From: Rhodosporidiobolus odoratus
Taxonomy: Eukaryota; Basidiomycota; Microbotryomycetes; Sporidiobolales; Sporidiobolaceae
Assembly: GCA_034387635.1 (NCBI GenBank)
Contig: JAOANU010000024.1
Coordinates: 179,962 to 243,961, forward strand
Reading direction: 5' to 3'
Length of the DNA stretch: 64,000 nt
Shown: positions 1 through 64,000 of the stretch, piece by piece
Layout: the number at the start of each line of letters is the position of its first letter
Numbering within the stretch: position 1 is the stretch's first letter
Notes under the pieces: generated by a model
Seen by the model: the letters and a program-made list of their open reading frames with translations, nothing else
What the model was told of the DNA's origin: nothing
The model's database searches: none
Position numbers and translations under genes: made by a program

Positions 1-2
1 TC

Positions 3-134
3 CACCGCATCGTTGTCGGCGGATCTTATGCCTCTCCCCGTCACATCGTTCGTCCGACTTTCGTCAACTACTACCAGGCCAACTACCCCTACATGCTCGG
101 GGGCGCGAGGGTAGCATACGACGTCGAAGCTTAG
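3..134 (+). CDS. 3' end of an unidentified protein gene (partial)
   Basis: The frame starting at base 3 is open to a TAG at 132-134 and encodes about 43 residues, including HRIVVGGSYASPRH and ending AYDVEA. Codon choice is strongly G/C-ending, like the neighbouring genes, which supports it being the last exon of a real gene that starts upstream of the window. I do not recognise the family from this short tail. It converges on RAD4, whose stop lies about 230 bp downstream on the other strand. Bases 135-366 hold no gene I can see. Confidence 0.5.
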   Translation, partial: HRIVVGGSYASPRHIVRPTFVNYYQANYPYMLGGARVAYDVEA

Positions 135-366
135 AGGCTTGGAACAAGAGTAGCGACTGCGGGAACAGATGAGGGGGCTTAGCCGGCGGAAAAATGCATC
201 ACATCTTTCCAATTCACCATTTCAGGTTTGTTTGTGTAGCATATTGTGAAGCACCGTCATGAAGCGAAGTGCAAAAAGACATTATTAGCAAGCTCCGCTC
301 GCGCCTTTTCAAGAGATGAGAGAGGCGGAGCAAAGTATGTCTGCGTTGCTCCCTCGTGCCACAACC

Positions 367-3300
367 CTAGTCCGACTCATACTCGAACTCGAAGTCCTCG
401 TCCTTGTCGTCCTCCTGCAGCTCTTCCACTTCTTCGGCTTCCGGGATGAACCCACCGCCTCCGCCATCTGCAGGCTCGACGATGAATCCACCACCTGCCT
501 GTCCATCGTCGTCCACAGGGATGAGCCCCACGCCTTCTCCCGCTGCTCCATCAGGCTCGACGACGAATCCTCCACCTTCACCGCCTGATTCTCCGAAGTT
601 GGGGATGAAGCCGCCGGGTTGTCGTTCGGCTTCTTCCGCTGACGTAAGCGGCGGCTCGAGAGGAGGACTGAGAAGCGCTTCGACTTCTTCCATCTCCGTC
701 TCATCTCCCTCTCCGTCTTCAACTGCCGCATCTTCCCCCTCCACGACGCCTGCCTTAGTAACGTCGACGTCGTCGAACTCGTCAACGTCCTCGTCTTCGT
801 CTGGGTTGTCCAACTTGAGCCTCCCCCTAGCCTTGACCGCGCTAGCTCTGGTAGACCGTCTTCGCGCTTCCCCGGCTCTTTCGTCCTCACGCTGCGTCTC
901 CTCAGCGTCGGGTCGCGCCGATACCTTCAACCGAACCCTCAATGACCTTCCCTCCGATTGCTCCGGGGCTGGTGTCGGACCGGAAAGGGAAGCGGCTTGA
1001 CGAGATGAAGTAGAGCGGGTTGTTATCGGGTTACCAGCACCGGTCGAGGATGCCGAAGCGATACGCTTTCGAGGGGGCTGTCGTGCCGCACCGTCATCAC
1101 GATCATCGGAGAGGGAGGGAGAGGAGAGTGGCGACCCGGACGCCGGACGCTTGGGGGTTGCGCGTTTCCTCGTCGACGTCGTGGATCCCGTAGCTTTCTG
1201 CTTTTCCCCTTTCTTCCCTCCCTTCCCTCCCTTCCCTCCCTTCCCACTCTTCCCGGCACCACTCGCCGAGGTGCCAGTTGCCTTCTTGGCCTCCTTCTTA
1301 GCCTCCTCCGTCGCCTGATCCGGGTCTCCAAACTGATCCAACAACCTCTGCCTAATTCTGAGGCCTTGGACAAGCTTCTTCCAGCGTTTCAGGACTCGGT
1401 CTTGTTGTTTGGCGAATTCCTTTTCTAGGGTGGATTGCTCGAGAGTTAAGATGGCCTGCAGAACGAACGGGAAGGGCGGGCAAACGGTGGGAGAAGGAGA
1501 GAAACGGGAAGCGAGGCATGAAGGGTAGATGAGAGAAGCGTCGTGAGTTAGCGGTGTGAAAAAGGCAGCAACAGAGGGACGATAGCTGCGTACCTCCCGC
1601 AAAGCCTCGGCATTCTCCTCTGCGATGACCACGCCCGCAATGGTGGGCAACGCGCGACGTTGACGGAACTCGAAGCCGGTCTGCAGGAGGTAATCCGGTT
1701 AGACGGGAATCCAGCGAATGGCTGCAGCCGCAGCGAGTTCAGACAAAGCACATAGAGCAATAGTATGCTAGGCAAAAGCATGACTCACGATCGCCTCAGC
1801 GTAGTCCATCTCGAGTTGCTTAGCGCACTTGGCTGCGACTTTGTCTGCAGATGATCGACATCCCAGATTCAGCATTTGACAGGTAACGATAGCGAGAGAG
1901 GACATTGACCGTCTGTTTCGGCTGGGAAACGTACTCGGAAGATGTGCGGCACCGGCGGGTAACATGGAAGGTACGAAAAGGTCGATGTTGCCAAAGTCGT
2001 TCTTGGAAATTTTGCCCTGGGCGTAGAAGAGTTCAGTCGTTGCGCGTCAGCGTACCTGGATGGCAAGTGGGATCAACAATAAGAAGAAAACGCACATCCA
2101 CCACCGGAGGCGCCCTATAGACCTCAGTCTGCGCCTCCTCAAACAACCCCTGTTCCTGCGCCTCTCCCCCCTCCATCTTATTCAACTCTTCCTTCCTCCT
2201 GTTATTGATGGTCACCGCTCTTTGCTTGACCCATTTTCGCGGAATCTCATCTAAACGGACCGATCGACCGATGCGGTACCAATTTTCTTGGGATTTGACG
2301 AGGACGACGTCGGAACGGCGGTAGACTTGGTGGGTGCCTTTGAAGAGGCCGAGAGGTTTCGAAGAGGGTCGGAGGGCTTCATCCCGGTGTAGGTGGGACT
2401 CGAGGACGTAGCTGTGGGAAGAATGGGACGATATCGGTCAAGCAATTCCGACCGGTCTGAGGCGAGTAAGGGGGGAGAGCGTACTTCGGATGACCCTTGA
2501 ACCCGCCAAGGCTGCTCGGGAAAGGTTCGTTCCTCTGGAACTTCCAAAGCTCCTCTTGTTCCTCTTTATCTCGATTCTGCGCAGTGGGTATGCAGCGGTC
2601 AGCGATTACCCTCCCTCAGACATCGATCGCAAGAGAACATCTTCTACGAGGAGGTCTCGAGCCAAATGTGAAGCACATAGTCGCGGTCGGGGTGTCAGGA
2701 AAGACGCGCACCAGCTGATATCCCCGCCCCAAACCTGCAACCAACCCTCCGAACCAATCCTTCCCGTCGTTCTCTTTCCTTGCTTTTGAGCTTGTGGGGA
2801 CGCGTAGCTTTAGCGTGGTATTTGTGAAGGCGTGGGCATATCGTGGGGTAATTTCATGTGCTGAGCCATCTGCGCAAGGGGCAGCCCCGAGAGTTAAGGG
2901 AGGTTTCCGTCAGCTTGCGGAAATGGCGAAAGAACCACACGCGGAACGCGAGATCCATATCGAGGGTGAGGGAGGGAGATCACGAGGACAGACGCACCTT
3001 CCTCAAACCCAACCACATAAGCCAACAAATTCCCCTCTCCTCTCTGTATCCCCTTTGGCTCCATTATTCCTCTACATCTCATTCGTTTGCGAGAGACATC
3101 AACGGTGATCCATTCTTTGTTGTAGCGAGTGTAGGCTTCGATCCAGGTTGAGGGTGGAGTGGCTAGTTGTTCGGTGTCTGTTTTGGTATGTCGAATGCGG
3201 GCGAGCAGGGAGAAGGTGGAGAGGGAGTGGAACGTGCAGGGGAAGGTTGAGGGGAAGAGGGGAAGACGAGAAAGAAAGAGAGTCGGAGGGAGGTATGGCG

Positions 3301-5139
3301 GAACCGAGAAAGGGACGGTGAGAGCGAGAAAGCCAGCGAGAAAGGAAATGTGATCGAGGGGGAACATCAGCATTGATACATGGACATCAGGCAAGCTGGA
3401 CTAACACGTACCAGGACTCGCACTGCGTCGCAGCTCCATCTCCTTCTTCCATCCTGCGACCTTGGCCTTACTACTGACCCCTCTTCTCAACGTCGGCTTC
3501 GGGACCTTGTACTTCAGCTTCCCTTGTCCATCGACGAAAGAGTCGTCTGTATCTGAGGCGGACGCGGATGAGGATAGGAAGATTTCATTTGGCGGAGTTT
3601 TGGTTGTCAAAGGATTGGCTGTGGAGCGGGAAGAGGCGGAGGCGGAGGCGGATGGCTTCGAGGCGGACTTCAACGTCGCCTTCCTCGCGCCATTGGTCTT
3701 TGAAGGTATTGTGCCCTTTTTCGCCGTGCTGTTGCCCTTCTTCCCCTTCACCAGCGCCGCGTCCTCCTCTTCTTCGCTCTCATCCTCGCTCTCTTCCGTT
3801 TTTCCCTTGCCCTTGACCGCCCCCTTCGCCTGCGTCCCCTTCCCTTTTCCCTTCGCCTTCCCCTTCCCCTTTGCCTTACTCCCCCCACTCCCACTCCCAC
3901 TCTTACTCCTCCACTCGACCCCCTGCAAGCTACACACCAGTCTAGCAGGAACATCCACCGCCCTCAGAAGGGCCACAAAGGCCATGGCCATGAGGTCTTG
4001 AGAGCCTCTCATTTGCGCGGCGGCGAGGTAGAGGGTTGGAGGACACTTTGTTGAGGCGGTTGGAGAAGCGGGGGCGAAGGGTTCCCAGGCGGAAGGGCCG
4101 CCGGAGGGGAAGGGGGAGGCGTAGGGGCGGACGAAGGAAGTGGGTGCAGAAGTGGCCCGTTGAGCCGCAAGGGCCCTATTTCGTTTCGCTTCCGACAGTT
4201 GGTTTTCTTCTTCCCATGGCCATTTCTTATAGCCCTCTGTGCCTTCTTCTTGCGCATCTGCTTTCCCCTTGCCCTTCTTCCTTCTCCGTTCGAGCTTCTC
4301 GTACTCTTCTTCCCACGCCTTCAGCTCTTCGTCCACTTCATCAACCTCTCTTCGGCGCAGGTTCTTCTCCGGGAGTTGCTCCCACGCACGGTAGAACCAG
4401 GACACGAGGTCTTGGAGGGCTCTGTCGAAAAGGCGAGAGCGGTCGCGTGGGTTGGGGTAGGCGGTTCGGGTGATGGAGGTGAAGGCGGTAAGGAGAGGCG
4501 AAGGGACTTGAGAGAGGAGGCGAGCCTGTGAAAGCAGCTGCTCAGTATTGTCCACGGAGTCGTGGGAAGCGAAGCCAACCTCGAACGAGGGAAGGAACAA
4601 GAACGCACCTGAAATTCCGGATCGTTACACCATTTATTCCTGACCAATGCCACCCCGAGCAGACTGAGCACATGCACTTTGTGTCTCGACTGTCGGATCA
4701 TGCGCTCTTGCAATGTCTGACCAGGGTTCCTGCGTATCCAGACAGTCAGCCTCTTCCTCTCCGGCACGGGTGAAAAGTGGGGGACGACGTACTTTGCTTT
4801 CCCCTTTCCCTTTCCCTTTCCCTTTGCGCCTCCCTTGCTAATGACGACCTCTATACCGTCCCCTGCGGCGGCTGCCTCTGCAGCAGCTTGAACTGCTTGA
4901 CTCCCATTCGAGCCAGCCGCATCGACGGCATGAGGGATGTCAACTTCGTCCCAAGCTTCTTCATCTTCATCCTCGTCGTCATCGTCGTGGCTGGTAGTGG
5001 TGCAATGTAATGCGAGTGTACCAAAGTCGTAAGATTGCAAGTTTGAGGTTGAGGGATGAGGAGAGATGAGAGGAGAATGGATTTGCGAGGGAGGCGGGTT
5101 GTCGGTGTCGGAAGCTGAGGCGGTAGAGTAGCGTGGCAT
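367..5139 (-). CDS. RAD4: RAD4/XPC DNA damage recognition protein (nucleotide excision repair)
   Basis: Nuclear DNA-damage sensor that opens lesion sites for global-genome nucleotide excision repair, acting with Rad23. Exons on the minus strand give the family's domains in order. An acidic N-terminus is followed by HKVHVLSLLGVALVRNKWCN (about 4,650). The transglutaminase-like core has RGSQDLMAMAFVALLRAVDV (about 3,980). The second core half has TPPSTWIEAYTRYNKEWITV (about 3,150) and LAYVVGFEE. BHD1 has SLGGFKGHPK (about 2,500), BHD2 has KWVKQRAVTINNRRKEEL (about 2,210) and BHD3 has YAEAITGFEF and QRRALPTIAGVV (about 1,650). About ten exons are joined by short GT-AG introns. The C-terminus has repeats of GGGFI(V/P)EP before a TAG at 367-369. 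The only in-frame ATG of the first exon is at 5,139; an upstream exon cannot be excluded. A Lys/Gly-rich insertion (KGKGKGKAKGKGKG, about 3,850) interrupts the transglutaminase-like domain. Confidence 0.93.
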
Positions 5140-5331
5140 ACTTGCCTTGCCCTCTGGCTCTGGAGCAGGGAATAGTTGATCTTGATCGAAAGCAGGAAGT
5201 CGAGGAATGACATCGCCGACTTGAACTGATGACAACTCAGGCAGATCGTTCTCTCTTCTCCCTCCCACGGCTCAGCACCATTTTGTATACAACCGTAACG
5301 AGCATAACCGACGGTCGAAACATGTGCGACC

Positions 5332-6708
5332 ATGCTCGACCGCTTGCCCCTCGAACTGGTTCAAATACATCGTCCAACTCTCCCTCTCCTCCCCCGCGCC
5401 ACCCGTCACCTACCGCACGAGGCAGAATGTACTATTGGCGCTCTGCAGAACGAGTCGAGCGCTCAGGGACGCAGCGCAGCCTCTCTTGTCTGAGGCAGTG
5501 CAGTTGAAGTCGCTGGAAGCCGAGGTGGAATTCCTTGGAAAGGTAGATAACAACAGACTAGGCCTGAGGGTCAGGATGATCTGCCTTGGCGGTTCGGCTT
5601 GGAGCAACGTCCGATTCGACAGCCCCGACAAGAATCTTTTTTTTGAGGGTCGGAGCGCCGTCTTGCCAAACCTCGTCCGGATCCACCTCTTCGAGCAAGT
5701 TGTTGACCTGGCCACACTGGAACCTTTCCTCCGTACGTGCAAGGCAACCTGTCTTTGCGCACCCTCGCTGAGTTCATTTCGGTCTGTAATTCTACAGCGC
5801 TTCGTCTGCAGCAACTCGACTTTGACCGCCTCTTCCGATGTCTGCTTCCCCGCCCTCGAGGAACTATCGTTGATGTGCCACCACATGCCAGCGGGGCTTT
5901 TCTACCGAGCTTCTCTTCCAGCGCTATCTGCTCTGCAGTTCCAACCCCGTGCTTACTTCGACCTTGACGAGTTTGACATCTCCCTCCTTTTACCCAACCT
6001 TACATCCTTCGCCTTATCCTGCAGCGGTCTGGTCTGGCAGGGCGCATTCCAAAGGATGTTCACCATGCCCAGCCGTACACGCATGGCATCCCTCGCGAAG
6101 CCTTAATCGCTTGCCCACACACCTTAATGGACTTTGCATCCTTCGGAATGCTGTTTGTCGATGGCAACCATCGTACATATCTCGCACTCGCTCAACCCGC
6201 TCGTCTGTATCCCTACGCCGCGTGCGGAGATGCGACTGAGGTCGTGTGGCCGGTTGATGACACCCGAACCAGAGTACACACTTTCAAGGACACGATTGGG
6301 CAAGGAGGCGCTCCTCTCCTTTCCACCCTGATCCTCCCATCTACCCTTCGCCCCGGCACAGCGACTCAAGCTGCAACCAAAGCTTCTCTTCCCATCCTCA
6401 AACTCCTCGATACCTGCACGAAGCACGACATCGAAGTCGTCTTCGAGCCAACCCCGCATCCTTGCTACGACAGCCTCATCTCGCCCCATCACTGGCGCAA
6501 GTGCGAAGGCGCTCAAGGAGAAGAAGATGATCGGAAAAGTTCGGACGGAGCGTGCTTGACAAACAGGAGTGATCGCGCTGAGGATGAATACGAAGGTGTG
6601 CATCCAAACATTCTTCCCGTCCTTGCGTCGCCGTGCCAAGACGGTCGCTCTGTGCAGTTACAAGGGGTACTGATGCCTGGAGACACGCTCGAGCTGTACG
6701 ACCGGTGA
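5332..6708 (+). pseudogene. F-box/LRR-type gene, frameshifted
   Basis: The ATG at 5,332 opens with MLDRLPLELVQ, an F-box start, but the continuing F-box sequence (YIVQLSLSSP, then RQNVLLALCRTSRALRDAAQPLL) lies in another frame. The switch needs a 1-bp insertion near 5,364. The second frame runs as an LRR-like region (FPALEELSLMCHHMPAGL, LLPNLTSFALSCSGL) to a stop at 6,106. A third frame (HHAQPYTHGIPREALIACPH, then LPILKLLDTCTKHDIEVVFE) carries the C-terminal part to 6,708. No good splice pairs explain both switches, so I call it a decayed gene. F-box/LRR proteins are substrate adaptors of SCF ubiquitin ligases. It is divergent from RAD4, whose first ATG is 193 bp away. Sequencing error or unseen introns remain possible. 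Confidence 0.6.
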
Positions 6709-7977
6709 ACCGAGGCGGGGCACGCAAACAAACCATCCTTGTTCGATTCTGCTTCATTCTGTTCTCGGTCTCGAGAGAAAGAGAGAGCCTCATTCAGAAA
6801 ACGCGGATCGAAGATGTAGCTTTGTACCCTAGAATGGTATATGGCCCTTCCAACGACAGCCTAGCTACGCAAGCTGCAACTCAACCCTCGCAGATCGAGT
6901 GCTCGGCCAGAACAGGTCATGCTGAAAACCGGGCGGACAACGAAAACGGTAAAAGCGCTTCCAAGTCCACCTCGTACACGTCCGCCGACCACCGCTACAG
7001 CTACAATTTTTCGAGAGCTCCCCGCGGCTATCGCTCAGCTGCGACGCCTCCTCGCCTGTATTGCCAACCCCACCGCGAGACCACTCAGCTTCACACCTTC
7101 CTCCTCAGCCAGGTCAAGCAGTTCTATAACGCCTTTACGCGTAAACGACTCAGTCCACCCCGCGACTAGAAGGCTGGATTGCTCGTACACGATGTCAAGG
7201 CGGAGCATGCAGAGCGAGGGAAGGCTCGTAGGACCCCTAAGCAAGGCTTTGAGGTCGATAATAGGGACAGATGTGTTCTTGCCAAAGACTAGGCGGGTTA
7301 GGTCGGGGAGGTTGCGAAGAGAGGGAGGGAGGGAAGGGTCGAAGGTGTTTGGGCCGAATTCGAGGGAAGAGAGGTTCGTAAAGGATGATAGGTCACGGGA
7401 GGTGAGATCGGCTCCGCGAGGAATGATAGAGACTGACGAGAGGGAGAGGGCTGTGAGAGAGCTGGGACGGGCAACGGCCTTGAGGCACGAAGGTAGAGGT
7501 GAGGCAAATTGGGGAGAAGAGTCGTTGAGGATGAGAGTGTCGACTCGTTGAAAGAGGGATATGAGGTCGGACACAGCTGGGTTGGAGAGATCACCGGTCA
7601 GAGAGAGGTACCAGGATTGCCCCTTCAGCTTAGACCCGTGGAAAGGCTGGCAAGCCTCGAGATCCGGGTTTGGGATCGACGCCTCAACCTCGTACGTCAG
7701 GACGTCGAGGGAGGGGTATCTGCCAAGCTTGCTGAACCGACGCGGGTCGAAAGGGTTGTATGTTGGGCCATCCTGTAACCTGAAGTGCTGTTTGATGCTG
7801 AGCGTTTGCAGGCAAGGAAGGGTATTTCCGTCCGAGCTAGGGCGCAACACGACATCGACCAGGGCTTCTCCTTCGTCCACTAGTACAAGTCGAGACCCGA
7901 GAGGTTCGGCATGGCCTTGAAGAAGTGTCTAAGCGTGTCGGGTTGCGGAACTACGTGATCATGGGGATGGAAAAACA

Positions 7978-7985
7978 TCGGGCCA
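7978..7985. repeat. hAT target site duplication, left copy
   Basis: TCGGGCCA, identical to bases 9,229-9,236 on the other side of the element. Confidence 0.95.
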
Positions 7986-9228
7986 TAGAGAATGCTCACC
8001 GACCCCCGACCCGCCGACAGCTCGGGATTTCGGGGTTTCCGGGGACTGAACCGTCTGTCGGGGGAAAGGTCGGGGAGCGGGCTCCCGAATCCCGAAAAAG
8101 TCGGCGATCGGCCCGACATGTCGGCAAAGTCGGGAAAAAGGTGAAACAAGATTTTCACGCCTCAGGAGAACCAGCGAGAGCAGCAAAGCGCAGAAGAGAA
8201 CAAAGCCATCATTTGCAAGAGACCCAAGAACAGCTACAGAAGTGAGAAAAGACGTCAACCTGAAAAAGAACTAGTTGAGAACAATATCGTCGTCGTCCTC
8301 ATTGGCCACATCTACGTCGCGCTCGCTGGCCAACAGGCTGATCTTAGTCTCATCCTTGGTCCACTTCTTCTCCTTAGAAAGCAGGCGCTCAGGCAAGAGA
8401 TCAGCCTTTGACCAAGCACCGACGGTGAGGGTGGCGGCGACGGTTGAGGGGGAGAGGCGGTGGCGGCGTTCAGAGACATGAAGGCGGCCGAAGGAGAAGG
8501 CCCTCTCAACAGCCACAGAAGAGACTGCAAGGCAGAATGGAAGAGTGAGCTGCAAGCTCAGCGAGGCTGAGGTAAAGTTGGGTAAAGTGAAGTAACGCAC
8601 CGGGGACCGTGAAGTTGTCGAGGGCCATCTCCGTCAATCCACCCCACTCCCTGCCTTGCGCCCTCTCACTCGACCACCAGACGAAGGGGTTGACAGGTTT
8701 GTGGTTGGAGGCAACGACGATGTCGCCGTTGACGAACGAGGCGAGGTAGTCGACCGGAGATGCCGTGGCGGTAGAGGTCGACGCTGCGAGGAAGGCGGCG
8801 AGGGGAGAGCGGGTGGTGACGGCGGAGGTAGAGGGCGGCTGTATATGGGAGGCATGTAAGCAAATGAGCAACACGGAGACATAAAGGAGAAAGGAAAAGG
8901 ATGAGAAACCGAGAAAGGGACGCACCGAATCAGTCCGCGGAGCGGGATGCTTCACTTCGTAGTCCTGCTTGTAGCATTCGAAGCGGGCCTTAGCAAGCTT
9001 GACGGCATCTTGTATCCAGTCCTTGGTCCAGCGCGCTCCATGGCGGAGGTACAAGAGTCGAATGGAAGGGTGGAGGACTGTGCAAGTGAGTAAGGTTCGG
9101 GGAGAAGTCGGGAAACCAGCTCTTCATTTCGGCATCCATGTCGGGGTCGGCGCCCCGATCCCCGAACCGTGTCGGAGACCGGCACCCCGACCCCGAAGAT
9201 CCCCGACTTTTGTCGGATGCATTCTCTA
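7986..9228 (-). mobile_element. hAT transposon, internally deleted, with perfect 8-bp TSD
   Basis: The 1,243-bp element has terminal inverted repeats TAGAGAATGC at both ends and subterminal arrays of CCCCGA/TCGGGG motifs. It is flanked by identical 8-bp copies of TCGGGCCA (7,978-7,985 and 9,229-9,236), the hallmark length for hAT insertion. It contains only the 3' part of a transposase gene; the BED finger and the first catalytic region are missing, so it would need a transposase in trans. It sits inside an F-box gene in the same orientation. A shorter relative lies at 42,886-43,457. Confidence 0.93.
8271..9054 (-). pseudogene. hAT transposase, C-terminal remnant with dimerisation domain
   Basis: On the minus strand three exon pieces read RWTKDWIQDAVKLAKARFEC, then PVDYLASFVNGDIVV with NPFVWWSS and LDNFTVP, then SSVAVERAFSFGRLHVSERR ending DDDDIVLN before a stop at 8,271. 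The pieces are separated by GT-AG introns at about 8,935-8,840 and 8,600-8,527. SS-VERAFS and the following RRHRLS are the hAT C-terminal dimerisation motif. The N-terminal half, with the zinc finger and first catalytic Asp, is absent because the element is internally deleted. No functional protein is expected. Confidence 0.88.
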
Positions 9229-9236
9229 TCGGGCCA
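9229..9236. repeat. hAT target site duplication, right copy
   Basis: TCGGGCCA, identical to bases 7,978-7,985. Confidence 0.95.
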
Positions 9237-9481
9237 AGCTGTAGCTCCCGGATAGCGGTGCCAATCGTCGGAGTGGTCTTGACGAGGGCGACGAGATCGT
9301 GCAGGTCAGGAAGATCGAGAGAATGCCATGCGTCGACTGCGACTGAGCGGAAGGTGACTTGGCGAGCGGGATGCAGGAGGGTGGTGCAGACGCGGCCAAG
9401 GTATGGCCTTTTCTGAGCCGTTTGTACGAGCTCGCAGATGTAGACCAGTAGCTCGAATGGGAGGGACAGGAGGGAAGGCAT

Positions 9482-10015
9482 GCTGGAAGATGGGTCGGGA
9501 AGACTGTGCGGGAAAAGGGTGAGCTACCGGGGCAGAAGCGGGCGAAGGGGACGCTCCCGGTCAGTTCTTACGTACTGTGTGTCTGACGCTACCCTGTGAA
9601 GCGGCTGAAGCGATCTGAGCCTCAGCGAAGTCTGCGGTCGGGAGGAGGTCAAATCGAAGTGGACGGAACGGGGCAGGGCAGGGCAGGGAGTGACGGGTAC
9701 ACGAGGGTGTGTGAGCCTCGTTTGGGGAGTTTGCATGGGTTCAGTCGAGTGTAGGAGCGAATCGACTGTAGCAAAGTGAGTAAATGAGACTCGAGAGCAA
9801 GAGTAAGTAGTTGGCAAACTCGAAACTCTTAACTCTTTCGCTCAACGTCGCCGTCGTGGCTGGGTTGGCAGTGCCAGACTCGTCACTGACTGACAGCAGC
9901 CCCATCGCTGGCGACTACATCGACCACAACACGCGTGAACCCCCTCGGTTTTCCCCCTCTCCTCCTCCGACTCGTTCAACTTGTCCCGACTTTGCAAACA
10001 CTCGGCAAGTAAGCC
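9482..10015. other. Intergenic, no gene seen
   Basis: 534 bp between the disrupted F-box gene (minus) and the DHHC gene (plus), so a bidirectional 5' region. It has a short GGGCA run near 9,670-9,690. I see no conserved coding or RNA feature. Confidence 0.5.
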
Positions 10016-12458
10016 ATGGACACGGCGTCAAGCGCACATGTCCAGCCCTTGCCGCTACCCGCCGCGATACCAACCTCAGCCACACCGATCGTCGCCCCCA
10101 CTTCCACATCCAGTTCATCTCACAATGGACCGCCCGTACGCGTCCTCAGCACCGCACAAGACCTCGCAAGTCGACCACAAGCAACCAGGAGTAGCCTCAG
10201 TCTGGCCAGGCCACCCAGCCGAGGGGCATCGGTGAGGAGCGACAGTGTTGGACTCGAAGGAGCAGGCACCTCTTCCGCTTCTCTGGCACGAGCCACATCG
10301 CCCAGCATGATGGCGGGAGGAAGAGTCACTGGTCACGTGGCGACAGAACCTCGTGGCCCGGTGCCGCTTGCCACCGCCTACTCACCTGTGTCCCTTTCCC
10401 CCCACAATCGCGACGCACCCATCCCTGGTGCCGCACCCGTCTCGCCCATCTTCCTCCACTCTCCTCAGCAGCAGCGTCGGAATGGACCCGTCATCACACG
10501 CATCTCGAGCGCCATGTCCCCCTCGACTTCGCAATCCCCCACATCTCCCGCTCTTCCCGAAGGAAGATTTGCGCCACGCCCTCTCCTGCCTTTCGCAACA
10601 GCCGACATAGCCCTGAGCGCAGATGAGCTCGCAGCGGATTTGGCAACTGGAGGTACGCTAGCTGGCAGGACCACGAGCCGGAGAAGGGAGAGCGTCGAGC
10701 ACGAGTCGCTCGCAGGTTCGAGACCAGCTTCGGCGCTAGGCGGGAGGGCGGGAGAAGCTAGCGGCGGCAGCACCTACACGTCGAGTGTCGTACCGCTGCA
10801 CGCCGCCGAAGCGGCTTCACAAGCCCCGACGTTCACCTTGACGGAAAAAGCGAGTCAAGAACCGCTCTTTATCGGTCGTCCGCTCTCTCCTGCCGCAGTC
10901 AACCTTCCTCGTAACGACTTCTCTGCTGAGCGAGTCGAACGAGAGAAGCCCTTCACCTCGCTCCCTCCTCGACCATCCACCGTCGCCCCTTCCGCCTCCC
11001 ACATCCCGCCCTCCTCCTTAGTCCTCCTCGATATTCCCCTTCGGCCACTCTCTCCCCGCGTCCGACGATACCACCAACACGCCGGCCGAAACCGCTTCCT
11101 CTGCGGTGGCAGGCTAGTCAGCAGCCGTGACAACCCTTTCCCTTTCGCCGTCAGCCTGACGGCGGCTGTCGTTATGCCGGCACTGTGGTGGGCGTTCAAT
11201 GGGGACTTTCTTTGGAAGCATTTAAGCGGAGGTGGAAAAGCGAGCTTGTTCATCTTTGCATACTTGGTCTTGATCATGTGGACGAGCATGGTACGTCTTT
11301 GTTTTCTTCTTGTCCCTCTGCCGTCCTTTCCGTTCCAGTAGTTTCATCTGACTGATTGCCCTGCGTTCACGCAGCTCAAAACCGCCTTCTCAGACCCTGG
11401 TATCCTCCCCCGTGGTCTCGACCCTGAACCGATGCGTAAATTCGTTGAAGGAGAAGAAGGCGGCGAGGGGGAATGGAGGGCGGAACTCAAGTACTTGAGA
11501 TTACGTGAGGGGGTGGTGGGGAGCAAGTGTGCGTTTCTAGACGCGCTTTCTTCCTCCACGCTGGTGAGCGTAGGCTGGGTCTGCCGCTGACCTCGGTTGG
11601 GTTGTAGGGTGCGACACTTGCCATACTTACCGCCCGCCTCGGACGAGTCACTGCCGGTTATGCGATAATTGCGTAGAGGGAACGGATCATCATGTACGTC
11701 CTACTTGACACGTGTCTAGCGTGCGATGTAGGCACCGCCCAAAGCGATTCATGAACGCAAGTTGACCTCTATTGAACGTTCCTTTCATTCTCGCAGTGCG
11801 CTTTCCTCAACAACGTAGGCTTACCTTTCCGCTGTCCCATACAGACGGATGTGCGCTACCTGGGTCGGATACCATGCTCACCTTTCTCTATCCGCGCAGT
11901 GTATCGGCCGCCTCAACTACCTGCCCTTCCTCTCGTTCCTCCTCTCCGCCGTTCTCGCCGGCTTCTACTCCATCGCTTTCAGCGCCTGGCATATCTGGCG
12001 AGCCTCGACCCTCTTCACGCACTGGTCAACTCGGTGGGATATCATCGGGGCATTTGTGGTCATCATTCTCAGCTTTGGATTGCTTGTCCCTGTGCTTGGG
12101 TTGGCGGGCTACCATGCTAGACTGGTTGTGTCGAATCGAACTACGATTGAAATGGTGCGTCGACCCATCCTTCTTCCTCGCCCCGTGTACTGACTTTCCT
12201 GAGGATTGTATCTACCATGGGCTCCTCTCTCCCCCCTTCCGTCCGTAACTGCAGCTCCGCCCTGCCGCGCTCCGCTCCGCTCTCAATCCAGCAACAGGCG
12301 ACTCTCTCCCTGGCAACCCTTGGGCCCTTTCGTCACCCTGGAAGAACTGCATCTCGGTCGTGTGTAGACCGCAGATTGGGGGAAGGACGAAGGAGCGAAG
12401 AAAGTGGGCGGGTACGGACGCGAGGGTGGAAGACGGGAAGGAGGAAGAAGGGGTTTAG
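10016..12458 (+). CDS. ERF2: Erf2-type DHHC protein S-palmitoyltransferase
   Basis: Transfers palmitate to cysteines of client proteins such as Ras at the ER/Golgi membrane. Six exons give a 663-residue reading frame: 10,016-11,290, 11,375-11,528, 11,608-11,693, 11,797-11,814, 11,900-12,154 and 12,255-12,458. A long Ser/Pro-rich N-terminus of about 340 residues precedes [20 protein letters not shown], typical of the Erf2 family. After a first membrane pair comes the cysteine-rich domain ([20 protein letters not shown], then [22 protein letters not shown] split across exons), then a second membrane pair and a C-terminal KNC motif ([17 protein letters not shown]). The catalytic Cys of DHHC is the first residue of an 18-nt exon. 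The ATG at 10,016 is the first in frame. An Erf4 partner is not in the window. Confidence 0.92.
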
Positions 12459-12876
12459 GAAGCTTCGCTACTGATTCGTGCGTGCTGCTTATTCTTCGCC
12501 TATTTTTCTGGAACGGGAGGCTGACCCGCTTGACTTGGCAGACTCGGTTCTTTCCTCATCATCCACTCATCTTGGCATTCGTACCCTGTCGTTTCTTGCA
12601 CGTTCTTCACTCTCGACACTCGCTTAGCAACAACACCCATACTATACTTCGTATTCCCTTCTCGTTCTATACCTTATTCCCCGTCCTCAGCGGTACCTAT
12701 CAAGCAATGCACCTCGATGTCTAGCCGCGCCGCCTCCTCTCTGTCGCCCTTGTCCTCCTCCGTGCCGTCAGAGCCAATGTGACTAGTCCGCGGGGACCCT
12801 CAAGCCTCCCCTTGTCCTCCCTCCTTCACCTCGCCTTCTGTCCTCCTGCTGCCCTGTAGCTGACCCGCTGTCGCCA
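12459..12876. other. Intergenic or 5' leader, no firm gene
   Basis: 418 bp between the DHHC gene and the next plus-strand gene. An ATG at 12,717 (MSSRAASSLSPL) could be an upstream first exon of the following gene, but no clean splice into its frame was found. Confidence 0.4.
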
Positions 12877-15499
12877 ATGCCGATCACGACGGTAGTTTGC
12901 GTCCTCGTCACGCGTGGAGAACCTGCCAAAGCGGGACAAGGATCGGAACTACTCGGGTTCGCCCCGCCGTCGAAGAGGAGTCGAGGGGAAGTTGTTGACA
13001 CGTACGTTCTTTCGTTTCTCGGTGCGATAGAGCTTGTTTGCGTGACGAGAGCTGATACGAAGGGGTTGGTAGCTCGAAGCTGTCTTTCGTGCTGCAGGAA
13101 ACGCTTGAGACCAAGGATCAACCGAACGACGAAGAGGTAAAGATGGCGGCGCAGAAAAGTATCAGGGAGCTCTTACTGCTGAGTGCAGAGAAGGATATGC
13201 GGTACGCCCTCGCGCTATTGCGTCTCCCGACGCTTGGTCTGACCGAGGCAGAGCTTGGCAAGCTTCGTTCGACGTTCTCCCCTCTTACCTTGGGTACCTT
13301 CGACTTTTCTCGTCGCCATTCTATACCGCCTCAGCGAGGCTTACGAGCGGGGACTGGATTTTGAGTATCTCCGGGCTTCGCAGCCGCAGCCCCTTTTTGC
13401 AGAAGGAGAAGTAGGGGAAGGATTCGATTCACCTGAGGAGGCTGCGCAGAAAGAGGTTGATAAAGCGATGTATAGGATCACGGAGGCGAGGTTGGGGAGA
13501 GGGGCGCACTCATGGGAGGCTATAGAGGCTGTTGAAGGCGACTTGGGAAGGGTAAAGGTACATCTTATCGTTCTATTTGCCGTTTTCCCAAGCTTTCTGG
13601 ACTGAACTTGTTGTGTCTTGTTCAGCACGAACACGTCTCCGCCGCCCTCTCTCTCGTCATCGTTCCACCAGTTCTCGACGAAGCCTTGCTCTTCGCTCCC
13701 AACCTGCAGAACCTTTCCTGCGTCGACGTCGCCGACCTTGCACTCAACACTCTGCTCCAGCTCGTGCGGAGCAAGGTTGGTGAGGGGAAGTTTCGAGGGT
13801 GTTGGCCTGCGTATGCTCCAGCGACTGGATGGGATACGATGCAGCTGCCTGACGTGGTAGTCAAGCATCGGCTGATGCTATTTTGGCGAGATGGCGAGTT
13901 TTCCCGTCCCTGTTCAGGATGAAGGCGGCTGGCCTCGGTGCTGCGCTACCACGCTGATCATGCGTCTGATATTTGCAGTCGTCTCGTATCAGCTACGTCA
14001 TGCCAGATCCGCCTACTCTCCCACCCTATCCGCCGTCTTTCTCCGCATCCTCCTGCCTCTCCTGCCCCTTTCCCTCGATTCTACGACTTCTACCGCTGCC
14101 TTCGTCCAGAAGACCCTCGACCTGATCGCAACCGAAGGTGCTCGCTCTCGCTTCGCAACGGCGAATGTCGAGAAGCTGGCCGTGGCAAAGTTGCTCGAGC
14201 GGGCTAGTAGGGAGAAGAGGAAAGGTCTGCATGTCGTAACAGCTGCAGGAGGGGATCCGCTCGTCTTTGGGGTACTTCGAGAACTGACCCATTACGTCTC
14301 GACTATCTCTGCTCATCCGTAAGTCGCCCCCTTCCGATTCTACTCCTCGGGCAGCAGGCCGGATTGAGAAGGTCCCGCCATTTGTTAACCTGGTTTTTCT
14401 GCGCTCCTGTATCAACAGCTATGCCTCCACAAACCCGCACGTACACGCCTTGACCCATGCTATCGAGGTAGAATGGGCCTCCCGCCCCAACCTCCTCCAG
14501 CTGACCATAGGCGAATCGAGACCGCTCTGCCTCGGTGCCGTTCTCGCTTCCCGTCTACATGAAGTCTCCCTTGCCTCTCGCAATCGGGCTGTACAGCTCC
14601 GAAATCTGGCGAGCAGCTATAGTGACCCCTACTTACATCACCCGCTCTCGCCGGGCACGACATTGAAGAAACTTCCCAGTGGGCTGAAGAAACGCGTACT
14701 GGCTGGTCGCGGGTTTGCGTGGAGCAAAGAGGATCGGGAACGTCCGCAGGCGGATCAGGGAACAGAGGAGACGGTACAGACTTATGGGACCTTGGACAGG
14801 TTGCTCAAGAAGGCGGGAACGGCGGTTCATGCTGTTCCTCCACCAGCAGGGCTCGGCGGCGCAAAGGTCAGGATCGAGGTCGCGGCGGACAATGCGTTGG
14901 CGAGTGTGATTAAGGATAGCGAGGGAGGGAAGGAGGACGTTGTGGTACTCATCGGCGCGGAGGCAGTTTTGCCAGGAAGAGATGGGGATGTCGTCGCTAC
15001 AATGGGAAGTTGGACGTTGGCAGAGATGGCAAAGAAGCTCGGGGCACGCGTACGTTTTTCTACCTTCATCCGGCGTTACCTGCTTACTCACACTATCTTC
15101 GTCTAGGTCTTCGTCATTGCGACGTCCGACTTGATCCTCTCTCCCGTCTCTACCGCCGCTCCTTCGGTCAGACACGACCCATCGGAGTTCTACTCCGGCT
15201 GGGCCAATACCCTCGCCTCGGAACTGGAAGACCTCGACGCTTTTGCAACGGCTTTGGCCGACGAGGGACAGCCGGATGTAAGGGCATTTTCGCAGGGGAG
15301 TGAAGTGGTACCCGGCGCGCTGGTTGACGCCTTCATCAGTGAGTCTACGTCTCCTGCCCCTGTTTTCTTCGGCCTCAAGGCGACAAGTTGACCTTCCTCC
15401 CTTGACCTTACAGCGGAAAAGGGCGTTCTCAGCGCTTCCGGTTGTTACCAGCTAGCAAGGGAGCGTGGCATAGCGGAACAGGTCTTGTACGGTTCGTGA
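12877..15499 (+). CDS. Multi-exon gene with eIF2B-like C-terminal domain
   Basis: The C-terminal half is clear: from about 13,970 the exons read VSYQLRHARSAYSPTLSAVF, then RPNLLQLTIGESRPLCLGAV, VVVLIGAEAVL, DGDVVATMGSWTLAEMAKKL and VFVIATSDLILSP, ending EQVLYGS at a TGA (15,497-15,499). The order helical region, LTIGESRP, GA-AVL--DGDVV--GS, then V-VIA matches the eIF2B alpha/beta/delta-related fold, which includes translation exchange factors and related sugar-phosphate isomerases. Introns are visible at about 14,322-14,419, 15,051-15,106 and 15,341-15,413. The upstream part (MPITTVVCVLVTR at 12,877; SIRELLLLSAEKD; LVIVPPVLDEALLF; TGWDTMQLPDVVVKHRLMLF) I do not recognise. It may be the N-terminus of the same protein or a separate gene ending near 13,920. 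Exon joins there are not settled. Confidence 0.55.
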
Positions 15500-15761
15500 A
15501 AGACAGAAGCTGTTGGCAGCCGCACGTCGAGAGGCGACGCGCCGATTGTTAGAGAAGCGGCTTGCCAGCGAGTTCCATTCCGCCTGGGAGGAAGAGGCGC
15601 AGACTATAGTGGGTCTCCGGACTCAATTGCTGGGCAGTCTGCGGTCAGGCACTACAACAAGGAAAGCCGGAAGTCTGTGCTAAGAACGACGAAATATGGG
15701 ACGGAAAGGCAGAGAGCAACTGCAATGTACGGCAAGAAGGGAAGAAAACAGCAAGAAGTGT
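15500..15761. other. Convergent 3' region
   Basis: 262 bp between the stop of the eIF2B-like gene and the stop of the transporter on the other strand. No gene or recognisable element seen. Confidence 0.5.
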
Positions 15762-17910
15762 CTATCGTTGAGGTATCGGTGCATAAGAGGCAGAAGAAGG
15801 AGATCGTCGTCGTGAGAGGACGGCGAGGGGGCTGGGTGACGTGTAGAAGAAGGTTGCGGAGAGGACAAGGAGGCTGCCGAGGAAGATGCCAAGCGAGATC
15901 TGCAGCATGTGACCGGAAGTGTGAGTACAGCAGGTACTGAAAGACAGTGGAACAGCAGACACACCTGGAAGTCGAAGAGCACGACTGATGCCGCGACTGA
16001 AAGGAGGATGGACAGGCTCGTGGAGAAACACTTGAGCAGGTTGTCGGCGTATTGCATGACAAGGGCTGCAAACAATTGATCTCGTCAGTCATCCTGTTAC
16101 AAGCAATACGTGGGAGAAGACGCACCGCTGAGCAGACCCCCCGTCAACTGCAAAGCAATGACCACCCACGTGACAGCGTTGAACCCATCGAAAAAGTTCC
16201 CTCCTGCCGTTCGAGCCACGTAGCTCGCCTTCTCCCACCATCCCAGCGCAGCGACCGCTCCTTGCTCAGCACTCGCGTCGAGGTACCCGTAATCCAGCGC
16301 GCCTAGACAGCCTCGCATCTCCCACAGCACGATTGGCAGACCGACTGCGAGACCAAATGTGCTCAGCTGGATGTTGCGAATCCAGAGGGAGGGTTTGCCG
16401 GAGGGTACGATGGAGGATGGGTCGGGAAGTGGAGGCGGCTGAGTCGATGAAGGGAGACCGGGCGACATGATGGACGAGGAGGGTGAGAGGGACGGGTCGG
16501 GCGAGTTGGCTACGCTTGATGAGGCAGACGAGGAGGGTGAGGATGTGGAGGAAGGGACCTTGAGGATGCGCTCGAAGTAGACGGAGGCGAAGCCGGAGGA
16601 CATGCAGGCCCCAATGACTGCGGCCAAGCCGAGAGCTTGATTAGGTGGGCCTTCCGAGTGTGCGGATAGGCTGTCAAAAGCTGAAGAAGGGGTGGCGGAT
16701 GTTGTGGCGGGTGATGGGGGTGCTGGATGGGAGGAAGCATTCGAGGTCACGGAGAAGAGCTGAACGAGTCCGACGCCCAAGGTGAGGACGAAGAGAGATG
16801 CCCATTGCTGCTTCGTGAGCGCCTTGTTGAGAAGGATGACAGAACACATTGCCGTAGCGGGAATCTGCGACGAGCAACGTCAGTTCAAGGGGGAAGAAGA
16901 TAGAGGGCAAGGACACAGCAGCATACCTTGAGCTGGTACGCCAGCTGGAAGAGCGGTACGCTCAAGTTTCCACTCGCTACATATTGCGCATTGCCCTGGA
17001 AACAGAACAGGGCTGCCAGCACCGCCAATTTCCACACACCCTCCCCCCAAATGGTCGCCCACAAGCACTTCCACCATTCGAGCCTGCATACGTCCTCCAG
17101 CACTGATTCTTCATCTTGCAGAGAGCGGTCTGTGGGCGGTCGCTCCGGGTACAAGGCAGCCTGATCCGGAAACCGGACGGGAGAAGGATCGGGGACGGGG
17201 GTAGCAGGGATAAGGGCAAGCGAGGGTGCAGAAGGTCGTCGAGGGCTCGAAGAGCGTGTGCCGCCGTTGGCAAGTGGGACATCAATGTAGAGGGAAGAAC
17301 CGGGACCGGCGCGAGGTGTGGGGGAGGAGGGTCTGGTGGAGTCGGCGGCGAGAGAAGACGTTCGGCGATGCACTGTGGTGACTGGAAGCGGTCAGCGTTG
17401 AGGGGCGGGCTCTGGACCCAGAGTCAAACGAAGAAACAGGGCGTACTTGGCACGACCGTCGCCTCTGTCCATCCGTCCTCTCCCTCTTTTGCCTCCCTCT
17501 TTCTTCCGTTGTTTATGCTCGGCATGCCCATCTCCTTCCTCCACTCTTCTTCTTCCTCGCGCACCTTGTTCAACCTCTCCATCTCGCGCTCCTCATCGAA
17601 CCGTTCTTCCTCGCGAAACCTCATCATCTCCCTGATCTTTCGCCGTTCTCGGACGGCTTGTCGCAGTTCGCCAGTGGAGAGTACGAGAAGAAAGGAGACG
17701 AAGATCTTGCCGAGTTCAGTGAGGAAGATGGCGGAGGAGGCATGATAACGTCGTCCAGGAAGTGTTCGGGAGAGGTGGAGAACCTGTAGGAGAAAAGATT
17801 GAGTACTGGCATTGGAGTAAAAGGAGGACAGTGCTTACGATTGAGAGAATACTAAAGTGCAAGGTCAAGGCAGTCAAGGACAAGACTGCTGGTCTTGAGA
17901 GAGGTGCCAT
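15762..17910 (-). CDS. Nucleotide-sugar transporter (SLC35A/UDP-sugar type)
   Basis: Golgi/ER antiporter importing a UDP-sugar in exchange for UMP, feeding glycosylation. Exons on the minus strand start at ATG 17,910 (MAPLSRPAVLSLTALTLHFS), then SAIFLTELGKIFVSFLLVLS. A charged cytosolic loop (EEEERFDEEREMERLNK-like) follows, then NAQYVASGNLSVPLFQLAYQ, then MCSVILLNKALTKQQWASLF. LGLAAVIGACMSSGFASVYF and IRNIQLSTFGLAVGLPIVL come next, then ALVMQYADNLLKCFSTSLSI and ISLGIFLGSLLVLSATFFY, ending YAPIPQR at 15,762. The NLSVPLFQLAYQLK and QYADN-LK-FSTSLSI motifs are diagnostic of the SLC35A family. A long Ser/Pro loop (about 16,440-16,700) is inserted between membrane segments. The transported sugar cannot be told from sequence alone. 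Confidence 0.88.
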
Positions 17911-18286
17911 CGTTCGCTGCGTAAGGCGCTAAGACTCAACGCGTCTACCCTATCGAGCGAAGGGTGTCGACAGCCTGTGCTGATGCTGTCCTGACTGCCT
18001 ATGTGTCGTTCACGAACTACTGAAGTAGACGACGACGGTGAGAGTGAGAACAAGGGGTCGAAGCGGAGGTGGGAATCAATAATGCCAATTATTGGCCTAA
18101 GGAGGGTACGACCCGTCTGGTTGGTCGTTACAGAGCACTCTCGGAGGATGCGCGAGTTGGCGGTCTGACTTGAGCGAAACGAGCGGAGCGCGAGAAGGAC
18201 AAGGGGAACACTTCAACAAATCTTCCCTGTCATCCTCAACAATCTCGCTGATACTCTACCGGTGTGACACATACGATTATGCACTG
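17911..18286. other. Intergenic, no gene seen
   Basis: 376 bp upstream of the transporter and downstream of TRM61, both on the minus strand. It should contain the transporter promoter. No RNA gene or repeat recognised. Confidence 0.5.
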
Positions 18287-20325
18287 CTAAGGCGCGGCCT
18301 CCGCCCCAACTCCGTCAGCCACCGTGCCCGCAGCCTCGTCCTCTTTCTTCTTCCCCTCCGCTTCTTCCATCTCGACCGCTTCATCCTCGACCGCTCGCGC
18401 CTCCTCCGGCACGAGAGGCAGCAGCACCGCAAACGTGAGGTAGCTGGTGTGGCCCCGCGAGTAAGGCCCAGCCTTCATCGTGTACTCCCGATCCTCCTTA
18501 TTCAGCGGCCCGGCCAGGGGTTTGGTGGAGGGCGTCGTCGGATGAGAGGGTGAGGGGGCGGAGGACGATAGTTCTGGCGCAGCCGACACGGGCGTTGCAC
18601 TGGAGGTCGAGTTCGAAGTGGCGATGTCGGCGCCCGCCGCAGTCGGAGGCCAGGGAAGGGTAACGTTCGCATCCTCTTCCATTTTTGCATCTTCCTCCGC
18701 CTCAATCTTCTGCTTCTTGGCCTCGTGTCCGTTATCCTGTGCTCCATCCGCAGTTTCCGCACTTTCTACTCCTTCCGAAGCAGCAGCCGCCTCCAATTTC
18801 CGCTTCTTCTCCTCCCTCTTCTTTTTCGCGTCCTCAATCTGACTCTCTCGCCGCTTCTCCTTCTTGACTTCGACCTGCTTGATGCGGTCGATCGCTGCTG
18901 AAATGGGCGGGGCAGTGACCTGTGCAGGGTCGTGGGTGCGGGTCAAGGTCTCGAACATCGTGATGTCTGCGCGACGAGAGGCGTGAGCAAGGCTTTCTGA
19001 GGACGTGGATCGAGCGCTGCTTTGCGTACCAGAGAACCCGAGCTCTGCCAGCGCACTACAAGTGCGGATGACCTGCTCAATGCAGGGCGAGAAACAGCAG
19101 ATGCGGGCTTGGCGATCTTTCTGCGGGCAGTCGTCACGCGCGTGAGCATCTAAGGGTCAGCTCTGAGACTCCAGTATCTCGCAAGAATAGCGGATTGACG
19201 CACCCGCATCGCCTTCTTGGCATGTTCCAGGGCGTCCCAAGGCGCAGGAAGGTCAAGGAAGACTGTGAAGAAATCGTTGTGAGCAACAACCGCCTAGAAA
19301 CGGCAAGACACGAAATACGAACCAGAGTCTACCGTATCTTCCAGCCCGTCGAACCCATCCTTGTAAACATTCTGGTGCTTCACCGTTACGACATCGTCGA
19401 TTCCATGCTGCTTGAACTCGTCGCTGCAGGTAGTGCACCCAGATCAAAGGCGTGTAAGCGGCGACGCAGGAGAGCTGCAAGAGCGAATGGAGTGCACCGA
19501 GCCTTGCCGAAGCGTTCTTCGTGGTACTCAAAGCTGTGTACCTTTCCTTCCGGGCCGACTGTTCGTGCGAGGGAGTGCGTGAACGAGCCGGATCCGGTGC
19601 CTGCATAAAACGCCGATAGAGGATCAGGGTCGCAGCGCAGGGCAGTAAGGCGATCAGGGCCAGGAGCAGAGTGACATGCGAGGTCAGCAAGCAATGCCGC
19701 CTGAAATGAGCAAAACGACGCACCCGCCTCGATGATTTGCGACCCAGGCTTGACGTCTAGATGGCTTGTGATGAAAGCGATGTCGGGGAGGTAGAGGATC
19801 TGAGTTCGGTGGGGGAGAGCGAGGGTCCTGCAGAGGGGTGACAGTCAGCATTCGCTTCTCTCGGTGGTCTGGTATTGCTGTAGGCACCAGCAGGAGCAGG
19901 AGTTTTGGCTCGCTCGCAAGAGGCTTGTCCGCCGCAGGATAGCGGCGTACGACGCAGGTCGGGTAGTACCGCAGGCGCCAGAGTCCGTGCCGCCGCGGGC
20001 CGGCACTCGGGCTGGGACTCACCAAAGTTCGGGAGTGGGCTTGAGGAGAAAGACGAAACCGCGGTTATTGGTCGAGGCGAGTTTGGTGCCCCAGGGTTTG
20101 CCCTCGAGGTCCGAGTGACGGAAACAGCCGTAGCGGGACTGGATCTCCTTGCCGGGAGTACAAATTTCCGAGGTGAGGGAGGTACGGGACTGGATGAAGG
20201 CGAGACGGAAGGTGAGCATGCCTCAAGGCGGCGGAAGGAGCAGATGGAGCAGACGAGAAACGTACATGGTAGATGATGACCCAGTCTCCTGCCTGTACCG
20301 TTGCTTGTGTCCGGTCAAAAGTCAT
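18287..20325 (-). CDS. TRM61: tRNA (adenine-58-N1)-methyltransferase catalytic subunit TRM61/GCD14
   Basis: With Trm6 it makes m1A58 in the T-loop of tRNAs, including initiator tRNA, using SAM in the nucleus. ATG at 20,325 gives MTFDRTQATVQAGDWVIIYH. Later exons give DLEGKPWGTKLASTNNRGFV and FLLKPTPELW, then the SAM-binding motif EAGTGSGSFTHSLARTVGPE, SFEYHEERFGKA, and FFTVFLDLPAPWDALEHAKK. RICCFSPCIEQVIRTCSALA and GHTSYLTFAVLLP are further family signatures. A Lys/Glu-rich, Ala-rich insert (about 18,560-18,890) separates the last two conserved blocks. At least seven exons; the stop is at 18,287. Position 58 lies in the same T-arm region that is altered in one tRNA-Thr copy at 60,186-60,278, but no functional link is implied. 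Confidence 0.92.
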
Positions 20326-20558
20326 GCTTGAGATGAGCGTAGCGAAAAGTGCGGAATGAGCGAAGGAGACGCGGTCAGAACGAGACGAGGTTTGGGGAGG
20401 CCACAGTCCAGTTTCTGGGCGAGTCTGGCAGTGTTGAGAAGGGTCAGAGTGGGTTCGAGAGTTGTTGCTCGACTTTCGCCCGTCGAAGCGCGACTCTAAC
20501 TCTCCTTCGACTTGTCACCGCTTCATCTAACTCTGACCAGCCATAAGGGGTTCGCACG
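20326..20558. promoter_or_regulatory. Divergent promoter region TRM61 / glycosyltransferase
   Basis: 233 bp separate the two start codons (20,325 minus, 20,559 plus), so both promoters must lie here or overlap the first exons. Pyrimidine-rich on the plus side; no TATA box stands out. Confidence 0.45.
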
Positions 20559-23036
20559 ATGCACACGCCTCACAAGCGGAGTAGATCAAATCCAGAACCA
20601 CAACAACCCTCCTACGCTTCCTCTTCCTCTTCACTTCATGCTGCATCAACAACTTCCCATCTCTGCTCGACTAGAAGATCAAGAGCACTCGTACAACTAT
20701 CGTTAGCATCCACCATGGTCATCGCATTCCTACTGTACTCATCAGCCGCCTCGATCAACCCTCTCGCCCTCACCACCACCTCGTCCAAATACCATCTTGC
20801 CGCCTTTCTACGACTACAGCGTCATTCCGACCCTCAGCCCCTGGCACAGTACAACCATACGCTTTCGGGACACCCTCCACAGCAGCTCGCACTCGCTGCA
20901 GCGCGCGAGATTGACTTCCTCACCCCACTTCCGCGTCCCGACCGCGTCTCGGATGCTCCCGCTTGGGTTCTCTCGAAACCAGCCGAACAATTGCCCGCTT
21001 GCAAGCGGATCATGCTCTTCACCTTCATGCCGTGGTGGGGATTCGCAAGCGAGTACATCCTCTACGTGAGTTCAACTTTACTTTCTTTTCCTGCTTGACC
21101 GAAAGAATAGCATCACTCATGCCGCTCGTACCCTTCCAGGCGCGCGCAGCAGCTGCAGCAAAGAGAATGGGCTATACGCTAGTGGAGGATGATAACAACT
21201 GGTACGCTCCACCTCTCTTCTCCGGTCTTCTTCGCTGCTCCTTTCGCTAACTCTCCTGGTTCTATAGGAACTACGGTCACCTATCCAACTACTTCGAACC
21301 CCGCAAGCTCGACTGCGTCCCTCCCACCGACTGGGCGGATCATCGCAAAGCCTATCCCTTCCGCAAAGGCTCGAATTGGCGAGGCCGGTCCCGCCTGCGC
21401 TACTCTCGCGCGATCCTTTCCAACCTAGACGACTGGACTCGCGAAGAGTACCTCGCCGCTTTGCATTCGAAGCAGCTGCTCGGCGAGCTGAGGAAGAAGG
21501 ACAGGAAGCACGCCGAGAAGCAGGACAGGTGGATTCTGGAGGAAGGAGGTACCTTGCCTCGGGTGTTCGAACCGGTGTTTGATGACCAGGCGAAGATTGT
21601 GCGCAACATGTGGCAATTAACAGCCGACATGGTGAGCCATGTCGACGAGGTTAAGCGACGGACAGGCTTGGACAAGGTGAAGAGACTGGCAGGCGAGGAT
21701 GGTGAGAAAAAGCGTGGACCGCTCATTGCGTACGTGGTTGCCTCTCATAGGCATATCATTCCCCTCACGAAAAGGCCTCGCGCTCGCAGCCTGCACATCC
21801 GCCTTGGGGACAAGGCATCCGAGTACGAGCACGATTCGGCAGAAATGGGCATCACAAATACCTTGCATGCTCTTTCTTCTCTTGCCTACCCTCGCAAGTC
21901 TGGCTTACCCTTTCTTCTTGCAGCGGTAACCTCACTGTCTACATCGAAGCCGCTCACGACGCTTACCGTCGCCTCATCCCCTCACGCTACTCTTCCCTCT
22001 CCACTTCGTCTTCCCGTTTCACTCCCTACGCCCGCCCTTCCCTCCTCCTCATCACCGCCGAACCCGAGATTAGGCAATCGATCTCCTCCATCCCGCTCGC
22101 TGGGCCTTTCGAGGTCTTCGAGACGCCCCCGCCCGACGTTCGGACGGAGGAGGCGAATCAAGGAACGAAGGAAAGGCTGGGAGAAGCGATTCGGGCCGAG
22201 ATCAAGGCGGAAGAGGAAGGCGAAGCAGGACCTAAGGCTTACCTTGGCGGTGCCGGTGGACACGGGGCGAAGATGCTAAAGCTGTCGAAACCGAATGTCG
22301 AGGAACGTGAGGTAGGGAAGCAGACGCACAATTTTGCCAAGCGGGCAACCGCTTCCCCAGAGCCGACGAATTTGAGTGCTGGGTATACTCAGGCGGCTTT
22401 CAATGCCCTTCCGCTGCTGGAGAGGGTGGTACACACTCAGGCGTTCGTAAGGGACTTGACGATTATTGCGAGGGAGGTGGATGCGGCGGTCGTCAGCGGG
22501 GCGAGCAACGTCGGAAGGTTAGCGATGCTGTATGTTGCGTTCCCACTCTCCCGCCCCCTCCCCCCTGCTCTGTCCCCTTTCCCTCTTCTCCTCCCTATTC
22601 CTACCACTTCCGCTATGTTCTATACTGTCGCTGGCCCTCTCGGCGCGTCACCTCTCGCACGCTCCGTACACATATAGTTACAAAGCACCTGACGCGATAC
22701 CTTCACAGCATCGCCGGCAAAGACGCCGTCACTGGCCCTGTTGACACCGATGGACATGCGCTCGGTGGAAGAATGTGCGTTGCGTCCTTCCCTTCCCTAC
22801 ACATGCTCCGCCCGTCTGACCTTCCTCATTCTCCCACATACAGCCGTTCCGTCGATGCGCATTTCTATCCGACTGCCTACTCGTCCGCTGTCTACACCGC
22901 CATTAAAGACGTCGAAGATAAGCAACATGCAGCATTCCTACCGGAAGAGCAGCACGCAGCGGAACAGAAGATCGCGGAGGAGAAGCGGTTACGAAGGAAG
23001 AAGGAGAAGGAAAAGGCACGACTAGGGCATCTATAA
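20559..23036 (+). CDS. Fucosyltransferase-like glycosyltransferase, type II membrane protein
   Basis: Probably a Golgi GT-B glycosyltransferase using a GDP-sugar. The ATG at 20,559 precedes a basic N-terminus and one membrane anchor (LVQLSLASTMVIAFLLYSSA). CKRIMLFTFMPWWGFASEYI, ARAAAAAKRMGYTLVEDDNN and FRKGSNWRGRSRLRYSRAIL follow. PLIALHIRLGDKASEYEHDS resembles the H-R-GD donor motif of alpha-1,6-fucosyltransferases, and SGASNVGRLAM and SVDAHFYPTAYSSAV are the distal part. It ends with a Lys/Glu-rich tail and stop at 23,036. Exons seen: 20,559-21,065, 21,140-21,201, 21,268-21,729, 21,790-21,864, 21,924-22,529, 22,678-22,774 and 22,844-23,036. The fourth intron needs a GC donor (21,865). The 22,530-22,677 intron leaves a one-base phase mismatch that I could not resolve. 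Acceptor and substrate are unknown. Confidence 0.65.
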
Positions 23037-23550
23037 ATACAAGTCGTGGGAACGGACTGTACTCTCTCTAGGTTGTTGTTGTTGTTGGTCTATTCTTGGG
23101 TTATTTATGCTGTCAATTGACTGGAAACGGACTCTCTTTCCGATGAGCTTCTTCGCCGCGAGCGTGATCTTTGCCTAATGCTGCCTCGCAGACCTGGAAC
23201 TCCTCTTTCTGAGCTGAGCGGATGCGTCTCTCTACTCAGATTAAAATGCGCAGGATCGATGAGCAAGAAACGCGTGTTGCAAGAGTACAACAGGCATGTG
23301 CGAGGGTACCGTGGACGACAATGCAGACTGCGGCGGACGTTGACGACGGCACAAGAAGGCGTAGAGACGGAGGCGCCGAAAGTGACTCACCTGCGTATCC
23401 TAGTCGTTGCGGTGCGGTGATATGATGCGATGCCCTTACTCACCTTCCATGGGGAGGAAAGGCAAGGTCGGACGGGGACATCATGGACAGGCGGAAGAAG
23501 GCTGATCGAATGCAAGGCGAAGTGCATTCTCTCCGTCCCCATCGTAAGGG
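23037..23550. other. Convergent intergenic, no gene seen
   Basis: 514 bp between the stops of the glycosyltransferase and the Red1-like gene. It contains a short GTTGTTGTT run near 23,073. Small ORFs here lack conserved content. Confidence 0.5.
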
Positions 23551-25917
23551 CTAGACGGCTGTGCTGCTGTTGCTGGTAGCCGAGCTTGAAGCGGAAGGCG
23601 TTTGAAGACACTGGTATTCGGCTAGTTCTCCTTCTGAAGAAGAAAGTATATAACGAGAGGGTCAGCACGCTGGAGGAAGGGAGGAAAGAGCCAGATGGAC
23701 GCACCAGTCGGCACAAAATCCCTGGCATGAACAGACCTGCACTTCGTATCAAGGCATTTCCCTCCGCCCGTCTCGGCTTTGCACAGCCGCTTGCTCGTAT
23801 TGACGCCGTGCTTGACGGCTGCCCATGAAGCAACTCCAGCTGATGTCAGCGTGTTAGCTATGTCTACTCGTAGAGACTGAGAGTTGGTGGTGATGTGGTC
23901 GTGGGTGTTGCCGTTTTTTGCGAAAGGGTTGGGGTTGCCAGTCGAAGCGAGCGCTTTCGCTCGACTCATGGGAAAGCGAGAAAGGGAGGATTCGTAGGGC
24001 CGGAATACCTGTCTAGTCAGTAGGTCGGACGGAACGAGACAGAGAGCGGCGAGTGGCGAGGCGACGGGGGCGGCGACGGGTAAGGATGAGATGGATACAG
24101 GTTAACGAGGTTCGCGGCGCTTAAGTTCTGCAGGCGCTTCGGACGGTGGCGAAGTGGGCGAGGGAAGACTTGCCGACTCGATCAGAGACTGCGGTGAAGG
24201 TGCTGCGATCTGCGGAGGGGCGGAGGAGGCTCAGGTTGTGAAGAAAGGAAGAGCGCGGGCCCGGGGGTACCTCATGTCCATCTATTACGCTCTTGTCAAC
24301 AACGACAACCAGCGCTACGAGATCACGTGGTCAGTGGCCAGAAGGGTACGAGGACAGGAAGATAGGCAGTACGTACAAGGGTGGTCCTGTGCCGCCGGAC
24401 GATTCGTGGAGACCCCGTCCGATTCGAGCACTGGGCTACCGTCCAAATGCGCCGTGCTACTGCTGGCAGGCTCTACGCTTTCCATCCTCGCCTTACCTTC
24501 CTTCTTCCGCCGCTCGAAAGCTGCGATGCGCTCCTTCAAACGTTGCAGCTCGCGGTCCTTCTCTTCGAGTTGCCGTTTTCGCGCCTGTTCAGCTGGATCA
24601 GAAGGCGACAGAAGGGACGGCTGCTGCGTCATTGGCGAAAGGCCCCGGGTATCGATCTCCATCCTGCCCTGCGTGACGTCTCTGTCCTCCTCGTCTTCGT
24701 CGTCCGAAAGCTCGATGATCATACTTGGCTCGTCCCGGGGAATGTAGGCGGGTCCTATGCCGGGTCCTCGCTGCGCGGACAAGGCTTCGAGCGACATCTT
24801 GACCGTCGGTTCTCCCTCGAAGTCTACCGCGACCGGTCTCCGAGCCGGGGGCGCCCCAGCACCGTTCACGCGTACGGAAGACTGGGCGACCGAGTCGGCG
24901 CCGCCCGTTGTAGCCGAAGAGGCGAAGGGACCGGCATCGGGGAGATCGACGGTTTCGTCTACCTGGTCGAGGGACTCGCGCAAGGCGTGAAGATATGTCG
25001 CAGAGGCCGGGGAGCGTAGTCTGGGACGCTTGCGAGCTGTGAGCGCCGTCAACGATCCTGTCTCTTGCGAACCGGGACCTGCTGAGTACGCGGGGAGGGT
25101 GGAAGCGAACAGGTTGTCGAGTTCACTCTCGAGCGATTGGGCGCGTTGTTGATTGCGAGCGGTCAATGCGGCTTTCCGAGCGAGAAGCTCGGCGCGTTTG
25201 CGTGCTTCGAGCGAGGCGAGAGCGGCAGCGTCGGGCACAGCGGGTTGAGAGGGGACGTTCGAAGCAGAGGTGAGGGTGGCCGCAAAGGAGATGGGCGACA
25301 AAACTAGCCCTGTCTCCTCTGTGGAGAGGGAGCCTGCGGGCAGGGCGGTTGGAGCGAGAAGAGGTGGGGAAGGAGGGGGGAGGGTCAAGGCGAGATTGAG
25401 TTCGTGAAAGCTGCGAAAGGGGACAAAGTCAGTTATCGACGAGGTTGAGATGCAGCAGACAGCGAGCAGCACTACAATGCTCACCTTATCTCGAGGATAT
25501 CCCGTGAGACTCCGATTGCGAGCAAATAGTCGGGAGGTACGCCATAGGTGAGGAGTTCAGCGATGATGGCTTTGGACTCTTCTTTGATGGCATGTACTAC
25601 AGATACGGCCGTCGCGTCAGCCCTTTTATTCAGTACGTGAGAGATCGACGAGGACTGTGGGTGAAAGGGGACTACGAACGGGCTTGCGGGGAGAGCGATG
25701 AGGCTGCCCCTGGCTGGCCAAGTGGTGGGGGCGGTCGCTCAGGAGAAGGTTGTGCTACCACCGTTGATGGCACTGGCTGTGTCACTGCTTGTTGAGGTTG
25801 GAGAAGGTCGTCGTCAATCTCGCCTTCTTCCTTGTCCTCGTCAGGTTCGAGTGTGGGCTGAGTACGCTTGCGCTTCTTGGTCTGTAAGGCAGCCTTCCTG
25901 AGTGCTTCGAGATCCAT
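23551..25917 (-). CDS. Red1/ZFC3H1-like protein with C3H1 zinc finger
   Basis: ATG at 25,917 gives MDLEALRKAALQTKKRKRTQ followed by EEGEIDDD, the N-terminal signature of fungal Red1 and animal ZFC3H1 proteins, which recruit the MTREC/PAXT complex and the nuclear exosome to unwanted RNAs. The middle is low-complexity with a coiled-coil-like stretch (ARKRQLEEKDRELQRLKERI, about 24,560). The finger is near 23,760 (CKAETGGGKCLDTKCRSVHA), a Cx7Cx4Cx3H pattern as in the zf-C3H1 family, followed by RDFVPT. The last exon encodes EGELAEYQCLQTPSAS and ends at TAG 23,551-23,553. Three or more introns are visible. It is much shorter than animal ZFC3H1 but of usual fungal size. Function is inferred from family only. 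Confidence 0.72.
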
Positions 25918-26175
25918 GGGTAAGTCTAGAGCGTGAGAAGATACCGAAGTGCGACTCGAGCGAACGTCGCTTCTCCTTTTCTGAGTGTTCCCCTGAACTG
26001 ACTTTCGGTCACTCCGAAATTGGCGACCTTCCCCTAACACCGCACTCTCGTGCATCCGAGAACTCGTAAACTCCCTCTCGTCCCTCTCCTTTCCCCTCTC
26101 TCTCTCTCCGTTCCCCGAGCTGACTCTCCCACCCTGGCTTCGTTTCGCTCTTCCTCCGTAACAAGGCAAATCAGT
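25918..26175. promoter_or_regulatory. Divergent promoter region Red1-like / siderophore acyltransferase
   Basis: 258 bp between the two start codons, with a long CT-rich tract (about 26,070-26,115) just upstream of the plus-strand gene. One GATA lies near 25,949; a single site is too weak to argue for iron-responsive GATA-factor control. Confidence 0.4.
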
Positions 26176-27781
26176 ATGCCATTACCTTCCGAATCTCTGG
26201 CGTGTACAGCTAACAGTCTCCTCTTGGCAGTGTCTACCGCCGCACGCTCGCCTACACTCTCTGCTGTCACTACGGTGCCCTTTCACCCTGCGCTGTCTAT
26301 ACCCCGTCCGTCCTTCTCTCTTCCTCCGCCCCCACCTTGCCGGCCTGACTTGTACTTTCGGGCTACAGACGAGATCCGCACCGTCATCAAGCGCAAGGAC
26401 AACCGTATTGCAACGACCGCCGTGGCTTTCCACTCCTCTGTCTTGCATTCTCAGGTCCGTACCCCTTTCTTTTCTGTTTCAAACCCAAACCATGGCCTGA
26501 CCGGTCCCTACCTTCACAGCTAGTCGACGGTGTCGTTCAGCTTCGTTTGAACAAGCTCGATCCCGATGCGCCGCCATACGACGTCCCTTCGACTACTCAG
26601 GCACTCTGGAACGCCCTTTTCAAGTACTTCGCCAAGGGTCGCGACGCTCCTCAGCAACTCGCAGTAGAGACCGTACTCCCTTCGGAGGCTTTGGATGCTG
26701 CCCTCTTACAGCTCGGTAAGCGTCCAGAATCTCATCTGGCCAAGCGCTGCTGATCGCGTGCTGGCGCTCCAGGCGCAACCAAAACTGCTCTGCAATACAC
26801 ACTTCCCCGCTCCGCCATCTTTCAGCTCTTCGACTACGCTACCGACCTCCCCGAGTCACACCATATCCCCACCATCCCTTTCCCCTACCTTGCGAAGACC
26901 CCATCGGCCGGCTCGCCCTCGCCTTTCACTCACCCGCTCCGTTCCCCCAAGCCTTCCCCATCTTCGGTCCTTTACAGTCGCTTCCTACCGCACCTCACAA
27001 CTGCGCCCGACAGTCCAGCATACTTCAAGCTCACGACCTGCACGCTCGACCACCTGCCAACCCTCCATTCGTGGCTGAACAACCCGCGAGTCGACCGATT
27101 TTGGATGGAGAAAGGTTCGCTCGAACAGCATCAACAGTTCATCGAGAAAAACACGGCCGACCCGCATGTGCTCCCCGTTGTCGGCTCTTACGTTCAGCTC
27201 GGCGATGACAGCCGAGGGGACGAAGCGGTCGAGACGGAGGAACCCGCTGTCTATGCTGAAATCTATTGGGTGAAGGTGGGCAGCTGTCTAATGCTTGTTA
27301 TCTTTTCCCGTCTGACCCGAGGATATTCTACAGGAGGATCGCCTGGCCCCTTTGATGCCCGAGGGCACGGTGCAGGATTACGACCGAGGTGCGCTGCCCC
27401 GTTCTCTACCTTCTCGAGGCAATTTTCAGTTTGCTGATGCCAATCATTGCAGGTATCCATATGCTCGTCGGCTCTGACGCTCACCGCGGGCCGCATCGCA
27501 TCCGCGCATGGCTCCCCTCGCTCTGCCACTACTGCTTCCTCGACGACCCTCGCACGCAACGTGTTCTGTGCGAGCCGAACGAGAAGAATGAGAAGATCAT
27601 CGAGGTGTGTCTGACCTGCTTCCCCTGAACGCTAGCGCAATCGGGCACCTGACATGGAACAATGCCCCAGTACCTCGAGTCTGTCGGATTCAAGCGCCAC
27701 GGTAGTGTCACCTTCCCTCACAAGGTCTCTGCCCTCATGATTCTTGACAAGGCGGACTTTTACAACATGTGCCCCTTCTGA
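26176..27781 (+). CDS. Siderophore-type N-acyltransferase (GNAT; hydroxyornithine/lysine acylation)
   Basis: Likely acylates the N-hydroxy amine of hydroxyornithine or hydroxylysine from acyl-CoA during hydroxamate siderophore synthesis (AlcB/IucB/SidF/SidL-like family). Six exons sum to 431 codons in frame: 26,176-26,454, 26,520-26,715, 26,773-27,275, 27,334-27,388, 27,453-27,604 and 27,671-27,781. The C-terminal half carries the family core: TCTLDHLPTLHSWLNNPRVD, RFWMEKGSLEQH, YAEIYWVKEDRLAP, DYDRGIHMLVGSDAHRGPHR, WLPSLCHYCFLDDPRTQRV and GFKRHGSVTFPHKVSALMIL. The N-terminal 200 residues are the divergent half of the two-GNAT fold. No ornithine monooxygenase or NRPS is in the window. It is the last gene before the gene desert; a MITE starts 35 bp after its stop. 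Confidence 0.85.
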
Positions 27782-27815
27782 GTATGGTAGTCACTTGCAT
27801 CCTCTGCTCCTGTTA

Positions 27816-28522
27816 CAGTAGGGACACTCTATAACAACCATCCCTATAAAAAATGCCACTCTGTAAGAACCAGAAAGTCAGTTTCCCATGCCCGTTGTAT
27901 GGTGCCAGGATCAAAACAGCCCTATAGGGAACAAACGGCTGAGGGGGGCAAAAGTTTGTTATACCGGGTTACAGTATAAGAGGCTATAAACAAAAAAACT
28001 GTGTGTACCAAACCGATGGTGCAGTTGGTAGTCGACGGATGTTCTTTTATTGTGGCTGAGCCGCCTTTTTGGCCTCCATGACAACTAGCCGGTTCATTTC
28101 ACGCACGGGCCAAGAAGAGTGAACACCCTTTTTGCTTGTCTCTCTCTTCTCTCATCTATACCACTGCCTTGTCTCAATGCTCAAAGGCTTGCAAGCATTG
28201 TACTCGAGCTGTGACAGTCTTTGTAGGCACTTTCAAAAAGTCTCGACATAGTGGAGTGAACCGGGTTCGAACCCTTGACCTCGGACTTTCCTTTCTCTCT
28301 GCACTTACGCCTTACCCGGCGGGACTCAGTGAGATACAACCTTCCCAACTTCAAGCTCATTTTCCTCGGTCTGTACACTAGCCAGCGCAGAACAGAGACA
28401 AGTTGTCGAGGAATCAGAGCAAGGGCTACAATTTGGTATAGGTCAACCTTTGTAATAAATGCCACTCTGTAAGGAACAAAGATCCCTCAAACCAATGTGT
28501 TCCTTATAGGGTGTCCCTACTG
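27816..28522. mobile_element. Tc1/mariner-type MITE, copy 1
   Basis: A 707-bp non-coding element with inverted ends CAGTAGGGACAC(T/C)CTATAA, flanked by TA on both sides (27,814-27,815 and 28,523-28,524), as expected for Tc1/mariner/pogo insertion. A direct subterminal repeat (ATGCCACTCTGTAAG) occurs near both ends. It carries no transposase. A near-identical copy lies at 56,250-56,956; I noticed two single-base differences (CTTTCAAAA against CTTTTAAAA, and one base altering a shadow ORF). It contains a pol III A-box-like (28,017-28,028) and a B-box-like (28,264-28,274) sequence. Confidence 0.88.
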
Positions 28523-29297
28523 TATATACCTGTACATCGTGTTTTGACTGCAGCAGCCACCAGGTTGTTGTAATGTGCATTGCAGCCTTTGCAGAACACC
28601 GCACACCCGGTGCTACCCCGAATATCCGCGCCAGGCTTCTTGAGACTGGTTTGAAGGCCGCACAGCCAAATGCACACCTGAAGTGTGTGCCTTACAAAGG
28701 CCATGGTACATGGATTCAGGCTTCACTTTTCTCGAGAAGGAGGTGACGATATGGGCGGGGAAGAGAGGTCGGGAATACATAAGCAGAGGGGGAAGGTAAT
28801 CACGCCATCACTGCTCCACAGCTGTGTGCTGCACAGCCCCTCTATTGTAACCCCTTCCCCTCCCAGATGCCAGCTGGCAACTTTGGCTAAATCACCTCTG
28901 TATGCTCTCTTGGGGCACCAAGGTCCGAGACGACTCATAGGCTGGGCTGTTTGCCCAGGCAGCTTGCCAACGCACTCTGGCCTGCTGAGGAGCTGGCTCC
29001 AGGGTACACAAAAGTAGCAGGGACCCATCAAAGCATCTTGAGAAGGTCAATACTGCTTTTCAAACCTAGGGCCACCATTGAACGGCCAGGCTGGAGGCAG
29101 GAACTGCCTTGCATTGGGAAAGAATCATGCAGCTCAAGGTGGATGACGGTAGGTCGATCAGGAGCAGGGATTGAAGGATAAGAAACTAATGGAAGAGGTA
29201 GGGAAGACACATGCGTTCAGGGAATCAGGCAAGAATGTACAAAGGTAAGGCAACCCAGTAAAGCGGAGACACAAAGAGCAAGCAGCAAGCCTACTAG
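28523..29297. other. Non-coding border of the gene desert
   Basis: 775 bp with the lower-GC look of the desert at 42-63 kb. No credible ORF, tRNA or terminal repeat found. It links the MITE to the LINE fragment. Confidence 0.5.
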
Positions 29298-29880
29298 TTG
29301 AAAGAGCAAGGACTAGACAGGGAGGTGGACAGAATGCTGCGAGGACACGGCTCGAGTTGGCCAAGGCACAAGGAGCAGCTGGACCTCGGGCCGGTCAACG
29401 ATGAGGGGCAGATCGATGGCGGGAACTCAGTGCCCAAGAGCGCCGCAGCCTGCCTCCAGGCAGCTGAGGCAGCGCTGAAAAGCGGCTGGGAGCAGGAGTG
29501 GGCCACGACACCAGTTGGCGCAGCCCTTCGGGCGATCGACCCTTCCCCCCCGTTCTCTGCCTTTCGATCGACGCCTCCGCTCACTGCTCCGCCCTCAAGC
29601 GTCCCTCCTCTCTCGCCTCCGGACCGACTTTTCCAGCCTTGCCCAGCCGCTCCACCGTGCCAACCTCCATCCTACTGGCCTGTGTGATTGCGGCGGAAGC
29701 GAGAGCCGCAAACACTTTTTCTTCGATTGCCCTCTCTACTCTCTCCAGTGTTCTGCCCTCCACTCCTCCCTCCCCACCCCGGCACCTTCATTAGAAGCCT
29801 TCCTTCCGGCAGTTCTCACCTTCATCAACGCTACCGACCGCTTCCCGAGGCTCTATGCCACAGTGATGGAGAATGGCAGG
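29298..29880 (+). pseudogene. LINE ORF2 C-terminus, upstream part (interrupted by gypsy)
   Basis: The plus strand reads AAEAALKSGWEQEWATTPVG, then in another frame LLSRLRTDFSSLAQPLHRAN and LCDCGGSESRKHFFFDCPLY, then AVLTFINATDRFPRLYATVM. The CxC..H..C zinc-binding signature followed by P-Y is the C-terminal finger of fungal non-LTR retrotransposons. The frame changes at a seven-C run (29,545-29,551). The reading frame is cut at 29,880 by the gypsy insertion and resumes at 42,000. Everything 5' of about 29,290 is missing, as in a 5'-truncated LINE copy. Confidence 0.72.
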
Positions 29881-30252
29881 TGCTACGACCAACTGCCTCA
29901 AGCGAGGAGCGAGGCGGTGGGCGTGGCGGAAGAGGCGAACTCGAGTCACAGTCTCCCCGTTACGAGAGATGAGTACAGTGAAACGAGCGTGGATTCGCAG
30001 TAGCCGGTGTAACCGTGAAGAAGCCAGAAGTTCTACAAGTCCGCGAGCGTGCAGCTCGCTCCTCCTCGATCACTCAACATCCTCTGTCTCATCTCCTGCA
30101 CACCGCCGACCTTGACGAGGAGGACCGGGAGCAGGCTGCGAGAGAGGAAGGGTGAGCGAGGAAGGAAAAGAGAAGAGGGAAAAGGGGAAAAGAAAAGGAA
30201 ACCCGACTTAGCTACGGGGGAGTAAGTCGTGCAGGAGGATCTCGTCCTTGCA
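29881..30252 (-). repeat. Gypsy 3' LTR
   Basis: 372 bp, bounded by TG...CA, matching 41,627-41,999 except for two transitions and one missing base. The pol frame runs into it (stop at 30,208). Confidence 0.93.
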
Positions 30253-33200
30253 CTCACCCCCCCTAAGAAGGGACCCCACGGAAGAAAGAAAAGCGGCAAG
30301 ACGAGGACGGCGGGCTTTCGCCTTGGCGACCGCTTCGCGCGCCTTCTGCTGAGCGCGATACGCCTGAAGCGTCTCCATCGCCGTCAACTTGAGCTCCGCT
30401 TCGGGTTGCCAGAGGTCCTCGGCCGCAGAGTACCCGAGGTAGCGGACCTTGTACTCCTTCTTGCCACGGACGGTGCGGTCGGCGACGATCTTCTCGATCA
30501 AGTACTCCTCCTCGGCCGTGTCGGTGGCGGTGACGACTGGGGGTGGCGAGTCAAAGGCGCGATGCGGGAAGTTGAGATCGTCGTTCGGGTGGTGCGGGCG
30601 CAGCTTGGAGGAGTGGAACCGGGGGTGAAGGCAAAGATGAGGCGGAAGGGCGAGGGTATAGTTCGAGGAGGCGGGGTTGGCGTTGGTGATGGTGTAGGGG
30701 CCGATGAAGCGCGGGATGAACTTGCTCGCGACACCCTTGGGGAACTTGAGCGACGCGGTCGAGAGGTAGGCCTTGCCGCCGACCTGAAACAGTCCCGAGT
30801 CGTCCTTGCGCCGCTTGTTCTCGAAGTAGACCATGTCGACTCGACTCGCGATGATCGCATCAGTCGCCTGCAATGCGGAAAGACGAGCGCGTTCCGCCGT
30901 GCCCTCCGCGCCGATGTCGCCCGACAAGTCCCACCCGCCATCGGGCCATGCCGAGGGAAGGAAACCATAGACGGTCTTGAAAGGCGCCGACCCAGTCGCG
31001 GAGGAGACGGCGGAGTTGAGCGCGAATTCGCACGCGACGATCTTGCTCGCCCAGTCGTCGGGCGCGTCCTTGCACAAGGTGCGAAGGATGACGCCGACGG
31101 CCTTGTTGGTCACCTCGGCTCGACCGTCGGTCTGCGGGTGCGCGGCGGTGGACATGAGAAGCTTGACGCCGACCTTCTTGTTGAGCTCACGCCAGAAAGA
31201 CGAGGTGAACTTGGGGTCACGATCCGAGACGATGGCGGCGGGTAGACCGAACCGCTTGTAGATGTAGTGGAAGAACGAATCGGCGGTATCGGCGGCGGTG
31301 TCGGTGGAGAGGACGGGGATGAGGACGACCATCTTGGACGACGTCGCGGTGGATGTTCTTCCATCAGAAGAAACGCCGCGCGTACGCCGACGTCTTGACC
31401 GATCCGAGATGCCTGACAAGCTCGTGTGAGCGCGAGATGACGACCTCGTGGAAGGTGGACTTGCGCCCGTCGTCGAGCGTGACCTTGCCGCGCGGGATGA
31501 CGAGGCGGGGACCCTCGCCGCTGTCGTAGTAGATGAGGCCGTCCTCGACCTTGAAACCCGAGAAGGCCGCCGGTCGGTCCAAAACCTTCATTCCGAGCGA
31601 GTCGTGGCGGAGGGCGGAACGAAGAGACGCGAGGAAAGATGCTGGTAGAGTAGAGGAGATGGAGGGCGGAGAAGGGACGATAACCGGCGCGATCATCGGG
31701 GCGGCGGAGTCGAGCTCTTCGAGGGCGACGTGGAGCGAGGAGAGGATGACCTGCACGCGAGTAGACGGGGAAGTGGGGAACGGGGCGTCGTCGTCGTGTG
31801 CAGGGGAAGGCTCGGGAGCGGGAGGAAGAGAAAGCCCGTCAGTACCGTCGAGTTCGGCAAGTCGGGAGAGCGCGTCGGCCAGGACATTCTTCTTGCCCGG
31901 GATGAACTCCCAGTCGAAGGAATACCTGCTCAACGACTCCCACAATCGAACTTGACGCCGCTCCTCCTTCGGCGGCTGCTTGAGGTACGTCTTGAGGGGC
32001 TTGTGGTCGCAGACGACGGTGAAGTGCCAACCGACCAAGTGCTCGTGCATCTTCTTGGTGCCGACGAAGACGCCGAGGAGCTCCTGGTCGGTGGTCGTGT
32101 AGTTCTTCTGCGCGGCGTTCCACTTGGCGGAGAAGTAACGGAAAGGTCGAGCCGAGTCGCGAGACGAACCCTGGCCGACCCAGCCGCCGCAGCCAAAGAT
32201 GGAGGCATCTGTAAAGAGAAAGAGGCGTTCCGCGCCCGACTCGATCAAGGAGAAGTCGAGGGGAACGAGAGTCTCGGGAATGAGAGATTTGAGAAGGAGG
32301 AAGGAGGCCTCGCACCCGGCGGACCAGGAGAACGGAACCTTGCCAGTGAGACGGGTGATGGGGGCGGCAATCTCGCTGAGGCGCGGTAGATGATCAGACA
32401 TCCACTGGATGCTGCCCATGAAGCGCAGGACGTCCTTGGCCGACTTGGGGACGGGCCACTTGACGATGGCGTCCCACTTGTCCAGCGACACCGAGATACC
32501 GTCCGCCGACACGACGGCGCCGAGGACCTCGAGCTCGTCCGGGAGGAATTCGAACTTGGACGACGAGAGGTAGAACTTGTAGTGGCGGAGGGTCATGAAG
32601 ACGATCTCGAGATGGCGGAGGTGGGCGAGGTATGTATCCAAATAGATGAGCAGGTCATCGTAGAAGACTTCCATGAAGCGCCCGATGGCGTGCCGGAACA
32701 TGAGGAAACAGAGACGGTGCATCGTCTCGGGCGCGTTGAGGTCGCCCTGCTGCATGACGTGAGAGACGAAAGCCCCGCTGGGCGTGACAAAGCCCGAGTT
32801 GGGGACCGAGTCGTCCTTGAGCCGAACTTGCTCGTAGGCGGCCTTCATGTCCGCCTTGGACTTCGCCTTCTTGGACGCGACCCGAGTCCTTGCCGCCTTC
32901 ATGTCCGGGATGGGGCTGCTGAGCTTGACCGTGTTCTTGTTGCGCGGCTTTAGATTGATCACAAAGCGCGCTTGAGACCGGTCGTGCTTCGGCACGGCGA
33001 ACATGGCGCAAGCCGACTCGAGGGCGGCGGGCGACCAGAAACCCGAGTTGACGAACTTGCGGACGTGGGCGGTCCACTGCTCCTTGTAGCGGTCGGGAAT
33101 GCGGATGACGTGGGGTCGGATCTTCTGCGTCGGGTCAAGGAGCGGGATGGAGTGGTTGATCGGCCGGAAGGGGGGAGGACCAGGAAGCTCGTCAACAAAA

Positions 33201-34281
33201 ATATCGCTGTACTTCTCCTTCAGCAACTCGATTCGACGTCTCGCCTCCTCGAGAGAGACGTCACTTGCCGGGTCTTCATCATCGGGAACGTCGAGTAGCG
33301 GATTGTACGGTTCGAGCCCGATCCGCTCGACGAACTCTTCGACGATGCTCTCCGGCACGCCGGCACGGAGGGCGCAGATGACGAACGATGTAGCCTCGAT
33401 CTCGGTCATGCCGCCGTGCTGGAAGCCCATGTCCTCGAAGTTCTTGTCCGGCTGCTCGACGAAGACGCCGTTGTCGAAGTCGAACACGACCTCGCTTGGC
33501 CCGCTCGGCTCGACGTAGAGCTTGTGCGCCGAGACAGCCGTGCCGGTATCCTTGAGCCATGGAACCCCCAGCAGCGCATCGATCCACGGCGGTAGCGGCG
33601 CGACGAAGAAAGAGCGCTCCGGCACCTCGATGTCGCCGACCTTGACCGACGTGGTTGCGAAGACTGACAACCGTACTTGCTGCCCGTCTATTGCGACATC
33701 TGCATGAAGAGGTGCCGTGAGGCGGCGAGGGATGAGGGAAAGACCATGGACGAGTGAAGGGGAGAGAACGTCAGCCTGCGCTCCCGAGTCGACGAGAGAG
33801 ACCCCTTCAAATTGACCACCGAAGACGGTAGGTATCGTGAGAGGGGCCACGGCAACTTCCAGAGGAGGGGGAGACTTAGATCTGTGAGATCGCTTCCGCC
33901 TCTTCTTGACCTTCTCCGTCACCTCCTCCTCCGCCGGTAGCTCGGGAGAAGAGAACGACGTTGCAGGGGGCTCTACGGACTGGGAATGGGTCAACGTATC
34001 AGGAAGAGGAGGAAGAGAGGGCGCGAGAACCGCGATGGATGTGGGAGAAAGGGTGGAGGGAGAGGAAAGAACGGGGGAGGACGCTCGAGAGGCCACAAAA
34101 GCCGCCAAGTCATCGACCGTTAGCTCTCCTCGTCCCTCAGAGGCAAACCTGGCATATAGCGCTCGGCACGGGCATGGCGCCTCGGCTGGAGACTCAGGAA
34201 GCTCATCACCGGGAGGTGGGGTAGTGGTCCGGGTAGTGGGAGGCGAGGTGCAAGGTGGACTGAGCCTTACACCTCGTCCTC
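30208..34281 (-). pseudogene. Gypsy pol: protease, RT, RNase H, integrase (damaged), chromodomain
   Basis: Starting in the -1 frame after the gag heptamer, the domains are as follows. Protease has VSLVDSGAQADVL (about 33,790) and RT has FAVPKHDRSQARFVINLKPR with active site EVFYDDLLIYLDTY (about 32,650; the usual YxDD is FYDD). RNase H has LFLFTDASIFGCGG (about 32,200) and DHKPLKTYL, and the integrase start is HELVRHLGSVKTSAYARRFF. A TGA (31,364-31,366) replaces a Trp codon, and about 30 bases later the text jumps to SKMVVLIPVLSTDTAADTAD. The second half of the zinc finger and the first catalytic Asp are therefore gone and the frame shifts. The D and E of the remaining core are visible (IVSDRDPKFTSSFW; HPQTDGRAEV). 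A chromodomain follows (EEEYLIEKIVADRTVRGKKE, YKVRYLGYSAAEDLWQPEAE). Stop at 30,208 inside the LTR. Confidence 0.9.
30253..30264 (-). promoter_or_regulatory. Gypsy polypurine tract
   Basis: On the minus strand AGGGGGGGTGAG lies immediately before the 3' LTR, the expected place for the plus-strand DNA primer. Confidence 0.75.
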
Positions 34282-34990
34282 TTTTCCCTCGCTGTCCGAA
34301 GAAGGCACATCGCCCGAAGCGACAGGGGGAGAAGAGGGGGAAGAGGAGGAAGAAGGAGAAACGTTGCTGCTCAGCTTTGACAACATGGCGATGACGACGA
34401 CCCGAGGGTCCTTGCGCGAGGCAGGACACGCCCTCGAGTAGTGATTGCCGAGGTTGCCGCAGTTGTAGCACCAAATCGCCTTGGCGGGCGTGCGGGACGT
34501 AGCGTCGAACCAGGTCGCCTTGAGCGACTCCGGGTTCTGCGCCTGCCACGCGACGGCGTCTTGCGTCCAAGTTGCGCCTGTGCGAGGGGACGAAGAGGAA
34601 GAAGGAGTAGTGGATTTGGGAGCGGGAGAAACCTCGTTAGTAGACTTCTTCGAGGGAGAAGGAGAGGAATAGGGCACCGTCTTGCGGAACGACGCCAGCG
34701 AGTCAGTAATCGCCGCGATAGCAACGACCTCATCGAAAGACGGCTCCGCCCCGCCAAGGACCTTCCGCGTCGCGATCTGCGTCTTGACGTAGTCGCGGAC
34801 GAGCGGCGAAAGTCCCTCGACAAAGGTGGTCCGCCGGTCGAGGTCGTCGATCTCGCGATCGATGCACGCATCGGCGAGCGCGTCCAAGGACGCCCCAAAG
34901 TCCCGGGCCCGGAGACTGCCCTGCTTCGCCGCCCTATACCGCGCCAACGCCTGCTCTGCCGCACCATCGTCCGCCCAATGCGATCTCATC
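34267..34990 (-). pseudogene. Gypsy gag, C-terminal part with zinc knuckle
   Basis: It continues gag with RSHWADDGAAEQALARYRAA, FVEGLSPLVRDYVKTQIATR and a CCHC knuckle (CYNCGNLGNHYSRAC, about 34,430-34,475). It ends SDSEGKEDEV at TAA 34,267-34,269. Pol overlaps in the -1 frame. The slippery heptamer at 34,282-34,288 lies five codons before the stop. Confidence 0.88.
34282..34288 (-). promoter_or_regulatory. Programmed -1 frameshift heptamer GGGAAAA
   Basis: On the minus strand the gag codons are GA[G GGA AAA] GAG, an exact X XXY YYZ heptamer in the zero frame. Slipping back one base gives RGRGVRLSPP, the start of the open pol frame. Confidence 0.75.
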
Positions 34991-35402
34991 TGTAGCGATA
35001 TGATGCCTCGCTAGAGGCGAGAGAGAACGAAGTGTGAACGGTGTATGGTATAGCAGCTAACTAAGAAAGGACTACTTACCTAGAGGCGAGAGAGAACGAA
35101 GTGTGAACAGTGAAGAAGAGAAAGGAAAGAAAGGAAGACGAGGTTATATAGGGAAGTGTAGGTAGTACGACGGACTGTCTCACAATTCTCCCAGGCACGA
35201 AGGTAACACCGACGAAGGAGGGATAGGAACAACTTGGGAAAGGTAGTGGCTAACCAAAGGAGTAACGGAGAACAAGGACCGAGGTGAAGCGAAGTAAGAA
35301 AGAGGGAAGAAAGATTCATCTCTCCTACTTCGACCTTCCCAAACCAAACATCAACTCCTCCTCAAGTCTTCCGCCCACCCTGAACTACTCCCGCAACCAA
35401 CA
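34991..35402 (-). repeat. Copia 3' LTR
   Basis: 412 bp, TG...CA bounded, same length as 40,192-40,603. It contains two copies of a short block (CTAGAGGCGAGAGAGAACGA) about 65 bp apart. Preceded on the plus strand by TSD TCATC. Confidence 0.95.
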
Positions 35403-35411
35403 CTCCTCCTT
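35403..35411 (-). promoter_or_regulatory. Copia polypurine tract
   Basis: AAGGAGGAG on the minus strand, directly before the 3' LTR and overlapping the TAA stop of pol. Confidence 0.7.
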
Positions 35412-38400
35412 AACGAGATCCCCAACCACCAGCGGCCTCTGGCCAACCAACCAATTCGATCATACTCCCTAATTCTTTAGCCCGCTTAGCGGGAAGAGCC
35501 TTCGTAAGAAGGTCGGCAGGATTCTCGACGCCGGAAACCCATTCGACGTTGACGAAGCCACGTTCGATTTGCTCGCGAATGTAGCGAAGCTTGACGTCGT
35601 GGTGCTTCTGATGTTCAACGTAGTCGGGGGAACGAAGAGAATTAACGCCGGAGAGATTATCGGAGCGGATGGTGAGAGGGGTGTCGTTACCGATGGGAAG
35701 AGAGGAGAGAAGGGAGGAATACCACTCGAGCTCGACCAACCCGGTCGACATTGCCGACAGCTCAGCCTGAAAGGTGGAGCGAGTGACGGACGATTGAAGG
35801 CGGGAGATGGTAGAAAGAGGAGAACCATCGAGGGTAAGAATGATGCCGGAAGTAGACTTCCTCGAAGAGAGGTCGCCGGCGAAATCGGAATCGACGAATG
35901 CGACTAAACCTTCTCCCTTCTTCATGTCGAGACCGAGAGAAAGGCCGACAGAGGAAGTAACGGAAAGATAGGCGAAAATGCGCTTGACGAGGTTCCAATG
36001 ATGAGGGCCCGGGTTAGAGGAGAACCTGGAGGCGACGCCGACCGCGAATTGGATATCGGGCCGAGTCGTCGCGATGAAAAGGAGGGAACCGACGGCGGAA
36101 AGATACTCGCTCGTACGAACTGGTTGTCCTTCATGAGCGACGTATTTAACGTCAGGCTGGATAGGAAGATGAAGTGGCTTGACGTCCTCGAAGTTGTGAA
36201 GCTTGAGGGCCTTCTTAATGTGGTTCTCGACGCGGACGACGACTTTGCCGGAAAGGTGGTCGTATTCGATCTCGCGACCGAGGAACGTCTGGCCATTGAG
36301 GGGTCCTTGAAAGGTAATGTCGAACTCTTCGTCGACCTGAGAAAGGACGTTAGAGACGACGGACTCCTAACCAGCGATCATACCGTCGTCGACGTAGACG
36401 AGGTAGAGGACGAAATCGGCACCTATGCGGCCGAGATAGAGAGTGGCCTCGTCCGAGACTGCGACCAACCCAAACTCCTCGAACTTCTCCTTCGTATGAA
36501 GATGAAAGGCTCGCCCGGATTGAGGAAGTCCGTAGGCGGCCCGAAGGAGACGGTAAACCTCGTTCTCACGCCCCTCGACCTCAAGATGCGGTGGCTGTTT
36601 GATGAAGACCGGCTCACCGCTCGTCTGAACATTCGCGCCGAGGTAGGCCTTGGCGAAGTCGGTAAGCCAGACGGGAAGACGGTAACGAGATGCGAGGATA
36701 AGAAAGAGAGAAACGAGGTCCCATTTCGGGAGAGGGGTGAAGGTTGGGCCGAAGGTCGAGAGAAAGGGAATGGTTTTACAACCTTGAACGACTAACCTCG
36801 ACTTGAGCTCCGCCTCCTTCTTTGAAGGAGAAAGGCGGGCATCGAGGTGCCATCTCGTACCTAGAACTTTCATTCCAGGGAATGGTTTATAAAGTTCGGA
36901 CGAGACGGCGCCCTGTTTCTTGAACCCATCCCACTCCTCAATGAAGCCGGCCCTCCATTTGTCCGAGTAGATCGAGGACAAAGCCTCTTTCGAATTCCTC
37001 GGAGTACTGGGAGGGGGACGGTCTCTGATTGAGAAGGTCTTCTTGACGTTGGCAAGAGCCGTGTCAGAGGAAGCGAAGCCAGGTAAATAGAACAGGGCAT
37101 AGTGATTGCCTTCATCCGGCTCGAAGGCAACGGAAATCAGGACGACCCCTACGACGTCTGAATCGGAAGTATCGAAAGAGGGAGATAGCAAACCGAGACG
37201 CTCGGCGCGAGAGCGTTCGGAGAGATTTGGATAGGGCTCCTCCTCGTCCCCAATGCGAGTGAGAACGGGAGTGGAGGAGGAAGAGAAAGAAGTAGGAGCT
37301 GCGGGGGAGGTAGTCGTTCTCCAACCGCCGAAGGGGAAAATAGCGCCCGGCGAATAAATCAGCGACGACGAATAAGTCCCGCTCCTCTCCTTCTTGGAGA
37401 GCAGCTCGGAAGCTTGCTTCTCCTCGGCGAGGTCCTCATCATCCCAAAAGTAGTCATCGTCTTCAACATCCCGAGAACCTAAATCCTCCGAATCCCTCTT
37501 CGCGACTGAAACATCCTTTGCCCAACGAAGATTTGTCCCTGGGGCACCCTTCTCCTGGACGCGATACGCCTTACGGCCGCGACCTTCTCCAACGCCAAGA
37601 AAGATGCCCTGTACAGCCTTATTGCCGAAGGTAGGCGCGTCGGGATCATGGATCCAGACGTCTTGGCCGAGGACGAGAGGCGCGGAGAGAGAGAAGAAGG
37701 GAGAATGCCGGCCGAAGAGAAAATGATGAGGGGTTTCTCCTCGGTTAGGAGAATAGGGAAGGTTCTGGGTAAGGAAGAGTGCGAAGAAGAAGACCTCCGC
37801 CCAATACTTCTGGCTAAGGTTGGCCGAAGCAAGGAGAACGGTAACGCGATCCTTAATGGTGCGCACAAAGCGTTTGGAACGGCCGTTCTGCTGCGGGGTA
37901 TGGGGAACGGAGTAGGAATGGGTGATGTTTTCGTCGGCGAGCATCGACTCGAAGGCTTTAGAGGTATACTCGGTGCTGTTGTCGGTCTGAAGGATGGTCG
38001 TCGAGGAAACGGGAACCCGGGAGTCCTTGAACCTTTCGCGAAGTCGAGCGATGGTCTTGCGAGAGGCAGAAAGAACCTCCGTCTTGTCCTTAAGAGGTTC
38101 CCCATCAACCCAACCGCTAGCCTTGTCGACGAAGATGACGAAGTATTTGGCGTCCCCCCACGACTTAAAGCGGAAGGGGCCAGCGAGGTCGGAATGGAGA
38201 CGCTCGAATGGTTTCGAAGCGTGCTTCTCGGAGATGGGGAAAGGAAGACGGGTGGTCTTGCCGAGGCGACAGGCGGGACAGGATTTCTCGAAGAACTTGT
38301 TGATGTCGGTCGTGGTAAATCCTTTTACGGCGCCGAGGCGAAGTAAGTCGCGCATCGCTCCTTTGCCGGGGTGACCGAAGCGAAGGTGAGCGATAGAGAC

Positions 38401-39891
38401 GGCTTCAACGCGACTGTCGACGGAAGAAGAGATAATGGCGGCGACGGGATCTTCGAGAGTAACCTGAGGAATGCGCTGAGCGCCCGTAACGGCAGAAAGG
38501 ACGACGGAACGAGACGAGGGAGCGAGGATACGATAGCCGGATTTTGACGCTTCGAGAGTGAAGTCGGCGTCGAGGAAACGACCGGTGGAAATGAGGTTAA
38601 AGGCGCTCGAGGGAACGTGTAAGGCGTCCTTAAGAAGAACCGTCTTCGCCCCAGAAGGGGTAAGCGAGACGATAGGGACGCTCCCGACTCCGACGACGAG
38701 TTGCTGAGAACCGTTGACGGTGATGAGGGACCTCGGCGAGAGCTTATATTTGGTAAACCTCGACCGATCGGCGACGACGTGGCTGCTCGCACACGAGTCC
38801 AAGTAGAACGAGGTGGGCGCCTGATAGTCGTCGTCTACCACTTCGATGGTGGCAGCAGAATAATCGACCTTCTCCGTCCCTCCCGACCCTCCGCCCGAGC
38901 CTCCATTCTTCCCTCCTCCACCTCTACCCTTCTTCCCTCCATCGTTGCCATTACCCGACCCTCCAGACCCTAACTTGTTCTTTGGGTTGGAAGGGTTTGA
39001 CCAACACTTCTCCGGATCATGGTTCGGCGCGATCTTCTGGCAGTGCTTGCACTTCGGACGAGTCGTCTTCCTACCACCGGTAGAGTTTGCGGAGGATTTC
39101 GAAGCGGTAACGAGGGCCGATGAAGACGAAGAAGAGGAATTGCCGAGGATCAAGGAAGAAGGAGAGTCGAAAGAAGAGGTAGAGACGGAACGTTGACGAT
39201 TATGCTCGTTCCGGACAGCGGCGATAACATGGAGGGGATCAAACTCTGAATGCTCGGCTTGGCGATAGACGGTAATCCACGACTGCCAGAGAGCGGAGGA
39301 AGGGAGGGCGGAGAAGATGAACTCGGAGTAGATGAGGTTGAGCTGGCGTTGATCGGCACGAATAGACTCGGTCGAGGAAGAGATATTGGGAACTTCACGA
39401 GAGAGGGTAAAGTTGATAGCCCGAGACGACGCGAGAATTTCCTCGTGGATATCGAGGAGTTTTCCGACATTGTTGCCAGCGCGGCTCTTGGCGGAAAGGA
39501 GGGAGGCGATGATACCTTGAACGGTAACTTGGTCGGTGAGCTCGAATCGATTGCGAAGGTACTCCCAAGCTGCCGACGAATTGTAGCCGGTAAGCTGATT
39601 GGTGAGAGTGTTGCTGACCTTGGCGTAAATGATATTGAGCGCCCAATCCTCGCCGGATTCCCATCTCTCAATCGCCCTAAGCTCTTCCGCCGTAGGCGCC
39701 GCCGGGTCCACCACCGTAGGTCGAGCAGGTGGAGTTTGCTGGACCATATCCCATACTCCTCCCGTCCTAAGCGCCCGCTCCATCCTAAGCTTCCATCCCT
39801 GAAAGTCCTTCCCGGTCTCGCTCAGCGTGTCGACGTTCTTGAGATAGGCGTAGACGCCAGTATCCGAAGGAAGAGGACGTTGAGCGGCCAT
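35410..39891 (-). pseudogene. Copia gag-pol polyprotein with one in-frame stop
   Basis: ATG at 39,891 gives MAAQRPLPSDTGVYAYLKNV. Gag follows, with a zinc knuckle variant (CKHCQKIAPNHDPEKC). Protease has SFYLDSCASSHVVADRSRF. Integrase has HLRFGHPGKGAMRDLLRLGA, CPACRLGK, SDLAGPF and ILQTDNSTEYTSKAFE; its third catalytic position reads QQNGRSKRF, with Lys where the family has Glu. RT has WLTDFAKAYLGANVQTSGEP and LYLVYVDDGMIAG. A TAG follows at 36,367-36,369, then the same frame continues (ESVVSNVLSQVDEEFDITFQ, SEYLSAVGSLLFIATTRPDI) to RNase H (GEGLVAFVDSDFAGDLSSRK; HDVKLRYIREQI). It ends AAGGWGSR at TAA 35,410-35,412. About 1,490 codons in all; the frame is otherwise uninterrupted. Confidence 0.93.
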
Positions 39892-40191
39892 GACGATAGG
39901 AAGAGGAGGTGAAGAAAGTGCAGAAGCAAACTGAGAAGGTCCGGGTAGAGGAGAGGCGGGGGCTGGAGAGTTCCGACGGGAGAAGATGTAACTACCGGGT
40001 GATTCACCGGGTAAGTTGACGACTACGGATTCAGGTGGAACGAGGAGAGCCGAAGGAAAGGTAGTCCGAGTGGAAGAGGAGGGTAGTACGGGGGGAGTTG
40101 TCGCTATAGGCGACTGATCTGGTGAGGTAGCGACCAGAGTGGTTGAACCGGAAATGGTGGTGATAGTCGGCGAGAGCTCTGACTGCGAATC

Positions 40192-40603
40192 TGTAGCGAT
40201 ATGATGCCTCGCTAGAGGCGAGAGAGAACGAAGTGTGAACGGTGTATGGTATAGCAGCTAACTAAGAAAGGACTACTTACCTAGAGGCGAGAGAGAACGA
40301 AGTGTGAACAGTGAAGAAGAGAAAGGAAAGAAAGGAAGACGAGGTTATATAGGGAAGTGTAGGTAGTACGACGGACTGTCTCACAATTCTCCCAGGCACG
40401 AAGGTAACACTGACGAAGGAGGGATAGGAACAACTTGGGAAAGGTAGTGGCTAACCAAAGGAGTAACGGAGAACAAGAACCGAGGTGAAGCGAAGTAAGA
40501 AAGAGGGAAGAAAGATTCATCTCTCCTACTTCGACCTTCCCAAACCAAACATCAACTCCTCCTCAAGTCTTCCGCCCACCCTGAACTACTCCCGCAACCA
40601 ACA
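40192..40603 (-). repeat. Copia 5' LTR
   Basis: 412 bp, partner of 34,991-35,402, followed by the TSD copy TCATC at 40,604-40,608. No standard initiator-tRNA primer-binding site was recognised inside of it; priming from an internal tRNA region is possible. Confidence 0.95.
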
Positions 40604-41288
40604 TCATCGCCTCAGACGTTGCCCGCACCGACACGAACGGCTTGCGCCGATGGCGCGCGTCGAACCACGCCTGCGGCGAGATCGAGCCGGTGGAGGCGTC
40701 GGGGGAGAAGAGCGAGCGGAGGGTGTAGAAAGGGAAAGGAGTGAGGGTTTCGTCCAGCGTCGCGTCGAGGTCGAGTTCGAGGCCGGCGAGGTAGAGCGAG
40801 GCGGTCTTGATCCAGCCCTCGCGCTTCACGCGGTCGAACTCGCCCGTCCAGGCCTTGGGCTCCTTGGGCTTGACCTTGACCCCGAAAGAGGCGAGAGAAC
40901 CGGCGGGCGTCGCCAACCGCTCGTACGTCGCCAACTCGTGCTTGAGGTCCTCAATGCGCCGACGGACCAGCTCGTCCTGCGCCTCCTGCGCCAAGCCCGC
41001 CGGCGGCGGCTTGACCTCTCCCGCCTCCGACTGCAAGTCCTGCCTCGCCAACTCGTCCTCCACCTCCCTCATCCTTGCCGCCTCCTCCTCCTCGAACCGC
41101 CTTCGCCGCTCGTGGGCGTCGGCGACGTACCGCGCCTGAGCCTGAGCCCGGCGGAGGACCGAGTTGGCTGACTTGTGCGACGAGGCGGCGGCGGAGCGAG
41201 GGGGAGAGGGTTGCTGGTCGTTCTCGCCCTGCCAGGCGTCAGCCGGGTTCGATAGAACGGAGAAGGGGTTGTTGGAAGCGAAAGACAT
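40604..41288 (-). pseudogene. Gypsy gag, N-terminal part (before copia insertion)
   Basis: ATG at 41,288 gives MSFASNNPFSVLSNPADAWQ, then a coiled-coil-like charged region (AHERRRRFEEEEAARMREVE) and a capsid-like helical region (FDRVKREGWIKTASLYLAGL). The frame is cut after SVRATSEAM where the copia element begins. Removing the copia element and one TSD copy joins it in frame to RSHWADDGAAEQALARY at 34,990. Structural protein of the retroelement particle. Confidence 0.88.
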
Positions 41289-41626
41289 GGCGTGGGGCGA
41301 GGGGAGAGGCGAAGAAGGCAGAGGGAGAGAGGCGAAACAGGCGGAGCGGACAAGAGTTCGCTGGGCGGTGAGGAAAGTGTCGAGGTCAGAGGGAGCGTAG
41401 GTGGGTAGGCGGTGGCCTCGAGTTGACCGGCGGGGAGCAGCCGGAGTCGGAGAGGAGAGAGATGAAGTGTCCGAGGAGGAGGACGAGTCGAGGGGGGTGA
41501 GGGAGGAAGACGGCGCCTCAGCGTGGGCGGGCGCGGTTGACGAATCGGACGAGGAGGAGATGGTGGTAGAGATGCTCGGGAGGGGTAGCCCGAGTACAGG
41601 TAAGCGATGCTCGACTGTAAAAAAAG

Positions 41627-41999
41627 TGCTACGACCAACTGCCTCAAGCGAGGAGCGAGGCGGTGGGCGTGGCGGAAGAGGCGAACTCGAGTCACAGTCT
41701 CCCCGTTACGAGAGATGAGTACAGTGAAACGAGCGTGGATTCGCAGTAGCCGGTGTAACCGTGAAGAAGCCAGAAGTTCTACAAGTCCGCAAGCGTGCAG
41801 CTCGCTCCTCCTCGATCACTCAACATCCTCTGTCTCATCTCCTGCACACCGCCGACCTTGACGAGGAGGACCGGGAGCAGGCTGCGAGAGAGGAAGGGTG
41901 AGCGAGGAAGGAAAAGAGAAGAGGGAAAAGGGGAAAAGAAAAGGAAACCTGACTTAGCTACGGGGGAGTAAGTCGTGCGAGGAGGATCTCGTCCTTGCA
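41627..41999 (-). repeat. Gypsy 5' LTR
   Basis: 373 bp, TG...CA bounded, partner of 29,881-30,252, followed on the outside by the TSD copy GCAGG. No canonical TGG primer-binding site follows it on the minus strand; a T-rich stretch is found there instead. Confidence 0.93.
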
Positions 42000-42060
42000 G
42001 CAGGGCTGCAGTGAAGCGGCGAAAGGCAGACGAGGACGGCGAGGTGGCAGTGAAGCGGTG
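42000..42060 (+). pseudogene. LINE ORF2 C-terminus, last codons after the gypsy insertion
   Basis: Joining base 29,880 to 42,005 (dropping one TSD copy) continues the frame as MENGRAAVKRRKADEDGEVA and then VKR before a stop at 42,058-42,060. This shows that the gypsy element landed about 20 codons before the LINE stop. The LINE 3' UTR appears to follow, with a 20-C run at 42,124-42,143 and an A-rich end near 42,245-42,260. Confidence 0.72.
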
Positions 42061-42250
42061 AGGTAGTGACAAAGTGGGTTCTTCTGTCCCTCCCTATCTT
42101 TCCTTTCCTTTCGGTTCCCCCCTCCCCCCCCCCCCCCCCCCCCTTTTGTTCTGTTGTCGTGCTTGCCTTTTTTTTCCCGCTACCTCCTCCCCTCTCTCTT
42201 GTAGTCTACATGGGCCAAGGGCCCAATACAGACTCCAGATTTGGAATAAA

Positions 42251-42656
42251 CAAACAACGAACATCCTCTGCTAACAACTTTACAGAACTGACTTCCCCTA
42301 TGACAGCCATGGCCTTCTCATTTCCTCATTGGATGCCAGGAAGCTAGTCTGGCTCAAGATGCTTGGAGAGCAGGAGTCTGTGCAGTATTGTGCATGAGAG
42401 ATTGAGTCAAATCACCAAGCTCAACTGTTCTCACCACCACTCAAAACTGAGTATTCCCACTTTTGCATGCTACACCCTTGCGCACACTGGGATGATGCCA
42501 AGTCATGACAAGATGCATGTCCATCAGATTGCAAGTTCTGGGGGGGCAAGACAGGAGACCAATAGAAGGAATGATTTACAAAAAGAGGGAGGGGGGTTGC
42601 CTGAAAGTCCCCCCAACTCAGGCAGATGGCCTCTGTGGCAAAAGAAAGGATTGCTT
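42251..42656. other. Gene desert, outer left flank
   Basis: About 400 bp of lower-GC, stop-rich sequence between the LINE 3' end and tRNA-Thr(CGT). Nothing identifiable. Confidence 0.5.
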
Positions 42657-42765
42657 GCCCCCAGGGTGGATCGAACACTCGACCTCGGCATACCTAGGTC
42701 AAGAACACACGCGCGCGCGCGTCTTGATGTACGAGTGCCGCGCTCTGCCACTGAGCTATAAGGGC
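42657..42765 (-). tRNA. tRNA-Thr(CGU): tRNA-Thr(CGT) with 38-nt intron
   Basis: On the minus strand the acceptor GCCCTTA pairs with TGGGGGC. The D arm is GCTCAGTGGCAGAGC. The anticodon stem CGGCA/TGCCG brackets CTCGTA + intron + A, giving anticodon CGT. T arm GAGTG-TTCGATC-CACCC has one A-C mismatch. The intron contains a CG-alternating run and a CAAGA/TCTTG hairpin, and includes ACG able to pair with the anticodon. A TTTCTTTT terminator follows the 3' end. Confidence 0.9.
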
Positions 42766-42885
42766 TAGCTGTGCCACCTGGACCGCAGTATTACGTATAA
42801 GTACGTTTAACGTGTAGGATGGACAGGGCCCGCCCTGGCCTATTGCAGGGGCCCGTAGAAGCAGATACTCTGGGTGAGACCATCT

Positions 42886-43457
42886 TAAAGAATGCATCCG
42901 ACAAGAGTCGAGGAACTTCGGGGTCGGGTGCCGGTCTCCGATACGGTTTGGGGATTGGAGAGCCGACCCCGACATGGATGCCAAAATGGAGAGCTGGTTT
43001 CCCGACTTCTCCCCGAACTGCCATACGCATTCTCTGCTGTGTGGGTGTTGTGCAAGTAGATAATGGGTTTTTGTGACCCTCCCAGCAACCTCTGGCCAGT
43101 CTGAGAGTGCGTCTACGGACCCGCAAGCGACTCCGCGGACAGCAAAGGGACCGCAGATGACCTTCTTAGGTAGTTCTTTTTTAGGTTAACGTCTTTTCTC
43201 TCTTCTGTAGCTGTTCTTGGGTCTCTTGCAGATGATGGCTTCCTTCACCTCCCCGCTTTGCTGCTCACGTTGATTTTCTGGGAGCAGAAAGACACTGTTT
43301 CACCTTTTTCCCAATTTTGCCAACATGTCGGGCCGAGCACTGACACTTCCGGGAATCGGGAGCCCGCTCCCCGACCTTTCCCCGACCGACAGATCAGCCC
43401 CCGGAAAGCCTGACATCCCGAGTCGTCGGCGGTCCGGGAGTCGGTGAGCATTCTCTA
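42886..43457. mobile_element. Non-autonomous hAT element, 572 bp
   Basis: The ends TAAAGAATGC and GCATTCTCTA match the TIRs of the hAT at 7,986-9,228, and both subterminal regions (about 140 and 300 bp, CCCCGA-rich) match it in inverted orientation. The transposase region is deleted. Flanks GACCATCT and GACTGTCT agree at six of eight positions, a decayed TSD. Confidence 0.8.
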
Positions 43458-43980
43458 GACTGTCTGGTTAGTCCCAACAGCATGTGGGCTTTATTGAACC
43501 CCTACAAGCACAACTGTCATTGTCTATGTCCCTTCTTCTTCAACGGATGAGGCAGGGTTGCTTCTGTGGGGCAACCTACCAGCTCGACTGCACGTGGTCA
43601 GGCGGTCCAGCACTGGCAGGTGATGCTGGGCAAAGCTAGAAGAAGTCTATAGTCCTTGCTCAAGCAGTGTTGACATCCTGTCCAGGAGGGAGGAATAGAA
43701 AACCCAGAAAAGAGCAAAGAAGAGCCGGCAGAGAGGGATCAAAGGGGACATCTCAAGCTTTGGACATGCTTGTGTGGTAGCAGCTCAAGCGGTGAACCTT
43801 GCCTGAGCTGATACACTGTGTCTTCATGCTTGTCCCTTCCCCCTGTGTACCAGGCACAACCAGCCACAGAAATGGCAAGCACTGCCGTTTCCTCCTGTCT
43901 GACATCCAGTCTCTGCTTCTCTGATGCAAGGTTGTGTCCTGCAGAATATCTCTGGCATTGTCCCCCCTTGCAGAAAGGGA

Positions 43981-44006
43981 GGGGGGGGGGGGGGGGGGGG
44001 GGGGGG
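43981..44006. repeat. 26-nt G homopolymer in left arm
   Basis: Uninterrupted G run; the mirror position in the right arm is a longer C run (63,169-63,203). A second short G run lies near 44,125-44,134. Confidence 0.95.
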
Positions 44007-44909
44007 AAGAACTCTGGGGCACTAAAAGGCCATGCTGTGATCTTGCTGATACTCTCGTCATATAGTGCTAGTGAGTCATGCTTGCTAGACTTGTGTGGAA
44101 CAGCAGACTGCCTGAACTTGTTGTGGGGGGGGGGGAACTTGAACTATGCGGTACGGCAAAGAGTGGCTGTTTTCTGAGCTGGTCTCTGCTGTTTGAGGCT
44201 GAATAAGCTGTCAGAGCAAGTTTTGGGCAGACTGACAGCTCTAGAGCCAGCAGACTGGGGAGGTGGGGAAACCCAGGAAAGTTCAGCAAGCCACTTTCTT
44301 GGTTGCAAGTCACAGTGGATGGCACTAGCTGTCTGGCATCCCAGGACTTGTGCAGCCGTGTATGGGGGAGAGTCTACACCCAATGGAGTAAGCTGCAGAC
44401 CTTTGGCCCTCCCCCTTCACAGGTGCAGAGAGGTGGTTGGACTGGTTGGTTGATTGGTTAATTGAGTGATTCATCTGGATAGCTTTTAAGCTAAACCAAA
44501 TCAGTGTCAGGCCTACAGAACTTGTATGTTGATTGGACACCTCGGAGACATCTTGGAAGACAGGAGCATAAGCTGACGACAACCTCGATCACTGTCAGCT
44601 TAACATGGAGAATGGTAGTGTATGCAAGGCTTCTCAGGCAGTACAGACGTCCAAAGCAGCTTGGACTGAGCTCACCTTCTGCGTGTCTCTGGTAGCAGCA
44701 GGAAAAGTGCGACCTACAATGGTGGCCATCAATGAGACTGACGTCTTGTAATCAGAGCAGGTGCAATTGCATAGGCAGGTCATGTCCAAGGGCAGGAGGA
44801 TAGCACCCTAAATGTACCGTTGCCGGATCAGTTTGGCGTCCATAGCTGCTATATAGCATGTACGCAGCGGACTGCGAAAGTCATGCCCACTGTGGGCAAA
44901 AGAAGAACC

Positions 44910-45009
44910 GACCAGAGCAGGATTTGAACCTACGCAGGCATAGCCTATGAGATAAAGAGGCCTGAACAGGCATTCTAGTCTCACTCCTTAACCGCTCGGA
45001 CATCTGGCC
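44910..45009 (-). tRNA. tRNA-Ser(AGU-box: AGA): tRNA-Ser(AGA) with 19-nt intron, left arm
   Basis: On the minus strand GGCCAGA pairs with TCTGGTC. D arm TCCGAGCGGTTAAGGA; anticodon stem TGAGA/TCTCA around CTAGAA + intron + A, giving AGA. Long variable arm AGGC-TAT-GCCT marks a class II tRNA. T arm GTAGG-TTCAAAT-CCTGC. A TTTT terminator follows within 15 bases. Confidence 0.93.
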
Positions 45010-45703
45010 AGTGTGCTAAATTCTTGCGCTTCAGTATCTATATATAACTGCATATCGTTAAAAAGCCTAAGGACCAACTTCGGTCTTTCTCAACTCTTTT
45101 CTACAGCAGGAGGCAAGACGCACCACTGCAACCAGAGAGCAGCTAGAGAGAGAGAGCAGCCAGATTATCCCAAAGCTTGCTATAGCAAAACGGGACACCA
45201 GCCTACAGGTGGGGAAGCTGGCCAGTCAGAAGATAGGGTCAGAGTGGAAGAAAAAAAGGGGAACAACAGCTACACAACAGGGCATAATAGCCATGATTGC
45301 GTTTTTAATGGGTTCATGCTTAGGTGTACTGGTTGACATCATGTCCCATGGTGCACAATCCCGGCAACCGGCACAGAAACCGGGCTCCCGTGCCAATCGC
45401 CCAACGTCAGGGAGACTACCAGTATGTTTCCCAGTATTGGGACTGACAGTACTGAGTCGCTCAGGTCAAGTCCCTATGAGAAGCAAGCACCTCAGCACCC
45501 AGTGTGTCCTCAAAGAAGAAGGGAATCCACGGTATATACGGATGTACCTTCTGATAGACACCCCTGCCGGGGCATTGTCACCAAGGTCTTCCCACTTTGG
45601 GGTCTGCTTGATGCTCCTGCATTATAGCATGCATGGAGTCCACCCCACCATGTGCAGGACGGGCTAAGCAGCGTGATGTATAAGGAGAAAGTATGGGCAG
45701 CAG

Positions 45704-45829
45704 TAAGCTCGACACAAGCTCCTCCTGATGAGCATTACCTTTGATTGCAAAAAAAACCCCCAAGTGAGCGTCAGTGAAGGAGGAGCTTATCGCAAACCCC
45801 CGGATTCTGCGTGCGTGAGGGGGGGTGAT
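45704..45829. repeat. Hairpin-forming short repeat A, left arm
   Basis: About 126 bp starting TAAGCTCGACA. It contains inverted AAGCTCCTCC and GGAGGAGCTT about 60 bp apart, then AAACCCCCGGATT and a G-rich end. A diverged copy (about 80% by eye) lies inverted at 46,412-46,531. Confidence 0.7.
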
Positions 45830-46411
45830 CTTCACGACTTTATTTTGCTCCTTCCGCTCTCACAGCTTGCTTAGAAGGAAAACGGTTTGTTGTAGCGACT
45901 CTTCCATGTGGAACAGCTACTGCCACCTCCAATCTTGAACCTCCAGAAGGGCTACAGCAAGATCAGAAGTGCAAAGTCAGTGGCGGGCAGCCCCCTTCTC
46001 CTCACCTGTCAGCGCTTTTGCATCAGAGCTTTCGGGCTCCAGAGCCTCTCAGAACTATCTGTGACAGATTGCAAGACGTGCAGCTCCACCAGAGCTCAGT
46101 GTTGAACTAGCCAAAAATGTACGTTGTCAGTCATCAGCAGTGGGTGGCAGAGGGGCTTACGCGTGACACTGAGTGTGTCAAGGGGCTCGAGAGAGTACAC
46201 AACAAGCCCTGGTACGTGCTCAGAGCGACATGTGGCCTTGGAAAGCAGCTGGAGGGGAACCGGACAAGAAAAAGGCCATTGTCTCAGGCTCCTTACACTT
46301 GTTGTACGCCCTTGCTGAGCCTCCTAGACGTACCCAGGTACTGTCTGAACAGATACAGCCAATTTATAGCTCAAAAGGCGGCAAATGACAAGTGTATGCG
46401 TGCGTGGAGAA

Positions 46412-46531
46412 ATCACCCCCCTCGGCACGCGGAATCCGGGGGTTTCCGACAAGCTCCTCCTACGCTGGCACTCACTTGGGGTTTTTTATTTGTGGTCGAA
46501 TGCTGATTGGGAGGAGCTTATGTCGAGCTTA
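46412..46531. repeat. Hairpin-forming short repeat B, left arm
   Basis: Inverted, diverged copy of repeat A, with the same AAGCTCCTCC/GGAGGAGCTT pair and CCGGGGGTTT block. Confidence 0.7.
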
Positions 46532-46892
46532 GGGCAGCAGCATTTCGATAAGCAATGTGGAGCCTAGTTATTTGTGTCAACTGCTGCTGCAGTGTACCCT
46601 TTAAGCAATGTACAGACTCTGCTGCACAGGGCCTACACATGTGTGCACACTCTGCTGACTGGAGAAAGCCAGTGTACACCATGTGCATCTGGCTTTTGTG
46701 TATGAATGTGAGCCCATTGCATTTCATCGATGTTATGGGTGCCTTTGGCTTTTCTAGGCTTTGAGCGCTTTGATTCCATCTGTGCACATTTTGTTGGACG
46801 AGCTCGCAGGTCAGCAGAAAACTAGACACGAGGCAAGACGCGCAGGATAGTTGTAGCTTTATATACAGCACTGTATAAATTCTAGCATATCT

Positions 46893-46985
46893 GCCCCTAT
46901 GGCTCAGTGGTAGAGCGTTCGCCTAGTAAGCAGCTTAGGCTCTTATTGGAAGCGAAAGGTCCATAGTTCGATCCTGTGTGGGGGC
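46893..46985 (+). tRNA. tRNA-Thr(AGU): tRNA-Thr(AGT) with 22-nt intron, left arm
   Basis: GCCCCTA pairs with TGGGGGC. D arm GCTCAGTGGTAGAGC; anticodon stem TTCGC/GCGAA around CTAGTA + intron + A, giving AGT. T arm CATAG-TTCGATC-CTGTG. TTTTTT terminator at about 46,991. Confidence 0.94.
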
Positions 46986-47217
46986 ACTTCCTTTTTTCTG
47001 CCTGCTTCTCCTTTTTGTGGTCAATTGCGGATCAGCTCACCAACTGCCCAACCAAGCAAGTGCTGACAGAAAAATTGACAGTAAGCTATAGGAACCCTTC
47101 TCAAGGGTAGGTTTGGACATCCCAGCAGGACCTGGGCAGTCCACTCTCACGCGGGTCTGAATTATGGACAGGCAAAAGGATGGGCAATCCTGAGGCTTTG
47201 CAGAGCTGGCCAAAAGT

Positions 47218-47299
47218 GATCGCACCCAGGCTTGAACTGAGGACCTTATCCGTACATGAGATGTTAAGGATACGTGATGACCAACTACACCATGCAACC
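47218..47299 (-). tRNA. tRNA-Val(AAC): tRNA-Val(AAC) with 9-nt intron, left arm
   Basis: On the minus strand GGTTGCA pairs with TGCGATC. D arm GTGTAGTTGGTCATCAC; anticodon stem TATCC/GGATA around TTAACA + 9 nt + C, giving AAC. T arm CTCAG-TTCAAGC-CTGGG. TTTT follows the 3' end. Confidence 0.93.
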
Positions 47300-47336
47300 G
47301 TTATATACGTGATGACCAACTACACCATGCAACCGT
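47300..47336 (-). repeat. Tandem duplicate of tRNA-Val 5' half, left arm
   Basis: Directly upstream of tRNA-Val the block from GGTTGCATGG through ATCACGTAT is repeated once, giving an extra A-box-containing 5' half without a 3' half. Confidence 0.85.
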
Positions 47337-48852
47337 TATATGCTGTAGAGGGAGCTTGTAGTCTATATGACGTGCTGTTTTTTATTTCTAGAAGATTTCT
47401 ACAAAATCTAGGCAAACTCTGCACATATCCAATCGCAGTCCAAGTGCACATGGCCGCCCTCCAGGTGTCCTCTCTCATAGCCAATACAAGCCCTCGTCAC
47501 ACAATGCAAGGAATTCGCAGACCAGAAGCTACCAGAGAATGTTTATATATCCTCCCTTGCGCTGCTTCTAGTGAGCTGACAAGGAGTGACCTTCCCCATC
47601 AGCACTACAGTCCGCACATTTCTGGACAAGTGCATTTCAGCAGAGGCCTCGTTGCACCATGCTGTTCAAAGGAGCTTAGTGGGCAAGTATACATGGGAAC
47701 TTGCCCTCTGCTGCATAAAGTGTCTTGCTTGTACTGACATCAAGTTTTTAAGCAAGCTCAGACATCATCAGGATGGACAACTAGACTAACCTTGACATCC
47801 AGAGGGCCACGTTGAACCTTCCCAGACTGCTTCGGTACCATACACAGGGGAGACTCAGCACCTGCATTTTGTTGGTTTTTGCTGTATCCTGTAATTGCAG
47901 AGTAGCTATTGTCAGGTTAGCCATTGGGAGCAAATTGAGGTGCACAGGCATTTGTCAGGTTTTCCCCGGCGCATTGTCAGAACGCAATGTATGGTCCCAT
48001 TGCAACTTTCCCAAAGCAGATGTGCCCTCTTGACCAAAGATACACCGACCCAGCAAGCTGACTGCTGAGGGGCTCTGAATATCCATAGATTCTGAACAGC
48101 TGTTGTGCGCAATTTTGTGAAGTGCAAAGTCCCTGCAGACTGGGGTCTGGTGGCTCAAACGTGTATGTGTACATTCAAGCCTGACAAGCTTTGTGGGCTT
48201 TGATTTGTGGGTGAGTGGCTTCAGCCTTTTGCAGGTGGGGTGTGCATCTGAGGCCACAAAGGGTGTCCACTCCATCAAGGTCTTGCTCTGCCAGGTCTTT
48301 CCCACCCTGACTTTCATACCCCTTGCTGATACTGCAATTCTGACTATGTCATTCAGACCTACAATTCAGTGGCCCCACACTTGGTGAATGGTGCAAAAAC
48401 TCTGCTGTTTGAGCCCGACAGCACACCAGCCTCCACTATCCCCTGTGTCATAGTACAGACCATGTCAGCGGAATGAACTACCTTGCCCAGCTTGTCACCA
48501 GCTGCTCCCAGGGCACAGTACATCAACTCACTGTACCAGAAACACCCTGGCTGACAGAGCGTGATCAAGTCTGACAGGATAATGCTGCTAGCTACTGTTC
48601 TGCTCAGCTTGTGGATAGTTTGGTTCCCCTCTCCGCGTGCATTGCAAGTGAGTAATTGAGACAAAAAGAAGCAGAGGCAGTCAGCAAAGTGGAGACACAT
48701 GGGCAGATGATCACAGAGCAGGCTTTGTTTTTCTCTCCTCTGACAGGCTGATTGCGTTGAATGTACCAGCTATTGGTTGTTCTGTGTTCTGTATCTGCCC
48801 ATGAGATAGCCTGACCAAGATTGGTCATGTGATAACACCGAGACTGGTGCTC

Positions 48853-49026
48853 CAGTAGAATCTCTGTATCAGGGAACTATACATGAGGAACAATTAAGTA
48901 CACGGAAACAGATGCTGGGGACCATGTCCACTTCTTATAGGATATCCATTTATGTTCAAGGAACGATTGCTTACAAGGAAAACCCAGAGTGACTCCTGTG
49001 AGTTTCCCTGTAACGAGTTTTTACTG
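48853..49026. mobile_element. Degenerate pogo/Tc1-like MITE (tentative)
   Basis: The left end CAGTAGAATCTCTGTATCAG and the reverse complement of the right end CAGTAAAAACTCGTTACAGG are similar to each other and to fungal pogo-type termini. The flanking TA is not intact. It sits at the left edge of the unique core. Confidence 0.4.
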
Positions 49027-51866
49027 TGAAGGAACACAACATCAGGTTGCGGCTACTTCCACATGTTTGCCTCTCCCAGCCTGACTTCAGAGCCCAGATG
49101 TGGCCAAATACAATCACAGTTGTATTTTGCTGCAGACTTAGCATTGTTAAATCAGACCTCCGGTCCCCCAGTGCCCATCAGATCTGCACATGTCACAGGC
49201 TCCTGAGCAGCAATAAGGCTACAAACAGCCCACAGGCACTTCACAGCTGCACCACCAGCTAGAGTATGCTTCCCCATCCCCTTTGGTCCCGTCGGACGGC
49301 GACATCAGGGCAGAAACCCTCGTTTTGACCAACTAAATCTCATCGGGGACCGGGACTCCGTCATCCCCGTCAAAATGGGGAAGGCGGGGTCGAGACAGGA
49401 GAAAAAGGTGAAATGCAGGGTGCAATTGCCCCACTGTGATCCTACCTCCAGACAAGACAAGCAGGACGGAACGAAGGGCTTGAGAGACGCAGTAGAGGGT
49501 GTACAGCCTGCAACCAGTGGGACACTACAAGCAGTGTGCACAGTTTTCTCTTGATTGAGAAAGTCAAGTTACCGGCTTGCCTTTGGCTTGCATGTGGGCT
49601 CTGGTTAACCTCCAAGCTGAATAGCAGGCTCCAATTGTACTAAACAGGATATATCACAGTCTGGGGATGTGCTGGAGATACGTGTGCGTCTCTAGAAGCT
49701 GCAGACACCTCTTTCGACCTCAGGGGTTCAACGTGCCCCTTCCGGTCATTCAGCAATTCTCTACGGGGTAAGCTGGAGGGACTGGGCCCCGGTGATCCTG
49801 TCTAACCGGGGCAATAGGTGCCTGTTCCATTTGGGCACAGTTGACCGGGAAGGCAATCTCTACCACCAGCTTGGACATGCTGCTTGTCATGGAGGAGTAC
49901 CTGTATATGTTGTCCACTATCAAACATATAACCTTGTCCGATGCACTATTGCCTCATAGCAGTGCTTTTTGCCTTGCGCTGTGGAACTGAGGTGAGAGAC
50001 TGCAAAGTTGCGTCACATAGAGCAACCTCTGTAACAGCGAGCCTTCTTACAGAGGTGCTGTACTGCACACCGCTGTTCAGTGTGCTTCTTTGAGGACTTC
50101 ACTCATCTTGTTGGAGCATCTGAAGGGTAGTAGCAAGCTTGGAAAGCACTACATAATTGTATGTTCTGCGTGATCAGGATTGCATTCCAATTAGTCTGGC
50201 ACGGAACGGGGATCAGTAATGTGACTGCCTTCTAGCGGGCATCTTGTGCCCAACAATCCCAGATCAGGCTGCGCTCTGCACCCCGGGCCCAATGTAAGGC
50301 CTCAGTTTCAGCAGCCTACGCCAGCTGGCACCTGCCACTGGAATGAACCCTACTCAGCATCTGCCTGGCACCATGTCGACAAAAGAGCCCTGCCAATGCA
50401 CAATAGCTGACAGAGATGTGCAGCGTGCTATCTTTTGAGATGCACTAGCAGTGCTGACAGCAAGTCATTGGGGCAGCGCAGTCAAGTCTCCTGCTTGAAG
50501 CGTCCGCAGGTGCAGGCCCATGCAGCAGCCACTTTGATGTTCCTGAACACGATGCTGCACCCTTTTTACAGCTTCCATTTCATCCTCTACTGTGAAGAGT
50601 GAGGTACAGAAAGTTGAAGCCCAGGCAATCAAACACCCTTCAGACCACCTGTTCACCACCCCCATGTGTGAGGACTCAGTGACTAGACAAGCATGCAGCT
50701 TCATCTACATGGAAGGCGAATCTCTCCGCCAACACTGAGCGACAGCTAAGGAGAACCGAGATGTATTGCTGGTTCAATCCGTCAGCAAATGCGTAAGGAG
50801 CGAACCAGAAGCTCTGCTCCATTCCCAGCTCCATCACTAAACTTCACTTCTTCCGTTCCCCCTATCTGCATTCCTCCGCGGCTAAGGCCTCCAGCCTTAC
50901 ACTACATTGCACACTGCAACACACAAAACCTTGCAGCCCCGGTTGGTTCTGCCCTTGTAGACACCTCCGAACATACCCATGCATGGCTATACAGGAACAA
51001 CTGTTCAGTTGCCCACTCGCCAGACAAGTGACTGGACAGACCATGAGCTGGACCTTAACTGCTGGAACCAGCAACTTTGAGCCGAAGCGAGGCCGCGGTG
51101 ACAGCGATAGATGCGCGAGGAAGGGGTACTGTAGCTAGGAGTGCTCTCGTAGCGAAGGTAACAGTGACGAGACCCTCGTTGCGAAAGCTGAAGCTAAAAG
51201 AAGAGAACACAATTCTACAGATATCGCTCTCCACATGTTGACTGAACGTCTACCCGCCGTTGTCCTTTGCCGTCGATGTCGGGAAGGGCTGCAATAAAGG
51301 GAAAGAGGCAGCAACTAACAGGAGAGCCAGAGAAGTATAGAATTGGACTCAGCTCGAAAGGTAGGGAATCCTAGCATTGACCCTATAGTGTGAGCCATCT
51401 AGTCACCCACCCATGCTCCAGCTTAGATCAGCCCATGCTGGTCACTTTTGTTGTCTTGTTGTTGATTTGATCGTGAATTGAGCCAGAAGATCCGGAAAAC
51501 CCCCGAGAAACTGAGATTGGCACGTGCAGTGTGAGCAAACACAATCAAAACTAGTCATTACAGAATGTCTGTTGTAATGCCCAATTTGGGTGATATACTT
51601 ACACTTGCTTACACACTGTCTATCTTGACACTGAACAAGCTTGAGGGGTGGAAAAAATTTGCACTGCCATGTCCACGACATTTTCTGATTACCTTGTCCA
51701 GGCTATGTCCACCAGATTTGAACTGGTCAACCTTCTCCTTCAAGATTGAAACGGTGGGACATTGTGGGAACGGCAAGTGGCAGAGGGGTGGCCGGCTAGA
51801 CAGCTCACACCGTAGAGCCATGTCAGTTGCAATTATGGATACATTAAAATGCTTGGCCAGTACCGC

Positions 51867-51958
51867 GGTGTTTTGGCCGAGCGGTCTAAGGCGCTAGCTT
51901 AAGGCTCTTATGGAGTTCGCTAGTCCGAAAGGGCGTGAGTTCGAATCTCACAGACATC
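51867..51958 (+). tRNA. tRNA-Leu(AAG): tRNA-Leu(AAG) with 13-nt intron
   Basis: GGTGTTT pairs with AGACATC. D arm GCCGAGCGGTCTAAGGC; anticodon stem CTAGC/GCTAG around TTAAGG + intron + C, giving AAG. Class II variable arm TCCGAAAGGGC; T arm GTGAG-TTCGAAT-CTCAC. Terminator TTTT at about 51,965. Confidence 0.93.
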
Positions 51959-52206
51959 ATTACTCTTTTGCTGCTGCACCGCACAAGCCATCAGTACAAG
52001 GCAGATACTTTTCGTGTAGAGTGGTCAGGCAGCCTGCTTGAACAGGGATTGTGTTATGACATGGTGCGGGCAATAAATGCCCTGCTAAGAGCAAATATCT
52101 GTGCTCCCTACACTACTCGAGATACTACTTGGGGGGAGGGGGGGAGTGTGTACGCAACTGACACGGAACAAAAGCAAGGACGTGGACATGTGGCAAAAAA
52201 AAAAGG

Positions 52207-52288
52207 GGCCTAACCGGGGTTTGAACCCGGGACCTCCTCCAATCAGCTCGCGCCCTAAGAAGGAATCATACCACTAGACCATCAGGCC
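52207..52288 (-). tRNA. tRNA-Pro(AGG): tRNA-Pro(AGG) with 11-nt intron
   Basis: On the minus strand GGCCTGA pairs with TTAGGCC. D arm GTCTAGTGGTATGAT; anticodon stem CCTTC/GGAGG around TTAGGG + intron + T, giving AGG. T arm CCGGG-TTCAAAC-CCCGG is perfect. A run of ten or more T follows. Confidence 0.92.
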
Positions 52289-53509
52289 CTTTTGAGAGAG
52301 AGCCTTACAGTGTAAATATATACATACGTTTTTGGCCACGTCGTGATGGCATCATTCCCTATACATGAGAGACACATTGGGAGATCAGGTTCTTGCTTCT
52401 CATAGAGCAGCAGTTCTTACAGAGGTCGATGTGTGGCTGTTCTTAGGAAGTCTGTTCACCTGTATCATAGCTACTCTGTGAAGCCAGCATAGTGAGGTCA
52501 AGATTGAAAAGGCCAACTCTGGGGTTGGCTGCAAAGCTCTTTCCCAACACTCACAAAGTCTCTCTGTGTAGTGTGAGGGCCTCTACAGCATGATCTGGGT
52601 TGCAGAAGTCTGCTCTGGTGTGTTTCAAGACCCTGCAGTTGACTCCAATCCCTTACACCAACCAGCTGTGCCTTTGCACAAACAGCTCCAAACAGCAGTG
52701 ATGTGGGCAATGCCTGAATATGCGACAACTGAGCTGCTCATACACTGCCCACTCTGCCTCAGTGCTCAGGCCTACCAAGTTGCCCTGCGCAAGGCTAAAA
52801 TCCCATGCCGTTATGAGAAACTTTGCTCAGATTCAGCTATTTTCTGCTCATAGCAGTGCTTTGTGCCCCACTTCATAGGACGGGGGTGGGAGACACCAAT
52901 ACTGCTTCTCATAACCAACAGATTACATATAGAGCATTCTTATAGAGGGAATCTACTGTCATTAAAGGGCTGTCCTTGCTCCACAGTCTGCACCCTCAAG
53001 GTGGGCTGTGCTCACCTACCAGCATGTCCGTGAACCATTTACCTTTGCATGTTTATAGCAGCGTAGGATGCTCAGCAGCTCATGTTCAAAAAAGCCCACT
53101 TCTTGTACTTGGCAGACAGCTCATTGCTTTCAGATCTCAGAGTCCACTGTCAGTGTATGGTACAGGCATCCTAACAAAATATTGCCTGGATAGCTAGCTC
53201 AGCTGTGGAACAACAATCTACCCCACAAGGGAGTTCCCAGGAGCCACTCCCGATGGGGCTGACAAGCAAGATCACTGTGCATTGGAAAAAAGATATACCC
53301 AGTCTCGATGAGACCAACTTGCTTGCAGCCCCTTGTCTTGTACCGTAGGATGCTCCCTCACACTGCCCTTAAGAGGGACGGTACTGCACTTTAGCGTGGT
53401 TTGGTTCCTGCAACGGCTGGCATTGGGCAATCAAGCAGACAGCCGGTCCTTGGGACAGCAAATGAACACAGGCTGCTTGGGTTAGCCCAGAACAAAAGCA
53501 AAAGTCAAT

Positions 53510-53594
53510 GCTCAGTGGCGGGATCGAACCGCCGACATTGGACTAAATGCCCAAAGTATTAGGTCCACATCATAACCAACTAGATCAACCGAGC
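53510..53594 (-). tRNA. tRNA-Ile(AAU): tRNA-Ile(AAT) with 12-nt intron
   Basis: On the minus strand GCTCGGT pairs with ACTGAGC. D arm ATCTAGTTGGTTATGAT; anticodon stem TGGAC/GTCCA around CTAATA + intron + A, giving AAT. T arm GGCGG-TTCGATC-CCGCC. TTTTGCTTTT terminator. Confidence 0.93.
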
Positions 53595-56249
53595 TATTGG
53601 GGATGACAGCAAAAAGATTTGAGATATGAAATATACGGCCTGCGGTCGGAAAAATGCTCAGCTTATCTGAACCCACAGCAAACCATGTTGGGACTGTCGG
53701 CAATGTGTGATGCCTAAAGTCACTGGCACACAGTAATGTCTGCAGTGTCTCATCTGGTCTAAGGGAAGACAGGGAGGATCTACACCAGATCATGAAGCAC
53801 TCAAACTGGATTTGGGACCAAGATCTTGGCCGCCTGCTACTACATAAGATAGGAGCAGACGACATATCCTATACCTAGAGCATGTCTCTTGGATGCTTGA
53901 TCATGGTCCCTTTTCTGCTAATTGGTACAGCTGCTCAGGCTCTGCACAGCGAGCCCCTCCTGAACGGCTTCAGCTGGCAATCACCTGGCAGCCAGAGGCT
54001 GGAGTATAGCGCTACAAAGTCTACAGCTGTGCATGTGGTGGACCCCGACGGAGTTGGGTAACACGCTCTGCATCACCTATGACAGCCAATCCTGACTGAT
54101 GAGCCTGTGTCTCGTCGAACCATATCTTTGTATTGATGTTTCAGGAAGAGCACACTTGAATGCTGATCCAGTATGACCAAGGTACACCAGGACACCCAGT
54201 GCTCAGGTATGATCCTCGTCAGCGCATTTTCAAGCAGTGTCAATTGCTTATTCTTCCCTATTTGATGTCTGGCAACTAATACAGTCAAGTTGTCAGTGTG
54301 CCTAGGCCTGTTCAGCACAACATCCGTTTGTCTCAAGCTTGACCAATCGCGTACCAGGCCTACAGAAGTCTCATGTCAGCTGGAGTGCCCCAGTGAGGTC
54401 TTCATGGGTAGAGCAGTAATATGCACACAAGAGAGAAGAGAGGGATTTTTTTCTTTTTTCCCAGAGTGGATGACACAAAGTTGTAGGGTACTTGTAGATG
54501 GGAAGAATTAAGAGCCAGTCCTGAAGTCCGCTGCAGCTTCAGATCCTTCCTTTCTTCCTTCTTGACACTCTCATACTGCTTGGGTTCCGGGTCGTGGCAG
54601 TTACAGGTGCGCAGCATCCCGCAGTGCTTGCAGAGGCACTCCGGGTCAGGATCAGTGAGCAAGGAAGTGTGTCATAATGCTCAGGTCATTGTAATTGAGG
54701 CAGAGGGTGGTATGGAGCACAATTAGGCAAGAGCTAGAAGGGGTGATCAGAGTGATGAACAGGGATGAAGGGGAAAGGGGACAATGTGGCAGGGGTGGGT
54801 GCAAAGGCACACTGCAGCAAATGCTGGGAGACAGGTAGCCAAAGCCTGCTCTGTGATCATCTGCCCATGTGTCTCCACTTTGCTGACTGCCTCTGCTTCT
54901 TTTTGTTTCGATTACTCACTTGCAATGCACGCTGAGAGGGGAACCAAACTATCCACAAGCTGAGCAGAACAGTAGCTAGCAGCATTATCCTGTCAGACTT
55001 GATCACGCTCTGTCAGCCAGGGTGTTTCTGGTACAGTGAGTTGATGTACTGTGCCCTGGGAGCAGCTGGTGACAAGCTGGGCAAGGTAGTTCATTCCGCT
55101 GACATGGTCTGTACTATGACACAGGGGATAGTGGAGGCCGGTGTGCTGTCGGGCTCAAACAGCAGAGTTTTTGCACCATTCACCAAGTGTGGGGTCACTG
55201 AATTGTAGGTCTGAATGACATAGCAGAATTGCAATATCAGCAAGGGGTGTGAAAGTCAGGGTGGGAAAGACCTGGCAGAGCAAGACCTTGATGGAGTGGA
55301 CACCCTTTGTGGCCTCAGATGCACACCCCACCTGCAAAAGGCTGAAGCCACTCACCCACAAATCAAAGCCCACAAAGCTTGTCAGGCTTGAATGTACACA
55401 TACACATTTGAGCCACCAGAGCCCAGTCTGCAGGGACTTTGCACTTCACAAAATTGCGCACAACAGCTGTTCAGAATCTATGGATATTCAGAGCCCCTCA
55501 GCAGTCAGCTTGCTGGGTCGGTGTATCTTTGGTCAAGAGGGCACATCTGCTTTGGGAAAGTTGCAATGGGACCATACATTGCGTTCTGACAATGCGCCGG
55601 GGAAAACCTGACAAATGCCTGTGCACCTCAATTTGCTCCCAATGGCTAACCTGACAATAGCTACTCTGCAATTACAGGATACAGCAAAAACCAACAAAAT
55701 GCAGGTGCTGAGTCTCCCCTGTGTATGGTACCGAAGCAGTCTGGGAAGGTTCAACGTGGCCCTCTGGATGTCAAGGTTAGTCTAGTTGTCCATCCTGATG
55801 ATGTCTGAGCTTGCTTAAAAACTTGATGTCAGTACAAGCAAGACACTTTATGCAGCAGAGGGCAAGTTCCCATGTATACTTGCCCACTAAGCTCCTTTGA
55901 ACAGCATGATGCAACGAGGCCTCTGCTGAAATGCACTTGTCCAGAAATGTGCGGACTGTAGTGCTGATGGGGAAGGTCACTCCTTGTTGCAAACTTCGAA
56001 GAAGATTTGCTCTTACCATGCCTCCCCCCCATGCTCAGGTGTGTGCAGGCACAGGAACAGGTTTCTCCACTCTCTCCACATCGGGGTTTTCTTAGTCTGC
56101 TTCAGAATTGAGCTTTTGCTCTCTGCCAGATAGAGCTATGGCTTCTGCTGCTCGGTACAGCAGAGGTTATAACCTCTTGGTGCTCCACTGCTTGTCTGGA
56201 AAGGAAGGACCAGGTTGAACAGAGCAAGCAGTACATTCTGCTCCTGTTA

Positions 56250-56956
56250 CAGTAGGGACACTCTATAACAACCATCCCTATAAAAAATGCCACTCTGTAA
56301 GAACCAGAAAGTCAGTTTCCCATGCCCGTTGTATGGTGCCAGGATCAAAACAGCCCTATAGGGAACAAACGGCTGAGGGGGGCAAAAGTTTGTTATACCG
56401 GGTTACAGTATAAGAGGCTATAAACAAAAAAACTGTGTGTACCAAACCGATGGTGCAGTTGGTAGTCGACGGATGTTCTTTTATTGTGGCTGAGCCGCCT
56501 TTTTGGCCTCCATGACAACTAGCCGGTTCATTTCACGCACGGGCCAAGAAGAGTGAACACCCTTTTTGCTTGTCTCTCTCTTCTCTCATCTATACCACTG
56601 CCTTGTCTCAATGCTCAAAGGCTTGCAAGCATTGTACTCGAGCTGTGACAGTCTTTGTAGGCACTTTTAAAAAGTCTCGACATAGTGGAGTGAACCGGGT
56701 TCGAACCCTTGACCTCGGACTTTCCTTTCTCTCTGCACTTACGCCTTACCCGGCGGGACTCAGTGAGATACAACCTTCCCAACTTCAAGCTCATTTTCCT
56801 CGGTCTGTACACTAGCCAGCGCAGAACAGAGACAAGTTGTCGAGGAATCAGAGCAAGGGCTACAATTTGGTATAGGTCAACCTTTGTAATAAATGCCACT
56901 CTGTAAGGAACAAAGATCCCTCAAACCAATGTGTTCCTTATAGGGTGTCCCTACTG
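56250..56956. mobile_element. Tc1/mariner-type MITE, copy 2
   Basis: 707 bp, almost identical to 27,816-28,522 and in the same orientation, with TA on both sides (56,248-56,249 and 56,957-56,958). The 13 bases to the left (TCTGCTCCTGTTA) are also shared with copy 1, while the right flanks differ. Confidence 0.88.
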
Positions 56957-57117
56957 TACCCCGCTCTAGAGGTTGACCTTCTCAACTGGCCTGTGTCCCA
57001 GCTTGAACTGCCTGAGCTGGGGAGACTGGCACATATGTCGTGCACTGCAGCAGATGCAACAAGTAAGACTGCGCAGCAAGCGAAGCGAGCTAGCACTTCC
57101 TGATTGTGACAATACTG

Positions 57118-57165
57118 TTTTTCCTCTTCTGCCACTGTGACTTTTTCCTCTTCTGCCACTGTGAC
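57118..57165. repeat. 24-bp tandem duplication
   Basis: TTTTTCCTCTTCTGCCACTG plus TGAC occurs twice in tandem. No known role. Confidence 0.85.
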
Positions 57166-59834
57166 TTGGCTTTGTGCTGCACAGTACTCTTCACTTCATG
57201 CCCAGGTAAGCTAGTTCTTACTAGCCATTACACTTCACTGCACAAATCCTCATCTTTGGCGATCAATTCCATCTTTTGTCTTGCCTCCTCATCCTCACCT
57301 TCCCATGTTGAGGAGTCCGAGAAACACAGCTGACTTGGGGCATGGTGTGTGATTGGGCTGGACTTATCGGATGAAAGTGGCTTTGCTCCTGTTCCTTCTG
57401 TAGCTTTAGCAATGTTGCTTTCTTTGCTGCTGCAAGGATTTGCTCTCCTCGCACTTCAGTCTCTCCGCTTCTAAGTCTCATTTCGCTTCTTGCCCTCAGT
57501 AGTACTTCCTGATCCATCCCCCTTGCGCAGTATCCGTGTCTTCCCCACTGGTATATGCGTGAAGAGGAGAAGTAGATGGATCATTCAACTGAGGGTGGAC
57601 TTGTAGCATACTTTGGCCTTCTCTTTCTCTTTAGCGCTCTACACCCCTATCTCTCCTGTTGTACGGAATACACCCGGTTCACTATCCTTGGTTCCGATCG
57701 CCCTCGCCGTTACGCTCCGGCTCCATCCCTTCAGATCCTCCCGCAAGATCCCTGTCCTCGTCGCCCGACTTGAAGACGGTGCCTCTTGCAGCTGCCATCC
57801 TTGCTGCCCTTTTCCCCCCACCTCACCTATGCACAGCTCCTGTCCTTCATTGATAGGAGTACTACAACAACTTGCATGGTCAATGTTGCTCATGGTCAAT
57901 GTCTTCGTCATCCTGTCACCACCTGACAACAATACAGCAAGGCTGGCTTCTTTTACAGCACGTGACATGCATAGTCACTAACATCAGGGCACACACATTG
58001 TCAGCATATCGCTGTACCATCTGTGTGACCCTTCACATGATCTGTTGTTTTTGAAGTGCTGAGCTTGCGGGGTATGTCCAGATTCTTGTCCTGCACTTAT
58101 TCTGATCCAGAGAGTCACATAGCTGCTCTATGGCCTGTCTGATAGACGCCTACAGGGCAGCAATAGACTTGCCTACAGGGCAGTGATGGACTGTACCTCT
58201 ATATGGCATGTGCTGGATTTGCAAAACATACATGGTGATGCTATGTAAGTATGGTGGACTGTTGAAGTGATAATGTATCCTTTCGTGGCAGCATAGTATG
58301 GCAAAAGCTGCACCTTTCTCCTTTTGTAGGTTGAGTATTAGAGCTCAACCTCCCAAGCGTGTTGTACAACATGCCACAGGCTAGAAAAGCTGCCCATTGT
58401 TGTGACCTTCTCGGCCTGCTTACCTTCCTTCCACCCCAAGCTTGCATGCATGATTGGCCACTACCAATGTCAGCAGCTTGTTGTACGTTAGCTCTCATTG
58501 GTTGTCCTGCAAAACGTTTGGGTTGTGGGGGAGTGCCAGAAGCAACCCTCTCCCTGCCTTTGTTCTCTTGTTTCTTCCTGGACATACTGGGCACTTCACA
58601 GTGTACCCACAGGTCTCTTAAGGTTTCTGACACGCAAATTATCTGTTCCATAAGGTCCACAACTACCTGTCAATGCTTGCCTCTTTGCAAGGTGCAGCAT
58701 TTCCTCCTTGGCCATGGCACAAAAGGTGATCAGGACTTATTCAACAATTCAAGCAGTGAACCCAGCAGTAAAGCAGCTCTCTTACCAAGTACTTCAAGGT
58801 TTGGTAATGCCAGAGATTGGCAAAGTCAGTTCATAGTTCAAGCCCAGTCAGCCGTTGCTGAATCCACCAATGTTGACTGCACGGGAGGCCAGGAACTTAG
58901 CAGGAAAAAGGAACAAGTCGAGTAGAACTAGCCTAGCAGAGCGCTCGCAGTGAGAATTTACAGCGTGATAACTCTTGTTGCCATAGCTATATAAAGGAAT
59001 CCAGAGGGAAAAAAACAAAAAAAGGCACTACACAAGTTGCCTTGGTCATCATAACCCCATTAGCTCCGTCACACACTTGAGTAGTCAATAGGCGGGTAGA
59101 GCTGTAGTAAGGCAAAGCGATTGCAACCAGTCCCAAAGGGAAAGCCAAAAAAGAAAATAAAATAGGAAGGAAACAAGACTTGACATATGAGGGTGTACTA
59201 GGGGATGGTTATCCTAGCAACCGCGACGGTAGTCCTTCTCTCCTGACTTCCCATCACTGACTGCCGAACACAAGATGTATGCCAGGACTTCGCGCTAGAA
59301 CCCAATTTACCTGCCCAGTGTCCCCGGTAGTCTCTTTCACATGTTGTTCATAACAGCCCATGTGTGGTTACTCAGTAAACACTGCAAGATAGGGTAGGTG
59401 AGGTAGCTCTGTGATGTCAAAGGCTGCCAGGACTTGGCCATACCATAAGATTCTCTCCCATCAGATTCTGTACATTGCCTTGGCTCCATGAGATCATGTC
59501 CATCGCAGCAAGTATCTCCTGGGGTCATTGAGCCCATTCCTGGCAAGGTTGCGAAGTTTGCACTGCCGCTTGTCGGCATTTCCCCCAGTCATCAGCTCAC
59601 TAGAAGCAGCGCAAGGGAGGATATATAAACATTCTCTGGTAGCTTCTGGTCTGCAAATTCCTTGCATTGTGTGACGAGGGCTTGTATTGGCTATGAGAGA
59701 GGACACCTGGAGGGCGGCCATGTGCACTTGGACTGCGGTTGGATATGTGCAGAGTTTGCCTAGATTTTGTAGAAATCTTCTAGAAATAAAAAACAGCACG
59801 TCATATAGACTACAAGCTCCCTCTACAGCATATA

Positions 59835-59871
59835 ACGGTTGCATGGTGTAGTTGGTCATCACGTATATAAC
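59835..59871 (+). repeat. Tandem duplicate of tRNA-Val 5' half, right arm
   Basis: Mirror of 47,300-47,336, so the duplication predates the inverted duplication or was homogenised with it. Confidence 0.85.
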
Positions 59872-59953
59872 GGTTGCATGGTGTAGTTGGTCATCACGTA
59901 TCCTTAACATCTCATGTACGGATAAGGTCCTCAGTTCAAGCCTGGGTGCGATC
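59872..59953 (+). tRNA. tRNA-Val(AAC): tRNA-Val(AAC) with intron, right arm
   Basis: Mirror of 47,218-47,299, same 82 bp and fold, with TTTT after the 3' end. Confidence 0.93.
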
Positions 59954-60185
59954 ACTTTTGGCCAGCTCTGCAAAGCCTCAGGATTGCCCATCCTTTTGCC
60001 TGTCCATAATTCAGACCCGCGTGAGAGTGGACTGCCCAGGTCCTGCTGGGATGTCCAAACCTACCCTTGAGAAGGGTTCCTATAGCTTACTGTCAATTTT
60101 TCTGTCAGCACTTGCTTGGTTGGGCAGTTGGTGAGCTGATCCGCAATTGACCACAAAAAGGAGAAGCAGGCAGAAAAAAGGAAGT

Positions 60186-60278
60186 GCCCCCACACAGGAT
60201 CGAGCTATGGACCTTTCGCTTCCAATAAGAGCCTAAGCTGCTTACTAGGCGAACGCTCTACCACTGAGCCATAGGGGC
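60186..60278 (-). tRNA. tRNA-Thr(AGU): tRNA-Thr(AGT) with intron, right arm, T54-to-C variant
   Basis: Mirror of 46,893-46,985 but the T loop reads CTCGATC instead of TTCGATC. This changes the nearly universal T54 and the B-box core GTTCGA to GCTCGA. It may be weakly transcribed or a pseudogene. Confidence 0.85.
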
Positions 60279-60639
60279 AGATATGCTAGAATTTATACAG
60301 TGCTGTATATAAAGCTACAACTATCCTGCGCGTCTTGCCTCGTGTCTAGTTTTCTGCTGACCTGCGAGCTCGTCCAACAAAATGTGCACAGATGGAATCA
60401 AAGCGCTCAAAGCCTAGAAAAGCCAAAGGCACCCATAACATCGATGAAATGCAATGGGCTCACATTCATACACAAAAGCCAGATGCACATGGTGTACACT
60501 GGCTTTCTCCAGTCAGCAGAGTGTGCACACATGTGTAGGCCCTGTGCAGCAGAGTCTGTACATTGCTTAAAGGGTACACTGCAGCAGCAGTTGACACAAA
60601 TAACTAGGCTCCACATTGCTTATCGAAATGCTGCTGCCC

Positions 60640-60759
60640 TAAGCTCGACATAAGCTCCTCCCAATCAGCATTCGACCACAAATAAAAAACCCCAAGTGAG
60701 TGCCAGCGTAGGAGGAGCTTGTCGGAAACCCCCGGATTCCGCGTGCCGAGGGGGGTGAT
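60640..60759. repeat. Hairpin repeat B, right arm
   Basis: Mirror of 46,412-46,531. Confidence 0.7.
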
Positions 60760-61341
60760 TTCTCCACGCACGCATACACTTGTCATTTGCCGCCTTTTGA
60801 GCTATAAATTGGCTGTATCTGTTCAGACAGTACCTGGGTACGTCTAGGAGGCTCAGCAAGGGCGTACAACAAGTGTAAGGAGCCTGAGACAATGGCCTTT
60901 TTCTTGTCCGGTTCCCCTCCAGCTGCTTTCCAAGGCCACATGTCGCTCTGAGCACGTACCAGGGCTTGTTGTGTACTCTCTCGAGCCCCTTGACACACTC
61001 AGTGTCACGCGTAAGCCCCTCTGCCACCCACTGCTGATGACTGACAACGTACATTTTTGGCTAGTTCAACACTGAGCTCTGGTGGAGCTGCACGTCTTGC
61101 AATCTGTCACAGATAGTTCTGAGAGGCTCTGGAGCCCGAAAGCTCTGATGCAAAAGCGCTGACAGGTGAGGAGAAGGGGGCTGCCCGCCACTGACTTTGC
61201 ACTTCTGATCTTGCTGTAGCCCTTCTGGAGGTTCAAGATTGGAGGTGGCAGTAGCTGTTCCACATGGAAGAGTCGCTACAAAACCGTTTTCCTTCTAAGC
61301 AAGCTGTGAGAGCGGAAGGAGCAAAATAAAGTCGTGAAGAT

Positions 61342-61466
61342 CACCCCCCCTCACGCACGCAGAATCCGGGGGTTTGCGATAAGCTCCTCCTTCACTGACG
61401 CTCACTTGGGGGTTTTTTTTGCAATCAAAGGTAATGCTCATCAGGAGGAGCTTGTGTCGAGCTTAC
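61342..61466. repeat. Hairpin repeat A, right arm
   Basis: Mirror of 45,704-45,829. Confidence 0.7.
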
Positions 61467-62160
61467 TGCTGCCCATACTTTCTCCTTATACATCACGCTG
61501 CTTAGCCCGTCCTGCACATGGTGGGGTGGACTCCATGCATGCTATAATGCAGGAGCATCAAGCAGACCCCAAAGTGGGAAGACCTTGGTGACAATGCCCC
61601 GGCAGGGGTGTCTATCAGAAGGTACATCCGTATATACCGTGGATTCCCTTCTTCTTTGAGGACACACTGGGTGCTGAGGTGCTTGCTTCTCATAGGGACT
61701 TGACCTGAGCGACTCAGTACTGTCAGTCCCAATACTGGGAAACATACTGGTAGTCTCCCTGACGTTGGGTGATTGGCACGGGGAGCCCGGTTTCTGTGCC
61801 GGTTGCCGGGATTGTGCACCATGGGACATGATGTCAACCAGTACACCTAAGCATGAACCCATTAAAAACGCAATCATGGCTATTATGCCCTGTTGTGTAG
61901 CTGTTGTTCCCCTTTTTTTCTTCCACTCTGACCCTATCTTCTGACTGGCCAGCTTCCCCACCTGTAGGCTGGTGTCCCGTTTTGCTATAGCAAGCTTTGG
62001 GATAATCTGGCTGCTCTCTCTCTCTAGCTGCTCTCTGGTTGCAGTGGTGCGTCTTGCCTCCTGCTGTAGAAAAGAGTTGAGAAAGACCGAAGTTGGTCCT
62101 TAGGCTTTTTAACGATATGCAGTTATATATAGATACTGAAGCGCAAGAATTTAGCACACT

Positions 62161-62260
62161 GGCCAGATGTCCGAGCGGTTAAGGAGTGAGACTAGAATGC
62201 CTGTTCAGGCCTCTTTATCTCATAGGCTATGCCTGCGTAGGTTCAAATCCTGCTCTGGTC
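62161..62260 (+). tRNA. tRNA-Ser(AGA): tRNA-Ser(AGA) with intron, right arm
   Basis: Mirror copy of 44,910-45,009, the same 100 bp with class II variable arm and 19-nt intron. T-rich terminator GGTTCTTCTTTTG follows. Confidence 0.93.
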
Positions 62261-63167
62261 GGTTCTTCTTTTGCCCACAGTGGGCATGACTTTCGCAGTC
62301 CGCTGCGTACATGCTATATAGCAGCTATGGACGCCAAACTGATCCGGCAACGGTACATTTAGGGTGCTATCCTCCTGCCCTTGGACATGACCTGCCTATG
62401 CAATTGCACCTGCTCTGATTACAAGACGTCAGTCTCATTGATGGCCACCATTGTAGGTCGCACTTTTCCTGCTGCTACCAGAGACACGCAGAAGGTGAGC
62501 TCAGTCCAAGCTGCTTTGGACGTCTGTACTGCCTGAGAAGCCTTGCATACACTACCATTCTCCATGTTAAGCTGACAGTGATCGAGGTTGTCGTCAGCTT
62601 ATGCTCCTGTCTTCCAAGATGTCTCCGAGGTGTCCAATCAACGTACAAGTTCTGTAGGCCTGACACTGATTTGGTTTAGCTTAAAAGCTATCCAGATGAA
62701 CCACTCAATTAACCAATCAACCAACCAGTCCAACCACCTCTCTGCACCTGTGAAGGGGGAGGGCCAAAGGTCTGCAGCTTACTCCATTGGGTGTAGACTC
62801 TCCCCCATACACGGCTGCACAAGTCCTGGGATGCCAGACAGCTAGTGCCATCCACTGTGGCTTGCAACCAAGAAAGTGGCTTGCTGAACTTTCCTGGGTT
62901 TCCCCACCTCCCCAGTCTGCTGGCTCTAGAGCTGTCAGTCTGCCCAAAACTTGCTCTGACAGCTTATTCAGCCTCAAACAGCAGAGACCAGCTCAGAAAA
63001 CAGCCACTCTTTGCCGTACCGCATAGTTCAAGTTGCTCCCCCCCCCCCCCCACACAACAAGTTCAGGCAGTCTGCTGTTCCACACAAGTCTAGCAAGCAT
63101 GACTCACTAGCACTATATGACAGGAGTATCAGCAAGATCACAGCATGGCCTTTCAGTGCCCCAGAGT

Positions 63168-63168
<1 letters not shown>

Positions 63169-63203
<35 letters not shown>
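63169..63203. repeat. 35-nt C homopolymer in right arm
   Basis: Mirror counterpart of the G run at 43,981-44,006, differing in length. Confidence 0.95.
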
Positions 63204-63500
63204 TGGCTCCCTTTCTGCGAGGGGGGACAATGCCAGAGATATTCTGCAGGACACAACCTTGCATCAGAGAAGCAGAGACTGGATGTCAGACAGGAGGAAA
63301 CGGCAGTGCTTGCCATTTCTGTGGCTGGTTGTGCCTGGTACACAGGGGGAAGGGACAAGCATGAAGACACAGTGTATCAGCTCAGGCAAGGTTCACCGCT
63401 TTGGCTGCTACCACACAAGCATGTCCAAAGCTTGAGATGTCCCCTTTGATCCCTCTCTGCCGGCTCTTCTTTGCTCTTTTCTGGGTTTTCTATTCCTCCC

Positions 63501-64000
63501 TTGCAAGGGCTGGACAGCCTTGCCGAACCGACTCCCCCGAATAAGCTGAGTCGTTTCCTATTTTTCCGTTTCTACATCTCTATATATCTTTCGAACTTGC
63601 GTACTGAGTTCCCTTACCATGCAGCCTGCGTCCGGACTTCTACCCTACTCGGTCATCTCGGAGGTAGAAGTTGGATCAACGTGCATGAGGGAGCTTGGTT
63701 GTAGTTGGAGTTCGCTTCTCTTCTTCAGGCTACATCTATCCCTCTCTATTGTCGAATACTACGCCCGAATCACTGTTTGTCTCTCTCGTAGCCGGAGAGT
63801 TCCAGTCTCGCGCGCCCTCCCGTTCGACATCTCCTCCCAGCGGCTCGTCGTCTGTCTTCACTCCCCCTCGAAGACGGTACGGCTTGCAGTTTTTTAACAG
63901 TCGAGCATTTGATTACCTCGTCTACCATTTCCGACCAATCCTCTCTCTCTTCCGGGCTTGCCTCAGCCCACTCTTCCCATTTGTCGTTGATCGACCCTCT
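63501..64000. other. GC-richer right edge, possible start of a gene or retroelement
   Basis: Sequence leaves the inverted repeat after 63,500 and becomes C/T-rich like gene promoters in region 1. A TATATAT lies at about 63,578-63,588, and an ATG at 63,619 opens MQPASGLLPYSVISEVEV for about 90 codons, with no recognisable domain. Coding status is unresolved because the window ends. Confidence 0.3.

Follow-up and report, generated by a model that had tools for sequence, protein, structure and literature searches.

A palindromic tRNA-bearing island in Rhodosporidiobolus odoratus is probably one of a genome-wide class

What kind of chromosomal domain is a long stretch without protein genes in which tRNA genes stand mirrored about a core? 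The question is raised by the window analysed here, 64,000 nucleotides from Rhodosporidiobolus odoratus at the end of contig C24, for which a preliminary description had proposed a centromere or, alternatively, a heterochromatin island with tRNA boundaries.

Architecture of the island

Comparison of the window with itself gave two inverted matches, 43687-47579 with 59592-63501 (99.1% identity) and 47579-48727 with 54840-55987 (99.0% identity). The mirror arms described around a core of about 6.1 kb are therefore present, 99% identical and flanking 48,728-54,839, which is the layout of a core between inverted repeats found in centromeres of the fission-yeast type. In a control, 50 kb of C23, no inverted self-match of at least 60 bases was found at E 1e-8. 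The right arm is interrupted by a 3,604-base insert, and the arms differ across 5,039 aligned bases by 26 substitutions and 5 indels; these differences bear out the earlier argument against a simple assembly fold-back. The core had been called unique, which it is not, as most of it is found inverted on C26:13123-19005 (98-99% identity), and it also holds three tRNA genes. The features are listed below by window position.

27702..29338, no strand: left end of the CpG-depleted sequence (two-state segmentation)
29881..41999, minus: young LTR retrotransposon (LTR pairs, frames, target duplication, empty site on C26)
42000..43691, no strand: outer part of the left arm (mirrored on C26:2330-4013, 98.7%)
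42656..42765, minus: tRNA-Thr (CGT) (ARAGORN and Rfam; mirrored at C26:3257-3366)
43687..48727, no strand: left inverted arm (self-match and arm alignment)
44908..45010, minus: tRNA-Ser (AGA), left arm (ARAGORN and Rfam)
46893..46987, plus: tRNA-Pro (TGG), left arm (ARAGORN and Rfam)
47216..47299, minus: tRNA-Thr (AGT), left arm (ARAGORN only)
48728..54839, no strand: core (no credible gene; GC 0.50; CpG o/e 0.41)
51867..51959, plus: tRNA-Leu (TAA), core (both ARAGORN modes and Rfam)
52205..52288, minus: tRNA-Pro (AGG), core (both ARAGORN modes)
53509..53594, minus: tRNA-Ile (AAT), core (ARAGORN eukaryote mode; bacterial mode gave no type)
54840..55987, no strand: inner part of the right inverted arm (self-match)
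55988..59591, no strand: mobile-element insert, right arm only (smaller elements inside; relatives on C4, C15, C29 and others)
59592..63501, no strand: outer part of the right inverted arm (continues on C26 beyond the LTR element)
59872..59955, plus: tRNA-Thr (AGT), right arm (ARAGORN only)
60184..60278, minus: tRNA-Pro (TGG), right arm (ARAGORN and Rfam)
62160..62262, plus: tRNA-Ser (AGA), right arm (ARAGORN and Rfam)
63502..63888, plus: LTR linking C24 to C26 (partner C26:1943-2329, 99.7%)

The tRNA genes were called with ARAGORN in eukaryote/intron mode, adopted after a bacterial-mode scan had recovered only 3 of the 10 genes, and checked against Rfam at the gathering threshold. Three tRNA genes per arm had been described, and ARAGORN finds Ser-AGA, Pro-TGG and Thr-AGT in both; the Ser and Pro pairs pass the Rfam threshold and the Thr-AGT pair falls below it. 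The inner repeats thus carry tRNA genes, as in fission-yeast-type centromeres.

The claim that no credible protein gene lies at 42.3-63.5 kb also held, with no open frame longer than the maximum in shuffled sequence. The longest is 120 codons in the core (20 shuffles: mean 147, maximum 231) and 208 codons in 42.3-64 kb (shuffles: mean 174, maximum 274), and ten chosen frames of 111-208 codons matched no Pfam family at E 0.01. The nearest gene frame to the left of the island encodes a GNAT acetyltransferase (26754-27434), while on C26, read to 50 kb, genes start from 22 kb on. The region is long, gene-free and rich in retroelements, as are the TE-rich, methylated centromeres of basidiomycetes.

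The retrotransposon nest reported on the left side was recovered as an element at 29881-41999, with LTRs at about 29881-30252 and 41626-41999 and a 5-base target duplication, inside which a second LTR retrotransposon is nested at about 34991-40603. The outer element has a CpG o/e of 1.18 and is missing from the mirror copy on C26, where the site is empty. A dispersed element of 722 bases lies at 27803-28524 and again at 56237-56958. The right limit at 63.5 kb, where the arm match ends (63501), is set by an LTR that inserted 500 bases short of the end of the contig. This LTR element has one part on C24 and the other on C26, and a 5-base target duplication matches across the two; C26 therefore follows C24. 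The palindrome carries on into C26, and we read the CpG-depleted domain as spanning at least 57 kb across the join; in the joined scaffold the island has some 208 kb of C24 on one side and some 254 kb of C26 on the other. We rejected C26 as an allelic haplotype, with no match of at least 60 bases between C26:7-50 kb and positions 1-27.7 kb of the window.

CpG depletion and gene conversion

CpG o/e is 0.21-0.41 in the arms and core and 0.97 in both gene flanks, and only 1 of 95 control 1-kb tiles lies under 0.6. Other islands gave 0.40 (C20), 0.36 (C32), 0.61 (C2) and 0.58 (a piece of C9). TpG/CpA reaches 1.32-1.63 in the arms, the core, C20 and C32, and of the 59 transitions that distinguish the copies, 24 are at CpG sites, which hold 5-18% of C/G, depending on the segment. 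Judged by base composition, the CpG depletion and TpG/CpA excess look as they would after long cytosine methylation. The longest substitution-free run is 2,935 bases between the core copies, a length that none of 5,000 placements at random reached, and 1,566 bases between the main arms (p 0.0044), the run being not significant in three of the six compared segments and marginal in a fourth. These tracts suggest gene conversion between the copies.

As for a heterochromatin island with tRNA boundaries, CpG decay and its sharp changes support the heterochromatin-like part, indirectly, and boundaries are suggestive only at four edge genes. The interior tRNA genes leave CpG decay uninterrupted, with no sign that the mirrored ones act as barriers. 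In the long stretches analysed, the tRNA genes that have no mirror partner number four, and each is no more than 520 bases from a domain edge; this distance was picked after looking, and the edges are those of CpG state and not of CENP-A. Overall, this edge rule holds for 5/22 tRNA genes and 5/19 edges, once 5 segments shorter than 1 kb, and 3 edges that coincide with a contig end or an LTR, are set aside.

Mirror tRNA pairs across the genome

Among the scored RF00005 matches (62, with 63 of 573 candidates scored), adjacent like tRNA pairs within 50 kb were inverted in 20 cases and direct in none. Nucleotide matches of tRNA size gave 14 inverted and 3 direct pairs, two pairs being shared with the RF00005 list; pairs were grouped by hand, on the basis of known tRNA type or of scores that were the same or nearly so. 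Outside the window, a mirror match of at least 350 bases was present in 23 of the 26 pairs read, which leave out C1:1727943/1729402, C17:103/120 kb, C9:167/189 kb and further C11 pairs; a C6 pair was counted for its match to the tRNA-Thr of the window, though ARAGORN calls no tRNA there. Mirror pairs occur on 18 contigs, several of which hold more than one, and 38 of the 62 listed matches belong to same-contig mirror pairs or triplets, over many contigs. Mirror identity ranges from 84 to 100%, and the inverted orientation prevails across tRNA types, GC and CpG states. One direct like pair lies just beyond the 50-kb limit (C10:1338489 and 1402489), and third tRNA copies on C3 and C18 run direct to the first. 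A B-box pattern gave 377 matches vs 221 for its reversed control and was too noisy to map tRNA genes.

Of the mirror loci read, about half are not or only mildly CpG-depleted, from which it follows that palindrome and silencing can come apart. Strongly depleted pairs were found on 11 contigs, with more than one only on C9. The preliminary description had held that the same structure, repeated many times per chromosome, would refute its proposal; the mirror pairs on 18 contigs show such recurrence, but only about half of the loci read are strongly CpG-depleted. This genome-wide pattern is more surprising than the island itself, and in the open-licence literature, searched by titles and abstract openings, we found no paper describing a basidiomycete whose tRNA genes form mirror palindromes throughout the genome.

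Interpretation and alternatives

The island probably belongs to a class of palindromic, silenced tRNA islands that extends through the genome. The domain would be cytosine-methylated heterochromatin, silenced for a long time; its arms and their tRNA genes would be kept alike by conversion between the mirror copies, and Pol III/TFIIIC on the tRNA genes, chiefly those at the edges, may restrict how far silencing spreads, in the manner of the tDNA barrier at S. pombe cen1, which requires TFIIIC and Pol III (PMC2040200). The kinetochore of this chromosome might also sit on the island. Piwi-family pieces on C1, C2 and C11 make an Argonaute-like gene likely; a Pre-SET search of the genome gave no match, and was uninformative since control genomes gave none either. 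A broader proposition, which we regard as speculative and rather doubtful, is that many tRNA genes sit in palindromes maintained by gene conversion, and that these palindromes mark and delimit gene-free islands with methylated cytosine genome-wide, with centromeres arising on a subset of the islands; tRNA palindromes would then be a general heterochromatin-domain device and not a centromere peculiarity. In fission-yeast centromeres the role of tRNA-bearing inverted repeats is hard to separate from centromere identity. The same layout, recurring with varied arm identity and CpG state, would make it possible to ask which of palindrome, tRNA genes and retroelements is linked to silencing and which to the kinetochore, and the islands form a ready set of centromere candidates.

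The island may serve this chromosome as its regional centromere, with the kinetochore on a core copy and the tRNA arms and retroelements as pericentric heterochromatin; this reading is nested within the explanation above and does not exclude it, and we give it somewhat less than an even chance. The inverted repeat, tRNA and core layout resembles fission yeast, retroelements are present, and the domain is interior to the joined scaffold, so not subtelomeric. A LINE-like fragment (here C26:4858-5343) forms one cluster per contig on at least 10 contigs, the island's included (C32 being the query's own), in a list that covers 39 of 75 candidates and lacks the query's own place. C26 apart, 8 of these contigs are of known length, and each has its cluster no more than 100 kb from one of its ends (combined p 0.0005); the cluster on C7 consists of 12 copies spaced by about 1.85 kb, with mirrored tRNA-Lys genes on either side. 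On contigs longer than 500 kb the mirror pairs also lean to contig ends (8/17 within 130 kb, a limit chosen after looking, with 4.0 expected; p 0.027). However, mirror tRNA pairs are too numerous for centromeres, on C9 two sets, separated by about 64 kb, are strongly depleted, C23 has CpG-depleted segments without a tRNA pair, and C26 bears retroelement integrases elsewhere (125-129 kb and 181 kb). Integrases map retroelements to many sites on most large contigs, and no single site per contig emerges.

The palindromes could instead be neutral, inverted duplications produced by template switching of replication forks that stall at tRNA genes, with mobile elements piling up where genes are absent and no function beyond the tRNA genes. 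This would fit an inverted orientation that is the common rule irrespective of tRNA type, GC and CpG state, and a spread of mirror identity that suggests many ages or unequal conversion, but alone it predicts neither the abrupt shifts in CpG level close to some tRNA genes nor the near-identity kept across decayed sequence, and we consider it unlikely. A subtelomeric repeat island, suggested by the contig-end position and by the LINE-like clusters near contig ends, is very improbable given that C26 continues the palindrome, runs on for about 254 kb and, in the 50 kb read, has genes from 22 kb; (TTAGGG)3 had no match in the assembly, so telomeres are not placeable by this pattern. An assembly fold-back or collapsed haplotypes would account for arms 99% alike where a contig ends, yet is scarcely credible with differing insertions in the arms, clustered substitutions, a core copy in another setting and a target duplication that matches across contigs.

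Comparison with known systems

Retroelements, a long gene-free stretch and methylation-type decay characterise Cryptococcus-type centromeres and are shared by the island; to our knowledge, the palindromic arms with tRNA genes seen here are not a feature of those centromeres. PMC6538654 describes centromeres of S. pombe, S. octosporus and S. cryophilus with a central core, inverted repeats and retroelement remnants, tRNA gene clusters at transitions and extremities, and core repeats head-to-head in some centromeres. Core, inverted repeats, tRNA genes and retroelements are thus common to both; about 32% of tRNA genes lie in the Schizosaccharomyces centromere regions as given there, whereas the mirror pairs and triplets that hold the 38 of 62 matches listed here are spread over many contigs, several per contig. 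Candida tropicalis centromeres likewise have inverted repeats around a mid core, with arms more alike within than across sites, and repeats and cores similar across all chromosomes (PMC4741521). Here, in contrast, arms are not homogenised across chromosomes: with all 39 candidates scored, the left arm matches contigs other than C26 only at tRNA genes and in pieces under 170 bases.

In a survey of eukaryotic tDNAs (PMC2888827), several copies of one tRNA lie near each other, as here, and most adjacent pairs in clusters are parallel, unlike the inverted like pairs of this genome, mostly with long mirrored flanks; the survey counts clusters and not pairs up to 50 kb. Among antiparallel tDNA pairs, Cryptococcus is said there to favour the head-to-head arrangement (PMC2888827).

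Inverted arms, core and tRNA genes

The window is the final 64 kb (179962–243961) of contig C24 (243,961 bases), and the palindrome lies at its end, in a eukaryotic assembly of 24.8 Mb and 45 contigs. Its features are as follows (bare coordinates are window positions; C26 is a second contig of the assembly).

3401–4624: Rad4-like frame
26754–27434: GNAT frame, flanking the island on the window side
42656–42765: outer tRNA-Thr gene (ARAGORN, eukaryote mode; also Rfam)
43687–47579 with 59592–63501: inverted repeat, main segment, 99.1% identity (self-comparison)
47579–48727 with 54840–55987: inverted repeat, inner segment, 99.0% identity (self-comparison)
55988–59591: insert in the right arm, 3,604 bases, a dispersed mobile element that contains smaller ones
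63502–63888: LTR ending C24; partner LTR at C26:1943–2329, 99.7% identity
C26, from 22052: ribonucleotide reductase, flanking the island on the C26 side

The two mirror arms with three tRNA genes each, claimed in the preliminary description, are borne out: the arms are 99.0–99.1% identical, and ARAGORN (eukaryote mode) places tRNA-Ser, -Pro and -Thr in each, with three further genes (Leu, Pro and Ile) in the core. Rfam at the gathering threshold backs six of the ten tRNA genes (the Ser and Pro arm pairs, Leu and the outer Thr). GC content drops from 0.57 to about 0.50 on entering the island. The claim that it holds no credible protein gene also stands, as the longest frame in 42.3–64 kb (208 codons) does not exceed what shuffles give (mean 174, maximum 274), the longest core frame has 120 codons (shuffle mean 147), and no Pfam family was matched by any of 10 selected frames of 111–208 codons. 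In the outer left arm, 42886–43457 carries inverted fragments 84–92% alike to the gene region 7986–9228, which looks as though part of a nearby gene had been copied there.

Continuation on a second contig

Window 43691–42000 is the reverse complement of C26:2330–4013 (98.7%), and 29884–29027 that of C26:4006–4862 (99.3%), with the nested LTR elements between window points 42000 and 29884 absent from the C26 counterpart. The C26 LTR has a G-rich tract before it, and after it the same five bases that stand directly before the C24 LTR; the left arm is the uninterrupted version of this insertion site. The matching LTRs, the common five bases and the uninterrupted site lead us to conclude that C24 and C26 lie next to each other, with the gap inside one retrotransposon. 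We therefore place the island inside the joined scaffold, which measures about 519 kb plus the gap.

The core had been called unique, which did not hold: 54432–48683 has an inverted copy at C26:13123–19005 (98–99%), followed by a stretch of arm sequence, and most of the core is therefore duplicated in mirror orientation. A SET-domain protein frame lies 20 kb off the island at C26:41064–43067.

CpG depletion and probable homogenisation

The observed/expected CpG ratio (CpG o/e) reaches 0.97 in both gene flanks but is far lower in the island: 0.37 for the left arm, 0.41 for the core and likewise for its C26 copy, 0.21 for the inner right arm and 0.40 for the outer. Among control 1-kb tiles, 1 of 95 fell below 0.6 (5th percentile 0.74), and the young LTR nest is undepleted (1.18). 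TpG/CpA is in excess in the island (1.33–1.63), and 24 of the 59 transitions between copies are in CpG. This would be the trace expected of long cytosine methylation, a putative signature of silencing.

Two-state segmentation, for which other islands served to train the depleted state and window 1–27 kb the normal one, gave depleted segments at 43444–63521 and C26:10467–21031, smaller pieces at 27702–29338, 42198–42670 and between 3.4 and 8.1 kb on C26, and one 544-base piece within the gene part of C26. Allowing for some 14 kb of young retroelements, we infer that the segments join into a single domain, 57 kb long or more.

Over 4,931 bases, 26 substitutions separate the core copies, yet the longest substitution-free run is 2,935 bases, a length that none of 5,000 random placements reached. 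The corresponding run in the main arm segment is 1,566 bases (p 0.0044); that in the inner segment is marginal (p 0.047), and those in the other three segments compared are not significant (p 0.09–0.74). From the long runs between core copies and in the main arms, gene conversion has probably acted in part of the island.

Mirror tRNA pairs across the genome

Of 573 candidates in an RF00005 search, 63 were scored, and we grouped the resulting list of 62 tRNA matches by like score or type into adjacent pairs within 50 kb. Among the matches listed, all 20 such pairs, the window Pro pair included, are inverted, and by our count 38 of the 62 matches belong to them; one direct like pair, 64 kb apart at C10:1338489 and 1402489, falls just over this distance. 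A separate list of tRNA-sized matches gave 14 inverted and 3 direct pairs, and two inverted pairs (C9, C3) are common to both lists. On C3 and C18, a third copy stands in direct orientation to the first.

Reading about 1 kb around each member of 22 inverted pairs, we found a mirror match of at least 350 bases in 19 (89–100% identity) and a merely tRNA-sized one in three (C10:1402, C18:219/227 and C8:899/941). The following loci bring the count to 23 of 26.

C20: mirror arms of at least 2,555 bases, 99.8%
C32: mirror arms of 1,820 bases, 99.8%
C2: mirror arms of 781 bases, 99.9%
C24, tRNA-Gln pair: mirror arms of 353 bases, 84%

The palindrome at C9:152134–164500 has 100% identical pieces at two places about one common axis (about 158.3 kb), its mirrored parts spanning at least 4.3 kb, each with two tRNA-Leu genes. 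The mirror pair at C6:1159401–1164200 matches the window tRNA-Thr at 96%; ARAGORN calls no tRNA there, and these are possibly pseudogenes kept in a palindrome. The tiny contigs C42 (14,254 bases) and C43 (12,178 bases) carry CpG-depleted mirror tRNA pairs and are possibly unplaced fragments of other islands.

By CpG state the mirror loci fall into two classes, with some loci in between. CpG o/e is at most 0.62 near mirror tRNA genes on C43, C3:636 kb, C5:72 kb, C14:462 kb, C42, C11, C9 (152–164 and 70–88 kb), C20, C32, parts of C2 and C24/C26. It lies between 0.62 and 0.78 at C7, C14:159, C10:1224, C6 and C18:227, and is at least 0.78 at C8 (two pairs), C10:1402, C3:1574, C17, C18:194/219, C5:1345 and C24:13–33 kb. 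CpG decay is mostly unbroken by interior tRNA genes. In six long stretches, each of the four tRNA genes that lack a mirror partner (C26, C23, C32, C2) is no more than 520 bases from the edge of a domain, a limit chosen after inspection of the data (nominal p 4e-5; p 0.003 if tRNA genes are assumed to be in or near such domains anyway). Once five segments under 1 kb and three edges at contig ends or an LTR are left out, 5 of all 22 tRNA genes fall within this limit, as do 5 of 19 edges.

Relation to centromeres

A fragment that overlaps the end of an RNase H frame (C26:4948–6501) appears, on our reading from that frame, LINE-like. Among the matches listed (39 of 75 candidates scored, the query's own place missing), this fragment is clustered just once on each of 10 contigs, near a contig end on the eight of known length other than C26.

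That the island is the centromere of its chromosome, as first proposed, we hold tentatively, at somewhat less than an even chance. The layout of arms, core and tRNA genes argues for it, as do the interior position on the joined scaffold and the single LINE-like clusters, the tandem array on C7 among them. A search for one such structure per chromosome had been suggested. Mirror tRNA pairs are far too many for one on each contig, two depleted sets occur on C9, further retroelement sites lie elsewhere on C26, and the list of LINE-like matches is incomplete, all of which argue against a centromere.

About 32% of tRNA genes fall within the centromere regions of S. pombe, S. octosporus and S. cryophilus; in the latter two, transitions are marked by tRNA clusters, and one centromere each has head-to-head core repeats (PMC6538654). 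Barrier activity of the tDNA at S. pombe cen1 requires TFIIIC and Pol III (PMC2040200). The island may work like a fission-yeast-type centromere, but is not classifiable as one. Centromere repeats of C. tropicalis are alike between chromosomes (PMC4741521), whereas the island's left arm is not. A eukaryote survey (PMC2888827) reports adjacent tDNA pairs in clusters to be mostly parallel, and head-to-head to be favoured among antiparallel pairs in Cryptococcus.

At C7:1097545–1118442, at least 12 tandem units about 1.85 kb apart each carry the LINE-like fragment, with mirrored tRNA-Lys genes on either side of the array (1092388 and 1130583). A second tandem array with the same fragment, its units about 3.96 kb apart, occupies C4:1553573–1565745.
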